In this document: piece by piece, positions 1-54,800 of the stretch | Numbering within the stretch: position 1 is the stretch's first letter | Layout: every line of letters starts with the position of its first letter | Origin: Candidatus Omnitrophota bacterium | GTDB lineage: Bacteria; Omnitrophota; Gorgyraeia; Gygaellales; Profunditerraquicolaceae | Direction: 5' to 3' | Assembly: GCA_011620275.1 (NCBI GenBank) | Contig: WOZK01000011.1 | Span: 1 to 54,800 of the forward strand | Length of the DNA: 54,800 nucleotides | Position numbers and translations under genes: made by a program | Notes under the pieces: model-generated | Databases searched by the model: none | What the model was told of the DNA's origin: nothing | The model's input: only the letters and a program-made list of their open reading frames with translations

Positions 1-64
1 TCCTAATTATTATAACCGATTATGACCGATTACCCACTTAAAACTTTAAAGAACCTACTTTTAT

Positions 65-550
65 ATGTCCCGGCATTATCTTATCGACGGATATAACGTC
101 GTCCGGCACCCGGATTTTACCGGCTCCGGGAACGACGAGCGCAACGCGCTTCTTTCCTGCATCGTCAATCGCAGGCTCTGCGGCAGCATCAACAACCGGG
201 TGGAAGTTTTTTTCGACGGCTACCCGCCTTCTTTCGGTTGGCAGTCACCTTATTCAGCGGTGCACGTAGTGTTTTCCGGCGATCACAGCGCCGACGACGA
301 GATCATCTCTCGGGTGGCTTCCTCTTCGCGCCCGCGTTCGTTCTGCGTGGTCTCTGCCGACGGAAGGATAGTTTCGGCCGCGCGCGCCTGCGGGGCCCAG
401 GTAATGGATCCCGCAGATTTTCTTACCGCCGGTCCTAAGAAGGGCCCGCATAACAACGAAAAAGAAGAGCAGCGTCTGGTTACGCCGGTACAGCGCGAAC
501 GCATCAACGAGGAACTCGGCAGATTATGGCTCAAGAAGAAGGAAGAGTGA
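65..550 (+). CDS. YacP-like NYN-domain ribonuclease
   Basis: A 161-residue protein of the YacP/NYN (PIN-like) family, which is the family of the Bacillus ribosome-associated mRNA endonuclease Rae1. The N-terminal motif YLIDGYNVV (residues 5-13) supplies the first conserved acidic residue. A second acidic patch, SADDEIISRV, lies near residue 77, and a stretch SADGRIVSAARACGA near residue 97 is the typical final strand and loop. Full length for the family. The ATG is the first codon of the open frame; the 64 bases upstream show no clear ribosome site or promoter. Its stop overlaps the likely GTG start of the next gene, so the two are probably cotranscribed. RNA cleavage is inferred from the family only. 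Confidence 0.8.
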   Translation: MSRHYLIDGYNVVRHPDFTGSGNDERNALLSCIVNRRLCGSINNRVEVFFDGYPPSFGWQSPYSAVHVVFSGDHSADDEIISRVASSSRPRSFCVVSADGRIVSAARACGAQVMDPADFLTAGPKKGPHNNEKEEQRLVTPVQRERINEELGRLWLKKKEE

Positions 551-1320
551 AGGACGGCGGCGACTACATAAAGTTTCTCGGTACGGCAGGGGCCCGTTTC
601 GTGATGATCAGGCAGGTGCGCGCCTCCGGCGGCATCTGGGTCCATTCCGGAGGTAACAACGTTTTGATCGACCCCGGCCCGGGAAGCCTGGTGCGCTGCA
701 CATCGAGCAGGCCGCGACTGAATCCCTCCAAGCTGAACGGCATTATACTTACACACCGGCATCTCGATCATTCCGGAGACATAAATGTTATGATCGAGGC
801 GATGACCGAAGGCGGCTTCCGGAAGAGAGGGGCAGTGTTCTGTCCTCCCGAAGCCGTTTCAACCGATCCCGTAATACTGGAATACCTGCGCGGCGCCCCT
901 GAGCGTATCGAGATGCTCTCTCCGTTGAAATCCTACAATGCCGGAGGATTCACATTCCATACTTCCATGCGCCACCGCCACCCGGCGGAGACTTACGGTA
1001 TTAAATTCTCCGCAGGCGGCAGAAGCGCCGCTTTCCTTGCCGACACCGGTTATTTTAAAGGGCTGGAGGCTTTTTACGGGGGGGTGGACATACTGATTGT
1101 TTCCGTCGTTCTTGCCGAGCCGCGCCCGGGCATAGAACATTTCAGCCTGGCCGATGTGGAGCACGTGCTTAGAGAATGCAGGCCGGGCCGTGCCGTGCTC
1201 ACTCATTTCGGCATGACCATGCTCAAGAGAGACCCCCGCCGCGCCGCCGACGAATTGTCCGACCGCTGCGGCATACCGGTGCTCGCGGCCAAGGACGGCA
1301 TGATGATGAGACTATCCTGA
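547..1320 (+). CDS. MBL-fold metallo-hydrolase
   Basis: A metallo-beta-lactamase-fold hydrolase of about 257 residues. The metal site is visible as THRHLDH (about residues 69-75), with later histidines in MRHRHP, an aspartate in ADTGY and a C-terminal THFGM. This is the pattern of RNase Z/cyclic phosphodiesterase-like MBL enzymes. The substrate cannot be told from sequence. GTG at 547 overlaps the previous stop as GTGA and follows the purine-rich AAGAAGAAGGAAGA, so it is preferred. An ATG at 526 in the same frame would add seven residues lying inside the upstream gene. Confidence 0.78.
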   Translation: MKDGGDYIKFLGTAGARFVMIRQVRASGGIWVHSGGNNVLIDPGPGSLVRCTSSRPRLNPSKLNGIILTHRHLDHSGDINVMIEAMTEGGFRKRGAVFCPPEAVSTDPVILEYLRGAPERIEMLSPLKSYNAGGFTFHTSMRHRHPAETYGIKFSAGGRSAAFLADTGYFKGLEAFYGGVDILIVSVVLAEPRPGIEHFSLADVEHVLRECRPGRAVLTHFGMTMLKRDPRRAADELSDRCGIPVLAAKDGMMMRLS

Positions 1321-1398
1321 ACCGTCATCAAATGGGGCTTTTAGAACCCGGGACCCAACACGCGGAACCGACTTCTTAATTTTTAAATGACAAATGGC

Positions 1399-1427
1399 TT
1401 TACTTTGGTTTTGGGTTGTGCTAAATT
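1399..1427 (+). promoter_or_regulatory. Possible sigma-70 promoter before the CmpX-like gene
   Basis: TTTACT at 1399-1404 and TAAATT at 1422-1427 are separated by 17 bases inside an AT-rich part of the 250-base gap. The match is moderate. It would give a leader of about 140 bases containing the hairpins described next. Confidence 0.3.
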
Positions 1428-1459
1428 ACAAAAAATAGGCCCTTTGCGCATACGGCTTG

Positions 1460-1552
1460 GAGATTTTTGCAAAATCTCCTGTACGCGCTTCGGGATTACT
1501 TCGCGCAGTTAACTCATGCTTGCGCCTTGCAGGCGTTCCATAGAGTTATGCG
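1460..1552 (+). other. Structured leader with two strong hairpins
   Basis: The first hairpin is perfect: GGAGATTTT (1460-1468), loop TGC, AAAATCTCC (1472-1480). The second is an extended stem: GCGCAGTTAACTCATG (from 1503) pairs, with small bulges, with CATAGAGTTATGCGC (ending 1552). It encloses an inner stem CGCC/GGCG (1523-1535). The gene's strong ribosome site starts eight bases later. Neither hairpin has a U-run, so they are not simple terminators. A regulatory or mRNA-stability role is inferred. Confidence 0.5.
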
Positions 1553-1572
1553 CCCATTAAGGAGGAATAAAC

Positions 1573-2253
1573 ATGGATGGATGGAAAGCTTTGTTGTATG
1601 AACCGGCAAAGACGATCATTGTCGAGGTTGGCCATTTGCTCGTGAATTTCTTCATTGTGATCCTGATACTGTTTGTAGGGTGGATAGTCTCGCGGGGCAT
1701 AAAAGCCGCCGTGACGCGCGGGCTGCGCGGAGTAAAGCTGGACACTCTTTCCGATAAAGTGGGTATGGACGGCCTGCTGGCTAAAGGCGGCATCAAGTAT
1801 TCGCTATCGGAACTGATAGGGGTGCTTTGCTATTGGCTGTCAATGCTGGTGACCCTTATGCTGGCGATCAACACAGTCGGACTAACGGTGGCGGTCGACC
1901 TGCTTAACCGGGTCATTTTGTATATTCCCAACGTGATTGCGGCGGTTTTCATATTCGTGGTAGGGATATTCGTGTCTAATCTGTTGAAGAATATGGTCTC
2001 GGCGGCAGCCAATAACGCCGGTCTTTCGGAGGGCCGGCTTTTAAGCCGCATAGTGGAAGTCATCGTGATGATCTTCGTGATAGCCGTGGCCATGGAGCAT
2101 CTCAATATCGGCGCCCGTATCGTCGAGTTGTCAGTCGGTATAATTCTGGCTTCCCTGGGACTTGGATTGGCCATTGCCATCGGGCTGGGATGCAAGGATA
2201 TAATAGGAAAGATCGCCGGCGATTTCATAGAAAAGCTCTGGGCGCGCAAGTAA
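1573..2253 (+). CDS. CmpX/MscS-related membrane protein (conserved TM helix repeats)
   Basis: A 226-residue integral membrane protein with about five hydrophobic segments (near residues 22-42, 83-104, 112-138, 160-178 and 186-208). It matches the 'conserved TM helix' proteins such as CmpX, relatives of small mechanosensitive channels that lack the large cytoplasmic MscS domain. The last helix ends in a glycine/alanine-rich stretch (SLGLGLAIAIGLGCKD) like the pore helix of that family. The ATG is preceded by AAGGAGGAATAAAC, a strong ribosome site. The gene stands alone between a structured leader and the hydrogenase promoter. Channel function is inferred. Confidence 0.72.
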   Translation: MDGWKALLYEPAKTIIVEVGHLLVNFFIVILILFVGWIVSRGIKAAVTRGLRGVKLDTLSDKVGMDGLLAKGGIKYSLSELIGVLCYWLSMLVTLMLAINTVGLTVAVDLLNRVILYIPNVIAAVFIFVVGIFVSNLLKNMVSAAANNAGLSEGRLLSRIVEVIVMIFVIAVAMEHLNIGARIVELSVGIILASLGLGLAIAIGLGCKDIIGKIAGDFIEKLWARK

Positions 2254-2291
2254 AACTCCGCACTCTTCTTCGGCGGCCTGAACGAAAATTG

Positions 2292-2319
2292 TTGACAGCA
2301 CAGCCCGTTGTGATAATAT
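2292..2319 (+). promoter_or_regulatory. Promoter of the hydrogenase operon
   Basis: TTGACA (2292-2297), a 16-base spacer and TAATAT (2314-2319) make a good sigma-70 promoter. Transcription would begin near 2326, leaving an untranslated leader of about 190 bases before the preferred ATG at 2516. Confidence 0.55.
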
Positions 2320-2515
2320 AAAAGTCAACGCGGCAGCGCGCATCTGCGGAGCCGTGCCTCAGTCCTGCCGGATTTTTATCCGTTGCAATAGCCAAATTCT
2401 ACACAACGACGTGTGGCCGGAACAAGCGTTTACGGCGCATCTGTTCAAGGCTATAGGTTTATTCATTTTTTTTGATTCAAGGACCGGGCGCTGCTCTTGG
2501 AAAGGGCCTTTAAAT

Positions 2516-2989
2516 ATGTGTTCAGAACATATCCTGGAACAGCTTAAACCCATCGTAGAGGAGTGGAAGGGTAAGGAAGGCAGCCTGATCATGGTTCTGC
2601 ACGCCGTGCAGAACCATTTTGGGTATGTTCCGAGGGAAGTGTCGCTGCAATTATCCCGCCTGCTGGAGATTCCGCTTGCCCGTATCTACGAGGTCATCAC
2701 CTTCTACAATTATTTCAAACTTGAACCTCCGGGAAAACACAGGATATCCGTCTGCCTGGGGACAGCCTGTTATCTTAAAGGCGCTCCGGTTATACTGGAA
2801 GAGGTAAAGAGTATCCTTTCCGTAAAGGAAGGTGAAACGACCAAGGACGGGCTTTTTCATCTGGACGTCGTCAGGTGCCTGGGGTGCTGCGGTCTGGCGC
2901 CGGTTATGATGGTGGATGATAAGGTTTACGGCAAGGTTTCCAAGGGACAGGTGATGGAGATAGTTTCGAAATACGGTAAAGAAGGATAA
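2516..2989 (+). CDS. hndA: NAD(P)-dependent [FeFe]-hydrogenase, NuoE-like [2Fe-2S] subunit
   Basis: A 157-residue thioredoxin-fold [2Fe-2S] protein of the NuoE/HydC/HndA family, which passes electrons within the NAD(P)-linked hydrogenase complex. The four cluster ligands are visible as CLGTAC (C-x4-C) and CLGCC (C-x3-C), and the N-terminal half has the usual NuoE helical segment with HAVQNHFGYVP. An in-frame GTG at 2354 would add 54 residues that do not resemble NuoE and has no ribosome site, so ATG 2516 is preferred, although its own ribosome site is weak. First gene of a four-gene operon, five bases before the next. Confidence 0.9.
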   Translation: MCSEHILEQLKPIVEEWKGKEGSLIMVLHAVQNHFGYVPREVSLQLSRLLEIPLARIYEVITFYNYFKLEPPGKHRISVCLGTACYLKGAPVILEEVKSILSVKEGETTKDGLFHLDVVRCLGCCGLAPVMMVDDKVYGKVSKGQVMEIVSKYGKEG

Positions 2990-2994
2990 CGACA

Positions 2995-3354
2995 ATGGCG
3001 AAATTGACCCCTAAAGACATAGACTCTAAAATAGCCGCGGGGCTTGATGAGAGCGGAGATTGGATAAAGGTAGGGATGAGCACCTGCGGCATGGCCGCCG
3101 GCGCGGGGGAAGTCTTCAGCACCCTGCAGCAGGAGGCTAAGAAACGCAATCTGGAAGTGCGCATAAAGAAATGCGGATGCCAGGGGATGTGTTACGCAGA
3201 ACCGCTGGTGGAAGTGCATTGCGCCGGCCTGCCGGACGTCGTCTACGGCAGGGTGGACAAGGAGACGGCGATCAAGATACTGGAGAAGCATATCTCCGCC
3301 AAGACGCTGGTAAACGATAATATTTACGAAGTCAGGACGAGAAGGCAGGCCTAA
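2995..3354 (+). CDS. hndB: NADP-reducing hydrogenase subunit HndB-like ferredoxin
   Basis: A 119-residue thioredoxin-like [2Fe-2S] ferredoxin resembling HndB of the Desulfovibrio HndABCD hydrogenase. Ligand cysteines lie in STCGMAAGA and in KKCGCQGMCYAEP. The C-terminal part (VYGRVDKETAIKILEKH) is the usual conserved tail. It sits between the NuoE-like and NuoF-like genes, with its stop abutting the next ATG. In some hydrogenases this domain is fused to the N-terminus of the NuoF-like subunit. Here it is separate, and the N-terminal domain of that subunit has no ligand cysteines, so HndB probably supplies this cluster. Confidence 0.87.
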   Translation: MAKLTPKDIDSKIAAGLDESGDWIKVGMSTCGMAAGAGEVFSTLQQEAKKRNLEVRIKKCGCQGMCYAEPLVEVHCAGLPDVVYGRVDKETAIKILEKHISAKTLVNDNIYEVRTRRQA

Positions 3355-5103
3355 ATGGAGACGGACAGGAAGATAATATTGCTGGCCGATACCGAACAAT
3401 CCCAGCAGGACAAACTGCGGGATTTTTACACTTCTTTTGCCAATCAGATAAAAGATAAGGGGTTGGAGGATGCGGTTTCTTTGGTCAGGGCTTCGGATAT
3501 CGGCATCTACGGCAAGGGCTTCGCGGTCAAGATCCTTCCCCGGGGCATTGTCTATACAGGCGTTAAAGAGAGCGATATAGGAGCGATAATCGACGCCTCC
3601 GTTAAAGGGCAAGGGACGGTGGAAAGGCTGCTTTTTAGCGAGGAGCCTAAGCAGATAAGGATAGTCCTGCGCAACTGCGGTGTGATCGACCCCGAAAGCA
3701 TAGACGAATACATTGCCTGCCGCGGCTACGGGGCGTTGAAAAAGATACTTTCCGGGATGAATCCGGCCGGTGTCATAGAGGAAATGAAGAAAAGCGGTCT
3801 GCGCGGGCGTGGCGGCGCCGGTTATCCGACCTGGATGAAGTGGAAATTCACGCGCGAGTCGCAGGGAGACAGGAAATACGTGATCTGCAACGCCGACGAG
3901 GGCGACCCGGGCGCTTATATGGACAGGAGCGTTCTGGAAGGGGATCCGCATTCGGTCATAGAAGGCTTGATTATCGCCGGTTACGCCATAGGCGCCGGCA
4001 TGGGGTATATGTATATCAGGGCCGAATATCCGCTTGCCGTGGAGAGGGTCAAGAAGGCGATAGGGCAGGCTTATGAATGCGGGCTGTTGGGTAAGAACAT
4101 TCTGGGGACAGATTTTTCTTTTGACATAGATATACGTCTCGGCGCAGGGGCTTTCGTCTGCGGTGAGGAGACCGCGCTCATCGCTTCCATAGAAGGAAAA
4201 CGCGGGACGCCGCGGCCCAGGCCGCCGTATCCCTCGGTGTCCGGGTTATGGTGCAAACCTACCGCCATAAACAATGTCGAGACCCTGGCGAACGTGCCGT
4301 ATATTATCATGGAAGGCGGTGACAAGTTCGCCTTGATAGGCACGGAAAAATCCAAGGGCACCAAGGTTTTCGCCCTCACCGGCAAGGTTAGGAATTCCGG
4401 GCTGGTGGAAGTCCCGATGGGCATCACTTTGCGCGAGATAGTTTTCGATATCGGCGGAGGCATGCTCGGTGACAAACCGATCAAGGCGGTGCAGACCGGA
4501 GGACCTTCCGGAGGGGTCATACCCGTGGACCAACTGGATACCCCGGTGGATTATGAGAACCTGCAGAAACTCGGTTCCATCATGGGTTCCGGTGGAATGA
4601 TCGTCATGGACGAAAGCGACTGCATAGTCGATATCGCCAAGTTTTATCTGGGCTTCTGCGTGGAAGAGTCTTGCGGCAAATGCGCGCCGTGCCGCATAGG
4701 AGGATACCAGATGCTGAATCTGCTCAACGGCATCGCCGAAGGCAGCGGTTCTCTTGAGGACCTCGACAAGCTACGCCGCGTGGCACTGGCTATGCAGAGA
4801 GCGTCTCTGTGCGCCCTGGGCCAGACGGCCGCCAATCCGGTAATGTCCACTTTGAGGTATTTCGAACAGGAATACCGCGAACATATCGTCAACAGGAAAT
4901 GCCGTTCGCACAAATGCCGCAGCCTGATGACGTATTCCATAATACAGGATAAATGCAAACGCTGCCGTGTATGCGTGATTAATTGCCCCGTTAACGCCAT
5001 AGAAGGCGACAGGGAAAAAGGTTTCTTTATAGACGTTTCTAAATGCGTAAAGTGCGGCAAGTGCTTTGAAGTCTGTAAATTCCAGGCTATCGCCAAGGAG
5101 TGA
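3355..5103 (+). CDS. hndC: NAD(P)-dependent [FeFe]-hydrogenase, NuoF-like flavoprotein subunit
   Basis: A 582-residue NuoF/HydB/HndC-type subunit that binds FMN and the nicotinamide nucleotide. Residues 1-105 form a small N-terminal domain with no cysteine. The flavin/NADH core follows, with GRGGAGYPTW and CNADEGDPGAYMDR. The [4Fe-4S] site is ESCGKCAPCRIGG plus a later CALG. A C-terminal bacterial ferredoxin domain carries two [4Fe-4S] sets (CKRCRVCVINCP and CVKCGKCFEVCK). Such C-terminal clusters are known in electron-bifurcating hydrogenases, where ferredoxin is a second redox partner. The bifurcating role here is inferred. Its stop overlaps the start region of hndD. Confidence 0.93.
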   Translation: METDRKIILLADTEQSQQDKLRDFYTSFANQIKDKGLEDAVSLVRASDIGIYGKGFAVKILPRGIVYTGVKESDIGAIIDASVKGQGTVERLLFSEEPKQIRIVLRNCGVIDPESIDEYIACRGYGALKKILSGMNPAGVIEEMKKSGLRGRGGAGYPTWMKWKFTRESQGDRKYVICNADEGDPGAYMDRSVLEGDPHSVIEGLIIAGYAIGAGMGYMYIRAEYPLAVERVKKAIGQAYECGLLGKNILGTDFSFDIDIRLGAGAFVCGEETALIASIEGKRGTPRPRPPYPSVSGLWCKPTAINNVETLANVPYIIMEGGDKFALIGTEKSKGTKVFALTGKVRNSGLVEVPMGITLREIVFDIGGGMLGDKPIKAVQTGGPSGGVIPVDQLDTPVDYENLQKLGSIMGSGGMIVMDESDCIVDIAKFYLGFCVEESCGKCAPCRIGGYQMLNLLNGIAEGSGSLEDLDKLRRVALAMQRASLCALGQTAANPVMSTLRYFEQEYREHIVNRKCRSHKCRSLMTYSIIQDKCKRCRVCVINCPVNAIEGDREKGFFIDVSKCVKCGKCFEVCKFQAIAKE

Positions 5104-5105
5104 AG

Positions 5106-6854
5106 ATGTTGATAAGGGCAAAAATAAACGGCATTGAAGTGCAGGTGGAGAAAGGCACCACCATTCTGGAAGCGGCCGGCACCGTCCAGGTGAAGATCCC
5201 CACGCTCTGCAAACACCCGGACCTCCACGCCTCTGCTGCCTGCGGCATCTGTATCGTCAAGGTTAGGGGTTCGGCGAAGATGCTGCGCGCCTGCTGTACG
5301 CCCCTGGAAGAAGGAATGGACATAATCACGCACGACCCGGAGATCATATCCGTCAGGCGCACCGTCCTGGAGTTGATACTTTCCAAGCATCCCAACGACT
5401 GCCTTAAATGCGGGCGCAACAACGATTGCGAATTGCAGAAACTCGCCGCCGATTTCGGCATCAGGCAGGAATCGTTCAAGAATTTTCTTTCGCCTCTGCC
5501 GCCGGACGATTCGACCGGCACTATCGTGCTGGAGCCGCAGAAATGTATACTCTGCGGCAGGTGCGTTGACGTCTGCCAGAATATGCAGAACGTCTGGGCG
5601 CTTTCTTTCCTGGAGAGAGGGTTCGAAACTCGCATATCGCCGGCAGGGGACATCAAACTTGCGGATTCCCCTTGTGTCAGGTGCGGACAGTGCTCCAATC
5701 ACTGCCCAACCGGAGCTATAGTGGAGAAGGATGACACCAACAGGGTCTGGGCCGCTTTGCAGGACCCTGATAAATACTGCGTAGTGCAGATCGCTCCCGC
5801 CGTAAGGGTGGCGGTAGGCGAAGCCTTCGGCTATCCGGTGGGTACAAATCTCACCAAGAAGCTTTACGCGCTTTTGCGCAGGCTGGGGTTCAAGGCGGTT
5901 TTCGACACAAATTTCGCGGCCGACGTTACCATAATGGAGGAAGGCACCGAGTTCGTGGAACGTCTCACCAAACAAAAAGGCCCGCTGCCTCTTATTACTA
6001 CCTGTTGTCCGTCCTGGGTGGATTTTATGGAGAAATTCCATCCCGATATGATAGAGTATTTCTCTTCCTGCAAATCGCCGCAGGAGATACTGGGCGTGCT
6101 GGCAAAAACCTATTATGCGGAAATGAAAGGTATAGACCCGGCGAAGATATACGTGGTCTCCATAATGCCTTGCACCTCCAAGAAATACGAGATCAAGAGA
6201 TGCGAGGAGATGTTCGCATCCGGATGTCAGGACGTGGATGTTTCGCTTACTACGCGCGAGCTGGCGAGAATGATCAAGCAGGCCGGTATAGATTTCGTCA
6301 ATCTCCCAGATGAGGATCCGGACCATATACTGAGGGATTACTCCGGGGCCGGCGTAATTTTCGGCGCGACCGGAGGAGTTATGGAAGCCGCTTTGCGCAC
6401 CGCGTATTTCGTGCTGAACGGCAAAAACCTCAAGAAGGTAGATTTCGAGGAGTTGCGCGGGCTTAACGGGGTCAAGGAAGCCGAAGTGCAAATCGACGGC
6501 AAAAAGATCCGCGTGGCCATCGCCCACGGTTTGAGCAACGTCGAATACGTGCTGAATAAGGTCAGGGAAGCCAAGAAGAACAACCTGGAGATACCGTATC
6601 ATTTTATAGAGGTAATGGCCTGTGCCGGCGGCTGCGTCGGTGGCGGCGGCCAGCCTTACGGGGTGACCGACGAGTTGAGGAAAAAACGCGCGGGAGGGCT
6701 TTATCAGGACGACAGGGACTGCAGTGTGAGGTTTTCCCACGAGAATCCTTATATAAAGAAACTTTATGCGGAATATCTATGCAAGCCTTTGGGCGAAAAA
6801 TCAGAGCATCTACTGCATACGCATTACAAGGCCAGACCGGTCTATGTAAAATAG
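5106..6854 (+). CDS. hndD: [FeFe]-hydrogenase catalytic subunit, group A (HndD/HydA-like)
   Basis: The catalytic subunit, about 582 residues. The N-terminus is a plant-type [2Fe-2S] domain; next comes a histidine-ligated [4Fe-4S] site (HPNDCLKCGRNNDC). A two-cluster ferredoxin domain follows (CILCGRCVDVC, CVRCGQCSNHCPTGA). The H-cluster domain has the three signatures: TTCCPSW near residue 298, MPCTSKKYE near 354 and MACAGGCVGGGGQP near 503. All H-cluster cysteines are present. L1 has Thr where Ser is common, and L3 has Ala where Pro is common. ATG 5106 follows AAGGAG by five bases; GTG 5100 is an alternative. A terminator follows. Confidence 0.95.
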   Translation: MLIRAKINGIEVQVEKGTTILEAAGTVQVKIPTLCKHPDLHASAACGICIVKVRGSAKMLRACCTPLEEGMDIITHDPEIISVRRTVLELILSKHPNDCLKCGRNNDCELQKLAADFGIRQESFKNFLSPLPPDDSTGTIVLEPQKCILCGRCVDVCQNMQNVWALSFLERGFETRISPAGDIKLADSPCVRCGQCSNHCPTGAIVEKDDTNRVWAALQDPDKYCVVQIAPAVRVAVGEAFGYPVGTNLTKKLYALLRRLGFKAVFDTNFAADVTIMEEGTEFVERLTKQKGPLPLITTCCPSWVDFMEKFHPDMIEYFSSCKSPQEILGVLAKTYYAEMKGIDPAKIYVVSIMPCTSKKYEIKRCEEMFASGCQDVDVSLTTRELARMIKQAGIDFVNLPDEDPDHILRDYSGAGVIFGATGGVMEAALRTAYFVLNGKNLKKVDFEELRGLNGVKEAEVQIDGKKIRVAIAHGLSNVEYVLNKVREAKKNNLEIPYHFIEVMACAGGCVGGGGQPYGVTDELRKKRAGGLYQDDRDCSVRFSHENPYIKKLYAEYLCKPLGEKSEHLLHTHYKARPVYVK

Positions 6855-6936
6855 GCCGTTGTCAAGCGCTGGTCCTGAAGGCGAAGAGGCTGTAAGCTTC
6901 CGATCCTAAGGGAAAAAACTTCCGGCCATGCTTATC

Positions 6937-6977
6937 CCGGTTTTTCTCCGTGGGATACGGGGGAAAAGCGGTTTTTT
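6937..6977 (+). terminator. Intrinsic terminator of the hydrogenase operon
   Basis: A 15-position stem, CCGGTTTTTCTCCGT against ACGGGGGAAAAGCGG, with one mismatch, two G-U pairs and a five-base loop, is followed directly by six T (6972-6977). It lies 83 bases after the hndD stop. Confidence 0.75.
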
Positions 6978-7090
6978 ATGCGCAGTCGCAATTCATCCAT
7001 TTAAGCCAGTCTGTCGTTTATCGGTATTTGAAAATCGGAAGTCAAAAATAGAAATTAGCCCATCTTACCACTGAAGCGTTAGCGGATTCA

Positions 7091-7298
7091 GTGCGCTGTT
7101 CAAGAAACTTACTGAACAGCGCGCGGATTATCTCTCCTCCTCAATCCTCCCCATCGGATGACAGAGAAGATTATCACCCCTCCTTCATCCTCCCCATCGA
7201 GGGGAGGAAATATTGGAGGTGCCCATTCGGGAGGAAAGACAGGTTGAACTCTCTTGGTTACCGTAACCGAGTAATTAAGTATCGTGTCCCTGGAATTC
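7091..7298 (+). repeat. Dispersed modular repeat, copy 1
   Basis: Starts with a GTGCGCTGTTC/GAACAGCGCGC hairpin, then holds a CCTCCCC/GGGGAGG hairpin (about 7189-7208), the shared segment GGTTGAACTCTCTTGGTTACC, and ends with AATTAAGTATCGTGTCCCTGG. The same modules occur at 17.9, 28.5 and 31.2 kb. An upstream motif CGTTTATCGGTATTTGAAAA (from 7015) is shared with the flank of copy 4, so the element may begin earlier. No coding capacity. It fills most of the 490-base gap between hndD and the TM1266-like gene. Confidence 0.8.
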
Positions 7299-7341
7299 TA
7301 AGTAACCGTAGGCGGTGTTATATATTAAGGACGGAGGCCAT

Positions 7342-7596
7342 ATGGAACGCAGACTGGGGTTCGTGGGGATAATCGTGGACGACAGGGAGAAAACCGCTTC
7401 AGCCGTCAATGCCGTGCTAAGCGAACACGGCGGAATAATCGTCGGCAGGATGGGAATACCTTACGCGCGTAAGTCATGCTGCGTGATCACGCTGATCGTG
7501 GACGCTTCTACCGACGAGCTGGGAGCGTTGACCGGAAAACTTGGGGCGCTACAGGGCATATCGGTCAAGTCGGGACTGGGAAAACAATCTAAATAA
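7342..7596 (+). CDS. TM1266-type iron-only hydrogenase system regulator
   Basis: An 84-residue protein of the small NikR-C/ACT-like family named after Thermotoga TM1266, found with [FeFe]-hydrogenase genes. Typical features are the opening RRLGFVGIIVDDR, the middle GGIIVGRMGIPYARK and the ending GKLGALQGISVKSGL. ATG 7342 is preceded by GGAGG at 7333-7337; an in-frame TTG at 7315 is not needed. It lies just before hydE. Its DNA or ligand target is unknown; the hydrogenase operon directly upstream is the obvious candidate. Confidence 0.85.
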   Translation: MERRLGFVGIIVDDREKTASAVNAVLSEHGGIIVGRMGIPYARKSCCVITLIVDASTDELGALTGKLGALQGISVKSGLGKQSK

Positions 7597-7617
7597 ATCG
7601 GAGCGCAGAAGAGCAGG

Positions 7618-8694
7618 ATGTGGATTGTGTCCAGGGCGGAGTATCTGATAAACAAGCTTTGCGGCCGGGGCAGTTTAAGTAAAAAGGAACTGGCATATCT
7701 GTTTTCCCGGCGGGTTGCGGCCGGAGACGAAAGGCTGCTTTTTCAGCGTGCCGACGGCCTGCGGAACTCGCATACCGGAGACGGGATAATAGTGCGCGGC
7801 ATAGTGAATTTTTCCAATATCTGCCGAAACCACTGCGCTTACTGCGGCTTGAATGCCGGTAACGTTCGGTTGAAGCGCTATTGCATGACGACGGAAGATA
7901 TTCTTATCTGCGCGCGCGTCATATTCAAGTCCGGTATCCGGAGCATAGTTTTACAGTCAGGAGAATCGGCTTCCATCCGGGCGGAGTGGCTGGCAGAAGT
8001 GATCAGACGCATAAAAAAACTTTATCCGGCGGCAGTCACTATTTCCGCTGGCGAGCGCAGCCGCAGCGACTATGCTCTCTGGAAAAAGGCCGGGGCGGAC
8101 AGGTATCTCCTGAAAATAGAGACCACTTGCGCCGTTCTTTATCGCCGTTTGCACCCCGGTATGAAACTGAAAACGCGGTTGCTCTGCCTGCGCGCATTGA
8201 AAGAGCTCGGTTATCAGACCGGTTCAGGCTGTATCACCGGTTTACCCGGGCAGACCGCCGAGAGCATAGCGGGGGACCTTCTGTTTTTCCGGCAATCCGG
8301 TATGGGAATGATAAGTATAGGCCCTTTCATTCCGCATCCGCGAACACCGCTCTCCGCCTGCGCCCCGGCCGATCCCGTACCGGCGTTGCGGGCGATAGCG
8401 CTTGCCAGACTGCTCAATCCATGCGCGCACATCCCGGTAACTACCGCCTTGCGTCGTTCTTCCTACAGAGAGGCATACAAGGCTCTGGAGTGCGGAGCGA
8501 ACGTGGTAATGTTTAATTTCACTCCGGCAGTCTTCCGGCGCCTTTACAATCTTTATCCCGGCAGGTCGGAAGCGCGTTTTGACGCCGGACGAGAACTGGA
8601 CAGATTGCGCGCGTACGCGGCCCGGGCCGGCAGGAAACTCGATTTCTCCCGGGGCGATTTTAAATCAGGACCCAGAAATTGCAGGCTCCATTAA
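7618..8694 (+). CDS. hydE: [FeFe]-hydrogenase H-cluster radical SAM maturase HydE
   Basis: A 358-residue radical SAM enzyme. The SAM-cluster motif C-x3-C-x2-C is CRNHCAYC at residues 69-76, in the HydE-like context VNFSNICRNHCAYCGL. Further HydE-like stretches are TGSGCITGLPGQT and SIGPFIPHPRTPL. HydE helps build the dithiolate-bridged diiron site of the H-cluster. It follows the TM1266-like gene by 21 bases. The partner maturases HydF and HydG are not in the window, so they must be elsewhere for the hydrogenase to be active. Length fits the family. Confidence 0.93.
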   Translation: MWIVSRAEYLINKLCGRGSLSKKELAYLFSRRVAAGDERLLFQRADGLRNSHTGDGIIVRGIVNFSNICRNHCAYCGLNAGNVRLKRYCMTTEDILICARVIFKSGIRSIVLQSGESASIRAEWLAEVIRRIKKLYPAAVTISAGERSRSDYALWKKAGADRYLLKIETTCAVLYRRLHPGMKLKTRLLCLRALKELGYQTGSGCITGLPGQTAESIAGDLLFFRQSGMGMISIGPFIPHPRTPLSACAPADPVPALRAIALARLLNPCAHIPVTTALRRSSYREAYKALECGANVVMFNFTPAVFRRLYNLYPGRSEARFDAGRELDRLRAYAARAGRKLDFSRGDFKSGPRNCRLH

Positions 8695-8772
8695 GCAAGG
8701 ATTTAAGAACAGAACAATAGAGGATCGAGGCAGCAGCGTATTGTGTCCCCGGAATAAGATATGAGATTTAGA

Positions 8773-8800
8773 TTTACTTTTCGGCCACAGATGGTAAAAT
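8773..8800 (+). promoter_or_regulatory. Possible promoter of the V-ATPase operon
   Basis: TTTACT (8773-8778) and TAAAAT (8795-8800) are 16 bases apart. Transcription would start only a few bases before the ATG at 8810, which has no ribosome site, so the message could be nearly leaderless. Just upstream, GTATTGTGTCCCCGGAAT (about 8739-8756) is a degenerate copy of the terminal motif of the dispersed repeat. Confidence 0.35.
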
Positions 8801-8809
8801 GAATATACT

Positions 8810-9121
8810 ATGAAAGAAGTCGTAGAGCGTATCTTACAGGAAGAACAGGATTCGAAGAAAAAGATTGAACAGGCAAAGCAGCAGGCGGAACGAATTGTTT
8901 CCGAAGCGCGGGCGCAAGCCGGTAAAATCCTCGAAGAATCTGCGGAACAGTCGCGCGTCTCCGCCCTGGAGCGGCAAAAGGCTCTCCGTGCGAAATACCT
9001 TGCCGAAAAAGAGAGCATGGTAAAAGGCGCCCGCGAAGAATACGCAGCTTTGCGCAAGGCAAAAGAAAAGAACGTCCCTTCCGTAGCCCGGAAGATATTC
9101 TCCGAAATAATTTCCTTGTAG
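8810..9121 (+). CDS. V-type ATPase peripheral-stalk subunit (G/H-like)
   Basis: A 103-residue, almost entirely helical and charged protein with heptad-like spacing through residues 1-95. It resembles the AhaH/subunit G peripheral-stalk protein of archaeal-type ATPases. It opens the nine-gene ATPase operon, where this small subunit is expected. The sequence is of low complexity, so the assignment rests on coiled-coil character and position. No Shine-Dalgarno sequence is seen before the ATG. Confidence 0.72.
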   Translation: MKEVVERILQEEQDSKKKIEQAKQQAERIVSEARAQAGKILEESAEQSRVSALERQKALRAKYLAEKESMVKGAREEYAALRKAKEKNVPSVARKIFSEIISL

Positions 9122-9220
9122 CGACCCGCCGGCGGAAAGCCGCGGAAATCAAGAAACCGTAATATTTAAAATGACCGTAACAGGCAGACGGCGGCGTTTT
9201 TACCTAAGCCGGCCAAAATA

Positions 9221-10270
9221 ATGCAGGATCTAAGCAAGTATTCTTTTGCCAACGCCAGGATCAGGGCGATGCTTTCCGCGCTTCTGCCGGAGGAGTTTTT
9301 TGTCTCCTTGACCGGGGCCGGCGACCTGCAGGAAGCGCTGGCGCTCTTTAAGGGAACCGCATATTCTCCGTTGTCGGAAGGCATGAATATATCTTCTTCC
9401 GCCGACTTGCCCGTCGCCGAACGTTTTATCGCCGCGCAGGAATCCGCTGCTTACCGCAAGGTTATTTCGTCCATCTCTTCCGCAAGGGAGAGGGATTTTC
9501 TGGCGCTGCTCCGGCAGAAGCTGGAGATAGAACAGTTGAAGACCGTCTTGCGTATCTGGCACCGCAGGCTGCCTGTGGCCTGGGAAGATTACATAGACAA
9601 GGCGGGAAGCGGGTCCACGCTGGATTTTGGAAAACTTGTTGAGGCGGAAAACATCGAGGAGTTTATACTCCTGCTGGATGATTCGCCGTATAAACGCGCG
9701 CTGATGAGCGGTCGGGAACAATTCAAGCGGGAGGGTAAACTTTTCTTTCTGGAAGTCGCGCTCGACATGGATTATTACGACAGGGTTGCCGCGGCTATCT
9801 CCCGTCTTTCGCCTGCGGACCGCAGGGTCGCTTCTCGTATAATCGGCGTCGAGATAGACATCGAAAACATAAACCTGCTTCTGCGGTTCAGGAAATATTA
9901 TTCCCGGAACATGTCGGAGATGCTCGACTGGTTCATACCGGGAGGCTTAAGGCTCAACAAGGACCACGTGCGTGGTTCTTATACCAGCGACGGGATAACT
10001 CAGGTGGTCAACAGCCTCTCATTGGGCCCCTATTCGCGCATAAAAGGGATATTCGAGGAGAACTTTTTTCTCATTGAGAGTTTTCTCTACGGAATGCTGT
10101 CGCAGGAAGTGAAAGGGGCGCTTTCCGGTTTCCCGTTTACCATAGGAACGGCGATGGCATACCTGGTCTCAAGCCGCAGGCAGGCCGGACTGCTGGTATC
10201 CATTCTTTACGCCAAGGCTTACGGACATTCCAAAGAAAATATAATGCAGTCTTTGAACATCGGGGTATAA
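9221..10270 (+). CDS. atpC: V-type ATPase subunit C
   Basis: A 349-residue, mainly helical subunit C (AtpC/NtpC family), the funnel-shaped collar linking the membrane ring to the central stalk. It opens with KYSFANARIRAM, as usual for the family. The conserved late segments EIDIENINLLLRFRKYY and IGTAMAYLVSSRRQAG match bacterial and archaeal C subunits. It starts 99 bases after the stalk subunit and ends three bases before the subunit I frame. Length is normal. Confidence 0.88.
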   Translation: MQDLSKYSFANARIRAMLSALLPEEFFVSLTGAGDLQEALALFKGTAYSPLSEGMNISSSADLPVAERFIAAQESAAYRKVISSISSARERDFLALLRQKLEIEQLKTVLRIWHRRLPVAWEDYIDKAGSGSTLDFGKLVEAENIEEFILLLDDSPYKRALMSGREQFKREGKLFFLEVALDMDYYDRVAAAISRLSPADRRVASRIIGVEIDIENINLLLRFRKYYSRNMSEMLDWFIPGGLRLNKDHVRGSYTSDGITQVVNSLSLGPYSRIKGIFEENFFLIESFLYGMLSQEVKGALSGFPFTIGTAMAYLVSSRRQAGLLVSILYAKAYGHSKENIMQSLNIGV

Positions 10271-10272
10271 AA

Positions 10273-12201
10273 ATGTTCGGTCCCTGCGAAATGGAGCTTA
10301 TCAATATAGCCGTGCTGAAAGAAGACGTCGAGCAGACAGTCGCGCAGCTGCTGAAGCTCGGTAATTTCCATCCCGTGGATATCCGCAGGATCGAGTCCGG
10401 CCTGAACGGGCTTCCGGTATCGGAAACGCAGAAAGAGGCCGGAGATTGGGAAAAGCTCGCCGCGCGCCTGCGTCAGACGTGCGCGTCTTTGGATTTTCGC
10501 CCTTCTTCGGGTCCGGCGCTTATGACATCCGCGCTCTTCGGACAATTCTCTTATTCAACCGTGGAGCAGAAGCTTAATTCGATTGACGCGGAGGCCGCAA
10601 GCCACATATCAAGAAGAGAAGAATTGCGGGAAGAGATCCGCACCCGGACGGCCATGCTCAACCGGGTGCCGGCCATATTGCCCGTTTCTCTGAAGAGGAG
10701 GGACAGCGCTTATAGTTTTCTGGAAGTAGCCTCCGGGATGATAGCCGATAATAATCTGGATTTGCTTGAACGCAGTCTTTCCGGCATTCACAGCGTGGTT
10801 TATCCTTTTCGCAAAGAGCCCGGCGGCAGGACGGCGCTGCTGCTTATAGGACTACGCCGAGACAAACCGTATATAGAAAAGGTGCTCTCCGATACCGGTT
10901 TCGAGAAGAAAGATTTCTCCGACCAGGGCGAGGCCGTGGGAGGCGAGATACAGCTTAAGATGAAAGTGCAGATAGAGAAGGACAAGAGGGACATAGAAAC
11001 GGAATCAGCCGCCCTCGCGGAGATCGCCGCGCACGCGGGGGAAGAACTGTCGCAAATCCACACCTTCATCAGGCTCAAGAGGTCGATTTCAGAGGCGCGC
11101 AGGTATTCCTGCAACACTGACAAGACGGTCCTGTTTTCCGGCTGGGTGCCGGCGGACGAAAAGGAAAAGGTGGTTTCCAGGATTCGGCAGATGGCCAATT
11201 GTCTTTACCTGGAGGAGAAAAGCCCGGACGAATTGGGGATATCCAAGGACGACGTCCCGGTGCTTTTGAAACATTCGGCGTTAATAAGACCGTTCGAACT
11301 GTTGATCGAATCTTACGGAATACCGCGTTACGGCAGCGTTGACCCCACCTTGTTCACCGCCGTAACTTTTCTGCTCATGTTCGGCGCGATGTTCGGCGAC
11401 CTCGGCCACGGTTTGCTGCTTCTGGCAGCCGGTATCCTGATTATGCGCAGTCGCAGCGATAAAGTACGACAGGCAGGGGCTCTTACTTCATACGCGGGAG
11501 GCGTATCGGCCCTGTTCGGCCTGCTTTACGGCAGCGCTTTCGGGTTCGAGTTCGACTCACTGTGGATCAGGCCGATAAACAACATTCTCGGCATATTCAA
11601 GATAAGCGTGATATTTGGTATAATGGTGATCTCTCTGGGAGTGGCGTTGAACGTTTTCATCTCTTTACGCGATCGCGATTACGCCAAGGCCTTTTTCGAC
11701 AAGTCCGGTTTGATATCCGGGATCATCTACTGGAGCGGAATCGCCCTGGCGGTAAGACTTGCCGTTCCCGGCGCCGGGCCGGTTCCGGCAGGCTATTTTA
11801 TTTTGCTCGGCGCCTGTTTTGTGGTATTATTTCTGAAACCTCTGGTGGAGATCTTTACCGGCAGGGCGCATGAAGGCGTTTTTGTGCTGCTCATGGAAAC
11901 CGTGATAGACATGATGGAGATCGTCATGGGATATCTGGCCAACACCGTCTCTTTTATCCGCGTCGCGGCATTCGCCCTGGCGCACGCCGGGTTGTTCATG
12001 GCGATCTTTGAGCTTTCCAAACTGCTGAAGGATGTCGGTTCCGGCTTCGTTTCCCTGTTGATCATTATCGGTGGGAATATACTGGTGCTGCTGCTGGAGG
12101 GGATGGTGGTGGGGATACAGTCTCTGCGCCTTAATTATTACGAATTTTTCTCGAAGTTTTTTGTGAGCGGCAAGAACGTTTATAAACCGTTGAGTGTGTG
12201 A
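10273..12201 (+). CDS. atpI: V-type ATPase subunit I (a-subunit)
   Basis: A 642-residue membrane stator subunit (NtpI/AtpI). The N-terminal half (about 1-340) is soluble with long helices. The C-terminal half has about seven membrane segments, beginning near MFGAMFGDLGHGLLLL. The ion-path arginine region is visible as NTVSFIRVAAFALAHAGL, followed by the final helix with LEGMVVGIQSLRLNYYEFF. It forms the ion half-channels with the K ring. Overall length and order are standard. Confidence 0.93.
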   Translation: MFGPCEMELINIAVLKEDVEQTVAQLLKLGNFHPVDIRRIESGLNGLPVSETQKEAGDWEKLAARLRQTCASLDFRPSSGPALMTSALFGQFSYSTVEQKLNSIDAEAASHISRREELREEIRTRTAMLNRVPAILPVSLKRRDSAYSFLEVASGMIADNNLDLLERSLSGIHSVVYPFRKEPGGRTALLLIGLRRDKPYIEKVLSDTGFEKKDFSDQGEAVGGEIQLKMKVQIEKDKRDIETESAALAEIAAHAGEELSQIHTFIRLKRSISEARRYSCNTDKTVLFSGWVPADEKEKVVSRIRQMANCLYLEEKSPDELGISKDDVPVLLKHSALIRPFELLIESYGIPRYGSVDPTLFTAVTFLLMFGAMFGDLGHGLLLLAAGILIMRSRSDKVRQAGALTSYAGGVSALFGLLYGSAFGFEFDSLWIRPINNILGIFKISVIFGIMVISLGVALNVFISLRDRDYAKAFFDKSGLISGIIYWSGIALAVRLAVPGAGPVPAGYFILLGACFVVLFLKPLVEIFTGRAHEGVFVLLMETVIDMMEIVMGYLANTVSFIRVAAFALAHAGLFMAIFELSKLLKDVGSGFVSLLIIIGGNILVLLLEGMVVGIQSLRLNYYEFFSKFFVSGKNVYKPLSV

Positions 12202-12225
12202 CAACAGCTGTAATATGGAAAGGTC

Positions 12226-12241
12226 CCGACACTTCGGGATC
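12226..12241 (+). other. Hairpin between subunit I and subunit K genes
   Basis: TCCCGA-CACT-TCGGGA forms a short perfect stem in the 109-base gap before the proteolipid gene, with no U-run. Such structures before ring-subunit genes can stabilise or boost that part of the message; that role is inferred here. Confidence 0.35.
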
Positions 12242-12280
12242 GTATCCGGCCGGACGAGATGATGCGGCGGTGTCGCGTAA

Positions 12281-12649
<369 letters not shown>

Positions 12650-12655
12650 TCGGTT

Positions 12656-12958
12656 ATGAGATTATTTTGCATCGCCGACAGCGGCAGCGCCCTCGGGTTC
12701 AGGCTGTCCGGTATTGAGACCATGGAGGTCCGCACCGTCAGGGACGCGGAAGAGGCGTTCAAAGTCGCTTTTTCCTCCGAAGGAGTGGGGATCCTGGTCA
12801 TTACGCGGAAAGCCGCCGACTTGGTCAGGGATAAGGTGAATGCTATGATATATACCCAGGAAGTCCCTCTTGTTCTGGAGGTACCTTCGCTGGGGGATAA
12901 ACCGGGGGCGGAGAGCGCCGACGATTTGCTTAAAGGCGCTATAGGAATGAGTCTTTGA
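12656..12958 (+). CDS. atpF: V-type ATPase subunit F
   Basis: A 100-residue central-stalk subunit with the Rossmann-like pattern of V-ATPase F. The core is EEAFKVAFSSEGVGILVITRKAADLV, and a short basic-free tail ends in GMSL. It starts seven bases after the K stop, and its own stop overlaps the start region of subunit E. It has the normal size for the family. Confidence 0.86.
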   Translation: MRLFCIADSGSALGFRLSGIETMEVRTVRDAEEAFKVAFSSEGVGILVITRKAADLVRDKVNAMIYTQEVPLVLEVPSLGDKPGAESADDLLKGAIGMSL

Positions 12959-12969
12959 GGATGGCTATT

Positions 12970-13617
12970 ATGGAAAAACAACTGGATAGAAAGGAAATGA
13001 ATTCGGAGAATGCGGAAGTTATATGCGGGAAACTGAAGAATAACGCGGAGACCGAGAGCGCCGAGATACTTGAGCGCGCCCGCAAAGATGCGAGCGATAT
13101 CCTTGGCCGCGCGAGGGATGAGGCCGCCCGGCAGGCGGAGACGTTCATGCAGCGGGCTGAGCAGGAAGCGGCTCTTCTTTGCGAGAAAATAGTTTCTTCC
13201 GGCAAGCTGGAGAAAAAAAAGGTTTTTCTCGAGGAACGCGGCCGTCTCATCTCCGCCGTTTTTGACGCCGTGCATCAGGCGGCGCTCGGGTTCCGGGACA
13301 GCCCGGAGTATCCTGTTTTCTTGAAGAAACTGATATGCGATGGCGCCAGGATGCTGGAAGACGCGCGCCTGCATGTTATATTCTCGCCCGATGACGGAAG
13401 ACTATTCGGCGACGGATTTCGCGCGGAAGTGCAGTCCGCCTGCGCGAAGGCTGCCGGAGCCGCGGTGGCGCTTTCTTTTTACGCCGGAGATTTCAGGGAT
13501 ATCGGCGTCATCGTGCGCAACGAAAGCGGCAGCCGCATATTCGACGGGCGTTTCTCTTCTCTTTTGCAGCAGAGATACGACGAGTTCTACGGAAAAATAA
13601 TGAAGGAGATGTTTTAA
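12970..13617 (+). CDS. atpE: V-type ATPase subunit E
   Basis: A peripheral-stalk subunit E of about 215 residues. The N-terminal half is a charged, alanine-rich coiled coil (ILERARKDASDILGRARDEA). The C-terminal half is a globular domain ending in the family-typical GGxVVRN-like IGVIVRNESGSRIFDGRFSSLL. Three starts are possible: TTG 12955, ATG 12961 and ATG 12970. The last has GAGG about nine bases upstream and is preferred. Its stop is followed at once by the ATG of subunit A. Confidence 0.87.
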   Translation: MEKQLDRKEMNSENAEVICGKLKNNAETESAEILERARKDASDILGRARDEAARQAETFMQRAEQEAALLCEKIVSSGKLEKKKVFLEERGRLISAVFDAVHQAALGFRDSPEYPVFLKKLICDGARMLEDARLHVIFSPDDGRLFGDGFRAEVQSACAKAAGAAVALSFYAGDFRDIGVIVRNESGSRIFDGRFSSLLQQRYDEFYGKIMKEMF

Positions 13618-15378
13618 ATGGAAAAGGTCGCCGGTAAGGTCTATAGGGTGGTCGGGCCGGTAGTCGAGATCGAAGGCGTTTCTTCCCTGCGCATGCTGGA
13701 CATGGTGGAAGTGGGCGGTTACCGCCTCGTGGGCGAGGTTATGCGTTTAAAAGGAGACAGGGCGTTCGTCCAGGTTTATGAGGATACCACTTCCGTCAAG
13801 GCCGGCGATCCTGTATACACGCAAGGGTTCCCCCTTTACGTGGAGCTCGGTCCCGGACTGCTGGGCAACATTTACGACGGCATACAGCGTCCCCTGGAGG
13901 TGATCCGTCAGAAGGAAGGGTTTTACATCGGCAGAGGGGTCAGTGTCTCTGCGCTCGACCGGCAGAGGCGCTGGCATTTCGTTCCGTCGCGCGCCCCCGG
14001 GGAGGAATTACCTGCGGGCTCCTGTCTGGGAGAGGTGCAGGAGACTTCATTGATACGCCACAGGATCATGCTGATGCCGGAGACCTCCGGAAAACTGGTA
14101 TGGATCGGCGGAGAGGCAGATTATTCGCTTGAGGATAAGGTAGCCGTGGTAGAGACGAAAGACGGGCGGCAGGAGGATGTTTTCATGCTGCAGCGCTGGC
14201 CGGTGAGAAAAGCCAGGCCGTATCTTGAGCGCCTTAAATTGAAAGACCCTCTTATAACCGGACAGCGCGTCATAGATACGCTTTTCCCGGTGGCGAAAGG
14301 CGGCTGCGTGGCCGTCCCGGGAGGTTTCGGCACCGGCAAGACCGTGGTTCAGCACCAGCTCGCGAAATGGAGCGACGCCGAGGTGGTCATATTCGTGGGC
14401 TGCGGGGAGCGCGGCAACGAGATGACCGACGTGCTGATGAATTTCGCCAAGCTGGTTGATCCCCGCACGCAAAAGCCTCTTTCCGAGAGGACCATCTTCA
14501 TCGCCAATACCTCGAATATGCCTGTAGCCGCCAGGGAGGCGAGCATCTACACCGGGATAACCATGGCGGAATATTACCGGGATATGGGATACAACGTGGC
14601 CCTTATGGCGGATTCAACTTCCCGCTGGGCTGAGGCGCTGCGCGAATTGTCAGGAAGGCTTGAGGAGATGCCGCTGGAGGAAGGATTCCCGGCGTATCTG
14701 CCATCGCGCCTGGCGGAGTTTTACGAAAGAGCGGGCAAGGTCAGGTCGCTCGATAAAAAAGAAGGTTCGATCACCATCATAGCCTCGGTATCCCCGCAGG
14801 GCGGAGATTTCTCCGAGCCGGTGACTTCCCATACAAAAAGGTTTATCCGTTGTTTCTGGGCGCTTGACAGGGATCTGGCCAACGCCAGGCATTATCCTTC
14901 CATAAGCTGGATAGACAGTTATTCCGAGTACCTCGACGATATAAAAGATTGGTGGCACGACAATATAGATGAGAATTGGCTTTCTTTGCGTTACCTGATG
15001 ATGGACCTTTTACAGAAGGAGCAGAGGCTGCAGCAGGTGGTGAAACTCGTCGGGCCCGACGTACTGCCGCAGACACAGAGACTGGTGCTGGAGGTATGCC
15101 ATATTTTCAAGAATACCTTTCTGCAGCAGGCGGCGTTCGACAAGGTGGATACTTATTCTTCGGCGAAGAAGCAGTTTCTGATGCTGAAGACTATAGTGGA
15201 CTTTTACCACGTTTCGGAAGGACTATTGCAGAAAGGCGTGACCCTGGCGGAGATTAAGGGCCTCGGGGTCTATCAGGATGTGATCAGGATGAAATTGCGT
15301 TACACCGAGGATGATCTGGATAGCCTGGCCGGCCTTTCGGCCAGGATAGCCGATAGCGTAAAAGAACTGGAGTTTTGA
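13618..15378 (+). CDS. atpA: V-type ATPase catalytic subunit A
   Basis: A 586-residue catalytic subunit. The beta-barrel domain ([15 protein letters not shown]) is followed by the A-specific bulge domain (about 110-190). The P-loop is [11 protein letters not shown], where family members usually have GPFGxGKT. Other catalytic features are [11 protein letters not shown], the Walker B region [18 protein letters not shown], and the late [16 protein letters not shown]. It hydrolyses or makes ATP at the AB interface. It is adjacent to subunit B, whose ATG lies two bases after this stop. Confidence 0.97.
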
Positions 15379-15379
15379 C

Positions 15380-16762
15380 ATGGGACAACAATATGCTCTC
15401 AGGGAATACGTGGGGCTGGAAGAGATAGTCGGCCCCATATTTTTGATCCGCAATACCCATAACGTCGGATACAACGAGGTGGTCGAGATCGCGGACGAAT
15501 CAGGGAATATCCGCACCGGCGTTACCCTGGAAGTCGGAAAAGGATATGCGGTGGTGGAGGTGCTGGGCGGGACAAGCGGCCTTTCATTGAACAACAGCAG
15601 GATCAGGTTCAAGGAGAAACCCCTCATGTTGGCGGTCTCGGAGGAGATGCTGGGCAGGGTGTTCGACGGCAGGGGGAATCCGCTGGACGGGATGCCCAAG
15701 CCGGCGGCCGATGAGATGCTGGACGTCAACGGGCTCGCCATAAATCCGACGGCGCGCGACTATCCGAAGAACATCATCGAGACCGGGATATCGGCCATAG
15801 ACGTCATGAACACGCTTGTGCGCGGGCAGAAACTTCCGATTTTTTCCGGGAGCGGCATGCCGCATGACCTGATCGCCACGCAGATCGCCCGTCAGGCGCG
15901 CGTCAAGAACGAGAGTTTCTGTGTCGTTTTCGCCGCCATGGGCGTTAAGTATGATACCGCGAGGTTCTTTTTGAAGAGTTTCGAGGACAGCGGCGTCTTG
16001 GAAAGAGTTACAATGTTCCTCAGTCTTGCCGACAGCCCGTCGATCGAGCGCATCACGACGCCGCGCCTGGCCTTGAGCTGCGCCGAATATCTGGCGTTCA
16101 GGAAGAAAATGCACGTGCTGGTGATCATGACCGATATGTCTAACTATTGCGAAGCGCTGCGGGAGCTTTCCACTATCAGAGGGGAGATACCGGCCAGGAA
16201 GGGATATCCCGGGTATCTTTACAGCGACCTAGCCAGCCTCTATGAGCGCGCCGGTATGATAAAGGGCGTGGACGGTTCGATCACGCAGCTGCCGATATTG
16301 ACCATGCCTAACGACGATATCACACATCCCATCCCGGACCTTACCGGCTACATTACGGAGGGGCAGATAGTGCTGGAGCGCGAGATGTTCAGCCGCGGCA
16401 TCTATCCCCCTATCGCAGGTCTGCCTTCGCTATCGAGGCTGATGAAAGACAATATCGGGGAAGGGTTGACGCGGGAGGACCATCCGGCCGTAGCTTCGCA
16501 GCTTTTCTCCTGCTATGCCAAGGTGAAGGATATCCGCGCTCTTGCCGCCATAATCGGCGAAGAAGAGCTGTCTCCGCTCGACAAGCTCTATCTGCAGTTC
16601 GGCGAATCCTTCGAGCGCAGGTTCCTTTCCCAGAAATACGACGAAAGGCGGACGCTGGAAGAAGGCCTTTCGATAGGGTGGGAGGTGCTTTCTTTGCTGC
16701 CCAAGGAAGAACTTCTGCGCATACGCGAAGAACACATAGAAAAATACTACGTGCGGAAATGA
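15380..16762 (+). CDS. atpB: V-type ATPase subunit B
   Basis: A 460-residue non-catalytic nucleotide-binding subunit. The family segments [40 protein letters not shown] (a degenerate P-loop lacking the GKT), [16 protein letters not shown] and [18 protein letters not shown] are all present. Length is normal. The last bases overlap the ATG of subunit D (ATGA), indicating coupled translation. Confidence 0.97.
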
Positions 16763-17376
16763 GAGTAAACGTAGCTGCGACGAAAACCAACCTTTTGAAG
16801 ATGCGCAAAAGCCTGGAGCTTACCCGCGAGGGCTACGAGCTGCTGGACGAGAAGCGCAGGATATTGATTAACGAGCTTACTTCTCTTGTCCGCGTGATGG
16901 ACCGTCTGCAGCGTCAGGCTTACGAGAGCCTTCGCCTGGGATATGCCGCGCTTGAGCAGGCGGTGGTGGCCATGGGACGCAGAAAGGTGGAGGAATTGAG
17001 CCTGTCTGTGGAGACGGAGCAGACCATCCGCATCTCACAGCGCCGCGTTATGGGCGTGAGCCTCCCCGTGATAGACGCCAAGGTCAAACAGAACTCCCCC
17101 TATTTCAGCTGCCCCGGGGTGAGCTTCTACGTTGACGAAACTATAACCAGATTTTCTTCCTTTGTAGAGATACTCGCTTCCCTGGCTGAGAAAAAGATAG
17201 CGGTTCTGCGCCTTGCCAGGGAGGTCAAGAAGACCATACGCAAGGTCAACGCCCTGGAGAAGATATACCTGCCTTACTATAAGGACGGCGTGAAATACAT
17301 AAACGACAGGCTTGACGAGGAATCCAGGGACGCCTTTTCGATGCTCAAGATCATAAAGAAGAATCTGGCGCATTAA
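16759..17376 (+). CDS. atpD: V-type ATPase subunit D
   Basis: A 205-residue central rotor subunit with long N- and C-terminal helices. The N-terminal motif [32 protein letters not shown] and the C-terminal [21 protein letters not shown] are diagnostic in part. The ATG at 16759 overlaps the subunit B stop as ATGA. An upstream in-frame start at 16678 would lie inside subunit B and is rejected. Last ATPase gene of the operon. Confidence 0.94.
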
Positions 17377-17403
17377 CGCTATATTTGAATATTGGGGGTG
17401 AAG

Positions 17404-17883
17404 ATGCCGATCAGAACAATAGCTTTAGCGGTAGCGGGCGCGGTATCGGGAGTGCCGACGGCGAAATACGCCATTTATCTTGCCAAGCTTATCGGCGCGA
17501 GGGTGGCCGGTATTTATGTTATCGACGAGAACAGCGTGACGGAACTGCTGCACAACCGCGTGTTCGTGGAGGTGGAAGCCCGCGAATACGAGAAAGAACT
17601 GCGGGAGCAGGGAAGCATACTGCTGGAGCGCATCGGGCGCATGGCCGAGGCCAAGGGGGTCGCTTTCGAGCCGTTCCTCCTCTCCGGGGACGTTCATCGC
17701 ATGGTCGTCACTAAGACCGCCGAAGTCGGCGCCGACCTGCTGGTGTTGGGGAAGATAAAGGAGTGGGAATCGCGGAAAGAAGTTTTTTACGACCCGGGGG
17801 AACAGATATTCCGCGAAGCGCCCTGCCAGGTGGTCCTGGTGCAGAACACCGCCTCGGCCGAGGCGGTGTATAAAGAGATTTGA
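17404..17883 (+). CDS. Universal stress protein (UspA family)
   Basis: A 159-residue Rossmann-like Usp domain. The first strand IRTIALAVAGAVSGVPTAKYAIYLAKLIGARV and the late segment GADLLVLGKIKEW fit the family. The ATP-binding loop G-x2-G-x9-G(S/T) is not clean: only GK and a later PGEQIF are seen, so nucleotide binding is doubtful. ATG 17404 has GGGGGTG just upstream; TTG 17392 is an alternative. It ends the ATPase operon, 27 bases after atpD, and its stop lies seven bases before repeat copy 2. Confidence 0.8.
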   Translation: MPIRTIALAVAGAVSGVPTAKYAIYLAKLIGARVAGIYVIDENSVTELLHNRVFVEVEAREYEKELREQGSILLERIGRMAEAKGVAFEPFLLSGDVHRMVVTKTAEVGADLLVLGKIKEWESRKEVFYDPGEQIFREAPCQVVLVQNTASAEAVYKEI

Positions 17884-17890
17884 GTTCCGG

Positions 17891-18120
17891 TTCCGGGGAC
17901 ACGATACTTAATTACTCGGTAACGGCTACGGTAACCAACAGAGTTCAACCCGTCTTTCTTTCCCTCGATGGGGAGGATGAGGGAGGGGTGGTAATTAGTG
18001 CGCTGTTCAGTAAGTTTCTTAACAGCGCACTGAGTAATCGAAAATCGAGCATTACATAAGCCAAAGCTTAATGGAGCTTGCCCTGAGCTTGTCGAAGGGG
18101 TCAAATCTCGACTTTCGATT
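17891..18120 (-). repeat. Dispersed modular repeat, copy 2
   Basis: Orientation is opposite to copy 1. It opens with TTCCGGGGACACGATACTTA, then TTACTCGGTAACGGC and a GATGGGGAGG segment, and reaches the GTGCGCTGTT/AACAGCGCAC hairpin (17998-18030). An outer inverted repeat follows (18036-18049 against 18107-18120, 13 of 14 matching). Within this outer loop lies GCCCTGAGCTTGTCGAAGGG, a palindrome-like motif seen in many unrelated bacterial genomes. It lacks the central module found in copies 3 and 4. It fills most of the gap before the glycogen phosphorylase gene. Confidence 0.8.
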
Positions 18121-18170
18121 TTCAGAAACTATCATGATTAATACTAAAACGCTGTTTTCTGGAGAGGTAA

Positions 18171-20666
18171 ATGCCCGTTAAATCTATAAAGAAAAAGAGC
18201 CGCGCGCCGAGCAAGAAATGGGACCCCATATACAAGGGGATGAGCAAGGATGCCCTGAAGATTTCTTTTAGGAACAACCGTCAGTATACCCTGGCCAAGG
18301 ATAAGTATACCGCGACCGAATACGATAATTTTATGGCTATGGCGATAGCTATTCGCGATCGCCTGGTAGAACGCTGGATATTGACGCAGCAGAATTATCA
18401 CAGAAAAAACCTTAAGCGGGTTTATTATCTTTCCATGGAGTTTCTTCCCGGCCGTCTGCTGGCTGATAATATCATCAATCTTGGTATGCAGAAGGAAGCG
18501 CAGGATGCCCTTAAGGACATGGGAATGAATTACGAGGAGCTTATCGATCGGGAAAGGGACGCCGGGCTCGGCAACGGCGGCCTCGGCAGGCTGGCCGCTT
18601 GTTTTCTGGATTCGATGGCTACGCTGGGTATTCCGGCGCACGGTTACGGCATACGCTACGATTACGGAATATTCAAACAGCGCATAGTGGGAGGGTGCCA
18701 GGTTGAATCTCCGGACGAATGGCTGAAGCAAGGCAATCCCTGGGAGATAGCCAGGCCGGAATACACGGTAAAGATAAAATTCTACGGCAAAACCTATATG
18801 TCGCAAGACAAAGACGGCCGTCTGCGAGTGGAGTGGCGCGATACGCAGGACGTGCTGGCGATGCCTTACGACATCCCGGTACCGGGTTTCGAGAATAATG
18901 TCGTCAACACTCTGCGCCTCTGGTCGGCGCGCGGCACCGAGGAATTCGACCTGGGTTATTTTAACGACGGAGACTACGAAAAAGCGGTTTACAGCAAGCT
19001 TTTCTCGGAGAACATCTCCAAGGTCCTTTATCCCAATGACGGGGTCAGCCAGGGGAAGCTGCTCAGGCTCAAACAGGAATATTTTTTTACCGCGGCTTCC
19101 ATCTCGGACATCATACGCCGTTTCAAGGTCGAGAATACGGATTTCCGCACCCTGCCGGATAAAGTCGCCATTCAACTCAACGATACGCATCCGGCGCTGG
19201 CGCTGGTCGAGTTTATGCGCATACTTATAGACGAGGAACGCCTGGAATGGGAGACCGCCTGGGACATCACCGTGCGCACCTTCGCCTACACCAACCATAC
19301 GGTAATGCCGGAGGCGCTGGAATGTTGGCAGGTTCCGCTTTTAGAAAGCCTTCTGCCGAGGCACATGCAGATAATCTACGAAATAAATTCCCGTTTCCTG
19401 CGTCAGGTTATGGGCCGTTTCTCCTCCGAGCCGCAGAAACTCTCGAGGATGTCGCTGATAGAAGAAGGCGAAGTGAAGCGCGTGCGCATGTCTTATCTTT
19501 GCATCGTCGGCAGTCATTCCGTCAACGGCGTGTCGCGTCTTCATACCGAGATACTGAAGAAACAGCTTTTTCGCGATTTCTTCGAGTTCTCGCCGGAAAA
19601 ATTCAATAACAAGACCAACGGCATAACGCAGCGGCGCTGGCTGAAAAAATCCAATCCCGGCTTGTCCGACTTAATCACCGGAGCTATAGGGAAAAAGTGG
19701 CTGACGAATCTTTATGAGCTGAAGAATCTGGAGAGATTTGCTTCCGACGCCTCTTTCCGCAGGAAATGGAAGGAAGTCAAGGCGCAGAACAAACGGGCGC
19801 TTACCGAACACGTGCGCCGGATGACCGGGATAATCATCGACCCCGATTCCATATTCGACGTCCAGGTGAAACGTATCCATGAATATAAACGCCAGACGCT
19901 TTTCTGCCTTTATATAATTTCCCGGTATCTTGATCTTAAGAAGGACAAGGAAAAAGAGATAGTCCCCAGGACATTCTTGTTCAGCGGCAAGGCCGCGCCG
20001 GGATACTTTATGGCCAAACTGATCATCAGATTTATCAACAGCATAGCGGCGGTGATAAACGGGGACAGGGAGATGGAAGACAAAATGAAGGTGATCTTCC
20101 TGGAGAATTACGGGGTTTCCCTGGCGGAGAAAATATTTCCGGCCAGCGACCTTTCCGAACAAATTTCCACCGCCGGTACAGAGGCCTCCGGCACCGGATG
20201 CATGAAGTTTATGATGAACGGCGCCTTGACCATCGGGACACTGGACGGCGCCAACGTAGAGATAGCCGAAGAGGTAGGCAGGGAGAACATATTTATTTTC
20301 GGGATGCAGGCTGAGGAAATAAACAGGATTCACGCCAAAGGGTATAACCCGCAGGAATACATTTTCCGCTCTCCGGCGCTAAAGGAGATATTGAAGCTGG
20401 TGAGGTCTGATTTCTTTTCTCCTTCGGAGCCGGGAACATTCGAACCTCTGGTGCAGAGCCTGATGAACAACGACCCTTTCATGGTCTGCGCTGATTTCGA
20501 ATCTTACTGCAAGACACAGGAAGCAGTTTCCATGGCGTATCTCGACAAGAAAATATGGGCCCAGAAATCCATTCTCAACACCGCGCGTTCCGGCAAGTTT
20601 TCCAGCGACCGTACCATAGAGGAATACGCGATGGATATCTGGAAAGTGGCCTGCGAGAAGAGGTAA
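18171..20666 (+). CDS. glgP: Glycogen/starch phosphorylase
   Basis: An 831-residue GT35 phosphorylase that releases glucose 1-phosphate from alpha-1,4-glucans. Typical stretches are YYLSMEFLPGRLLADN, GLGNGGLGRLAACFLDSMAT and NDTHPALALVEFMR. The pyridoxal-phosphate site is EASGTGCMKFMMNGALTIGT, where Lys near residue 678 carries PLP; Cys replaces the more common Asn before MKF. Full length, with family-typical start and end. The ribosome site TGGAGAGGTAA precedes the ATG. It implies stored glycogen as a fermentable substrate, which fits the hydrogenase. Confidence 0.96.
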   Translation: MPVKSIKKKSRAPSKKWDPIYKGMSKDALKISFRNNRQYTLAKDKYTATEYDNFMAMAIAIRDRLVERWILTQQNYHRKNLKRVYYLSMEFLPGRLLADNIINLGMQKEAQDALKDMGMNYEELIDRERDAGLGNGGLGRLAACFLDSMATLGIPAHGYGIRYDYGIFKQRIVGGCQVESPDEWLKQGNPWEIARPEYTVKIKFYGKTYMSQDKDGRLRVEWRDTQDVLAMPYDIPVPGFENNVVNTLRLWSARGTEEFDLGYFNDGDYEKAVYSKLFSENISKVLYPNDGVSQGKLLRLKQEYFFTAASISDIIRRFKVENTDFRTLPDKVAIQLNDTHPALALVEFMRILIDEERLEWETAWDITVRTFAYTNHTVMPEALECWQVPLLESLLPRHMQIIYEINSRFLRQVMGRFSSEPQKLSRMSLIEEGEVKRVRMSYLCIVGSHSVNGVSRLHTEILKKQLFRDFFEFSPEKFNNKTNGITQRRWLKKSNPGLSDLITGAIGKKWLTNLYELKNLERFASDASFRRKWKEVKAQNKRALTEHVRRMTGIIIDPDSIFDVQVKRIHEYKRQTLFCLYIISRYLDLKKDKEKEIVPRTFLFSGKAAPGYFMAKLIIRFINSIAAVINGDREMEDKMKVIFLENYGVSLAEKIFPASDLSEQISTAGTEASGTGCMKFMMNGALTIGTLDGANVEIAEEVGRENIFIFGMQAEEINRIHAKGYNPQEYIFRSPALKEILKLVRSDFFSPSEPGTFEPLVQSLMNNDPFMVCADFESYCKTQEAVSMAYLDKKIWAQKSILNTARSGKFSSDRTIEEYAMDIWKVACEKR

Positions 20667-20672
20667 AGAGGG

Positions 20673-20690
20673 ATCCCGCAGCGGCGGGAT
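20673..20690 (+). terminator. Weak terminator-like hairpin after glgP
   Basis: ATCCCGC-AGCG-GCGGGAT lies seven bases after the glgP stop but is followed only by TAAATT, not a T-run. A second hairpin, GTCCCG/CGGGAC (20704-20721), follows. Termination is plausible but not secure. Confidence 0.3.
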
Positions 20691-20779
20691 TAAATTCGCG
20701 GACGTCCCGTAGTGCCGGGACTATAACTTGCGTTTGATGCGTTTCGCAGGTTATCCGCTTCATGTAAGGAGGTTAAGAG

Positions 20780-21016
20780 ATGCCGTATGACAGTAGTCTG
20801 GATGAAAAGATCTTTTCTAAATCGCTCGATGGGGCCAACGGTAGGATAACGGTCAGCGTGTTCTCCTACAATAAAGGCGCCAAGAAATTGCAGATTACCC
20901 GCGAGAACGGCGACAAAGAGGGGAACCTGCGTTTCACTAAGCTCGGCAGGCTCTCGATTGAGGAGATCGAAGGTATCCTGCCTTTTATACAGGAAGCCGT
21001 TCAGACAATGAAATAA
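20780..21016 (+). CDS. Small protein, possibly PC4/YdbC-like nucleic-acid-binding fold
   Basis: A 78-residue protein with a good ribosome site (AAGGAGGTTAAGAG). The pattern of a lysine-rich first strand, a second strand RITVSVFSYN, then KLQITREN, then FTKLGRLSIEEIEGILPFIQEAVQTM resembles bacterial PC4/YdbC-like proteins, which bind single-stranded nucleic acid through a beta-sheet followed by one helix. That similarity is by eye only and is tentative. It stands between glgP and an MFS gene with gaps on both sides and could be its own transcription unit. Confidence 0.5.
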   Translation: MPYDSSLDEKIFSKSLDGANGRITVSVFSYNKGAKKLQITRENGDKEGNLRFTKLGRLSIEEIEGILPFIQEAVQTMK

Positions 21017-21056
21017 AGGTCCGCCGGGGTTTGCTCCCCCCGGAACGGAGAATGTT

Positions 21057-22307
21057 ATGAAAGAAGCCGCTTCCCGCGCGGTTCCGGGCAATATGAGCCC
21101 GGGGCTGCGGCTTATACTTTACCTCGGTCTGGTAAGTATGTTCGGGGATATCATTTACGAGGGAGCCCGCAGCGTGAACGGCCCTTACCTTGAGGTGTTG
21201 GCCGCCAACGCCGCAGTCGTGGGTTTGGTCGCGGGCGCGGGTGAATTCATAGGATACGCCCTGCGGCTCTTGACCGGCTATCTTTCCGACAGGACGCGCT
21301 CTTACTGGTTTTCGGTATTCATCGGCTACGGGCTTCTCGTCTCTGTCCCGTTGCTTGCCCTGGCCGGGGCGTGGCAGGCAGCCGCGGTCTTGATACTGAT
21401 GGAACGGATCGGTAAGGCAATACGCAGCCCGGGCAGGGACACATTGATTTCGCACGCCGGCTCGCAGATCGGCACCGGAATGAGCTTCGGTCTGCACGAG
21501 GCGCTCGATCAGTTCGGGGCGTTGATCGGACCGTTGATCTTCACGCTTTTCTTCGCTTTCTCCGTGAAAGGCCCTGTCGGGCTTCAGTCATACCGGCACG
21601 CTTATTCGCTGTTATGGGCGCCGTTCGTCATGGTCGTCGTCCTTCTCACCGCCGCTTTCCGGAAGTTTCCGCGTCCGGCAAAGCTCGCGGCCGAAGGAAC
21701 CGCTCCCTCCGCAGACAAGCTCTCCCCCGTGTTTTGGCTCTACACGCTTTTTATTTTTCTTTGCGCCTGCGGTTTCGCCAATTTCCTTATCATCGCTTTT
21801 CATTTCAAATCGGCGGGTGTGTTAAGCGACGCCAGGATACCTCTAATGTACGCTCTGGCTATGGGGATAGACGGTATCTCCGCCCTCGCCATAGGAAAAG
21901 CGTATGACACCATGAAGAAGAAACGCGGGAACGTAAACGCCGGACTCGAGCTGCTTTTTTTTATACCGCTTCTATCCGCCTTGATACCGCTTCTGGTTTT
22001 TTCTTCCGGGCCCTCTGCGGCAGCGGCCGGTATGTGCGTCTGGGGTATAGTGATGGGGGTGCATGAGACAATAATGCGCTCGGCCATCGCAGACATCACT
22101 CCTTTGCATAAAAGGGGGCTCGGTTACGGGATATTCAACACCAGTTACGGGCTGGCCATGCTGGTAGGCGCTTCTTTGCAGGGGTTGTTATATACGCGTT
22201 CAATCCCGCAGATTATTATTTTTACGACTTTTTCGCAGACTGCGGCTCTGGCGGTTTTCTTTGTGCTTAAGGCGCGCATAACAGGATTGAAGAGGGTCGG
22301 GATTTGA
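21057..22307 (+). CDS. MFS transporter
   Basis: A 416-residue major facilitator superfamily protein with about 11-12 membrane segments. The cytoplasmic loop between helices 2 and 3 is visible as GYLSDRTRSYW, close to the MFS GxLaDrxGrr motif. GRDTLISHAG and a long central loop (about 195-220) separate the halves. The substrate cannot be assigned. It follows the small PC4-like gene by 40 bases and is followed by a coiled-coil gene. Confidence 0.82.
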   Translation: MKEAASRAVPGNMSPGLRLILYLGLVSMFGDIIYEGARSVNGPYLEVLAANAAVVGLVAGAGEFIGYALRLLTGYLSDRTRSYWFSVFIGYGLLVSVPLLALAGAWQAAAVLILMERIGKAIRSPGRDTLISHAGSQIGTGMSFGLHEALDQFGALIGPLIFTLFFAFSVKGPVGLQSYRHAYSLLWAPFVMVVVLLTAAFRKFPRPAKLAAEGTAPSADKLSPVFWLYTLFIFLCACGFANFLIIAFHFKSAGVLSDARIPLMYALAMGIDGISALAIGKAYDTMKKKRGNVNAGLELLFFIPLLSALIPLLVFSSGPSAAAAGMCVWGIVMGVHETIMRSAIADITPLHKRGLGYGIFNTSYGLAMLVGASLQGLLYTRSIPQIIIFTTFSQTAALAVFFVLKARITGLKRVGI

Positions 22308-22386
22308 GTTTTTAAGTAATTCGTGCGCGGCGCATCGTGCCTTCACAGCGGGTTTGCCCGCGCAGTAAAGCCGGAAGGAGGACCGG

Positions 22387-22716
22387 ATGGAGAACAATGC
22401 AGAGAACAAGCTGGAACAGAGCATCAATAATCTGGTTACGATTGCGGAAGAGCTGCGTAAGCTTTCCGAAGAATTGGGAGTCGGCGGAACAGATGATGGG
22501 ATCAGGAATCAGCTGAGCGAGGCGCAGTGGTATCTGGGAGAGGAAAAGTCCAGAAGGCAGCATCTCGAGCAGTCCCTGCAGGAAAAAGAAAACTGTATTC
22601 GGCAGATGGCGGATGAGATACGTAATCTAAAGCAGCAGTTGAACGAAACCCAGTGGTATCTGGGAGAGGAACGGGCGAGATTGCAGCAGTTGGAGAGTCG
22701 TGTTAAGACTTCCTGA
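22387..22716 (+). CDS. Coiled-coil protein with internal repeat
   Basis: A 109-residue hydrophilic protein predicted to be one long helix. A segment is repeated almost exactly: LSEAQWYLGEEKSRRQHLEQ near residue 40 and LNETQWYLGEERARLQQLES near residue 86, about 46 residues apart. GGAAGGAGG precedes the ATG, so it is very likely translated. No family is recognised. No signal peptide or membrane segment is present, so a cytoplasmic scaffold or dimer role is possible but not shown. Confidence 0.65.
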   Translation: MENNAENKLEQSINNLVTIAEELRKLSEELGVGGTDDGIRNQLSEAQWYLGEEKSRRQHLEQSLQEKENCIRQMADEIRNLKQQLNETQWYLGEERARLQQLESRVKTS

Positions 22717-22760
22717 ATAAATGAACAGCCAGAATAGATAGCGCCGGAGGCGCCTTTTCA

Positions 22761-24185
22761 ATGTTCAGATATTCCTTGCGTATTTTTGCAGCCGGCGCGC
22801 TGGCTGCGGCATTGTTTTCCGGCTGCACGGCTGACCGGGTCCTTGTCAAGGAAGGATGTTTTCCCCGGTCCGGCAGGATGTTGTATTTCGCCGCCCCTAC
22901 TTTGCTGCCGGGAACCACCGTGGAGATGAAGACGCCCGGTTACTGGATATCCAGGCATCCGTATCCGGACAGGCTTATTATGGGGCCGGATGAGATCGTT
23001 AATTTCAATTCCGGCATCTGCCGCCTGACCGGGGTCATCCCGGACATCTCGTTGTTTCCTGAACGAATCTCCCGTAAAACTTTCTTGGATGCCCGCCGAC
23101 GGCAACTGGAACGTTTCCGCCGCGGCCGTTATTACCGTCTGGACGGCAGCGCGGCTGACAATGCGTTTTATTCTCCTATAGAGGAAAATATGGCTTTGTC
23201 CGGGACCGGCGCGGAGGATATTGCCGTGCGGTTTGCGTATGTAGTGCACAACGCAGACCAGCGTCTCTTGCCTGTGGCGGAAGGACTGAATGCGTCTCCG
23301 GGCGACGCCGATTTCGACGAATTAGAGAACAGCTCGCTCGGTCCCGGAACGCCTGTGGCTGTCTTGCATACCGGCAGAGACGGTAAATGGCATTATGTTT
23401 CCTCCACGGTTTCCGAAGGATGGGTGGAAGACGACAGACTCGCCTTCTGCGGCAGGGAGGAAATAAAAGATCCGGATGCCGGCGGTGATTTCGTGGTGGT
23501 GACCGCGGCCAGGGCCGACATTTATCTGGATCCTGGACTTAAGGAATATTACGATTATGCGCGCATGGGTGACAGGTTTATCCTGAAGGACGCCGGTCCC
23601 GCTGCAGTTGAGATCGTGCTTTTGCTTCGCGGTGGGGACGGGCGTCTGAAAAGGAAGTCCGGCTATATATACATTGATGAGATAAATCGCGGTTACCTGC
23701 CTTATACGCCGCGAAACGCCATACGACAGGCATTCAAAATGTTGAACACTCCTTACGGCTGGGGAGGGATGTACGGAGAGCAGGATTGTTCCCAGTTCAT
23801 CAGGGGGGTTTTTTCCGTTATGGGCATAAAATTGCCCAGAAATTCATCTGTTCAGGCGCAGGTCGGCAGACTGCTATCCGGTGTTTCTACAGAGGCGAAT
23901 GAAAAATGCTTCCCCTGGGAGAACGGAGCCGCGGGAGGGATCACCACCATTTGTCTTAACGGCCATATTATGCTTTTTCTCGGCACGGAAGGCGGGCGTC
24001 CCTACGCCATACATGACGGCTGGGCTTACCGGGTCAGGGATGCGGGGGGCGAAGACGAGGTGAGGCTGGTCAATCGGGTGGCGGTTACCGGCCTTGATCT
24101 GGGAGAAGGTTCGCGAAAAGGGTCATTCTTGAGCAGGATAAAATGTTTGAGAGTTATCGCCGGCAATCAGCCGGAAAAGTTCTAA
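22761..24185 (+). CDS. Lipoprotein SH3-domain NlpC/P60 cysteine peptidase
   Basis: A 474-residue exported lipoprotein. The signal peptide ends in the lipobox LFSGC (Cys22). Two bacterial SH3-like regions (about 100-210 and 210-310, with SLGPGTPVAVLHT and KWHYVSSTVSEGWV) precede an NlpC/P60 (C40) domain from about residue 325. Its catalytic Cys is in GEQDCSQFIRGVF; a His follows in LNGHIMLFLG and a further His in YAIHDGW. This is the layout of murein peptidases that cut stem peptides. It should act on peptidoglycan in the periplasm. Confidence 0.9.
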   Translation: MFRYSLRIFAAGALAAALFSGCTADRVLVKEGCFPRSGRMLYFAAPTLLPGTTVEMKTPGYWISRHPYPDRLIMGPDEIVNFNSGICRLTGVIPDISLFPERISRKTFLDARRRQLERFRRGRYYRLDGSAADNAFYSPIEENMALSGTGAEDIAVRFAYVVHNADQRLLPVAEGLNASPGDADFDELENSSLGPGTPVAVLHTGRDGKWHYVSSTVSEGWVEDDRLAFCGREEIKDPDAGGDFVVVTAARADIYLDPGLKEYYDYARMGDRFILKDAGPAAVEIVLLLRGGDGRLKRKSGYIYIDEINRGYLPYTPRNAIRQAFKMLNTPYGWGGMYGEQDCSQFIRGVFSVMGIKLPRNSSVQAQVGRLLSGVSTEANEKCFPWENGAAGGITTICLNGHIMLFLGTEGGRPYAIHDGWAYRVRDAGGEDEVRLVNRVAVTGLDLGEGSRKGSFLSRIKCLRVIAGNQPEKF

Positions 24186-24204
24186 GAAAGAATAACCCGG
24201 ACTG

Positions 24205-24885
24205 ATGCAGAGTTTTCTTGCTTCGTATATGCTCATTAGCCTGGCGGAAATGGGCGATAAGACCCAGCTTCTGGCCATGGCTTTCGCCGCAAAATACCCC
24301 CTTTTTAAGGTTTTGTCCGGCGTGTTGATCGCGACACTGCTCAATCACGCTGCGGCGGTGGTTGCCGGCCGTTTCATTTCTACGTTTATACCTATGGAAA
24401 TCGTTTACCTGTCGGCTTCATTGTCTTTTATCGTTTTCGGGCTTTGGACAATAAAAGGAAACAGTCTGAATGGCGAAGATAAAAAGAATTTTCGTTTCGG
24501 CCCGGTGCTCACCGTAGCTATAGCGTTCTTTTTGGCCGAGATGGGAGATAAAACACAGCTTGCCACCGTCAGCCTGGCGGCGCGTTATCCCGGAGCGCTC
24601 GCGGTGCTTTGCGGCACTACTCTTGGAATGATTACCGCCGATGCCGCCGGCATAGCCGCTGGCGTGGTCGTGCGCAAACGTCTTCCGCAGGAAGCAGTCA
24701 AATGGATATCAGCCGCGGTGTTCGTTATCTTCGGTCTCGCGGGCGTTTTCAGGACGTCAATGCCGCGGCTGGGGCCGGTTTTGTCCGCAGCGGTAACATT
24801 TGTCGTTGCCGCGGCGAGCGTTTTCTCGGCTTCGCGCATATACCGCCGGCAGGCGCAGAAAAAGTTTGACAAGACTGCAAGGTAA
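24205..24885 (+). CDS. TMEM165/GDT1 (UPF0016) family cation transporter
   Basis: A 226-residue membrane protein with two homologous halves of three helices each. Each half carries the family motif ExGDKT: LAEMGDKTQLLAMAFAAKY near residue 11 and LAEMGDKTQLATVSLAARY near residue 112. Members move Mn2+ or Ca2+, often against H+. Length is typical. The end of the gene contains the promoter of the B12 locus, so the genes overlap functionally but not in frame. Confidence 0.9.
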   Translation: MQSFLASYMLISLAEMGDKTQLLAMAFAAKYPLFKVLSGVLIATLLNHAAAVVAGRFISTFIPMEIVYLSASLSFIVFGLWTIKGNSLNGEDKKNFRFGPVLTVAIAFFLAEMGDKTQLATVSLAARYPGALAVLCGTTLGMITADAAGIAAGVVVRKRLPQEAVKWISAAVFVIFGLAGVFRTSMPRLGPVLSAAVTFVVAAASVFSASRIYRRQAQKKFDKTAR

Positions 24886-24894
24886 GTGTATAAA
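24866..24894 (+). promoter_or_regulatory. Promoter of the btuFCD-cobC riboswitch operon
   Basis: TTGACA (24866-24871), a 17-base spacer and TATAAA (24889-24894) form a near-consensus promoter inside the last codons of the GDT1 gene. The start near 24901 falls right at the beginning of the cobalamin aptamer. Confidence 0.7.
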
Positions 24895-24906
24895 TAGTGA
24901 CATAAG

Positions 24907-25048
24907 TATAGGCGCAGGGAAATCCGTTGAAGCGGATGCGGTCCCGCCGCTGTGTGGGTGGACGAAAGCTGCAGACGTCACTATCCGGTAAGAGGGATGG
25001 GAAGACGCAGCCGGTAGAGAGATACCCGAGCCAGAAGACCTGCCTATA
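24907..25048 (+). promoter_or_regulatory. Cobalamin riboswitch 1 (before btuF)
   Basis: The closing P1 stem is TATAGGC (24907-24913) with GCCTATA (25042-25048). Inside are the conserved cobalamin-aptamer elements: GCAGGGAAATCCG, GCGGTCCCGCCGCTGTG and, near the 3' side, GAGCCAGAAGACCTGCC. A strong terminator follows at 25096, so B12 binding is expected to end transcription before btuF. The expression platform between them (25049-25095) includes GGGTGCAACCC, which could take part in switching. Confidence 0.9.
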
Positions 25049-25095
25049 GATATAAGAACGCCTCGTGGAATGGGCCAAGGACAAAGTGAGGGTGC

Positions 25096-25134
25096 AACCC
25101 GCCATATGATTTTCCGCATGGCGGGTTTTGTTTT
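25096..25134 (+). terminator. Riboswitch-controlled intrinsic terminator
   Basis: A perfect ten-pair stem, AACCCGCCAT (25096-25105) with ATGGCGGGTT (25118-25127), is followed by a T-rich tract to 25134. It lies 48 bases after the aptamer and about 100 bases before btuF, the layout of a transcriptional cobalamin switch. Confidence 0.85.
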
Positions 25135-25235
25135 AATTGTCCGCGTCAAAAGGGCAATTTAACTCGAATAATAACTTGCCGTATGCAGTTTGATGTTCGA
25201 TAGCGTAATTCCGTATGATTTTTAAGGTGCTTACT

Positions 25236-26138
25236 ATGGACCGTGGTCTGTGGACTATGGAGTGTTTTACCCTTGTAAAGTGTTCACTATGTGCCGCGGT
25301 ATGCGGGCTACTATGGGCAGTCTTTTGCTCCGCCGTCGGTTTCTGCGCCGGCAGTTCAGGATACGTTTCTCTGGCGCCTTCCACCACCGAGATTCTGTTT
25401 GCCCTCGGCCTGGAAGAGCGGATTTCCGGGGTCAGTTCGTATTGTAACTATCCGCCCCGGGCCGCCGAAAAAACCAGAGTAGGTGATTTTAGCCATCCCA
25501 ACCTGGAGGTGATACTGGCTTTAAAGCCGGAATATATCTTTTGCACCGGGCTTGAGCAGGCGCCTACGGTAGCGCGGCTCAAGGCGCTGGGTTTCCGGGT
25601 TTACTGCGCCGATCCTTCAGGAGTGGAAGAATTGCTGAAGACGGTCCGGGAGATCGGGGCGATAACGAAAAAAGAAAAGCGGGCGCTGGAGATTATCGCG
25701 GAGATACGCGCCGGTATTGCCGAGGCCTCTGAAAAAACTGACCTTATCCCGGAGGATAAGCGCGTGAAGGTGTTTCTCGAAATATGGCATGACCCTTTAA
25801 TGACCGCCGGAAAAGGGTCGTTTGTGGACGAGTTGATAAAACTCGCCGGCGGGATTAATATCGCGCATGGAGTGCGCAGGCCTTATTGTAATTTCAGCGC
25901 GGAACAGGTGGCAGCTATGGATCCCAATTGCATTATCCTGGCGTATATGGACGAACGTAACGCCGCCGGGATCATGGAAACCAGATTCGGGTGGGAGAAT
26001 ATAAAAGCGGTGAGGAACGGAAGGGTTTTCAATGATCTTAACCCGGATTTGATACTGCGACCGGGCCCGCGGGTCGCCGAAGGAGTGCGCGAATTACAGA
26101 AAAGAATGTATCCTTCCGTTGAAGGAGGGATGAAGTAG
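25236..26138 (+). CDS. btuF: Cobalamin ABC transporter substrate-binding protein BtuF
   Basis: A periplasmic B12-binding protein of about 300 residues. A cysteine-rich hydrophobic signal segment is followed by SLAPSTTEILFALGL, the classic BtuF/FecB-type opening. Later family segments are LKPEYIFCTGLEQAP and LAGGINIAHG. ATG 25236 has AAGGTG six bases upstream; other in-frame starts are at 25215 and 25257. The first codons fall in a tract of short repeats (TATGG, GTGG) that looks noncoding, so the true start is uncertain. The first gene under riboswitch 1. Confidence 0.85.
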   Translation: MDRGLWTMECFTLVKCSLCAAVCGLLWAVFCSAVGFCAGSSGYVSLAPSTTEILFALGLEERISGVSSYCNYPPRAAEKTRVGDFSHPNLEVILALKPEYIFCTGLEQAPTVARLKALGFRVYCADPSGVEELLKTVREIGAITKKEKRALEIIAEIRAGIAEASEKTDLIPEDKRVKVFLEIWHDPLMTAGKGSFVDELIKLAGGINIAHGVRRPYCNFSAEQVAAMDPNCIILAYMDERNAAGIMETRFGWENIKAVRNGRVFNDLNPDLILRPGPRVAEGVRELQKRMYPSVEGGMK

Positions 26139-27095
26139 ATGGGACGGCGGTTAAATATCCCGTTTTTGCTTTTACTTCTCGCGGCCGCGGTAGCCGCGGG
26201 TATTGCCCTGGGGCCGGTTCATTTGTCTCCGGCGGAATTGTTCTCTCCGAGGAACCGTGCGATCCTGAATATGCGCGTTCTGCGCGTCCTGACCGCGGTG
26301 CTTGCCGGAGGAGGTTTGGCGGTTTCCGGCGTCGCGCTGCAGGCCATACTGCGCAATCCGCTGGCCGAACCGTATCTGTTGGGGACCTCGAGCGGGGCGG
26401 GGCTGGCAGCCGTTATCGCGCTGGTCTGCGGCGCGGCGCGGCTGTATCTGCCCTTGTTCGCCTTCGGCGGGGCGGTGGCGAGCATCGTTATCGTTTACCT
26501 GCTGGCCTGCGGAGCCGGCAGGATGCAGGAGAAATCGCTGATACTTTCCGGCGTGATCGTTTCCGTGGCCTTTTCCGCGGTGATCGTTTTTCTGGTTTCC
26601 CTCTCCGGCGAGAAAGTCCTGCACGAGATGACCTGGTGGCTCTGGGGTAGCCTGCAGGTCTACGACCCCAAACTCATCGTCCTAGTGTCACTGCCGGTGA
26701 TTATAGGGATCGCGGTGATCTATTTTTTCTCCCAGGACCTGAATGCCTTGAGCATTGGAGAAGAGGAATCTATGCACCTCGGCATCAACGCAGACAGGAT
26801 AAAGAAGTTCCTGATACTGGTCAGCGCCTTTATTACCGCCGGGCTGGTTTGCGTCTGCGGTATCATTGGATTCGTGGGATTGATCGTGCCGCATATGATG
26901 CGCCTGCTGGCCGGACCAGACCACAGGCGGCTTATTCCGCTTACCTGTATTGCTGCAGCGATATTCATGGTGGTTTGCGATATTGTTTCGCGCACGCTTT
27001 TTCCTCCGCTTGAAATTCCTGCGGGAGTGATTACCGCGATAATAGGAGCCCCGGTGTTTATCATATTGCTTAAAAGCAAACGGAGGGCTTTATGA
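26139..27095 (+). CDS. btuC: Cobalamin ABC transporter permease BtuC
   Basis: A 318-residue FecCD-family permease with about ten membrane helices. Family segments are LRVLTAVLAGGGLAVSGVALQAILRNPLAEPYLLGTSSGAGL and, near the end, GIIGFVGLIVPHMMRLLAGPDHRRLIP, which includes the loop that docks on the ATPase. It starts immediately after the btuF stop and overlaps btuD by four bases. It takes B12 or corrinoids across the inner membrane. Confidence 0.93.
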   Translation: MGRRLNIPFLLLLLAAAVAAGIALGPVHLSPAELFSPRNRAILNMRVLRVLTAVLAGGGLAVSGVALQAILRNPLAEPYLLGTSSGAGLAAVIALVCGAARLYLPLFAFGGAVASIVIVYLLACGAGRMQEKSLILSGVIVSVAFSAVIVFLVSLSGEKVLHEMTWWLWGSLQVYDPKLIVLVSLPVIIGIAVIYFFSQDLNALSIGEEESMHLGINADRIKKFLILVSAFITAGLVCVCGIIGFVGLIVPHMMRLLAGPDHRRLIPLTCIAAAIFMVVCDIVSRTLFPPLEIPAGVITAIIGAPVFIILLKSKRRAL

Positions 27096-27880
27096 CGCCG
27101 GTTTTGGAGATAGAAGGATTGAGTGGCGGCTACTGTGGCGCGGACGTGCTCAAAGACGTCAATCTGAAGGTGGAGGCAGGCGGTTTTCTCGGCCTGATCG
27201 GCCCGAACGGTTCAGGTAAGACAACGCTGCTGCGTTTCTGCACCCGCGTGCTCGCTCCCCGCAAAGGCGTCGTGCGTTTCCATGGCAGGGATATACGAGG
27301 GATAGGCTTGAAAGAATTATGCAGGGAGACGGCGTTCGTTTCGCGCGACCTGCCGGGCGGATTTTCTTTTACCGTGATGGAGATGGTTTTGATGGGCAGG
27401 ATCCCGCATCTGGCGAGGCTGCAAAGGGAAAGCAGGCGCGACATCGGCATAGCCGAGAAAGCGTTGGAACTTACCGGTACTTTGGAATTCAGGGATAAAT
27501 ACATAGATGAACTGAGCGCGGGAGAGCGTCAAAGAGTGATGATCGCAATGGCGCTGGCGCAGGAGCCGCGACTCTTGTTTCTCGATGAGCCGACCTCTCA
27601 CCTTGACATAGGCCACCAGGTGCAGATTATGGACCTGCTCAAGCGTCTTAACCGCGCAAGCGGGCTTAGCGTGGTGATGGTTATGCACGACCTGAATCTT
27701 GCCGGGACTTATTGTGAACGTCTGGCCTTGATGGATAACGGGAGGGTTTTCAGGGAAGGGACGCCGCAGGAAGTGCTTACTTTCCGGAACATCGAGGCGG
27801 TATATAAAACCATAGTGCTTGTGGACGCAGCAGCCGCCGGCGGCAAGCCGCATATAATACTTGTCCCTGGAGAGAAGTAA
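27092..27880 (+). CDS. btuD: Cobalamin ABC transporter ATPase BtuD
   Basis: A 262-residue ABC ATPase of the iron-siderophore/B12 subgroup. Walker A GPNGSGKTT is at about residues 36-44. The signature is LSAGERQRVMIAMALAQ, Walker B is LLFLDEPTSHLD, and the H-loop is VMHDLNLA. Overlaps with btuC (ATGA) and with the cobC-like gene (one base) indicate one translationally coupled operon. Full length. Confidence 0.93.
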   Translation: MTPVLEIEGLSGGYCGADVLKDVNLKVEAGGFLGLIGPNGSGKTTLLRFCTRVLAPRKGVVRFHGRDIRGIGLKELCRETAFVSRDLPGGFSFTVMEMVLMGRIPHLARLQRESRRDIGIAEKALELTGTLEFRDKYIDELSAGERQRVMIAMALAQEPRLLFLDEPTSHLDIGHQVQIMDLLKRLNRASGLSVVMVMHDLNLAGTYCERLALMDNGRVFREGTPQEVLTFRNIEAVYKTIVLVDAAAAGGKPHIILVPGEK

Positions 27881-28494
27881 TGCCGACGAGGATATTCTTG
27901 ATACGTCACGGAGTAACCGAATGCAACAAACGCAGGAGATACTGCGGTTGCAGGGATGTTCCATTGAGCCGACAGGGTAAATTGCAGGCCGGGCGTCTTG
28001 GAGAGCGCTTTAAGGATACCGTGTTTGATGAGATTTATTCCAGCGACAGGAAACGCGCTATGGAGACGGCGCGCATTGCCTTTGGCGGCCGGCTGGTAAA
28101 GAGGCTCAAAGGGCTGCGTGAGATAAATTTCGGGATATTCGAGGGATTGACGCACCGGCAGATACTCAGGAGATATCCCGAAGTTTATGCCCGCTGGCTT
28201 TCGGATCCTTTCGGCTGCCGTATACCGCGCGGAGAGAGACTCGCGGATTTCGGCGCCAGGGTGGTTGCGGCGGTGGAGTTTATCGCTTCTCGCCATCAAG
28301 GGGAATATGTCGCAGTGGTCTGTCACGGGGGGGTTATCAGTATGGTGGTTTCGGCTTTGCGCAAGCGGAAAGACTTCTGGGGCTATATTCCCGATTCCAC
28401 CGGAGTCACAGTCCTGGAATACAAGAATGGAAAGGGGAAACTGAAGCTTTTCAATTGCACGAAACATTTGGAATTCCGGGGACACGATACTTAA
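27880..28494 (+). CDS. cobC: Histidine phosphatase, CobC-like (alpha-ribazole phosphatase)
   Basis: A 204-residue phosphoglycerate-mutase-superfamily phosphatase. The catalytic histidine motif is RHGVTECN (residues 8-15); the second conserved His is in VVCHGGVI. Next to btuFCD and cobUTS it most likely removes the phosphate of alpha-ribazole phosphate, though the family has many substrates. Oddly, its last codons (FRGHDT and stop) are read from the terminal sequence of repeat copy 3, so insertion of the repeat appears to have replaced the native C-terminus. The enzyme core is complete. Confidence 0.82.
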   Translation: MPTRIFLIRHGVTECNKRRRYCGCRDVPLSRQGKLQAGRLGERFKDTVFDEIYSSDRKRAMETARIAFGGRLVKRLKGLREINFGIFEGLTHRQILRRYPEVYARWLSDPFGCRIPRGERLADFGARVVAAVEFIASRHQGEYVAVVCHGGVISMVVSALRKRKDFWGYIPDSTGVTVLEYKNGKGKLKLFNCTKHLEFRGHDT

Positions 28495-28706
28495 TTAAGC
28501 CGGCTTACCTGTCGGAATAGCACTCTGCCTTCAAGGAGAGGCAGGTGTTCACTCGTGTGAAAATGCGGCGCAGACTTGTCCTTAGTTTATCTAAGGGGTA
28601 ATTACTCGGTAACGGCTACGGTTACCAACAGCTCCCAACCAATCTTTCCTTGATGGGGAGGATGAAGGGGGAGTGCGCTGTTTAGTAAGTTTTTTAGACA
28701 GCGCAC
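28474..28706 (-). repeat. Dispersed modular repeat, copy 3
   Basis: Same orientation as copy 2. After TTCCGGGGACACGATACTTA comes a central module (from AAGCCGGCTTACC to CTAAGGG, ending 28597) that copies 1 and 2 lack. Then come the shared TTACTCGGTAACGGC and GATGGGGAGG segments and the terminal hairpin GTGCGCTGT/ACAGCGCAC (28673-28706). Bases 28474-28597 match 31314-31437 in reverse complement with one difference in 124. It supplies the stop of the cobC-like gene and ends 34 bases before cobU. Confidence 0.85.
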
Positions 28707-28740
28707 ATCCTACGGACGATTACTATAGAAGGATTTTATT

Positions 28741-29283
28741 ATGGGGAAGATTACTCTGGTTTTAGGCGGGGCCAGGAGCGGTAAGAGCACTTTCGCCCGG
28801 GTTTTGGCAGGCAGGCATAAAAAGGTCGCCTTCATCGCCACCGCCGAAGGCCGGGACGCGGAAATGCGCAGGCGTATTTTTGCGCATAAAAGGGAGAGGC
28901 CGTTAGGGTGGAAAACCTTTGAGGAACCGCGCGACATCCGGCGCGCCTTGAATGAAGCCGGCGCGGCGAATGACTGCGTAATAGTGGATTGCCTGACCCT
29001 GCTGGTCTCCAACCTTTTGCTGGCAAAGAAGAGCGAAACGGATATCTGCGGCGCCGTTTCTAAGGCGCTGACAGCCGCTAAAAAAGGAAAGTTCCGGACG
29101 ATTCTGGTTTCCAATGAAGTGGGGCTGGGTCTGGTGCCGGCCGGCAGGCTCGGCCGCGCTTTCAGGGATGCGGCCGGGCGCGTCAATCAGCAAGCCGCCT
29201 CAGCCGCAGACGAGGTTTATTTTCTGGTATCAGGGATACCGTTGAAGATCAAACCGGGAGAGCGTGTGCGCGGCACCGATTGA
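28741..29283 (+). CDS. cobU: Adenosylcobinamide kinase / guanylyltransferase CobU
   Basis: A 180-residue CobU/CobP. The P-loop is GGARSGKST (residues 9-17). Other family markers are FIATAEGRDAEMRRRI and the late NEVGLGLVPAGRLGRAFRDAAGRVNQ. It phosphorylates adenosylcobinamide and adds GMP, the activation step of nucleotide-loop assembly. It heads a three-gene group with cobT and cobS between two inverted copies of the repeat. No separate riboswitch is seen before it. Confidence 0.94.
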   Translation: MGKITLVLGGARSGKSTFARVLAGRHKKVAFIATAEGRDAEMRRRIFAHKRERPLGWKTFEEPRDIRRALNEAGAANDCVIVDCLTLLVSNLLLAKKSETDICGAVSKALTAAKKGKFRTILVSNEVGLGLVPAGRLGRAFRDAAGRVNQQAASAADEVYFLVSGIPLKIKPGERVRGTD

Positions 29284-29295
29284 AAGGGAGATTAA

Positions 29296-30357
29296 ATGGA
29301 TCTACTCAAAACTACGATAGCCGGGATAGGATTGCCGGAGGGACAGGCCGCCGCCGTTGCAAGACGCAGGATGGATTCCCTGACTAAACCGCGCGGTAGC
29401 CTGGGGCGTCTGGAGGATCTTGCGGTGCGCCTCTGCGGTATTACCGGCGTGATTGAGCCGCTATTGAAAAACAAGGTTATTTTCACGCTCGCGGCCGACC
29501 ACGGAGTTACCGCGGAAGGAGTAAGCCCTTATCCTAAAGAAGTTACCGCGCAGATGGTTTATAATTTTCTGAACGGCGGCGCTGCCATAAATGTACTGGC
29601 GGCGCATTGCGGGGCGCGGGTGGTGGTGGCCGACTTCGGCGTCTCCGTGGACCTGAAGCCGGGATTAGGGCTGGCGCGGAAAAAGATAAAATACGGTACC
29701 GCCAACATTGCCGAGGGTCCGGCGATGACCCGTGAAGAAGCGCTGCTTTCGGTTTGCCGGGGCATAGAGCTTTTCGATGAGGAGTTCAGGCGGGGGATAG
29801 ACATCGCCGGGACCGGAGAGATGGGGATCGGAAATACCACGGCTTCCAGCGCGATTGCGGCGGTACTTACCGCTTCTGAGGTCGAGAAAGTCACGGGACG
29901 CGGGGCCGGGCTGGATGAGAAAGGCCTGGGCAGGAAAGTGGGTGTGATAAAAAAAGCCATAGCCGTCAACGCCCCCGATCCTGCTGACCCGCTGGACGTG
30001 CTGGCCAAGGTCGGCGGCCTGGAGATAGGCGGGCTGGCCGGGGTCATATTGGCCGCTTCCCGCAGGAGGGTCCCGGTATTGATAGATGGATTCATCTCCG
30101 GAGCCGCGGCTTTATTGGCATTCTCCCTGGAACCGAAGAGCGCCGCCTTCATGGTCGCGGCGCATAATTCAGTGGAAAACGGGCACGCGGTGATATTGAA
30201 GCATATCGGCATAGAGCCCTTACTGGACCTGGGTATGCGTCTGGGGGAGGGGACCGGAGCAGCCCTGGCTATGGGTTTGGCCGACGCCTCTTTAAAGGTG
30301 CTAAAAGAGATGGCTACATTCGGCGGCGCGGGAATCTCGGAGAAGAGCGATGTTTAA
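29296..30357 (+). CDS. cobT: Nicotinate-nucleotide-dimethylbenzimidazole phosphoribosyltransferase CobT
   Basis: A 353-residue CobT that makes alpha-ribazole phosphate. Seen are LTKPRGSLGRLEDLA, FTLAADHGVTAEGVSPYPKEVTAQMV, NFLNGGAAINVLA, GEMGIGNTTASSAI and, near the C-terminus, LGEGTGAALAM containing the catalytic Glu. Full length. It begins 12 bases after cobU with an AAGGGAG ribosome site and overlaps cobS by eight bases. Confidence 0.96.
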   Translation: MDLLKTTIAGIGLPEGQAAAVARRRMDSLTKPRGSLGRLEDLAVRLCGITGVIEPLLKNKVIFTLAADHGVTAEGVSPYPKEVTAQMVYNFLNGGAAINVLAAHCGARVVVADFGVSVDLKPGLGLARKKIKYGTANIAEGPAMTREEALLSVCRGIELFDEEFRRGIDIAGTGEMGIGNTTASSAIAAVLTASEVEKVTGRGAGLDEKGLGRKVGVIKKAIAVNAPDPADPLDVLAKVGGLEIGGLAGVILAASRRRVPVLIDGFISGAAALLAFSLEPKSAAFMVAAHNSVENGHAVILKHIGIEPLLDLGMRLGEGTGAALAMGLADASLKVLKEMATFGGAGISEKSDV

Positions 30358-31102
30358 AGGTGTCATCGGAGCTTTGGGGTTTTTGAGTATGTTCCCTTTC
30401 GGCGGCCGTGCCGCAGAGGAAGGACTGCCGCGTGCCGCCGGTTCTTTTCCTCTTGCCGGTTTCTGCATAGGCGTTTTTCTTTTTCTTCTGGACCGTCTGC
30501 TCCTTTTTCTGGGATTTCCCGCGTTGCTCTCGGCGGCCCTGCTTGTTTGCGCGCTGGCCTTTATTACCGGCGGTATGCACCTGGACGGACTGGCGGATAC
30601 CGCAGACGGTCTCTTCAGCGGTAAAGATAAAGACGGCATACTGGCGGTAATGCGCGATCCGCATACCGGCGCGCTGGGGACTACGGCGGTTGTCTGTGCT
30701 TTGATATTGAAAACGGCTTTGCTGGCGTCATTGAACGGCCATTCCCGTTCGGCAGCTCTGCTGTTTATGTGTGTGTTGAGCCGCTGGTCGGTGGTTCCGG
30801 CCATGGCGTTTTTTCCTTACGCCCGTACCGAAGGCAAGGCCAAAGTATTTATCGCGTCTCTGCGCAGGCGCGCTTTATATTCCGCCTCTTTGCAGGCATT
30901 ACTGTTTTCACTGCTCCTGCGCGGCGCCGAAGGGGTGCTGTTTTACGCCGGCGTGTTCTTGTTTACCTTTTTATCCGGCAAATTTTATCTCAGAAGAATA
31001 GGCGGTATCACCGGGGATACGCTCGGCGCGCAGATCGAGATGAGCGAATTATTCGTTCTGTTCGCCCTGTGCCTGGCGGAAAGTCGGCCGGTATCGGTAT
31101 AA
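30350..31102 (+). CDS. cobS: Adenosylcobinamide-GDP ribazoletransferase CobS
   Basis: A 250-residue integral membrane enzyme that joins AdoCbi-GDP and alpha-ribazole. The active-site aspartate motif is GGMHLDGLADTADGLFSG near residue 77, preceded by FLSMFPFGG and followed by several hydrophobic helices. GGITGDTLGAQIEMSEL near the end is also typical. It completes the lower-ligand pathway; corrin-ring genes are absent, so the cell appears to salvage corrinoids. Confidence 0.94.
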   Translation: MFKGVIGALGFLSMFPFGGRAAEEGLPRAAGSFPLAGFCIGVFLFLLDRLLLFLGFPALLSAALLVCALAFITGGMHLDGLADTADGLFSGKDKDGILAVMRDPHTGALGTTAVVCALILKTALLASLNGHSRSAALLFMCVLSRWSVVPAMAFFPYARTEGKAKVFIASLRRRALYSASLQALLFSLLLRGAEGVLFYAGVFLFTFLSGKFYLRRIGGITGDTLGAQIEMSELFVLFALCLAESRPVSV

Positions 31103-31130
31103 AAACCCGGTTATCGTTTATCGGTATTTG

Positions 31131-31437
31131 ATAATCGAGAACTTTCATCGAATCAAATCTCGATTCTCGATTGCACTGTGCGCTGTATTTAACAGCGCAC
31201 CCACCCCTCCTAAGTCCTCCCCATCAAGGGGAGGAAAGATTGGAGGTGCCCATTCGGGAAGAAAGATAGGTTGAACTCTATTGGTTACCCGAACCGTCAT
31301 CGAGTAATAGTAACCCTTAGATAAACTAAGGACAAGTCTGCGCCGCATTTTCACACGAGTGAACACCTGCCTCTCCTTGAAGGCAGAGTGCTATTCCGAC
31401 AGGTAAGCCGGCTTGATTAAGTATCGTGTCCCCGGAA
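31131..31437 (+). repeat. Dispersed modular repeat, copy 4
   Basis: Same orientation as copy 1 and opposite to copy 3. An outer AATCGAGAA/TTCTCGATT stem (about 31131-31172) is followed by the hairpin GTGCGCTGT/ACAGCGCAC (31178-31200) and the CCTCCCC/GGGGAGG hairpin. GGTTGAACTCTATTGGTTACC comes next, then the central module and GTATCGTGTCCCCGG. The last 124 bases (31314-31437) mirror copy 3 with one mismatch. It lies between cobS and riboswitch 2 and encodes nothing. Confidence 0.85.
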
Positions 31438-31469
31438 CCCAGGAATTCGAATGAGCCCGGTTCGGCTGA

Positions 31470-31605
31470 TGCTGACCGGGATAAACCAAAAGTAATTGAA
31501 AGGCGGAACACCAACTTGGCGAAGGAAGTCCGGGTGCAATCCCCGGCACTGTCCCGCAACGGTAATCCTTTCGAATAGAAAGGTAGTCCGGTCGATCGCC
31601 GGTAA
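31470..31605 (+). promoter_or_regulatory. Cobalamin riboswitch 2 (before btuB)
   Basis: Conserved aptamer elements are GGAAGTCCGGGTGCAATCC, CGGCACTGTCCCGCAACGG and AGTCCGGTCGATCGCCGGT. The outer stem is ACCGG (about 31475) with CCGGT (31599-31603). The ribosome site AGAGGAG (31621-31627) lies only about 20 bases on, and no terminator is present. Control is therefore probably at translation, unlike riboswitch 1. No clear promoter is seen between repeat copy 4 and the aptamer. Confidence 0.88.
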
Positions 31606-31634
31606 CGGAGTATTCCCGAGAGAGGAGAACGACA

Positions 31635-33527
31635 ATGAGGAAGCAGTTACTATTTTTTGCTGTTCTGGCGGTTTTTCTGCAGGCCGGCGCGGTAAGCGCG
31701 CAGGAATACGACCTGGGCAATATCGTGGTCTCCGCCGCCAGGAGCGAGATCTACCAGGCGGAAACCGGCAGTGCCACCACGGTCGTAACCGGAGAACAAA
31801 TACGGAATTCCGGCAAGCTTACCGTGGAAGAAGTGCTGAAGAGCGTTCCGGGAGTATCGGTGGTCGGCAGCGGCGGTTTCGGCGGTACGGTCCAGGTTTA
31901 CCTGCGCGGCGCAAAACCCGGGCATGTCCTGGTAATGATAGACGGTATCGAAGTCAATGATCCGATATCGGTGGACCGTTCCTTCGATTTTGCCAACCTC
32001 ACTACCGACAACATAGAACGTATTGAGGTGGTTCGCGGGCCGCAATCCACTCTTTACGGCTCCGACGCCATGTCCGGCGTGATTAACATCGTGACCAGAA
32101 AAGGGACCCCTGAACCCGAGGCTGCGGTATTTTCGGAGATAGGAGCGCATAATACATTTCGGGAGGGCGGTGAGCTGCGGGGCGTCAAGGGGGCGCTGGA
32201 TTATTCTTTTTACCTCTCCCGTCTCGATTCGGAAGGGATTAATAAAGTGTCCGCCGGGACGGAAGAGGACGGTTACAGGAATACCACTTTTTCCTCCCGC
32301 ATCGGATACAAGGTTCTTGAGGACTCGGAATTGAGCCTGGTTACCCGTTACACGGACGCCAAGGCCGAGATAGACGCCGCAGCTTACGACGATGACCCTA
32401 ATTACATATCATGGTCCAGGGATTACGCCATGAAGGCCGCCTTTGACCATCCTCTGAACTCCTGGTGGAAGCACAACTTGTCTTTTTCCTGGCATTACCT
32501 TGACCGTAAAGACCGCAATGCGAAGGACGAGGCCCACCCTTACGATTATATAAGCGACTGGTATAAGGGGGATAATCAGAAAATCGCATGGCAGCACGAT
32601 CTTACCCTGGCGCCGTGGGATACTCTTATCGCCGGATTCGAATACGAGAAGGAACGCGGCTCATCCTATTACTATTCGGACGGTATATTTGGGCCGTACG
32701 AAAGCAAGCAGGACAGGAAGAGTGTGGAGAACAAGGGCTATTATCTGCAGAACCAGTTTAAGTTTCGCGACAGGCTCTTCGTTACTCCCGGTTTAAGGGT
32801 GGACGACCATCAGATTTTCGGAGCCGAGACCACCTATAAAATATCCGCGGTTTATCACTTTCTCGAGACAGGTACCAGCCTTAAGGCCAATTACGGCACT
32901 GCCTTCAAAGCCCCGTCTTTGTACCAGTTGTACTCCAGTGATGGGGACCCTGCCCTAAACCCGGACAAGAACAAAAGTTATGACTTCGGGTTCGAACAGA
33001 AACTGTTCGCTAACCGTTTATCATTCAGCCTGATGCGTTTTCGCAGTGACTTCAAAGATATGGTAGATTATGACTCTGGAATTGCGAAGTTTGTTAATCT
33101 CGGCAGGGCGCGCAGCGAAGGTTACGAGGTAGGAGCCGGCTATCGCTTCTTCGAGGGATTGTCCGTGAACGCCAATTTCACCTATACCGATACCGAGAAC
33201 AAGGACACCGGCCTGGAACTGCTGCGCAGGCCCAGACATCAGGTCAATCTTGATCTGGACTGGCGTTTTATGCCTATGGCCGACCTCAACCTGGGGATGA
33301 CTTACGTCGGCAGACGCAGGGACGTGGTTTACGACGCCTCTTACAATGAGAACTTTGTCAAGGACAAGGACTATACCGTATTCCGGATAGCCTCTTCTTA
33401 CGAACTGACGCGAAATTTCCGTCTTTTCGCCAGGATAGAGAATCTCTTCGACAAGAAATACGAGGAGATTCCCGGTTATGCGGTGCCGGGCAGGTCGTTT
33501 TACGCCGGTGTAAAGGCATCCTTTTGA
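31635..33527 (+). CDS. btuB: TonB-dependent cobalamin receptor BtuB
   Basis: A 630-residue outer-membrane receptor. The signal peptide ends AVSAQ. The TonB box-like GNIVVSAARS follows, and then the plug domain (ITV-type segments VEEVLKSVPGV, QVYLRGAKPGHVLVMIDGIEVND, RIEVVRGPQSTLYGSDAMSGVINIVTRKG). The rest is a beta-barrel ending in GRSFYAGVKASF with a C-terminal aromatic. Riboswitch 2 upstream supports a corrinoid substrate. With BtuFCD it completes the uptake route. TonB-ExbBD genes are not in the window. Confidence 0.94.
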   Translation: MRKQLLFFAVLAVFLQAGAVSAQEYDLGNIVVSAARSEIYQAETGSATTVVTGEQIRNSGKLTVEEVLKSVPGVSVVGSGGFGGTVQVYLRGAKPGHVLVMIDGIEVNDPISVDRSFDFANLTTDNIERIEVVRGPQSTLYGSDAMSGVINIVTRKGTPEPEAAVFSEIGAHNTFREGGELRGVKGALDYSFYLSRLDSEGINKVSAGTEEDGYRNTTFSSRIGYKVLEDSELSLVTRYTDAKAEIDAAAYDDDPNYISWSRDYAMKAAFDHPLNSWWKHNLSFSWHYLDRKDRNAKDEAHPYDYISDWYKGDNQKIAWQHDLTLAPWDTLIAGFEYEKERGSSYYYSDGIFGPYESKQDRKSVENKGYYLQNQFKFRDRLFVTPGLRVDDHQIFGAETTYKISAVYHFLETGTSLKANYGTAFKAPSLYQLYSSDGDPALNPDKNKSYDFGFEQKLFANRLSFSLMRFRSDFKDMVDYDSGIAKFVNLGRARSEGYEVGAGYRFFEGLSVNANFTYTDTENKDTGLELLRRPRHQVNLDLDWRFMPMADLNLGMTYVGRRRDVVYDASYNENFVKDKDYTVFRIASSYELTRNFRLFARIENLFDKKYEEIPGYAVPGRSFYAGVKASF

Positions 33528-33612
33528 GAAACGCGATGCGCGCAACCGCATACTCGTAATAAACCTTGCAATATATCCGTTGTCTGATAGAATAACACGA
33601 AAGGAGGAAGAT

Positions 33613-33927
33613 ATGAAGAAAACGGGTTTTGCGGTTATGCTTTTTGCTGCAGCGGTGTTCATCGGCGGGTGCGCTACTCCATATCCTTACGGCGCTCTTT
33701 ATACGGAGATTAAGGCTCCGGTAGGCGCGGGCGAGGGCGGAGTGAGCTACTCCAAAGTCGGCACGTCCAAAGCTACCTCTATCCTCGGACTGGTTGCCAC
33801 CGGCGACGCGAGCATCAAGGCCGCCATGGCGAACGGGGACATCAGGACGGTCAAGTACGTCGACTATGATGCCAAGAACGTTCTTGGTATCTACGGTGAA
33901 TATACGACAACTGTGTACGGAGACTAA
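33613..33927 (+). CDS. TRL-like family lipoprotein
   Basis: A 104-residue small lipoprotein. The signal peptide ends in VFIGGC. The mature part shows the TRL-like pattern: PYPYGALYTEIKAP, then GTSKATSILGLVATGDASIKAAMANGDI, then VKYVDYDAKNVLGIYGEYTTTVYG. The function of the family is unknown. ATG 33613 follows AAAGGAGGAAGAT; an in-frame start at 33580 is less likely. A strong terminator follows, so it is the last gene of its transcript. Confidence 0.82.
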   Translation: MKKTGFAVMLFAAAVFIGGCATPYPYGALYTEIKAPVGAGEGGVSYSKVGTSKATSILGLVATGDASIKAAMANGDIRTVKYVDYDAKNVLGIYGEYTTTVYGD

Positions 33928-33945
33928 TTATTATTTGAACGCGAG

Positions 33946-33981
33946 AAAGCCGCTCCGTGTTTTTTACGGAGCGGCTTTTTT
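33946..33981 (+). terminator. Intrinsic terminator after the TRL-like gene
   Basis: A perfect 13-pair stem, AAAGCCGCTCCGT (33946-33958) with ACGGAGCGGCTTT (33966-33978), runs into a T tract. It lies 18 bases after the stop. Confidence 0.88.
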
Positions 33982-34110
33982 GATATAATTCGACGGAGCG
34001 GATAATACAGTCTCCGCTTAGTATGATAATCGTGAGCAAATCTTTCTCCTAATCCCGGGGCCCTTTTGAAGAAACCGGCCTTCCGGAGGCAGGAGCTCCC
34101 CCTAAAAGGC

Positions 34111-34641
34111 ATGGCACATTTCGGCGTGTTAGGCGATATAATGGAAGAAATATACCGTTATGCGTATAAGGACCGGGGATTAGCGGAGCGTATCTCGGCC
34201 GGAGTGGCATATTTGCGCGGACTCGATCAGAGGATATTTGATTCCCGCAGCGAGGGTTACAGGGAGACCGCGTGTATCCGCGAGAAGGATATTTATGCGG
34301 TGCACCAGATTTACCGTCCGAAGCCGCCAGCGCAGGCGAAATTCGAAACGCACCGGCGTTATGTCGATTTACAGTGCGTTTGGTCGGGAAGCGAAGACAT
34401 TTATATACTTCCTCCGTCGGGATTGAATCCGCTGGGGCCTTACAGCAGGAAAGACGACATACGCTTTTACGGCCCTACGCCGGGCGGGGATATACGCGCC
34501 CTTCTGCGTAAGGCATCGCGCCTGCGCATGGAAGCAGGGCGCCTGGCGATATTATTCCCCGTTGACGCGCACGCTCCTTCGGTTTTCTGCGGCACCGGAG
34601 GACTGGTCGCCAAGACCGTGGTAAAGGTCCTCTTTAAGTAA
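34111..34641 (+). CDS. YhcH/YjgK/YiaL family protein
   Basis: A 176-residue cupin-like protein of the YhcH/YjgK/YiaL (DUF386) family, linked elsewhere to sialic-acid and other sugar catabolism. Conserved segments are FETHRRYVDLQCVWSGSEDI (with the His and acidic metal-site residues), then FPVDAHAPSVF and VAKTVVKVLFK. ATG 34111 gives the family-like opening MAHFGVLGDI; TTG 34066 and ATG 34141 are alternatives. No sugar genes are nearby, so its substrate is unclear. Confidence 0.82.
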   Translation: MAHFGVLGDIMEEIYRYAYKDRGLAERISAGVAYLRGLDQRIFDSRSEGYRETACIREKDIYAVHQIYRPKPPAQAKFETHRRYVDLQCVWSGSEDIYILPPSGLNPLGPYSRKDDIRFYGPTPGGDIRALLRKASRLRMEAGRLAILFPVDAHAPSVFCGTGGLVAKTVVKVLFK

Positions 34642-34711
34642 AATTCCCCGGCCGTAGTCGATATTCGGGAAAACGTATATAAAACGGTACCAGGTTCAAG
34701 GCGGTAAGGCT

Positions 34712-35515
34712 ATGTTCAAACCTAATACCGGCGTCCCTTTGTTGGAATTCAGAAATCTGAGCGTCGCGCGCGGCGAGGAGGACAAACTTATACTGCGCGA
34801 CATCGGCATCAAGATGGAACAGGGAGAGCATATCGCTTTGCTCGGTCCCAACGGCTGCGGAAAATCCTCCTTTATCAACCTGGTGACCAGGGAATATTAT
34901 CCGCTTTCCGGGGTGGAAGGGTATTCTTTCAAGGTGCTGGGCAAGGACGACTGGAATGTTTTCGACCTGCGTTACCTGTTCGGTATAGTTTCAGACAGGC
35001 TGCAGTCTGTCTGTTCGCGCGATGTCACGGGTATGGAGACGGTATTGTCCGGTTTTTTCGGGAGCGTCGGGCTTTACCGGGCAAGAGTCACCGCCCGCAT
35101 GCTCGCCAGGGCGCGCGAGATCCTGGATTTTCTGGAGATCGGGCATCTCGCCGGGAGAGAGATTCCGCGAATGTCCACCGGGGAGGCCAGGCTTTTTCTC
35201 ATCGCCAGGGCGCTCGTGCACGACCCGCGGGGATTGATACTGGATGAACCCTGCAACGGCCTGGACCTGCACGCCACGCGCAGGTTTCGCGATACCCTGC
35301 GCAAGATCGCCGGCACCGGCATCAGCGTTATCCTGGCCACGCATAACCTTCAGGATATAATACCTGAGATCAAAAGAGTGGTGTTGATGAAAGAAGGCAG
35401 GTTTATAGCCGACGGGCCGAAAGACAAGCTGTTGAAGAGCCGTCCTATAGGCCGTCTATTCGAGATGCGTTTAACCATTAAAAAAACAGGGCCGTATTAT
35501 TACGTCTTGTCCTGA
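34712..35515 (+). CDS. Stand-alone ABC transporter ATPase
   Basis: A 267-residue ABC ATPase: Walker A GPNGCGKSS near residue 50, signature MSTGEARLFLIARAL, Walker B LILDEPCNGLDL, H-loop ATHNLQDI. The sequence style is that of the YlmA/ModF-like group, of which members are often encoded without a permease. No membrane partner is next to it (YhcH upstream, FeoA downstream). The substrate is unknown and a non-transport role is possible. Confidence 0.85.
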   Translation: MFKPNTGVPLLEFRNLSVARGEEDKLILRDIGIKMEQGEHIALLGPNGCGKSSFINLVTREYYPLSGVEGYSFKVLGKDDWNVFDLRYLFGIVSDRLQSVCSRDVTGMETVLSGFFGSVGLYRARVTARMLARAREILDFLEIGHLAGREIPRMSTGEARLFLIARALVHDPRGLILDEPCNGLDLHATRRFRDTLRKIAGTGISVILATHNLQDIIPEIKRVVLMKEGRFIADGPKDKLLKSRPIGRLFEMRLTIKKTGPYYYVLS

Positions 35516-35630
35516 TGCAAAAAGCAGGCCGCGGCGTTTGACTAACTGCGCGTAAATATCAGAGAATTGTGGTAAAATAAAGGATATTTCCGGTTAAGCA
35601 TTCCGTTTTTACCGTTGAAAGGAGACATCG

Positions 35631-35882
35631 ATGGAGAATGAAAAAGGAGAAAAGAGAATGCTTTTGACCAGATTGCCTGAGAATAAGAGAGCTAAAGTGG
35701 TTGAAATAACGGGAGGCGCCAACCTGCGCGACAAGCTGATGGGTATGGGAGTGTATGCGGGACGGGAATTGCTGAAATTGAGCTGTATAGGGCTGCGCGG
35801 TCCGGTTGTGGTGAAAGTGGGCAGAAGCGTGGTGGCGATCGGCTACGGCATGGCCGATAAGATAACGGTAGAGACGTTATGA
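35631..35882 (+). CDS. feoA: Ferrous iron transport protein A
   Basis: An 83-residue FeoA, an SH3-like accessory protein of the FeoB transporter. Typical segments are KVVEITGGANLRDKLMGMGVYAGREL and GPVVVKVGRSVVAIGYGMADKITVE. The ribosome site GAAAGGAGACATCG precedes the ATG. It overlaps feoB by four bases (ATGA). Confidence 0.93.
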   Translation: MENEKGEKRMLLTRLPENKRAKVVEITGGANLRDKLMGMGVYAGRELLKLSCIGLRGPVVVKVGRSVVAIGYGMADKITVETL

Positions 35883-37609
35883 TCAAACGAATATACCTGG
35901 CGGGTAATCCCAACGTCGGCAAGAGCGTGGTCTTCTCGAGGCTTACCGGGGTGCATGTTGTTTCCTCCAATTACCCCGGCACCACTGTGGAGATATCGAG
36001 GGGTTCGCTGCAATACGGCAACAAGGACATCGAGGTGATCGATCTGCCCGGCACTTATTCGTTGGAACCTACTTCCGGCGCCGAAGAAACGGCAGTTTCT
36101 CTCCTTAACGAACTGCCGAAAGAGGAGATTGCCATAGTCAATGTGCTGGATTCCACCAACCTGGAGCGCAACCTTTCTCTGACCCTGCAGTTGATCGAGA
36201 AAGGTTTTCCGGTGGTGGTCTGTCTGAATATGTGTGATGACGCCGGGCACCGCGGCATATACATAGACTCCGATAAGCTGTCTTCCCTGTTATCGGTGCC
36301 GGTAATTTCCACCTGCGCCGTCACAGGGGCCGGCATCAAGCTTCTTATGTCCAAGATTCAGGAGGCCAGGCCTGTATCCAGGCCGCGGCTTTCCCACGGG
36401 GAGCGTTGGCTTGAGCTGGGCAAACTTATCGAACAGGTGCAATCTCTGGAGCACAGACATCATACCCTGCGGGAGCTGCTGGAGGACGCCTCGGTGCGCC
36501 CCTGGACCGGGCTCTTAATGGCCGCGGCGGCGGTATTCGTTTCTTTCAAGATGGTACGCTTCATCGGAGAAACCATCATCACCCGTATAACCGACCCTTT
36601 CTTTATGGAGCTATACCGGCCTTTACTGGGAAAACTTACCGGAGGAATGAAAGGGGGCGGGTTCTGGTTCCATCTGCTTATCGGAGATCTTATAAACGGC
36701 GGCATAGATTTCAAACAGTCCCTCGGATTGCTGACGACGGCCCCTTATATAGAAATAGGCATGGTCCTGCCTTATGTGATAGCTTTTTATTTCATCCTCA
36801 GCCTGCTTGAGGATATCGGTTATCTGCCGCGCCTGGCGATACTGCTGGATAATCTGATGCACCCGTTGGGACTGCACGGCTACGCGGTGATACCCATATT
36901 GCTCGGGTTCGGTTGCAATGTCCCCGGGATACTTTCCACGCGCGTCCTGGAATCGAAAAGAGAGAGGCTGATAGCCGCGACCATAATTTCCATCGGCGTC
37001 CCCTGTGTCCCTTTGCAGGCGATGATCGTCGGACTGCTCGGCGGCTTCGGCGGGTTGTACGTGGGCGGGGTTTACCTGGTGCTGTTTTCACTGGTCATAA
37101 TACTGGGATTGATGCTTAACCGGTTGATGCGCGGCAACAGCCCTGAATTCCTGCTGGAAATCCCGCCGTACAGGATCCCTCCGTTATATTTTTTGGGCCG
37201 AAAGCTTTATTTCCGGGCCAAGGGATTTCTACTGGAGGCTATGCCGGTGGTACTCTTGGGGGTGTTGTTTATTAACATTCTGATGTATTTCAAGATATTC
37301 GACGCTGTTACCGGCTTGTTCGCCCCGCTGGTGGTGAACCTTTTCGGTCTACCCCAAGACGCTATCGTGGCGCTGGCCGTAGGCTTTCTGCGTAAGGACG
37401 TGGCAGTCGGCTTGCTCGCGCCGCTTAACCTGAACATAAAACAGCTTTTTATAGCGTCCACTCTGCTTGCCGTTTCTTTTCCCTGCGTCGCCACTTTTTT
37501 CGTACTCTTGAAAGAGTTGGGACTGAAAGCCCTGCTTAAGTCAACGCTGTTGATGATTGGTATTTCCATTCTCGTGGGGACGTTGCTTAATTTCGTGATA
37601 TTGCGTTAA
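35879..37609 (+). CDS. feoB: Ferrous iron transporter B
   Basis: A 576-residue Fe2+ transporter. The N-terminal G domain has P-loop GNPNVGKSV (residues 8-16), VIDLPGTYSLEP (G3), and NMCD (G4). The membrane part holds the gate segments, including LLGFGCNVPGILSTRVLESKRERLIAATIISIGVPC and a second, similar gate around AVGFLRKDVAVGLLAPL. It is shorter than the usual 650-770 residues, mainly because the cytoplasmic spacer after the G domain is short. Supplies Fe(II) in anaerobic conditions, as needed for the iron-rich hydrogenase. Confidence 0.94.
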   Translation: MIKRIYLAGNPNVGKSVVFSRLTGVHVVSSNYPGTTVEISRGSLQYGNKDIEVIDLPGTYSLEPTSGAEETAVSLLNELPKEEIAIVNVLDSTNLERNLSLTLQLIEKGFPVVVCLNMCDDAGHRGIYIDSDKLSSLLSVPVISTCAVTGAGIKLLMSKIQEARPVSRPRLSHGERWLELGKLIEQVQSLEHRHHTLRELLEDASVRPWTGLLMAAAAVFVSFKMVRFIGETIITRITDPFFMELYRPLLGKLTGGMKGGGFWFHLLIGDLINGGIDFKQSLGLLTTAPYIEIGMVLPYVIAFYFILSLLEDIGYLPRLAILLDNLMHPLGLHGYAVIPILLGFGCNVPGILSTRVLESKRERLIAATIISIGVPCVPLQAMIVGLLGGFGGLYVGGVYLVLFSLVIILGLMLNRLMRGNSPEFLLEIPPYRIPPLYFLGRKLYFRAKGFLLEAMPVVLLGVLFINILMYFKIFDAVTGLFAPLVVNLFGLPQDAIVALAVGFLRKDVAVGLLAPLNLNIKQLFIASTLLAVSFPCVATFFVLLKELGLKALLKSTLLMIGISILVGTLLNFVILR

Positions 37610-37635
37610 AACTAAAGAGACGGCGGGAGGTATCA

Positions 37636-37995
37636 ATGCTGGTTAAAAGATTGAAGGACTGCGGCAAATTCATTTCCGGAGACAAAGCGGTTTTGCGGGA
37701 GCTTCTTCATTCCGGGAAAGGGGATTTTGTATTTCGTTACAGCCTGGCCCACGCGCTTGTCGGGCGTGGGAAGTCCACTCTCCCGCACTCCCTCAAAAGC
37801 AGCGAGGTGTATTACCTAATTTCCGGCAGGGGAGTGATGCATATCGGCAGCGAGTCGGAACGCGTATCCGCAGGATGCGCCGTTTATATCCCGCCCGGAG
37901 AGGTTCAGTATATCCGCAACACCGGTAGTAACAGACTTGAGTTTTTATGCATAGTCGATCCGGCCTGGAAAGCGGAAGACGAAACCGTGGGCTGA
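37636..37995 (+). CDS. Cupin-domain protein
   Basis: A 119-residue single-cupin protein. The first metal motif is degenerate (LPHSLKSSEVYYLISGRG, with one His and one Glu) and the second is AVYIPPGEVQYIRNTG. The ribosome site GGCGGGAGG precedes the ATG. It lies 26 bases after feoB and may be cotranscribed. The substrate is unknown. Confidence 0.78.
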   Translation: MLVKRLKDCGKFISGDKAVLRELLHSGKGDFVFRYSLAHALVGRGKSTLPHSLKSSEVYYLISGRGVMHIGSESERVSAGCAVYIPPGEVQYIRNTGSNRLEFLCIVDPAWKAEDETVG

Positions 37996-38048
37996 TGACA
38001 CCTTTTTGTTAAAGGCGCAGAAATCCCCCGGCTAAAAAAGGAGGGTTT

Positions 38049-38540
38049 GTGCTTGAGTTTATCCCCGCCCTGGATGCGGGGTCGGTATGCCGGATAGAGA
38101 AGCTCGCCAGGGAGATATGGAGAGAGTATTATATTTCCATTATCGGCGAGGCGCAAGTGGAATACATGCTTGAGCGTTTCCAGAGCGTTCCGGCCCTGAA
38201 TTCGCAGATACGCAACGGTTTTCTTTATTATCTTCTCAAGATAGACGGAAAATTCTCCGGCTATTTCGCGGTACTACCGGAGAAACATAAGGAAAGATTG
38301 TTTTTGAGCAAGATATATCTTCTTTCATCCGCGCGCGGCAAAGGCTATGGAAGAAAAACGCTTGAGTTCATCGAGACTCTTGCCGGTCCAGGATTGAATA
38401 GGATATCCTTGACCGTGAATAAAGGCAATAACGGCGCGATCAAGGCTTATCTTAAATGCGGCTTCACCATTTCCGGTAAGCAGGTTACGGATATCGGAGG
38501 CGGTTTCGTGATGGACGATTACTTTATGGAGAAATCATGA
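38049..38540 (+). CDS. GNAT family N-acetyltransferase
   Basis: A 163-residue GCN5-related acetyltransferase. The acetyl-CoA loop is ARGKGYGRKTLEF near residue 97, preceded by LSKIYLLSS, and the later segment NGAIKAYLKCGF is the usual motif B. GTG 38049 is preceded by AGGAGG. The last codons abut the photolyase remnant without any spacer, so the region has probably suffered a deletion. Substrate unknown. Confidence 0.82.
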   Translation: MLEFIPALDAGSVCRIEKLAREIWREYYISIIGEAQVEYMLERFQSVPALNSQIRNGFLYYLLKIDGKFSGYFAVLPEKHKERLFLSKIYLLSSARGKGYGRKTLEFIETLAGPGLNRISLTVNKGNNGAIKAYLKCGFTISGKQVTDIGGGFVMDDYFMEKS

Positions 38541-39032
38541 GGAACTGGTCGTCAGGCGCGAGCTGTCGGATAATTATTGTTTTTATAATCCTGCATACGA
38601 TAAATTCAGCGGTCTTCTTGCCTGGGCCGTGGAGTCGCTGCTCCGTTACCGCGCGGATACCAGGGAATATATTTATTCTTTCAAAAAGCTGGAAAACGCC
38701 CTGACACACGATCCATATTGGAACGCCGCCCAGCTTGGGCTCTTGCATTCGGGCCGTATGCATGGATATATGCGGATGTATTTGGGAAAGAAGATACTGG
38801 AGTGGACGAGAGAGCCGGAGCAGGTCTTCGAATACGCTGTAAGGCTTAAGACAAATATGAACTGGACGGAAGAGATCCCAACAGGTATGCCGGCGTTGCC
38901 TGGTGTTTCGGGGCGCATGACCGGCCCTGGCCGGAACGGCGGGTCTTCGGCAAGGTGCGCTACATGAACGCCGCCGGCCTGGAGCGCAAATTCGACATGC
39001 CGGGATATCTCAGGCGCGCATCGGGTACGTGA
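38539..39032 (+). pseudogene. Remnant of class II CPD photolyase (3' part, frameshifted)
   Basis: From 38539 the frame reads EELVVRRELSDNYCFYNPAY, then THDPYWNAAQLGLLHSGRMHGYMRMY, then KILEW, all typical of the C-terminal half of class II DNA photolyases. After RL near 38850 the homology moves to another frame: [39 protein letters not shown], ending at TGA 39030-39032. One base is missing at the junction. The whole N-terminal two-thirds is absent; the remnant begins exactly where the GNAT gene ends. It is therefore a decayed gene, not a functional photolyase. Confidence 0.82.
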
Positions 39033-39042
39033 GGAGGACGCC

Positions 39043-39864
39043 ATCAAGAACAATTCTTATCTGGGCGAACTGGAAGATAGGAGTATTTATATAATACGAG
39101 AGGCCTATCAGGAATACCGGGACCGACTGGCCCTGTTGTGGAGCATGGGGAAGGATTCCACAGCGATGCTGCATTTGGCCAGAAAGGCTTTCTTCGGGGA
39201 TGTTCCTATGCCTGTTGTTCACATAGACACCGGCCGTAAATTCGAGGAGATATATTCATTCCGCGCGAAACTAAGCAAGGCTTGGCGTCTTGACCTTGTT
39301 GTAGCCAGGAATGAGCAGGCCCTGGTCGAAGGGATGTCGCCGGAGAAAGGGAGATTTAAATGCTGCAGCGCGTTGAAGACGCAGGCGCTGCGGGATCTCG
39401 TATCCCGGCAGGGATACAGGGCGCTGCTGGTGGCTATACGCAGGGATGAGCATTCTATACGCGCAAAAGAACGTTATTTTTCACCGCGCGGCCGCGATTT
39501 CAAATGGGACTATCACAGCCGGGCATTGGAGTTATGGGCTGAATACCATGATGACGGCTGTTCCTCTGCCGCCGATACTCACGCGAGGGTCCACCCGATG
39601 CTTCATTGGAGGGAAAGGGATATCTGGGAATACGTTAAAAGAGAGCGCCTTCCGGTGGTCCCCTTGTATTTTTCTTCCCGCGGCAGGCGTTACCGCAGTA
39701 TAGGATGCGAATGCTGTTGTTCTCCTGTGCCTTCCAGAGCGGGCAGTATAAACGGGATAATCGCGGAACTTGCTTCCACGGACGTGGAAGAACGCTCCGG
39801 GCGCGCGAACGATAAAGAGGACGAATACACGATGCAGAAACTGCGCTCGCTGGGATATATGTGA
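39043..39864 (+). CDS. cysD: CysD-like sulfate adenylyltransferase subunit 2, cysteine-rich, probable AUC start
   Basis: An N-type ATP pyrophosphatase of the CysD family, about 273 residues. The PP-loop is SMGKDS (34-39). HIDTGRKFEE, RRDEHSIRAKER and a C-terminal GRANDKEDEYTM-LGYM tail follow CysD. GAGGAGG (39031-39037) precedes an ATC codon by five bases, and translation from there gives IKNNSYLGELEDRSIYIIRE, the expected CysD N-terminus; no ATG, GTG or TTG fits. Unlike E. coli CysD it has C107-C108 and C222-x-C224-C225-C226, a CC/CxxC pattern known from [4Fe-4S] APS reductases. It is paired with the CysN-like gene. Confidence 0.8.
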   Translation: MKNNSYLGELEDRSIYIIREAYQEYRDRLALLWSMGKDSTAMLHLARKAFFGDVPMPVVHIDTGRKFEEIYSFRAKLSKAWRLDLVVARNEQALVEGMSPEKGRFKCCSALKTQALRDLVSRQGYRALLVAIRRDEHSIRAKERYFSPRGRDFKWDYHSRALELWAEYHDDGCSSAADTHARVHPMLHWRERDIWEYVKRERLPVVPLYFSSRGRRYRSIGCECCCSPVPSRAGSINGIIAELASTDVEERSGRANDKEDEYTMQKLRSLGYM

Positions 39865-39865
39865 T

Positions 39866-41098
39866 ATGGATAGGCCTTTGAATGTGGTTGCCGTCGGTGA
39901 CGTGGACAGCGGTAAATCCACTCTTATAGGCAGATTTTTGTATGAGACGGGCTCTTTGCGCGGGGAGAAGCGCAGGGAGAAGGATTTTTCCCGTTTGCTG
40001 GACAGCCTGGAAGAGGAGCGCCGCGATTATATGACCATAGAGACCACGCAGGCCTTTTGCCGGTCTCTCGGAAGGCAGGGATTCATGTTTATAGACGTCC
40101 CGGGGCATCTGGAATTGATTTCGAACATGATCTCCGGGACCTCTTATGCGGATGCCGCCGTGCTGGTTGTTGACGCCGGCAGACCGGCTGCAGGCCAGGC
40201 CCGCGAGCATCTTTCGGTTCTCAGGTTCCTTGGTATCGTGAATACGGTCATTGCGGTCAACAAAATGGACGGTGTGGATTTTTCCCGGAACAAATACGAG
40301 GAGATCAAGGCGGAAACCGGCGTTTCCCTGGCCGGCGCGGGACTGCAGTGCCGATGGGTTGTTCCGGTATCGGCATTGCACGGTGACAACCTGCTGATAA
40401 ACTCCGCGCGTATGCCTTGGTATGAAGGCCCTTCATTGTCGTCCGCTCTGGATTCCTGCCGGTCTCATGCCGGTAACGGGAGTTTCCGTTTTTGCGTCCA
40501 GGATCTATATGATGTGCGCGGTGAAACGGTCGCAACCGGCAGGGTGGTCTCCGGGAGAATAACCCTGGGAGAGCGGGCGGCGGTTTTACCTCAGGGGCGC
40601 GCCGTCCGCGTCAAAAAAATACTGGAAGGTTTTCATCGCAAGACATCCGCCGGACCGGGAAAGAATATAGGAGTTGTCCTGGATGACATGCGGGATATAC
40701 GCCGGGGGCATTGTATATGTAAAAAACCGTATCCGCAGGCAAGCCGCAGCTTTCGCTCCAGACTTCTTTTTACCGGATGCGCGGACCGCAGAGGTGAATA
40801 TCCCCTGGATACCGGAGAAGATTTTCGCCTTTCGCAATTGAACAGAGGGCTCAGATTGTGTTGTCTGACGCAGTATACATCGGCCGGCATAACGGAGTTC
40901 AGGAGAGATGAGGGCGGGGCTTTCGGTAAATGCCCCGACTGGGAAATGATCGCCGATGCCGTTATACTTACAGCCGATCCTGTTGTGCTGGAAACAAGCG
41001 ATGCCTGCGGCAACGGTCTGGCCAGGTTCGTTTTGAAGGATGAAAACGGCAGTGTCGCCGCGATCGGGTATATCCCCTCGGGAGATAAATTATGCTGA
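39866..41098 (+). CDS. cysN: CysN-like translational-type GTPase (sulfate adenylyltransferase subunit 1)
   Basis: A 410-residue EF-Tu-type GTPase resembling CysN, which drives sulfate adenylation by CysD. The P-loop is GDVDSGKS (11-18), G3 is DVPGH (77-81) and G4 is NKMD (132-135). The switch I region is divergent: MTIETTQAF in place of the usual GITIDVAYRYF. Two beta-barrel domains follow. ATG 39866 lies two bases after the cysD stop. No APS kinase domain or cysC is present. The partner gene makes the CysN assignment likely, but the true substrate may differ. Confidence 0.78.
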   Translation: MDRPLNVVAVGDVDSGKSTLIGRFLYETGSLRGEKRREKDFSRLLDSLEEERRDYMTIETTQAFCRSLGRQGFMFIDVPGHLELISNMISGTSYADAAVLVVDAGRPAAGQAREHLSVLRFLGIVNTVIAVNKMDGVDFSRNKYEEIKAETGVSLAGAGLQCRWVVPVSALHGDNLLINSARMPWYEGPSLSSALDSCRSHAGNGSFRFCVQDLYDVRGETVATGRVVSGRITLGERAAVLPQGRAVRVKKILEGFHRKTSAGPGKNIGVVLDDMRDIRRGHCICKKPYPQASRSFRSRLLFTGCADRRGEYPLDTGEDFRLSQLNRGLRLCCLTQYTSAGITEFRRDEGGAFGKCPDWEMIADAVILTADPVVLETSDACGNGLARFVLKDENGSVAAIGYIPSGDKLC

Positions 41099-43170
41099 AC
41101 TATTATGTGGACCCCGGCCAGGGTTTTATTTTCTCGCAAAACCTCTCTTTTTTATGGGGAATACTGTTGGGAATGGGCGCCGGACTGGCGGCTTTTTTCA
41201 GGTTTTTTGTCAGGTCCCCGCGGGAAAAGTTCTTTGGGGCGGCTGTTATCGTATTGTTATTTATCCTGGGAGGGGTATCCATGCGGCACAATAAAAATAT
41301 ACGTCACAAGAAGGTAGTAGTGATCGGGGTTGACGCCCTTGATCCGGCACTGTTGGAGGAATTCATCGCAGGTAATATGTTGCCGAATTTAGCCCGGCTT
41401 GCGGCAGAAGGCGCTTATTCGCGTTTGGAAACCACTGTGCCTTCCGAGTCTGTGGTCGCCTGGACCAGTTTCTCCACCGGTTTGCGCCCGGGCGGGCACG
41501 GAATATTCGATTTCGTCATGCGGAGAGAGGGCGCGCGCGGCCACGGGCTTTATTTGAGTCTGAACGAGGTGCAAAACAAGTCGGGCAGGCCGGCCGTTTC
41601 CCGCTGCAATAAAGGGCGTTTCTTCTGGGAAGTGCTTTCCGACCGCCGTATTTACAACGAAGTCTATTTTTGTCCCAACACGTTCCCTCCGGGGCGCCTT
41701 CACGGCCGTATTATATCGGGGATGGGGGTCCCTGATATTACCGGCACTAACGGCAGGTCGTTTTTCTATACCTCCGAAAGGCCGAAAGTAGAAACGGGAG
41801 ACGACCGCTGCCGGGTCGTAAACGTGGATATCGTTTTCGGAAAAGCCGCCGCATGGATATACGGGCCTTTGCTTTCTTCAGCCGGTAACGAACGTCCGGA
41901 GAACGCGCGCATACCCATGACAATAGAGATAGATGCCGCGAAGCAGACCGCTGTCCTGCGTTTTCAGGGAAAGACTGTAATTTTGCGCAAAGGTGAATGG
42001 AGCTCTTGGCAAAAGGTGTCGTTCTCTCTGGGCGGATTGAGAAAGGGAAAAGGTATAATACGGTTTTACCTTAAATCCGTCGCTCCGTCTCTGGGGCTTT
42101 ACGCGACCCCGGTCAATTTCGACCCAGCCGCGCCGCTTTTTCCCATTTCTTACCCGGCGGATTTCTCCCGCGAACTCGCCGCTGCAAGCGGCATGTTTTA
42201 TACGCAGGGTATGCCGGCCGATACCTGGGCCTTGAGCGAAGGGAAACTGGAAGAAAGCGAATTTCTTTCGATGATAGACAGGATTTTCGCGGAACGCAGA
42301 AATATCCTGGAAAACAGGCTGAGGCGTTTCCGGGAGGGTATGTTCTTTTTTTATCTGGATACCCTGGATAGTGTCCAGCATATGTTCTGGCGCTACAGGG
42401 ACGGCAGGGCGTTTCCTTCCGGTACGCTCTCCGGCCGCAAAGACGTCATCCTGGAGTATTACCGCAAGATAGACGAGCTTCTGGGAGAGGTAATGAGGCA
42501 TTCTGACGAGGATACGGTAATAATGGTGCTTTCCGACCACGGCTTCACTTCGTTCCGCAAGGCGGTCGATCTCAACCGCTGGCTGTCCGACAACGGATAT
42601 CTCTATTTTAAAGACGGAATAAGAGATGGCGGAGAATTTTTTTCCGGCATAGACTGGTCGCGCTCCAGGGCCTATGCGATGGGTTTCGGCGGTATCTACC
42701 TGAATAAAACCGGACGGGAATATTACGGTATTGTCCGGCCTGAAGACTGTCGTGCTTTGGTAAAAGAGATATCGCGAAAACTGCGGGGTCTTAAGGACCC
42801 TGCCTCCGGAGAAGCGGTGGTAAGCAATGTCTATGAGGGGAACGAAGTCTTCAGCGGCCCTTGCCGCCCCGCATCCCCTGATTTATACGCGGGGTTTGCC
42901 GCCGGTTACCGCGGCTCCTGGCAGACGGCGTTAGGAGGGGTTTCCGGGGAGGTCATCAGGGAAAACGATAAAAAGTGGAGCGGTGATCATATTGTAGATC
43001 CGGCAATAGTCCCGGGTGTTCTTCTGGTGAATAAGAAAGTCCGTCTGGAAGCGCCATCCATAATAGATATCGCCCCCACTGTTCTTGGTTTGTTGGGCGT
43101 AGATATTCCCGCCGAGATGCCGGGAAAAGTTTTGTTCAAGGGGAGTAATATTTTAGATGCGAGTCCGTAA
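41092..43170 (+). CDS. Membrane-anchored alkaline-phosphatase-superfamily phosphodiesterase
   Basis: A 692-residue protein. Two N-terminal membrane helices (about 18-40 and 47-64) are followed by a type I phosphodiesterase/nucleotide pyrophosphatase domain. Metal ligands and nucleophile are visible as GVDALDP (79-85), the Thr in VAWTSFSTGL (T125), LDTLDSVQHMFWRY and LSDHGFTSF. The catalytic domain should lie on one side of the inner membrane, probably outside. Its ATG overlaps the cysN stop by seven bases, so the two are translationally linked, which hints at a shared pathway with an adenylylated or sulfated substrate. Confidence 0.82.
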   Translation: MLNYYVDPGQGFIFSQNLSFLWGILLGMGAGLAAFFRFFVRSPREKFFGAAVIVLLFILGGVSMRHNKNIRHKKVVVIGVDALDPALLEEFIAGNMLPNLARLAAEGAYSRLETTVPSESVVAWTSFSTGLRPGGHGIFDFVMRREGARGHGLYLSLNEVQNKSGRPAVSRCNKGRFFWEVLSDRRIYNEVYFCPNTFPPGRLHGRIISGMGVPDITGTNGRSFFYTSERPKVETGDDRCRVVNVDIVFGKAAAWIYGPLLSSAGNERPENARIPMTIEIDAAKQTAVLRFQGKTVILRKGEWSSWQKVSFSLGGLRKGKGIIRFYLKSVAPSLGLYATPVNFDPAAPLFPISYPADFSRELAAASGMFYTQGMPADTWALSEGKLEESEFLSMIDRIFAERRNILENRLRRFREGMFFFYLDTLDSVQHMFWRYRDGRAFPSGTLSGRKDVILEYYRKIDELLGEVMRHSDEDTVIMVLSDHGFTSFRKAVDLNRWLSDNGYLYFKDGIRDGGEFFSGIDWSRSRAYAMGFGGIYLNKTGREYYGIVRPEDCRALVKEISRKLRGLKDPASGEAVVSNVYEGNEVFSGPCRPASPDLYAGFAAGYRGSWQTALGGVSGEVIRENDKKWSGDHIVDPAIVPGVLLVNKKVRLEAPSIIDIAPTVLGLLGVDIPAEMPGKVLFKGSNILDASP

Positions 43171-43673
43171 AGCGGAATACCGAAATTCGTTCTCAAACTC
43201 TCTGTTTCTCGTCTCGCGGACAGCTATAGACAGCTGCATATCGGTTATCATACCTTTTTTTATCATGCCAGCGCCGGATAATTTGCCAGAATTATCATTC
43301 TGTCGTCGGTGAAAATATTCTTTTTATTTCTCAGCTCAGAAATGGGCTGTTCCGCAACAGTCCTATAAGAGTTGACATGCGCCACGCAATGCCTTATTAT
43401 GAATTTAGTCAAACCGTAGAAATCCCCGGTTTTCCGGACGTTTTTATTTATTAACAATGCTTTGTCAAAAAAACGGCTCAATTTAATGGTTTTATCTTCG
43501 AGAAGATGCGTTGAACCAACATGAAATCAAAGATAATCAACGCATTGGAATACGCGTAACGTTTCTAATGACAATATGTTGCAATAAGATGGCCTTTGAA
43601 AAGTAAGCACAAAGAAAATAAATTTTAACAAAGTAATGCAAAAGTATTGCAAAAAAAGTATTACAAAATCGCC
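43171..43673. other. Intergenic region at the composition boundary
   Basis: About 500 bases with no convincing gene. Base composition changes here from GC-rich to AT-rich and stays AT-rich to about 51.5 kb. A perfect nine-base inverted repeat, ATGCGTTGA (43506-43514) and TCAACGCAT (43537-43545), encloses 22 bases, with TACGCGTA about eight bases further on. A 72-codon open frame on the minus strand (43263-43481) has no recognised features. The region could be a junction of acquired DNA. Confidence 0.5.
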
Positions 43674-43724
43674 TTGACAAAACCAAGCGTGAATGGTATA
43701 TTCATATTTATGAATATCTATTCA
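43674..43724 (+). promoter_or_regulatory. Promoter and palindromic operator of the TetR-RND operon
   Basis: TTGACA (43674-43679), a 17-base spacer and TATATT (43697-43702) form a near-consensus promoter. Over the -10 box lies a palindrome: ATATTCAT (43698-43705), four bases, ATGAATAT (43710-43717). It extends outward to TGAAT (43690-43694) and ATTCA (43720-43724). The layout is that of a TetR-type operator that blocks RNA polymerase, so autorepression of the operon is likely. Confidence 0.8.
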
Positions 43725-43824
43725 AAGAATGACACTATGTTCAAGATAGGATTTGTTTATAAGTTCCTTGATTATATCCTCTGAGGACATCATGCTAAAA
43801 ATGTATTTAAACGAGAGATAAATA

Positions 43825-44445
43825 ATGTCTGTCATAGAAAGAAAAAAAAGGGATTGGTTATTGCGTCAAGGGGATATCCTCAAGGCGGCTGAACGTGTTT
43901 TTGCCACAAAAGGGTATCACAAGGCAACAATTCAAGATGTTGCCAAGGAAGCCCAGTATGCCGTGGGGACAATCTATCTATACTTTAACCACAAGGAAGC
44001 GTTGTATTTGGACCTGATAGAAAGAAAAATAGCAGATTTAATATATGAAGTAAAAAGAGAAGTAAATAAGACAGGGGATGCAAAAGAAAAAATCAGGGTT
44101 TTAGTCCATCAGCAATTAACCTATTTTGAAGAGAATCATGATTTCTTCAGGATTTATTTTTCAGAAAGAGGGGGGGTGCGTTGGGCGATAAAGGATAAGG
44201 TCTCGAAGAGCGTGCGGGATAAATTTGTGAAATACCTTGATTACATTACTGAATTGCTCAAAGATGCCCAAGAGAAGCTTTTGATCAGGAAGGACTTAGA
44301 GGCAAAAAGATTGGCTTATGTGTTAACTTCGATGTTAAGCGCGACTATCATTCCCTGGCTTAAAGGAATGTGCCACAAAGAAAAGATAACTGATATGACA
44401 GATTTTATCCTTGATATTTTCTTAAAAGGGGTAGAGCAAAAATGA
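43825..44445 (+). CDS. TetR/AcrR family repressor of the efflux operon
   Basis: A 206-residue regulator. The N-terminal helix-turn-helix reads ATIQDVAKEAQYAVGTIYLYFNHKEALYLD (about residues 32-61), the standard TetR form. The C-terminal ligand domain is variable, as usual. It is the first gene downstream of the palindromic promoter and overlaps the TolC-like gene by four bases, so it is cotranscribed with the pump it probably represses. The leader is about 115 bases; the ribosome site is weak (GAGAGATAAATA). Confidence 0.9.
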   Translation: MSVIERKKRDWLLRQGDILKAAERVFATKGYHKATIQDVAKEAQYAVGTIYLYFNHKEALYLDLIERKIADLIYEVKREVNKTGDAKEKIRVLVHQQLTYFEENHDFFRIYFSERGGVRWAIKDKVSKSVRDKFVKYLDYITELLKDAQEKLLIRKDLEAKRLAYVLTSMLSATIIPWLKGMCHKEKITDMTDFILDIFLKGVEQK

Positions 44446-45992
44446 GGAAGCTTTTATACGTCTTACTTATAATTATTCTTATTTTTGAACCTCCACTTCC
44501 GGTATTTGCCTTAGATAAAAAAGCCACTGATGAGGAAAGGGCAAGAGAAGTAGAAAAAGCTATTTTTATGGCCGCCGGAGCGCAGGATAGAGTTTTGAAA
44601 ATAGGCTTGGTTGACTGCATTGCCTACGCCTTAAAGAATAACTCTGAAATTCTGATCAAGCGCATCGAACCAAAATTAAAAGAAAACGATGTGAAGATTG
44701 CTAAAGCCGATTTTGAGCCAACGTTTAGCGCCGATTATACATTGCAAGCTGATACCGAACAGTCCGTCAGCACGCTATATCCGGGAACTTCTAAAAGCAG
44801 AGATGTGGATTTTAACGCCGGGGTATCCGGTAAACTAATCACAGGAACAGAATATAGCATTGATTTTCTTAATGAAAGATATAAGAGTAGTATAGCTACG
44901 CAGAGCCCGAATCCTTATTATGCGACCGAGCCCAAGATTACAATAACCCAGCCGCTTTTTAAGGATTTTGGCATCTTGGTAAATAAAGCGGATATCATAG
45001 TTGCCCAGAATAATAGATTACAATCCGACGCGTCTTTTAAAGATACGGTTATGGATACTATCAGTAAGGCAAAAACAGCTTATTATAATTATATTTTTTA
45101 TCTGGAAAATTACGCCATTGCTAACCTTTCTTGGAAACGCGCCCAGCATTTACTGGAGATAAATAAAGCCCGCTACGAGAAGGGGTTTTTAAGTTCCGTA
45201 GATTTATTGGAGACAGAAGCCGCCACGGCGCAGAGAGAGAAGGCAGTACTTACCGCCGAAGCTCAGGTTAAGAAAGCCGAGGATGACCTTAAACTCATTA
45301 CCAATTTAGTGGATGACCCTGAAGCCTGGAATGCCAAGATTGAATTGATAGACAAACCGGAATTTAAGGTTGAAGAGGTGGATTTATTACAAAGCTTGAA
45401 AAGCGCCTTTGAATACAGGCCGGATTACTACTCCGCTAAAATAGACTTGAAAAACCGGGATATCAAAATCGCGACTGCCAAGAACGCTTTGTTTCCTACT
45501 GTTGATCTGATAGGCAGTTTCGGCTTAAACGGATTAGGAAGAGACTATCAGGATGCCATCAATAAAGTTAACTCCGACTATACTGACTGGAGCGTAGGAG
45601 TTAAATTCAGCCTTCCCTGGGGCGGTGGAGAGCGGGCAAAATATGACCAGAAGAAATTAGAAAAAGCCCAGGCCTTGCTCTCATTCGGAAGATTAGAGCA
45701 GAATATTATTCTGGAAATAAGGGATAAGGTCAGATTAGTTAAAACACAGAAACAGCAGGTTGATGTAGCTAATCTTTCCAAGGAGAAAGAAAACCAGAAT
45801 TACGAAGCGCAGAAAGAGCGTTACGCCGCAGGGCAAGTCTCTACTCATGATATGCTGGATTATCAGGATAAATTAGCGCAGGCTGAGCTTGATTACGTTA
45901 AGGCGCTGATAGATTACAATGTCGCGCTCATTGATTTAGATAAGTCCCGGGGCTTAACCTTAGTTAAAAATGATATAAAGCTGGAGGATTAA
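44442..45992 (+). CDS. TolC-like outer membrane efflux protein
   Basis: A 516-residue outer-membrane factor. It has a signal peptide (residues 1-23, ending PVFA) and two repeats of the OEP helical barrel region, with many Ala/Gln-rich helices (LWAQARAEL-type YEKGFLSSVDLLETEAATAQREKA and YAAGQVSTHDMLDYQDKLAQAELDY). It should form the trimeric exit duct of the RND pump encoded downstream. No lipobox is seen. Confidence 0.88.
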   Translation: MRKLLYVLLIIILIFEPPLPVFALDKKATDEERAREVEKAIFMAAGAQDRVLKIGLVDCIAYALKNNSEILIKRIEPKLKENDVKIAKADFEPTFSADYTLQADTEQSVSTLYPGTSKSRDVDFNAGVSGKLITGTEYSIDFLNERYKSSIATQSPNPYYATEPKITITQPLFKDFGILVNKADIIVAQNNRLQSDASFKDTVMDTISKAKTAYYNYIFYLENYAIANLSWKRAQHLLEINKARYEKGFLSSVDLLETEAATAQREKAVLTAEAQVKKAEDDLKLITNLVDDPEAWNAKIELIDKPEFKVEEVDLLQSLKSAFEYRPDYYSAKIDLKNRDIKIATAKNALFPTVDLIGSFGLNGLGRDYQDAINKVNSDYTDWSVGVKFSLPWGGGERAKYDQKKLEKAQALLSFGRLEQNIILEIRDKVRLVKTQKQQVDVANLSKEKENQNYEAQKERYAAGQVSTHDMLDYQDKLAQAELDYVKALIDYNVALIDLDKSRGLTLVKNDIKLED

Positions 45993-45996
45993 ATAA

Positions 45997-46926
45997 ATGA
46001 CAATTAAATTTAAACGACTTTTACCTTTTTGTATGATTTCAACGCTGACTCTTTCTTTATTCATCGCCGGTTGCGGCACGGGGACGAAAGAAAAAGAAAA
46101 GCAAGAAGCTACCCCTGTGCGGGTGATGAAGGTGGAATCCCAGACCATACAAAATACCCTGGACTATGTCGGTGATATCAAAGCCCAGGATGAGGCATTG
46201 GTTTATCCCAAGGTAAGCGGCAAAATTATTGAGAAACTCAAAGAAGAAGGCGATGCGGTAAAAAAAGGGGACGTGATTGCCTATATTGACCGGGATGAGG
46301 TTGGATTTAAGTTTGAAAAAGCCCCTGTGGAAAGCCCCTTAACCGGCTTTATCGGCAGGATCAATGTAGATATCGGGACTCAGGTTACGCCCCAGAGCCC
46401 TATAGGTTTGGTGGTGAATATGGACAGTGTCCATATAGATTTGAATATTCCGGAAAATTATTTGCCTAAAATTTTAGTTGGGCAAACTGCGCAGGTTAGC
46501 GTGCAGGCATACCCAGATAAAAAATTTACCGGAACGGTTTCCAGAATAAGCCCGGTTTTGGACTTAGAAACCCGCACTGCGCCCATAGAAATAGTTATCC
46601 CCAACCCGGAGCATCTATTAAACTCTGGTATGTTTGCTCAAGTAGAATTAATAATTGCCGAACGCAAAAACGTGCCGGTAATCGTTAAAGAAGCAGTTAT
46701 GGGCAAGGAGCCCGGAGTTTATATTTATGCCGTTAATGGGAATACTGCGCATCAGAAAAATATCAAGCTGGGAATACGCCAGGGCGCTTATTATGAAGTA
46801 TTGGAAGGCGTAAAAGAAGGAGATCTGGTGGTGGTGATGGGGCAGCAGCAATTGTATGAAGGCGCTCCCGTTAACATCGAGCCGGAGAAAAACGCCGGTA
46901 AGATAGAATCCGAAGGAGGTAAATAG
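45997..46926 (+). CDS. RND efflux periplasmic adaptor, lipoprotein, without helical hairpin
   Basis: A 309-residue membrane-fusion protein. The signal peptide ends in the lipobox LFIAGC. The first half of the lipoyl domain (YPKVSGKIIEKLKEEGDAVKKGDVIAYID) is followed after only about 12 residues by the second half (VESPLTGFIGRINVD). The long alpha-helical hairpin normally inserted there is missing. Beta-barrel and membrane-proximal domains follow. Adaptors without this hairpin are known (BesA of Borrelia), where the outer-membrane duct is thought to contact the pump differently. Confidence 0.88.
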   Translation: MTIKFKRLLPFCMISTLTLSLFIAGCGTGTKEKEKQEATPVRVMKVESQTIQNTLDYVGDIKAQDEALVYPKVSGKIIEKLKEEGDAVKKGDVIAYIDRDEVGFKFEKAPVESPLTGFIGRINVDIGTQVTPQSPIGLVVNMDSVHIDLNIPENYLPKILVGQTAQVSVQAYPDKKFTGTVSRISPVLDLETRTAPIEIVIPNPEHLLNSGMFAQVELIIAERKNVPVIVKEAVMGKEPGVYIYAVNGNTAHQKNIKLGIRQGAYYEVLEGVKEGDLVVVMGQQQLYEGAPVNIEPEKNAGKIESEGGK

Positions 46927-46928
46927 CG

Positions 46929-49900
46929 ATGAACCTTCCAGAATTCGGCGTAAAAAGACCGGTTACGAATATAATGATTTTTTCGGCAATAATTATCCTG
47001 GCATTATACAGTTTAAGCCGGTTAGGAATAGATATGATGCCGGAAATCGAACCGCCGGCAATCAGCGTGATTACCACTTATGAGGGCGCCAGCCCGGAAG
47101 ACGTGGAAATAAAAATAAGCGAACCCTTAGAAAACCAATTAGCCACTACTCCGGGGATAGAGAAGATTACCTCTCGTTCCTTAGAAGGCCTTTCTGTAAT
47201 TACCTTAAAGTTTATCTGGGGCACCAATCTTGATGAGGCTTCCAATGATATCCGCGACCGCATAGAGATCTCTAAACGTTACTTGCCCGACATTCCCGAC
47301 GAGATAGAGAATCCTTTTATTTTTAAGTTTAATACCTCGATGATGCCCATAATTTTTGTAGGAATAACCGCCGAACAGAGTTATCCCGAGCTTTTTGATA
47401 TGATTGATAACAGAGTAGGAGATCCCCTAAGGCAGATCCCCGGAGTAGGCACAGTCCAGCTGCATGGCGGATTGGAACGCCAGATTAATATCTGGATAGA
47501 CAGGCACAGGCTTGAAGGATACGGTTTTTCCATCCTTGATATTAAAAATGTTTTAGCCAAGGAGAATGTTACTCAGCCGGCCGGAAGTATAAAATCAGGT
47601 TTTACGGATTATCTTTTACGCGTTCCCGGAGAATTTGCCGCGCCTGATGAAATAAACTCGGTTATCTTAGGGAAACGCAACGGTAACCTTGTTTATTTAA
47701 AGGATGTTGCCCGGGTAGAAGATAGTTTTAAAGAAGTAACCAATATTGTGCGCATTAACCGCAAGCAAGGCGTTTTGATGATGATCCAGAAACAAACCGG
47801 CACCAATACCGTGGAAGTGGCAGGACGCGTGAAGAAGAAGTTAGATGAGTTACAGAAAATCCTTCCTCAAGATGTAAAAATGCATTTAGTCATGGATACA
47901 TCCCGCGACATTATAAATTCCCTCAATACGCTTAAATCCACAGTCTGGGTAGGAGGGGTTCTGGTTATTCTGGTGGTTTGGTTTTTCTTGAGACAATTTT
48001 TACCCAGCCTGATCATCGCCCTGACAATTCCCTTTTCACTCCTTATTGCCTTTATTTATCTTTTCTTAAGCGGCAAGACCATAAATACAATTAGCCTTTC
48101 CTCTTTGACTATAGCTATTGGCATGGTGGTAGATAATGCCATTGTGGTAGTGGACAATGTATATCGGCATCTTGACAAAGGGGAGCGCTCGCAGGAGGCA
48201 GCTATTTTTGGAACCTCTGAAATGTTTCTCTCGATTGCCGCATCTACCCTTACTACGGTTGTGGTATTTTTGCCCATGCTTTTTATTAGCGGAGTGGTAG
48301 GTATAATGTTTGGTGAATTAGCCATAATCGTAACCGTTACCCTTTTAGGCTCGCTTTTTACCGCCGCGACATTCAGCCCAATGCTTTGTGCCAGGTGGAT
48401 GAGAGTTAATAATGGCCAGGCCAAAAGCAAAAATAAGTGGTTTAGCAAATTTTATCAGATTTCCGAACATTGGTTTAAATCCTGGGAAGAATTCTATGGT
48501 AAAGCGTTAGCCTGGTGCCTGGGGCATAAAAGAATAGTTATCTTTGGTTTTCTGGGAGCGTTTGTTTTCAGCTTATTCTTAATCCGATTTGTCGGGAATG
48601 AATTTATACCTGAACAGGACTCCGGCGATTTACGCACCACCATAAATCTTCCCATAGGCACGCGCGTGGAAGAAACCGATAAAATTGCTTCTCAAGTAGA
48701 AAATATTTTCAAAGAAGAAGTTCCCGAAGAGAAATTTGTTTATGTAAGAAGCGGACAGAGTGGAGGCATGGGGGCGGTAATGGGAGGGGAATCCGGAAGC
48801 CATATTACTTCCGGGGGCGCCAAGCTTGTGCCAAAGACCGAAAGAAAACGTTCGATTAAAGAAATCGGCCAAGTCATCAGAAGAAGAATTAAACAGATCC
48901 CCGGTGTATTAAAAACAGATATTTCTACGGGTAATCCCATGGGCAGAATAGTTAGCGGTACAGGAGGCAAACAGGTACAGGTAGAGATTATCGGGCATTC
49001 TCTTGAGGATACCGATGCTTTAGCCAATAAAATAAAGGAGATTGTGGAGAAAACCGAGGGCGCGATAGACGCGAGTATTTCCCGTGAATTAAACCGGCCG
49101 GAATTAAGAATAGAAGTAAATAGGGTAAAGGCATCCGCTCTCGGGCTTGATATGCGCACGATTGCCGATAGCATCAAGGCCTTTGTGGAGGGCGAAACTG
49201 CCACTAAATACCGCGAGAAAGGAGAAACCTACGATATATACGTGCGCCTGGAAGAACGCTTCCGCGCCAAACCGGAGGACGTGGAAAACCTTTCTTTAGT
49301 TTCTCCTTTTACCGGCAAACAGATTAAATTAAGCACCGTTGCCAAGGTGTATGAAATAACCGGCCCTCTGGAAATTGAGCGCAAAAACCGCGAAAGAGTG
49401 GTCAGGGTAGAATGTAACACTTACAAACGGTCAATGGGAAAGGTTATCGAGGATATCCAGAAAGAAATCCAAAAAATAACTATCCCTTCCGATATAATCA
49501 TAAGTTTCGGCGGCGAGGCAGAGGAGCAAGGCAAGGCATTTAAGGATTTGACATTTCTTCTTATGCTCGGTATTTGCCTTGTCTATATGGTTATGGCTGC
49601 CCAGTTTGAATCATTGCTTGATCCTTTGATCGTCATGTTTGCCGTACCTTTCACCTTTACCGGAGTAATCCTGGGATTTATATTAACCGGCACAACCTTA
49701 AGCATAATAACTTTCTTAGGGTTAGTTATGCTTATGGGAATTGTGGTTAATAACGCTATAGTTTTGGTAAGCTATATAAATATCCTTCGTGCCCGCGGGT
49801 TGTCGATGTTGGAAGCAGTGACAATCGGAGGCAAAGAGAGATTGAGGCCTGTGCTTATGACGACAATCACCACTATCGCGGGATTATTGCCTTTGGCTCT

Positions 49901-50054
49901 TTCAACAGGCGAAGGTTCGGAGGTATGGCAGCCATTAGGAATTACCATGCTTGGAGGCCTCAGTTTGTCAACTTTGATTACTATGCTTTTTGTGCCTACT
50001 CTTTACGCGGTATTTGAGGCAACGATCAAAAAGAACGGAGGCAAGAAGAAATGA
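46929..50054 (+). CDS. RND multidrug efflux permease (HAE1/AcrB family)
   Basis: A 1041-residue inner-membrane proton-driven pump. Two halves, each with about six membrane helices and a large periplasmic loop. Family markers are YEGASPEDVEIKISEPLE, LDEASNDIRDRI, and the proton-relay aspartates in GMVVDNAIVVVDNVYRH on TM4. Later conserved segments are FVPTLYAVFE and GIVVNNAIVLVSYI. Full length. The substrate cannot be stated; a drug, fatty acid or lipid is possible. Confidence 0.95.
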   Translation: MNLPEFGVKRPVTNIMIFSAIIILALYSLSRLGIDMMPEIEPPAISVITTYEGASPEDVEIKISEPLENQLATTPGIEKITSRSLEGLSVITLKFIWGTNLDEASNDIRDRIEISKRYLPDIPDEIENPFIFKFNTSMMPIIFVGITAEQSYPELFDMIDNRVGDPLRQIPGVGTVQLHGGLERQINIWIDRHRLEGYGFSILDIKNVLAKENVTQPAGSIKSGFTDYLLRVPGEFAAPDEINSVILGKRNGNLVYLKDVARVEDSFKEVTNIVRINRKQGVLMMIQKQTGTNTVEVAGRVKKKLDELQKILPQDVKMHLVMDTSRDIINSLNTLKSTVWVGGVLVILVVWFFLRQFLPSLIIALTIPFSLLIAFIYLFLSGKTINTISLSSLTIAIGMVVDNAIVVVDNVYRHLDKGERSQEAAIFGTSEMFLSIAASTLTTVVVFLPMLFISGVVGIMFGELAIIVTVTLLGSLFTAATFSPMLCARWMRVNNGQAKSKNKWFSKFYQISEHWFKSWEEFYGKALAWCLGHKRIVIFGFLGAFVFSLFLIRFVGNEFIPEQDSGDLRTTINLPIGTRVEETDKIASQVENIFKEEVPEEKFVYVRSGQSGGMGAVMGGESGSHITSGGAKLVPKTERKRSIKEIGQVIRRRIKQIPGVLKTDISTGNPMGRIVSGTGGKQVQVEIIGHSLEDTDALANKIKEIVEKTEGAIDASISRELNRPELRIEVNRVKASALGLDMRTIADSIKAFVEGETATKYREKGETYDIYVRLEERFRAKPEDVENLSLVSPFTGKQIKLSTVAKVYEITGPLEIERKNRERVVRVECNTYKRSMGKVIEDIQKEIQKITIPSDIIISFGGEAEEQGKAFKDLTFLLMLGICLVYMVMAAQFESLLDPLIVMFAVPFTFTGVILGFILTGTTLSIITFLGLVMLMGIVVNNAIVLVSYINILRARGLSMLEAVTIGGKERLRPVLMTTITTIAGLLPLALSTGEGSEVWQPLGITMLGGLSLSTLITMLFVPTLYAVFEATIKKNGGKKK

Positions 50055-50341
50055 TGATGGTAATGATTGCTTATAATGAAGCGATTGATGATGAAGTAAT
50101 GGAAGTTTTAGAGGGTTGTGCTCTTAAAAATTACACCAAAATAAAAGGAGCTTTCGGCAGGGGTGCAACCAGCGGCACGCATTTGGGTGACGACATCTGG
50201 CCCGGCAGGAACAATATTTTATATGCCGCCTGTCAGGATAATGAAGCGAAACAGCTTGTTTCCTGTGTTAAAGAAATGCGCAAAAAATTAGGCAGGGAAG
50301 GCATTAAAGCGTTTGTCTGGAGTTTGCATGAAATAACATAA
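50051..50341 (+). CDS. PG0541-like transporter-associated PII-type protein
   Basis: A 96-residue protein of the small ferredoxin-fold/PII-like family named after PG0541, found at the end of RND operons. It shows YNEAIDDEVMEVLEGCALKNYTK, GAFGRGATSGTHLGDDIWPGRNNILYAACQD and a C-terminal helix. The ATG overlaps the pump stop as ATGA. A regulatory contact with the pump is inferred from the constant linkage. Confidence 0.82.
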   Translation: MMMVMIAYNEAIDDEVMEVLEGCALKNYTKIKGAFGRGATSGTHLGDDIWPGRNNILYAACQDNEAKQLVSCVKEMRKKLGREGIKAFVWSLHEIT

Positions 50342-50426
50342 GAGAAGAATGGCATTCGCTTTTTTGGTTTGGCATAGATATAGGCTATGATTATTTTATC
50401 GTTAAAGAGAAAATACGGATGGCTTA

Positions 50427-50897
50427 ATGGTTTTTAAACGCGAAAAGATAATTACAGTAAAAGAAGAAAATCCGCACGCCTTGATTATCGAAGGTTATAT
50501 CAAAGACGATTTTCATCATATCACCTGTGTATTGGTAGTGAATTATCCTTCTTTTGAAATCATGGATGCAAAGATAGGATTTCTTACCGCTCCGATGCAA
50601 ACCTGCCAGGAAGCCGCTAAAGCTATCAATAATCTAAAAGGATTAAAGATAAAGCCAGGTTTTTTGGTAAAAATAAGAAAGGCAGTTGGCGGCTCGCAGG
50701 GATGCATCCATCTTTCGGAATTACTTTATGATATGGGGCAGGCAGCCTTTCAGTCCAATAGAAAAATCAGACACAGGACAATTTCAGATAAAGAGATTAA
50801 TGAGAAATCCCGAGAATTTATGCGAGGCAAATGCATTGCTTTTAAAGAAGTTACAATGGAAGATCCAGTACGTCCATTAGCAGTTTATGATAAGTAG
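50427..50897 (+). CDS. DUF2889 domain protein
   Basis: A 156-residue protein matching the DUF2889 pattern: an N-terminal strand region, IIEGYIKDDFHHITCVLVV, a central KIGFLTAPMQTCQEAAKAIN, then GLKIKPGFLVKIRKAVGGSQGCIHLSELLYDMGQAAFQ with conserved Cys and His. The function of the family is unknown. It follows the PG0541-like gene by 85 bases and may belong to the efflux operon or stand alone. Confidence 0.75.
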   Translation: MVFKREKIITVKEENPHALIIEGYIKDDFHHITCVLVVNYPSFEIMDAKIGFLTAPMQTCQEAAKAINNLKGLKIKPGFLVKIRKAVGGSQGCIHLSELLYDMGQAAFQSNRKIRHRTISDKEINEKSREFMRGKCIAFKEVTMEDPVRPLAVYDK

Positions 50898-50983
50898 GCA
50901 AGGTAGATGAAGAACAAATTGTTGAGATTAATTTGCCTTTGGATGAATCGACAATAACGGATTTGGAAAAGAAAATTCGTTAA
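50894..50983 (+). other. Short open-frame remnant of unknown origin
   Basis: In one frame, bases 50894-50983 read VGKVDEEQIVEINLPLDEST and then ITDLEKKIR before TAA. The wording looks protein-like, but no start codon or ribosome site is present. It may be the tail of a lost gene. No family can be named. Confidence 0.2.
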
Positions 50984-51129
50984 ACGGAAGCATATATGGG
51001 CGATTTTAAAAAAGGAACCGGTTCTTTGTGATAAGGATAGCAAAGTTATCAAAGCCTATTCCTATGGGCAGCGAAGAGCAGCAAAGGTATGAAAGAGTTC
51101 CGGGGATATTATTTGAAGCGGATAAATGG

Positions 51130-51420
51130 ATGAGAAAATTTATACGGAAGGCCGAATTCTATGTGTATATGGTGCGATGCAATGATGGAAGCTTTTATAC
51201 AGGTAGTACAAATAACTTAGAAAAAAGAATTAAAGAGCACAACAGTAATTCCGGCCGCGCCGCCAAGTATTTACAAGGTAAGGGGCCGGTAAAATTAGTC
51301 TATGCTAAGGAATACGCGTATTATAAGAACGCCCTGCACGCAGAGATAGGTATTAAAAAATTAACCCGCAGACAAAAAGAAGAACTGATAAACATCTATG
51401 ACAAGTCCAAAGGAGAATAA
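51130..51420 (+). CDS. GIY-YIG nuclease-domain protein (UPF0213-like)
   Basis: A single GIY-YIG domain of about 96 residues. The GIY equivalent is YVYMVRC, the YIG equivalent is FYTGSTNN, then LEKRIKEHN with the catalytic Arg, and a later Glu in LHAEIGIKKL. Such small proteins (YhbQ/UPF0213-like) are possible endonucleases of unknown role. In-frame starts at 51028 (GTG) and 51064 (ATG) would add an N-terminal stretch not typical of the family; the choice is uncertain since no start has a strong ribosome site. Confidence 0.75.
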   Translation: MRKFIRKAEFYVYMVRCNDGSFYTGSTNNLEKRIKEHNSNSGRAAKYLQGKGPVKLVYAKEYAYYKNALHAEIGIKKLTRRQKEELINIYDKSKGE

Positions 51421-51500
51421 TACCGATAAGGTGGCCGGATTATAGTAATGCGATGAGGAGCTTGGCGGAAGCGGTCGTTGGGGAATAAAAAGGCTTGATC

Positions 51501-52286
51501 ATGAAAAGATTCATTTCGATTGTCGGATTTTTGTTTATGAGCTCAGTTTCTTTTGCTCAGGAGATCGATAAAGCTCTTTTGCAGGGCTATGATGTGGCTC
51601 TGGTGATCCATAATCGGACAACCGGTGAGACGGTCAACATCGATCCGTCGCGCAGTAGCCAGCGCCTTTCGCCCTGTTCGACATTCAAGATCTATAATAC
51701 CCTTATCGGCCTTGAGCTTGGGCTCATCAAGGGGGCTGACGAGCCGTGGTATAAGTGGGATGAGGTGAAGCGTGATATAGAGGGGTGGAATCAGGATTTA
51801 ACGCTTCGAGAGGCATTTCGGGTGTCGGCCGTTCCTGCATATCAGATATTAGCGCGGGAAATAGGCGAAGTCCGGATGAAGCAATATATTGAAAAGATCG
51901 GCTATGGCTCACAGGATATTTCATCAGAGATCGATATTTTTTGGCTTCCGCGTCCGGATACTACATCCATCAAGATCAGCGCAGATGAACAGGTCGCTCT
52001 TTTAAATAGTCTTTTGGACGGCAAACTTCCGTTTTCCGAAAAGAATATCTCGATACTGCGCGATGTTATGCAGGTAGAGAAGACCGATAAAGGAACGCTT
52101 TACGGCAAGACCGGCTCCGGCACGGGGCCGGATGGGAAATGGAACTTGGGCTGGTTTGTAGGTTTTCTTGAACATAACGGTACGACCTACGTTTTCGCAT
52201 GTAATATTACCGGAGGCGATAATCCATCGGGCAAGACTGCCCGGACGATCATGGAGAGCATCTTTAAATCTCAAAACCTGTTGTAA
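51501..52286 (+). CDS. Class D beta-lactamase (OXA-like)
   Basis: A 261-residue exported serine beta-lactamase. It has a signal peptide (1-19, ending SVSFA). The catalytic STFK is at 60-63 (Ser60, Lys63), SAV at 109-111, and YGS at 135-137, where most OXA enzymes have YGN. FWLPRP (Trp148) and KTG (203-205) follow. These are the full set of class D landmarks. It would hydrolyse beta-lactams in the periplasm, but the spectrum cannot be predicted. Its composition is between that of the left and right parts. ATG 51501 is used; TTG 51495 is an alternative. No mobile-element gene is adjacent. Confidence 0.9.
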   Translation: MKRFISIVGFLFMSSVSFAQEIDKALLQGYDVALVIHNRTTGETVNIDPSRSSQRLSPCSTFKIYNTLIGLELGLIKGADEPWYKWDEVKRDIEGWNQDLTLREAFRVSAVPAYQILAREIGEVRMKQYIEKIGYGSQDISSEIDIFWLPRPDTTSIKISADEQVALLNSLLDGKLPFSEKNISILRDVMQVEKTDKGTLYGKTGSGTGPDGKWNLGWFVGFLEHNGTTYVFACNITGGDNPSGKTARTIMESIFKSQNLL

Positions 52287-52751
52287 TAACAACTCGTCCC
52301 TATGGTCGTCTTGAAAAGCGAGATCATGGGGATTTTTTATGTTTGGATGCAGTTCTGGGTCCTTGGAAGGGGGCTTGGGTGAGGGTCGGGCGAGGCGCAA
52401 GGAGCCAGTGATGCTTCGACGCAGGCCACGGCTTATCGCCGTGTCTTTTGCTCAGCACTTCGTAGTGGTCAAAAAAACTAAGTCCTGAGCGAACGAGCGA
52501 TCGGGTATCTTAAATGGCAATGCGCGAGTGAGTCGAAGGATCGATGTCCATCACTTTTGGGGTCTGGGCATAAGTGGTCAACCCGGCCAAAACAAGCGTC
52601 CAGCTTCGGAAAACAGGCGGTTTTAGGGGTATCCTGTGGGCGTTCGGGAGGGTCAAAAAAGGCCATTTTGATGGACATGGATGGACACGTAAATGTCCGC
52701 TAAAAAGTGGACATTTTGGGGTGTGAAATGGCACCGTAGCTTAAAAACAGC
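52287..52751. other. Noncoding, mobile-element-like stretch with inverted repeats
   Basis: No gene is supported in these 460 bases. There is an inverted repeat ATGTCCATCA (52544-52553) and TGATGGACAT (52669-52678). A stem AAATGTCC/GGACATTT (about 52691-52716) follows it closely, and a weak CCCTATG/CATGGGG hairpin with T6 lies after the beta-lactamase gene (52300-52338). The GC-rich, repeat-laden text differs from both neighbours and looks like an insertion-sequence or MITE remnant. Two overlapping minus-strand open frames of 66 and 74 codons have no recognisable product. Confidence 0.4.
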
Positions 52752-52790
52752 TTTACTTTGTGTCAGAAGTGCGATATATTATTTCTGACA
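52752..52790 (+). promoter_or_regulatory. Promoter with nested operator of the DUF6088-Fic operon
   Basis: TTTACT (52752-52757), a 17-base spacer and TATATT (52775-52780) form a promoter. An inverted repeat TGTCAGAA (52761-52768) and TTCTGACA (52783-52790) brackets the -10 box. AbiEi-type winged-helix antitoxins are known to bind similar repeats and repress their own operons, so autoregulation by the first gene is likely. Confidence 0.7.
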
Positions 52791-52806
52791 ATGAAAAGCG
52801 ATTAAT

Positions 52807-53406
52807 ATGACAGAATCCATTGAGAGTAAAATCCTTCGTCGAATTATCGGCAAGAAAAAGGGATGGGTGTTTGCCCCAAGCCATTTTTTTGATCTTGGCA
52901 ATCGTGCCGCTGTAGATCAAGCGTTGAGTCGTTTGGTTCGATCCGGAGATATCCGTAGATTAGCGCGCGGGCTTTATGATTATCCACGGAAGCATCCGGA
53001 TTTTGGAGAAATGCCGCCAAACGTTAATCGTGTTACTGCCGCGCTTGCCGAAAAAGACAATCTTAAGATTCAGCCTTCAGGAGCATATGCGGCTAACTTG
53101 CTGGGGTTGTCCGATCAAGTACCGGCAAAGATTGCTTTATTAACAGACGGCTCTACCCGGGTGGTTCAAGTTGGTAACTGGCACATTATGTTTAGGAAGA
53201 CATCACCAAAAAATATGGCGACTGCCGGGCGCGTGAGCGGCTTGGTTATTCAGGCTTTACGTTACATGAAACAAAGAAATATTGATGAGCGAGTCATTAA
53301 TTCGCTTAAAAGAAGATTATCGGCTGATGATAAAAAACAGCTTATCAACGATATTCGTTATGCCCCGGCTTGGATAGGTGAAATATTTAAACAGATCAAT
53401 TCGTAG
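52807..53406 (+). CDS. DUF6088 / AbiEi-like winged-helix antitoxin-type protein
   Basis: A 199-residue protein. The N-terminal winged-helix part contains FFDLGNRAAVDQALSRLVRSGDIRRLARGLYDYPR (about 29-62). A middle domain with IQPSGAYAANLLGLSDQVPAKI follows, and then a helical C-terminus. This matches DUF6088/AbiEi-like antitoxins, which normally precede an AbiEii-type nucleotidyltransferase toxin. Here that toxin is absent and a Fic gene follows 39 bases later. The palindrome before the gene is the probable autoregulatory site. Confidence 0.8.
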   Translation: MTESIESKILRRIIGKKKGWVFAPSHFFDLGNRAAVDQALSRLVRSGDIRRLARGLYDYPRKHPDFGEMPPNVNRVTAALAEKDNLKIQPSGAYAANLLGLSDQVPAKIALLTDGSTRVVQVGNWHIMFRKTSPKNMATAGRVSGLVIQALRYMKQRNIDERVINSLKRRLSADDKKQLINDIRYAPAWIGEIFKQINS

Positions 53407-53445
53407 CAGTTTCTTGGCTTTTAAGCCAGTAAGGACGGAGGTCAT

Positions 53446-54186
53446 ATGAAAGAGATTTTGAGTAAGGTTGATGAGGCTCAGGCAAAGATAAACGCATTGC
53501 GCCCCTTTAGTAATGAAATGAACCAACAGATAAAGGAATATTTTCGTATTGGGCTTACCTATTCAAGCAACGCGCTTGAGGGGAATTCTCTGACTATATC
53601 GGAGACAAAAGTGGTCATTGAGGATGGACTCACCATCGCCGGAAAGCCGCTTAGAGATCATTACGAAGCGACAGGGCACAGTGATGCGTTTGATCACATG
53701 TATGCGCTTGCTACCGGGAAAATCATAACGGAAGAAGATATCAAGAAGTTACACGCTCTTTTTTATCACCGCATCAAAGAAGAGGATGCCGGTGTGTATC
53801 GGAAGGTTCAGGCCATTATTACGGGCTCTCAATATCCTTTGCCTACACCAGACGCGCTCCCCGGGAGGATGCAGAAATTTATTAAAAATCTGCCCAGCTT
53901 AAAAAAGGATAATCATCCGGTTACTTATGCCGCCAAGCTTCATAAAGAATTTGTGTTTGTTCATCCATTTGTTGACGGTAATGGGCGAGTGGCCAGACTT
54001 TTAATGAATGTGGCCCTTATGCAGGCAGGATACATTATTGCAATAATCCCGCCGCTTAAACGGTCGGAATACATCAGCGCTCTTGAAAAAGCGCATAAAA
54101 GCGACATGGATTTTATTAAGCTGATAGCGTCATGCGTCTATGAGACCCAGAATGATCTACTGCGCATGGCTAATGGAAAGAGCTAA
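53446..54186 (+). CDS. Fic family protein (probable AMPylase)
   Basis: A 246-residue Fic protein. The active-site motif is HPFVDGNGR (173-181), which fits HPFx(D/E)GNGR with all catalytic residues. An N-terminal inhibitory helix motif is visible as SNALEG (41-46; S-x3-E-G), which marks a class II, self-inhibited Fic enzyme. The family usually transfers AMP from ATP to target proteins. Strong ribosome site GGACGGAGGTCAT. It follows the DUF6088 gene and is coupled to the next small gene. Confidence 0.88.
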   Translation: MKEILSKVDEAQAKINALRPFSNEMNQQIKEYFRIGLTYSSNALEGNSLTISETKVVIEDGLTIAGKPLRDHYEATGHSDAFDHMYALATGKIITEEDIKKLHALFYHRIKEEDAGVYRKVQAIITGSQYPLPTPDALPGRMQKFIKNLPSLKKDNHPVTYAAKLHKEFVFVHPFVDGNGRVARLLMNVALMQAGYIIAIIPPLKRSEYISALEKAHKSDMDFIKLIASCVYETQNDLLRMANGKS

Positions 54187-54187
54187 A

Positions 54188-54490
54188 ATGATTCTTGTTC
54201 TCGCTGGAAATAAAGGCGAATTCGAAAAGTTCTTGGAGAACCACGAGCCCAAGAACATTTTTCGGTTTATAAACGATGAAGCGGATTATGAAGGGTGTAA
54301 GGACTGCGATGTGGTACTTGCGGGATCTTACGAAGACAATCCACTGTGGAAAGACATGCATAATCGGGAAAGCTTAGAGAAATATTGTCGTTCGAACGAA
54401 ATTGACATAAATGATGCTTATTTGCGTAGACAATGCGCGATTACTGCGCGATTAGCGAAACCCGACATAAACGCGTCAAACCGGACCTAA
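54188..54490 (+). CDS. Small unknown protein coupled to fic
   Basis: A 100-residue acidic protein starting MILVLAGNKGEFEKFLENHE and containing CKDCD, VVLAGSYEDNPLWKDMHNRE and DAYLRRQCAIT. Its ATG lies one base after the fic stop, which suggests coupled translation. No family is recognised. It might be a partner or substrate of the Fic protein, but nothing beyond position supports this. Confidence 0.55.
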   Translation: MILVLAGNKGEFEKFLENHEPKNIFRFINDEADYEGCKDCDVVLAGSYEDNPLWKDMHNRESLEKYCRSNEIDINDAYLRRQCAITARLAKPDINASNRT

Positions 54491-54536
54491 ACAGGACAAA
54501 CGTACCAAAGGGGCGCTAATGGGGCGTTGATTAGAT

Positions 54537-54671
54537 ATGACTAAGAAATGCAAAAAGTGTAAGGTTCCGCTATACGGATTTTTGTATCGGCTAATCGCGA
54601 AGACGTTGTTTGGCGTGCGGCCGTCGGCCAAGGATCCAGATCTGTGCAATAAGTGCGAAGATAAGAAATAA
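54537..54671 (+). CDS. 44-residue zinc-ribbon-like microprotein
   Basis: The frame 54537-54671 encodes a small basic protein: CKKC (residues 5-8) near the start and CNKC (37-40) at the end, with VPLYGFLYRLIAKTLFGVRP between. Two CxxC pairs suggest a zinc ribbon or similar metal knuckle. The central part is hydrophobic. No strong ribosome site is visible; the function is unknown. Too short for most gene finders. Confidence 0.5.
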   Translation: MTKKCKKCKVPLYGFLYRLIAKTLFGVRPSAKDPDLCNKCEDKK

Positions 54672-54800
54672 ACGGCTTCAGGCGGTGCCGTCAGCAGGAC
54701 GTTGTGTCCACCGGGAAGAGGGAAGAGTGAGCGATTTAATACAAGAACAGGACTTTGTTAATTTTCGATTCGCTCCTTGAATCGTTGGGATTTTATTTTT

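Follow-up and report, generated by a model that had tools for sequence, protein, structure and literature searches.

The window, a 54,800-nucleotide stretch of DNA from a Candidatus Omnitrophota bacterium, encodes a CysD-like protein, a CysN-like GTPase and an AlkP-superfamily protein. As the initial annotation described, the three open frames (cysD, cysN and the phosphodiesterase (PDE) gene) are present and contiguous, and cysN and the PDE gene overlap by 7 bp. The genes, which like all genes in this analysis were identified by simple longest-ORF calls, and their features are as follows.

39043..39864, + strand: cysD-like gene with a probable ATC start; its 273-aa product is a PP-loop ATP sulfurylase catalytic subunit that belongs to the CC/CxxC subfamily
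39866..41098, + strand: cysN-like gene, 410-aa GTPase subunit without a fused APS kinase
41092..43170, + strand: gene for an AlkP-superfamily protein of 692 aa (type I phosphodiesterase/NPP-like) with two TM helices at its N-terminus
39031..39037, + strand: Shine-Dalgarno-like GAGGAGG, followed after 5 nt by the ATC at 39043 and also present in the sister species G001
39361..39366, + strand: C107-C108 (CCxxLKT motif), present in 59/59 homologues, at the aligned positions of the CC pair in APS reductase 2goy
39706..39720, + strand: C222-x-x-C225-C226 (YRSIGCxxCC motif), C222 and C225 in 59/59 and C226 in 52/59 homologues, aligned with the CxxC of 2goy

The start codon of the window cysD is probably the ATC at 39043, given that homologues of CysD begin at this position and that the same ATC occurs in G001. 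No ATG, GTG or TTG start was found at the homologous N-terminus of the window CysD; the first such codon is located at 39136, and a start there would cost the protein its first helix. The gene products match PF01507 (CysD, 133 bits), PF00009 (CysN, 116.7 bits) and PF01663 (AlkP, 121.8 bits against a cut-off of 23). The cysD and AlkP genes are under purifying selection, with dN/dS values of about 0.11–0.18 between the window's genome (G000, 92.5% complete) and G001.

The AlphaFold model of CysD (pLDDT 84) is most similar in a Foldseek comparison to the CysD chain of the GTP-dependent ATP sulfurylase CysDN from Pseudomonas syringae (1zun_A), followed by assimilatory APS reductase (2goy_A). The SMGKDS region of the PP-loop is invariant among homologues, and the RRDEH..RAKER region is conserved. 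CysD exceeds the cut-off of the curated model NF003587 (288.6 bits; cut-off 195) and falls below those of the stricter models TIGR02039 (212 versus 396.6) and NF009214 (219 versus 413).

CysD contains the C107-C108 and C222..C225 cysteines that had been noted from its sequence, with C226 as a further cysteine. A homologue search for the same residues located C107, C108, C222 and C225 in every homologue. C224 is observed in only 14/59 homologues and C173 in the window protein alone, and the earlier count of six cysteines is accordingly reduced by conservation to four invariant residues and one nearly invariant residue. In the alignment, the CC pair and the CxxC motif coincide with the [4Fe-4S] ligands of 2goy, whereas the CC pair and the second cysteine of CxxC are missing at the aligned positions of 1zun_A, which is a more suitable comparison than E. 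coli CysD. The four-cysteine site is likely to be an Fe-S or metal site.

These cysteines had been interpreted as the sign of a new pathway coupled to an iron-sulfur step, an interpretation that is not supported, given the assimilatory-type CysD proteins of relatives. The CysD proteins of locus L039, beside CysH, and locus L040, beside a fused CysNC, contain CC and CxxCT, and Ilyobacter CysD, beside CysC and AprA, contains CxxCT. The PDE-linked CysD group mostly has CxxCC, and the Skermanella and Roseomonas CysD proteins, which occur with fused CysNC, lack CxxC. Because assimilatory-type CysD has CC and/or CxxC, the putative Fe-S site is probably a general trait of this CysD subfamily, and the idea that the cysteines signal a redox pathway was rejected. 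Nothing points to redox coupling. The C-terminal catalytic cysteine of APS reductase is missing from the window CysD, which has no cysteine after C226 and ends in LRSLGYM. Assignment of the protein as an APS reductase was rejected on this ground and because it scores below the cut-off of all APS/PAPS reductase (CysH) models (TIGR02055, 60.5 versus 235; NF002537, 83 versus 154). What appears to be new is the module, not the cysteines.

CysN displays the GTPase motifs GDVDSGKST, the switch-I threonine, DVPGH and NKMD. The switch-I sequence MTIETTQ is real, but its earlier description as unusual does not hold, as the norm of the group is (I/L)TIDTTQ. CysN passes no curated model: it does not reach the cut-off of TIGR02034 (190 versus 336), and the EF-1alpha model, which scores slightly higher, is likewise under its own cut-off. 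No CysN-CysC fusion was found among the homologous loci, in which the longest CysN has 467 aa. In its PP-loop CysD fold, translation-factor-like CysN GTPase and adjacent genes, the pair resembles 1zun. The module differs from 1zun by the addition of CC/CxxC(C), a divergent and never-fused CysN and an AlkP partner, and by the lack of assimilation genes in the window's genome.

The AlkP protein belongs to a family in which the metal ligands D81, D426, H430, D482, H483 and H633 are invariant and S120 at the nucleophile position is nearly invariant. Its AlphaFold model (pLDDT 81) was matched by Foldseek to nucleotide pyrophosphatase/phosphodiesterases (NPPs) and phosphonoacetate hydrolase, which are its closest relatives among solved proteins in both sequence and fold. 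The window protein shares the PF01663 match and metal ligands with these enzymes, and the module AlkPs differ from them in a mostly serine nucleophile, an insertion domain, a TM pair (690-aa type) and a CysDN partner. A sulfatase assignment was rejected, as the window PDE has no PF00884 match. Several of these enzymes cleave 5'-AMP esters, and we infer that APS, a 5'-AMP compound, is related to such substrates.

The AlkP partners fall into three subtypes with lengths near 690, 425 and 240 aa; the window protein belongs to the longest, which has two TM segments. The metal-ligand residues are kept in all three, and the shortest archaeal AlkP has intact metal-ligand motifs despite a weak Pfam match (24.5 bits; cut-off 23). 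Serine occupies the nucleophile position of the two longer types, and threonine or serine that of the 240-aa type. Separate regions of the CysD tree carry the different subtypes, with approximately 10 subtype changes, only part of which are forced by well supported branches. On the basis of hydropathy and the positive-inside rule only, the catalytic domain of the 690-aa type, which has a positive loop between its two TM segments, is predicted to be extracytoplasmic, and the 425- and 240-aa types of many other phyla, which have no TM segment or signal, are predicted to be cytosolic. The membrane-side location proposed earlier for AlkP is predicted for the 690-aa type and not for the others.

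The distribution of the module was analyzed in a scan of 84,980 species, which yielded 432 related stretches; the best 80 were taken, a choice that favors sequences like the query. These 80 of 432 loci come from Omnitrophota, Planctomycetota, Chloroflexota, Spirochaetota, Nitrospirota, Bipolaricaulota, WOR-3, Armatimonadota, Thermoplasmatota, Hadarchaeota and DPANN archaea. The same three-gene set recurs: among the 76 scorable loci of the best 80 of 432, CysN is a neighbor of CysD in 69, and 59 have an AlkP-superfamily gene no more than four genes from cysD. In the same 76 loci from the best 80 of 432, the AlkP density is 47% at position +2 and 30% at position +3, against a background of 1.5% per gene (3/198) at seven or more genes from cysD. 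The binomial p value of this adjacency is about 2e-40 and stays near 2e-17 when the background is tripled. The remaining 17 of the 76 loci (best 80 of 432) have no AlkP near cysD, and many of their contigs are short. Both orientations occur, and the link therefore exceeds operon drift.

Co-occurrence leads to the same result. A CysD homologue is present in 18 of 98 related genomes, and a profile search of these relatives detected the 690-aa AlkP in 13/18 genomes with CysD and 1/80 genomes without it (Fisher p about 2e-11), sometimes on a contig other than that of cysD (G005 and G088). The functional CysDN–AlkP link that had been suggested from the window is hence supported by both adjacency across phyla and co-occurrence. 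The module also extends to a predicted virus, in which CysD, CysN and a PF01663 AlkP are consecutive (IMG/VR contig L213), and a CxxCC CysD lies near AlkP in L212. We take the locus to be the Omnitrophota version of a sulfate-activation module that is widespread and apparently undescribed. No description of a CysDN–AlkP module or of an AlkP-type sulfotransferase was found in the literature covered, which comprised open-licence papers only, so that novelty is not proven.

The usual consumers of APS are undetected in the window's genome, in agreement with the earlier view that the locus does not serve plain sulfate assimilation. An APS kinase (CysC), a PF13469 or PF00685 sulfotransferase, a NIR_SIR protein (sulfite reductase, SiR) and an ASST were not found in G000, and CysD is its sole PF01507 gene. 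The sulfotransferase families covered were PF13469, PF00685 and PF14269. In the closed chromosome G098, which carries two modules, APS kinase, APS/PAPS reductase, SiR, PF13469/PF00685 sulfotransferases and ASST are all undetected, and its two PF01507 genes are the two CysD genes. Because this closed chromosome shows the same absence, gaps in metagenome-assembled genomes were judged an unlikely source of the missing genes. APS consumers are likewise undetected in closed G120, save for a marginal CysC-model match of 20.6 bits, and closed G112 contains a second PF01507 gene but no APS kinase, sulfotransferase or SiR.

Ordinary assimilatory sulfate activation, with downstream genes missing through incomplete genomes or replaced by other enzymes, is an improbable explanation of the locus. 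It is compatible with the NF003587 score of CysD and with the relatedness of the assimilatory CysD proteins of L039 and L040. Moreover, some CysC-less relatives (for example, G064, G070, G088, G092, G095 and G106) have a second PF01507 gene and an SiR-family gene, and CysDN could feed assimilation there. However, closed G098 has neither CysC, SiR nor a non-CysD PF01507 gene; G031 (98% complete) and G005 (94%) contain no SiR, no second PF01507 gene and no CysC above the cut-off; and an association with AlkP would not be expected from assimilation.

Sulfotransferases follow CysC in the genomes analyzed. Of 43 additional genomes, eight have a strong APS kinase, five a PF13469 sulfotransferase and eight SiR. 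All five sulfotransferase genomes are among the eight with APS kinase (5/8 CysC-positive versus 0/35 CysC-negative). The 16 Omnitrophota with a CxxCC CysD contain APS kinase and sulfotransferase together in five cases and neither in 11 (5/5 versus 0/11).

A permease of the TauE/SafE family, formerly named DUF81, adjoins cysDN in 16/76 loci (best 80 of 432) but not in the window. The CysZ sulfate permease of C. glutamicum is a member of DUF81 (PMC1266029). The reported lack of a transporter therefore does not hold for all loci of the module. The permease also bears on the possibility that the CysDN-like pair adenylylates a substrate other than sulfate and that AlkP acts on the resulting AMP conjugate. 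This substrate switch would suit a CysN below the TIGR02034 cut-off and an AlkP whose closest solved relatives are NPPs and phosphonoacetate hydrolase. It is quite improbable given the permease of the CysZ sulfate-permease family (PMC1266029) at 16/76 loci, the conserved PP-loop and RRDEH..RAKER regions of CysD and a closest fold that is ATP sulfurylase CysD.

The reading that we favor, with confidence a little short of even, is a non-assimilatory module in which CysDN makes APS for PAPS-independent sulfation and AlkP performs the transfer or processing. As expected from the family function, CysDN would form adenylyl sulfate (APS) at the expense of ATP and GTP; the CysD cysteines would, by analogy with the family, hold an Fe-S cluster. 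PAPS-independent sulfation would then consume this APS, with surface glycans or glycolipids as the most likely targets. The AlkP enzyme would contribute the transfer or processing step, for which it is the best candidate. The cytosolic AlkP types could act on APS directly. Direct use of cytosolic APS by the window AlkP is doubtful because its domain is predicted to be extracytoplasmic; this membrane-anchored protein would work on the outer side, with a carrier or acceptor sulfated inside as its substrate. The more specific proposal that AlkP is an APS-dependent sulfuryl transferase (in the membrane-anchored type, from an APS-derived carrier) in a PAPS-independent pathway common to bacteria, archaea and viruses is possible but rather unlikely.

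AlkP might, in turn, remove excess APS as an APS hydrolase or nucleotide-recycling enzyme. An NPP-like fold directly near an APS-making enzyme is what this role would require, but hydrolysis of the sole product would waste ATP and GTP, another APS consumer was not found in G000 or G098, and the 690-aa AlkP is predicted to be on the wrong side of the membrane. We regard such a role as very unlikely.

The genomic context counts in favor of a role in glycan sulfation. O-antigen ligase, glycosyltransferase (GT2), carbamoyltransferase and sulfatase-type genes surround some of the loci, although the window module is outside any glycan cluster. An ASST-family gene is inserted between cysN and AlkP in L028/L086, adjoins an AlkP fragment in G028 and accompanies AlkP in G031. 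ASST is a PAPS-independent sulfuryl transferase family, but it was not found in G000 or most loci and has a fold unrelated to AlkP. PAPS-dependent sulfation by CysDNC and a sulfotransferase, as on a Skermanella plasmid, shares with the module CysDN activation outside assimilation; in G000 and closed G098, however, neither APS kinase nor PAPS sulfotransferase is detected. Nucleocidin sulfamylation was rejected as a relative, because its pathway relies on PAPS genes and has no reported AlkP.

The same context can be read differently. CysDN may feed PAPS- or APS-dependent sulfation through a kinase or sulfotransferase of other families, with AlkP editing phosphate or sulfate on the same glycan. 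The glycan genes and sulfatase-type neighbors, the predicted location of the 690-aa AlkP domain outside the membrane and the ASST-family genes that accompany AlkP in G031 and G028 are consistent with this arrangement. Conversely, known sulfotransferases are confined to CysC-positive genomes among those tested, and the cytosolic minimal AlkPs beside cysN are poorly sited for editing extracellular glycans. Overall, it is a rather unlikely alternative to PAPS-independent sulfation by CysDN and AlkP.

Polysaccharide sulfation in biology is taken to run via PAPS. Polysaccharide sulfotransferases have been described as PAPS users (PMC11625862). If PAPS-independent sulfation by the module is true, an APS-making cassette without APS kinase would represent an additional way of making sulfated surface molecules, or else a further use for APS. 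Its conserved AlkP partner spans unrelated phyla, including DPANN archaea with small genomes. The module also advises caution against labeling every CysDN as sulfate assimilation, a labeling to be expected in metagenome surveys that cover groundwater, sediment and archaeal genomes.

Upstream of cysD in the window, positions 38541–39033 contain a decayed class II photolyase gene that lacks the N-terminal part and carries a frameshift near 38855. The sister species G001 has a full-length photolyase gene of 457 amino acids directly upstream of its cysD (locus L037, 517–1887). The cysD start codon is probably ATC, preceded by a perfect GAGGAGG sequence (window 39031–39045), and both elements are retained in G001. 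An in-frame GTG is located 27 nucleotides upstream in G001, and the same place in the window's genome is occupied by GCG.

Just past the AlkP-superfamily gene (window 43170–54800), the GC content drops from ∼54% to 40–46%, and a TetR/TolC/RND efflux block starts at this drop. In G001, the AlkP gene is followed by a glycosyltransferase gene and a membrane protein gene in place of the efflux block. Given these different downstream genes in G001, the efflux block may be an insertion in the window's genome.

In locus L028, a gene for an arylsulfate sulfotransferase (ASST)-family protein (11230–12861) is placed between cysN and the AlkP gene, and the hydrophobic N-terminal region of its product probably forms several transmembrane segments. 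Among CysD-negative relatives, the 690-residue AlkP family is found only in G096, which contains two copies and might use the enzyme independently.

On an 80.5 kb IMG/VR contig (L213), CysD, CysN and AlkP are encoded in a row (5941–9326), followed by a 268-residue protein with an ILDACRDDTF motif. The viral CysD of loci L207–L210 is of the CC/CxxCT type, and no CysN was seen near it. It is preceded by a DUF2061-sized membrane protein, assigned to DUF2061 by Pfam in L207, and by a 219-residue protein without a Pfam match, whose LLDACRYD motif is similar to an AlkP metal site. Directly 3′ of cysD, five cellular loci, including L091 (4815–5135), encode a small membrane-type protein of ∼106 residues that appears to resemble the DUF2061 protein found next to viral CysD; the Pfam analysis covered the viral protein.
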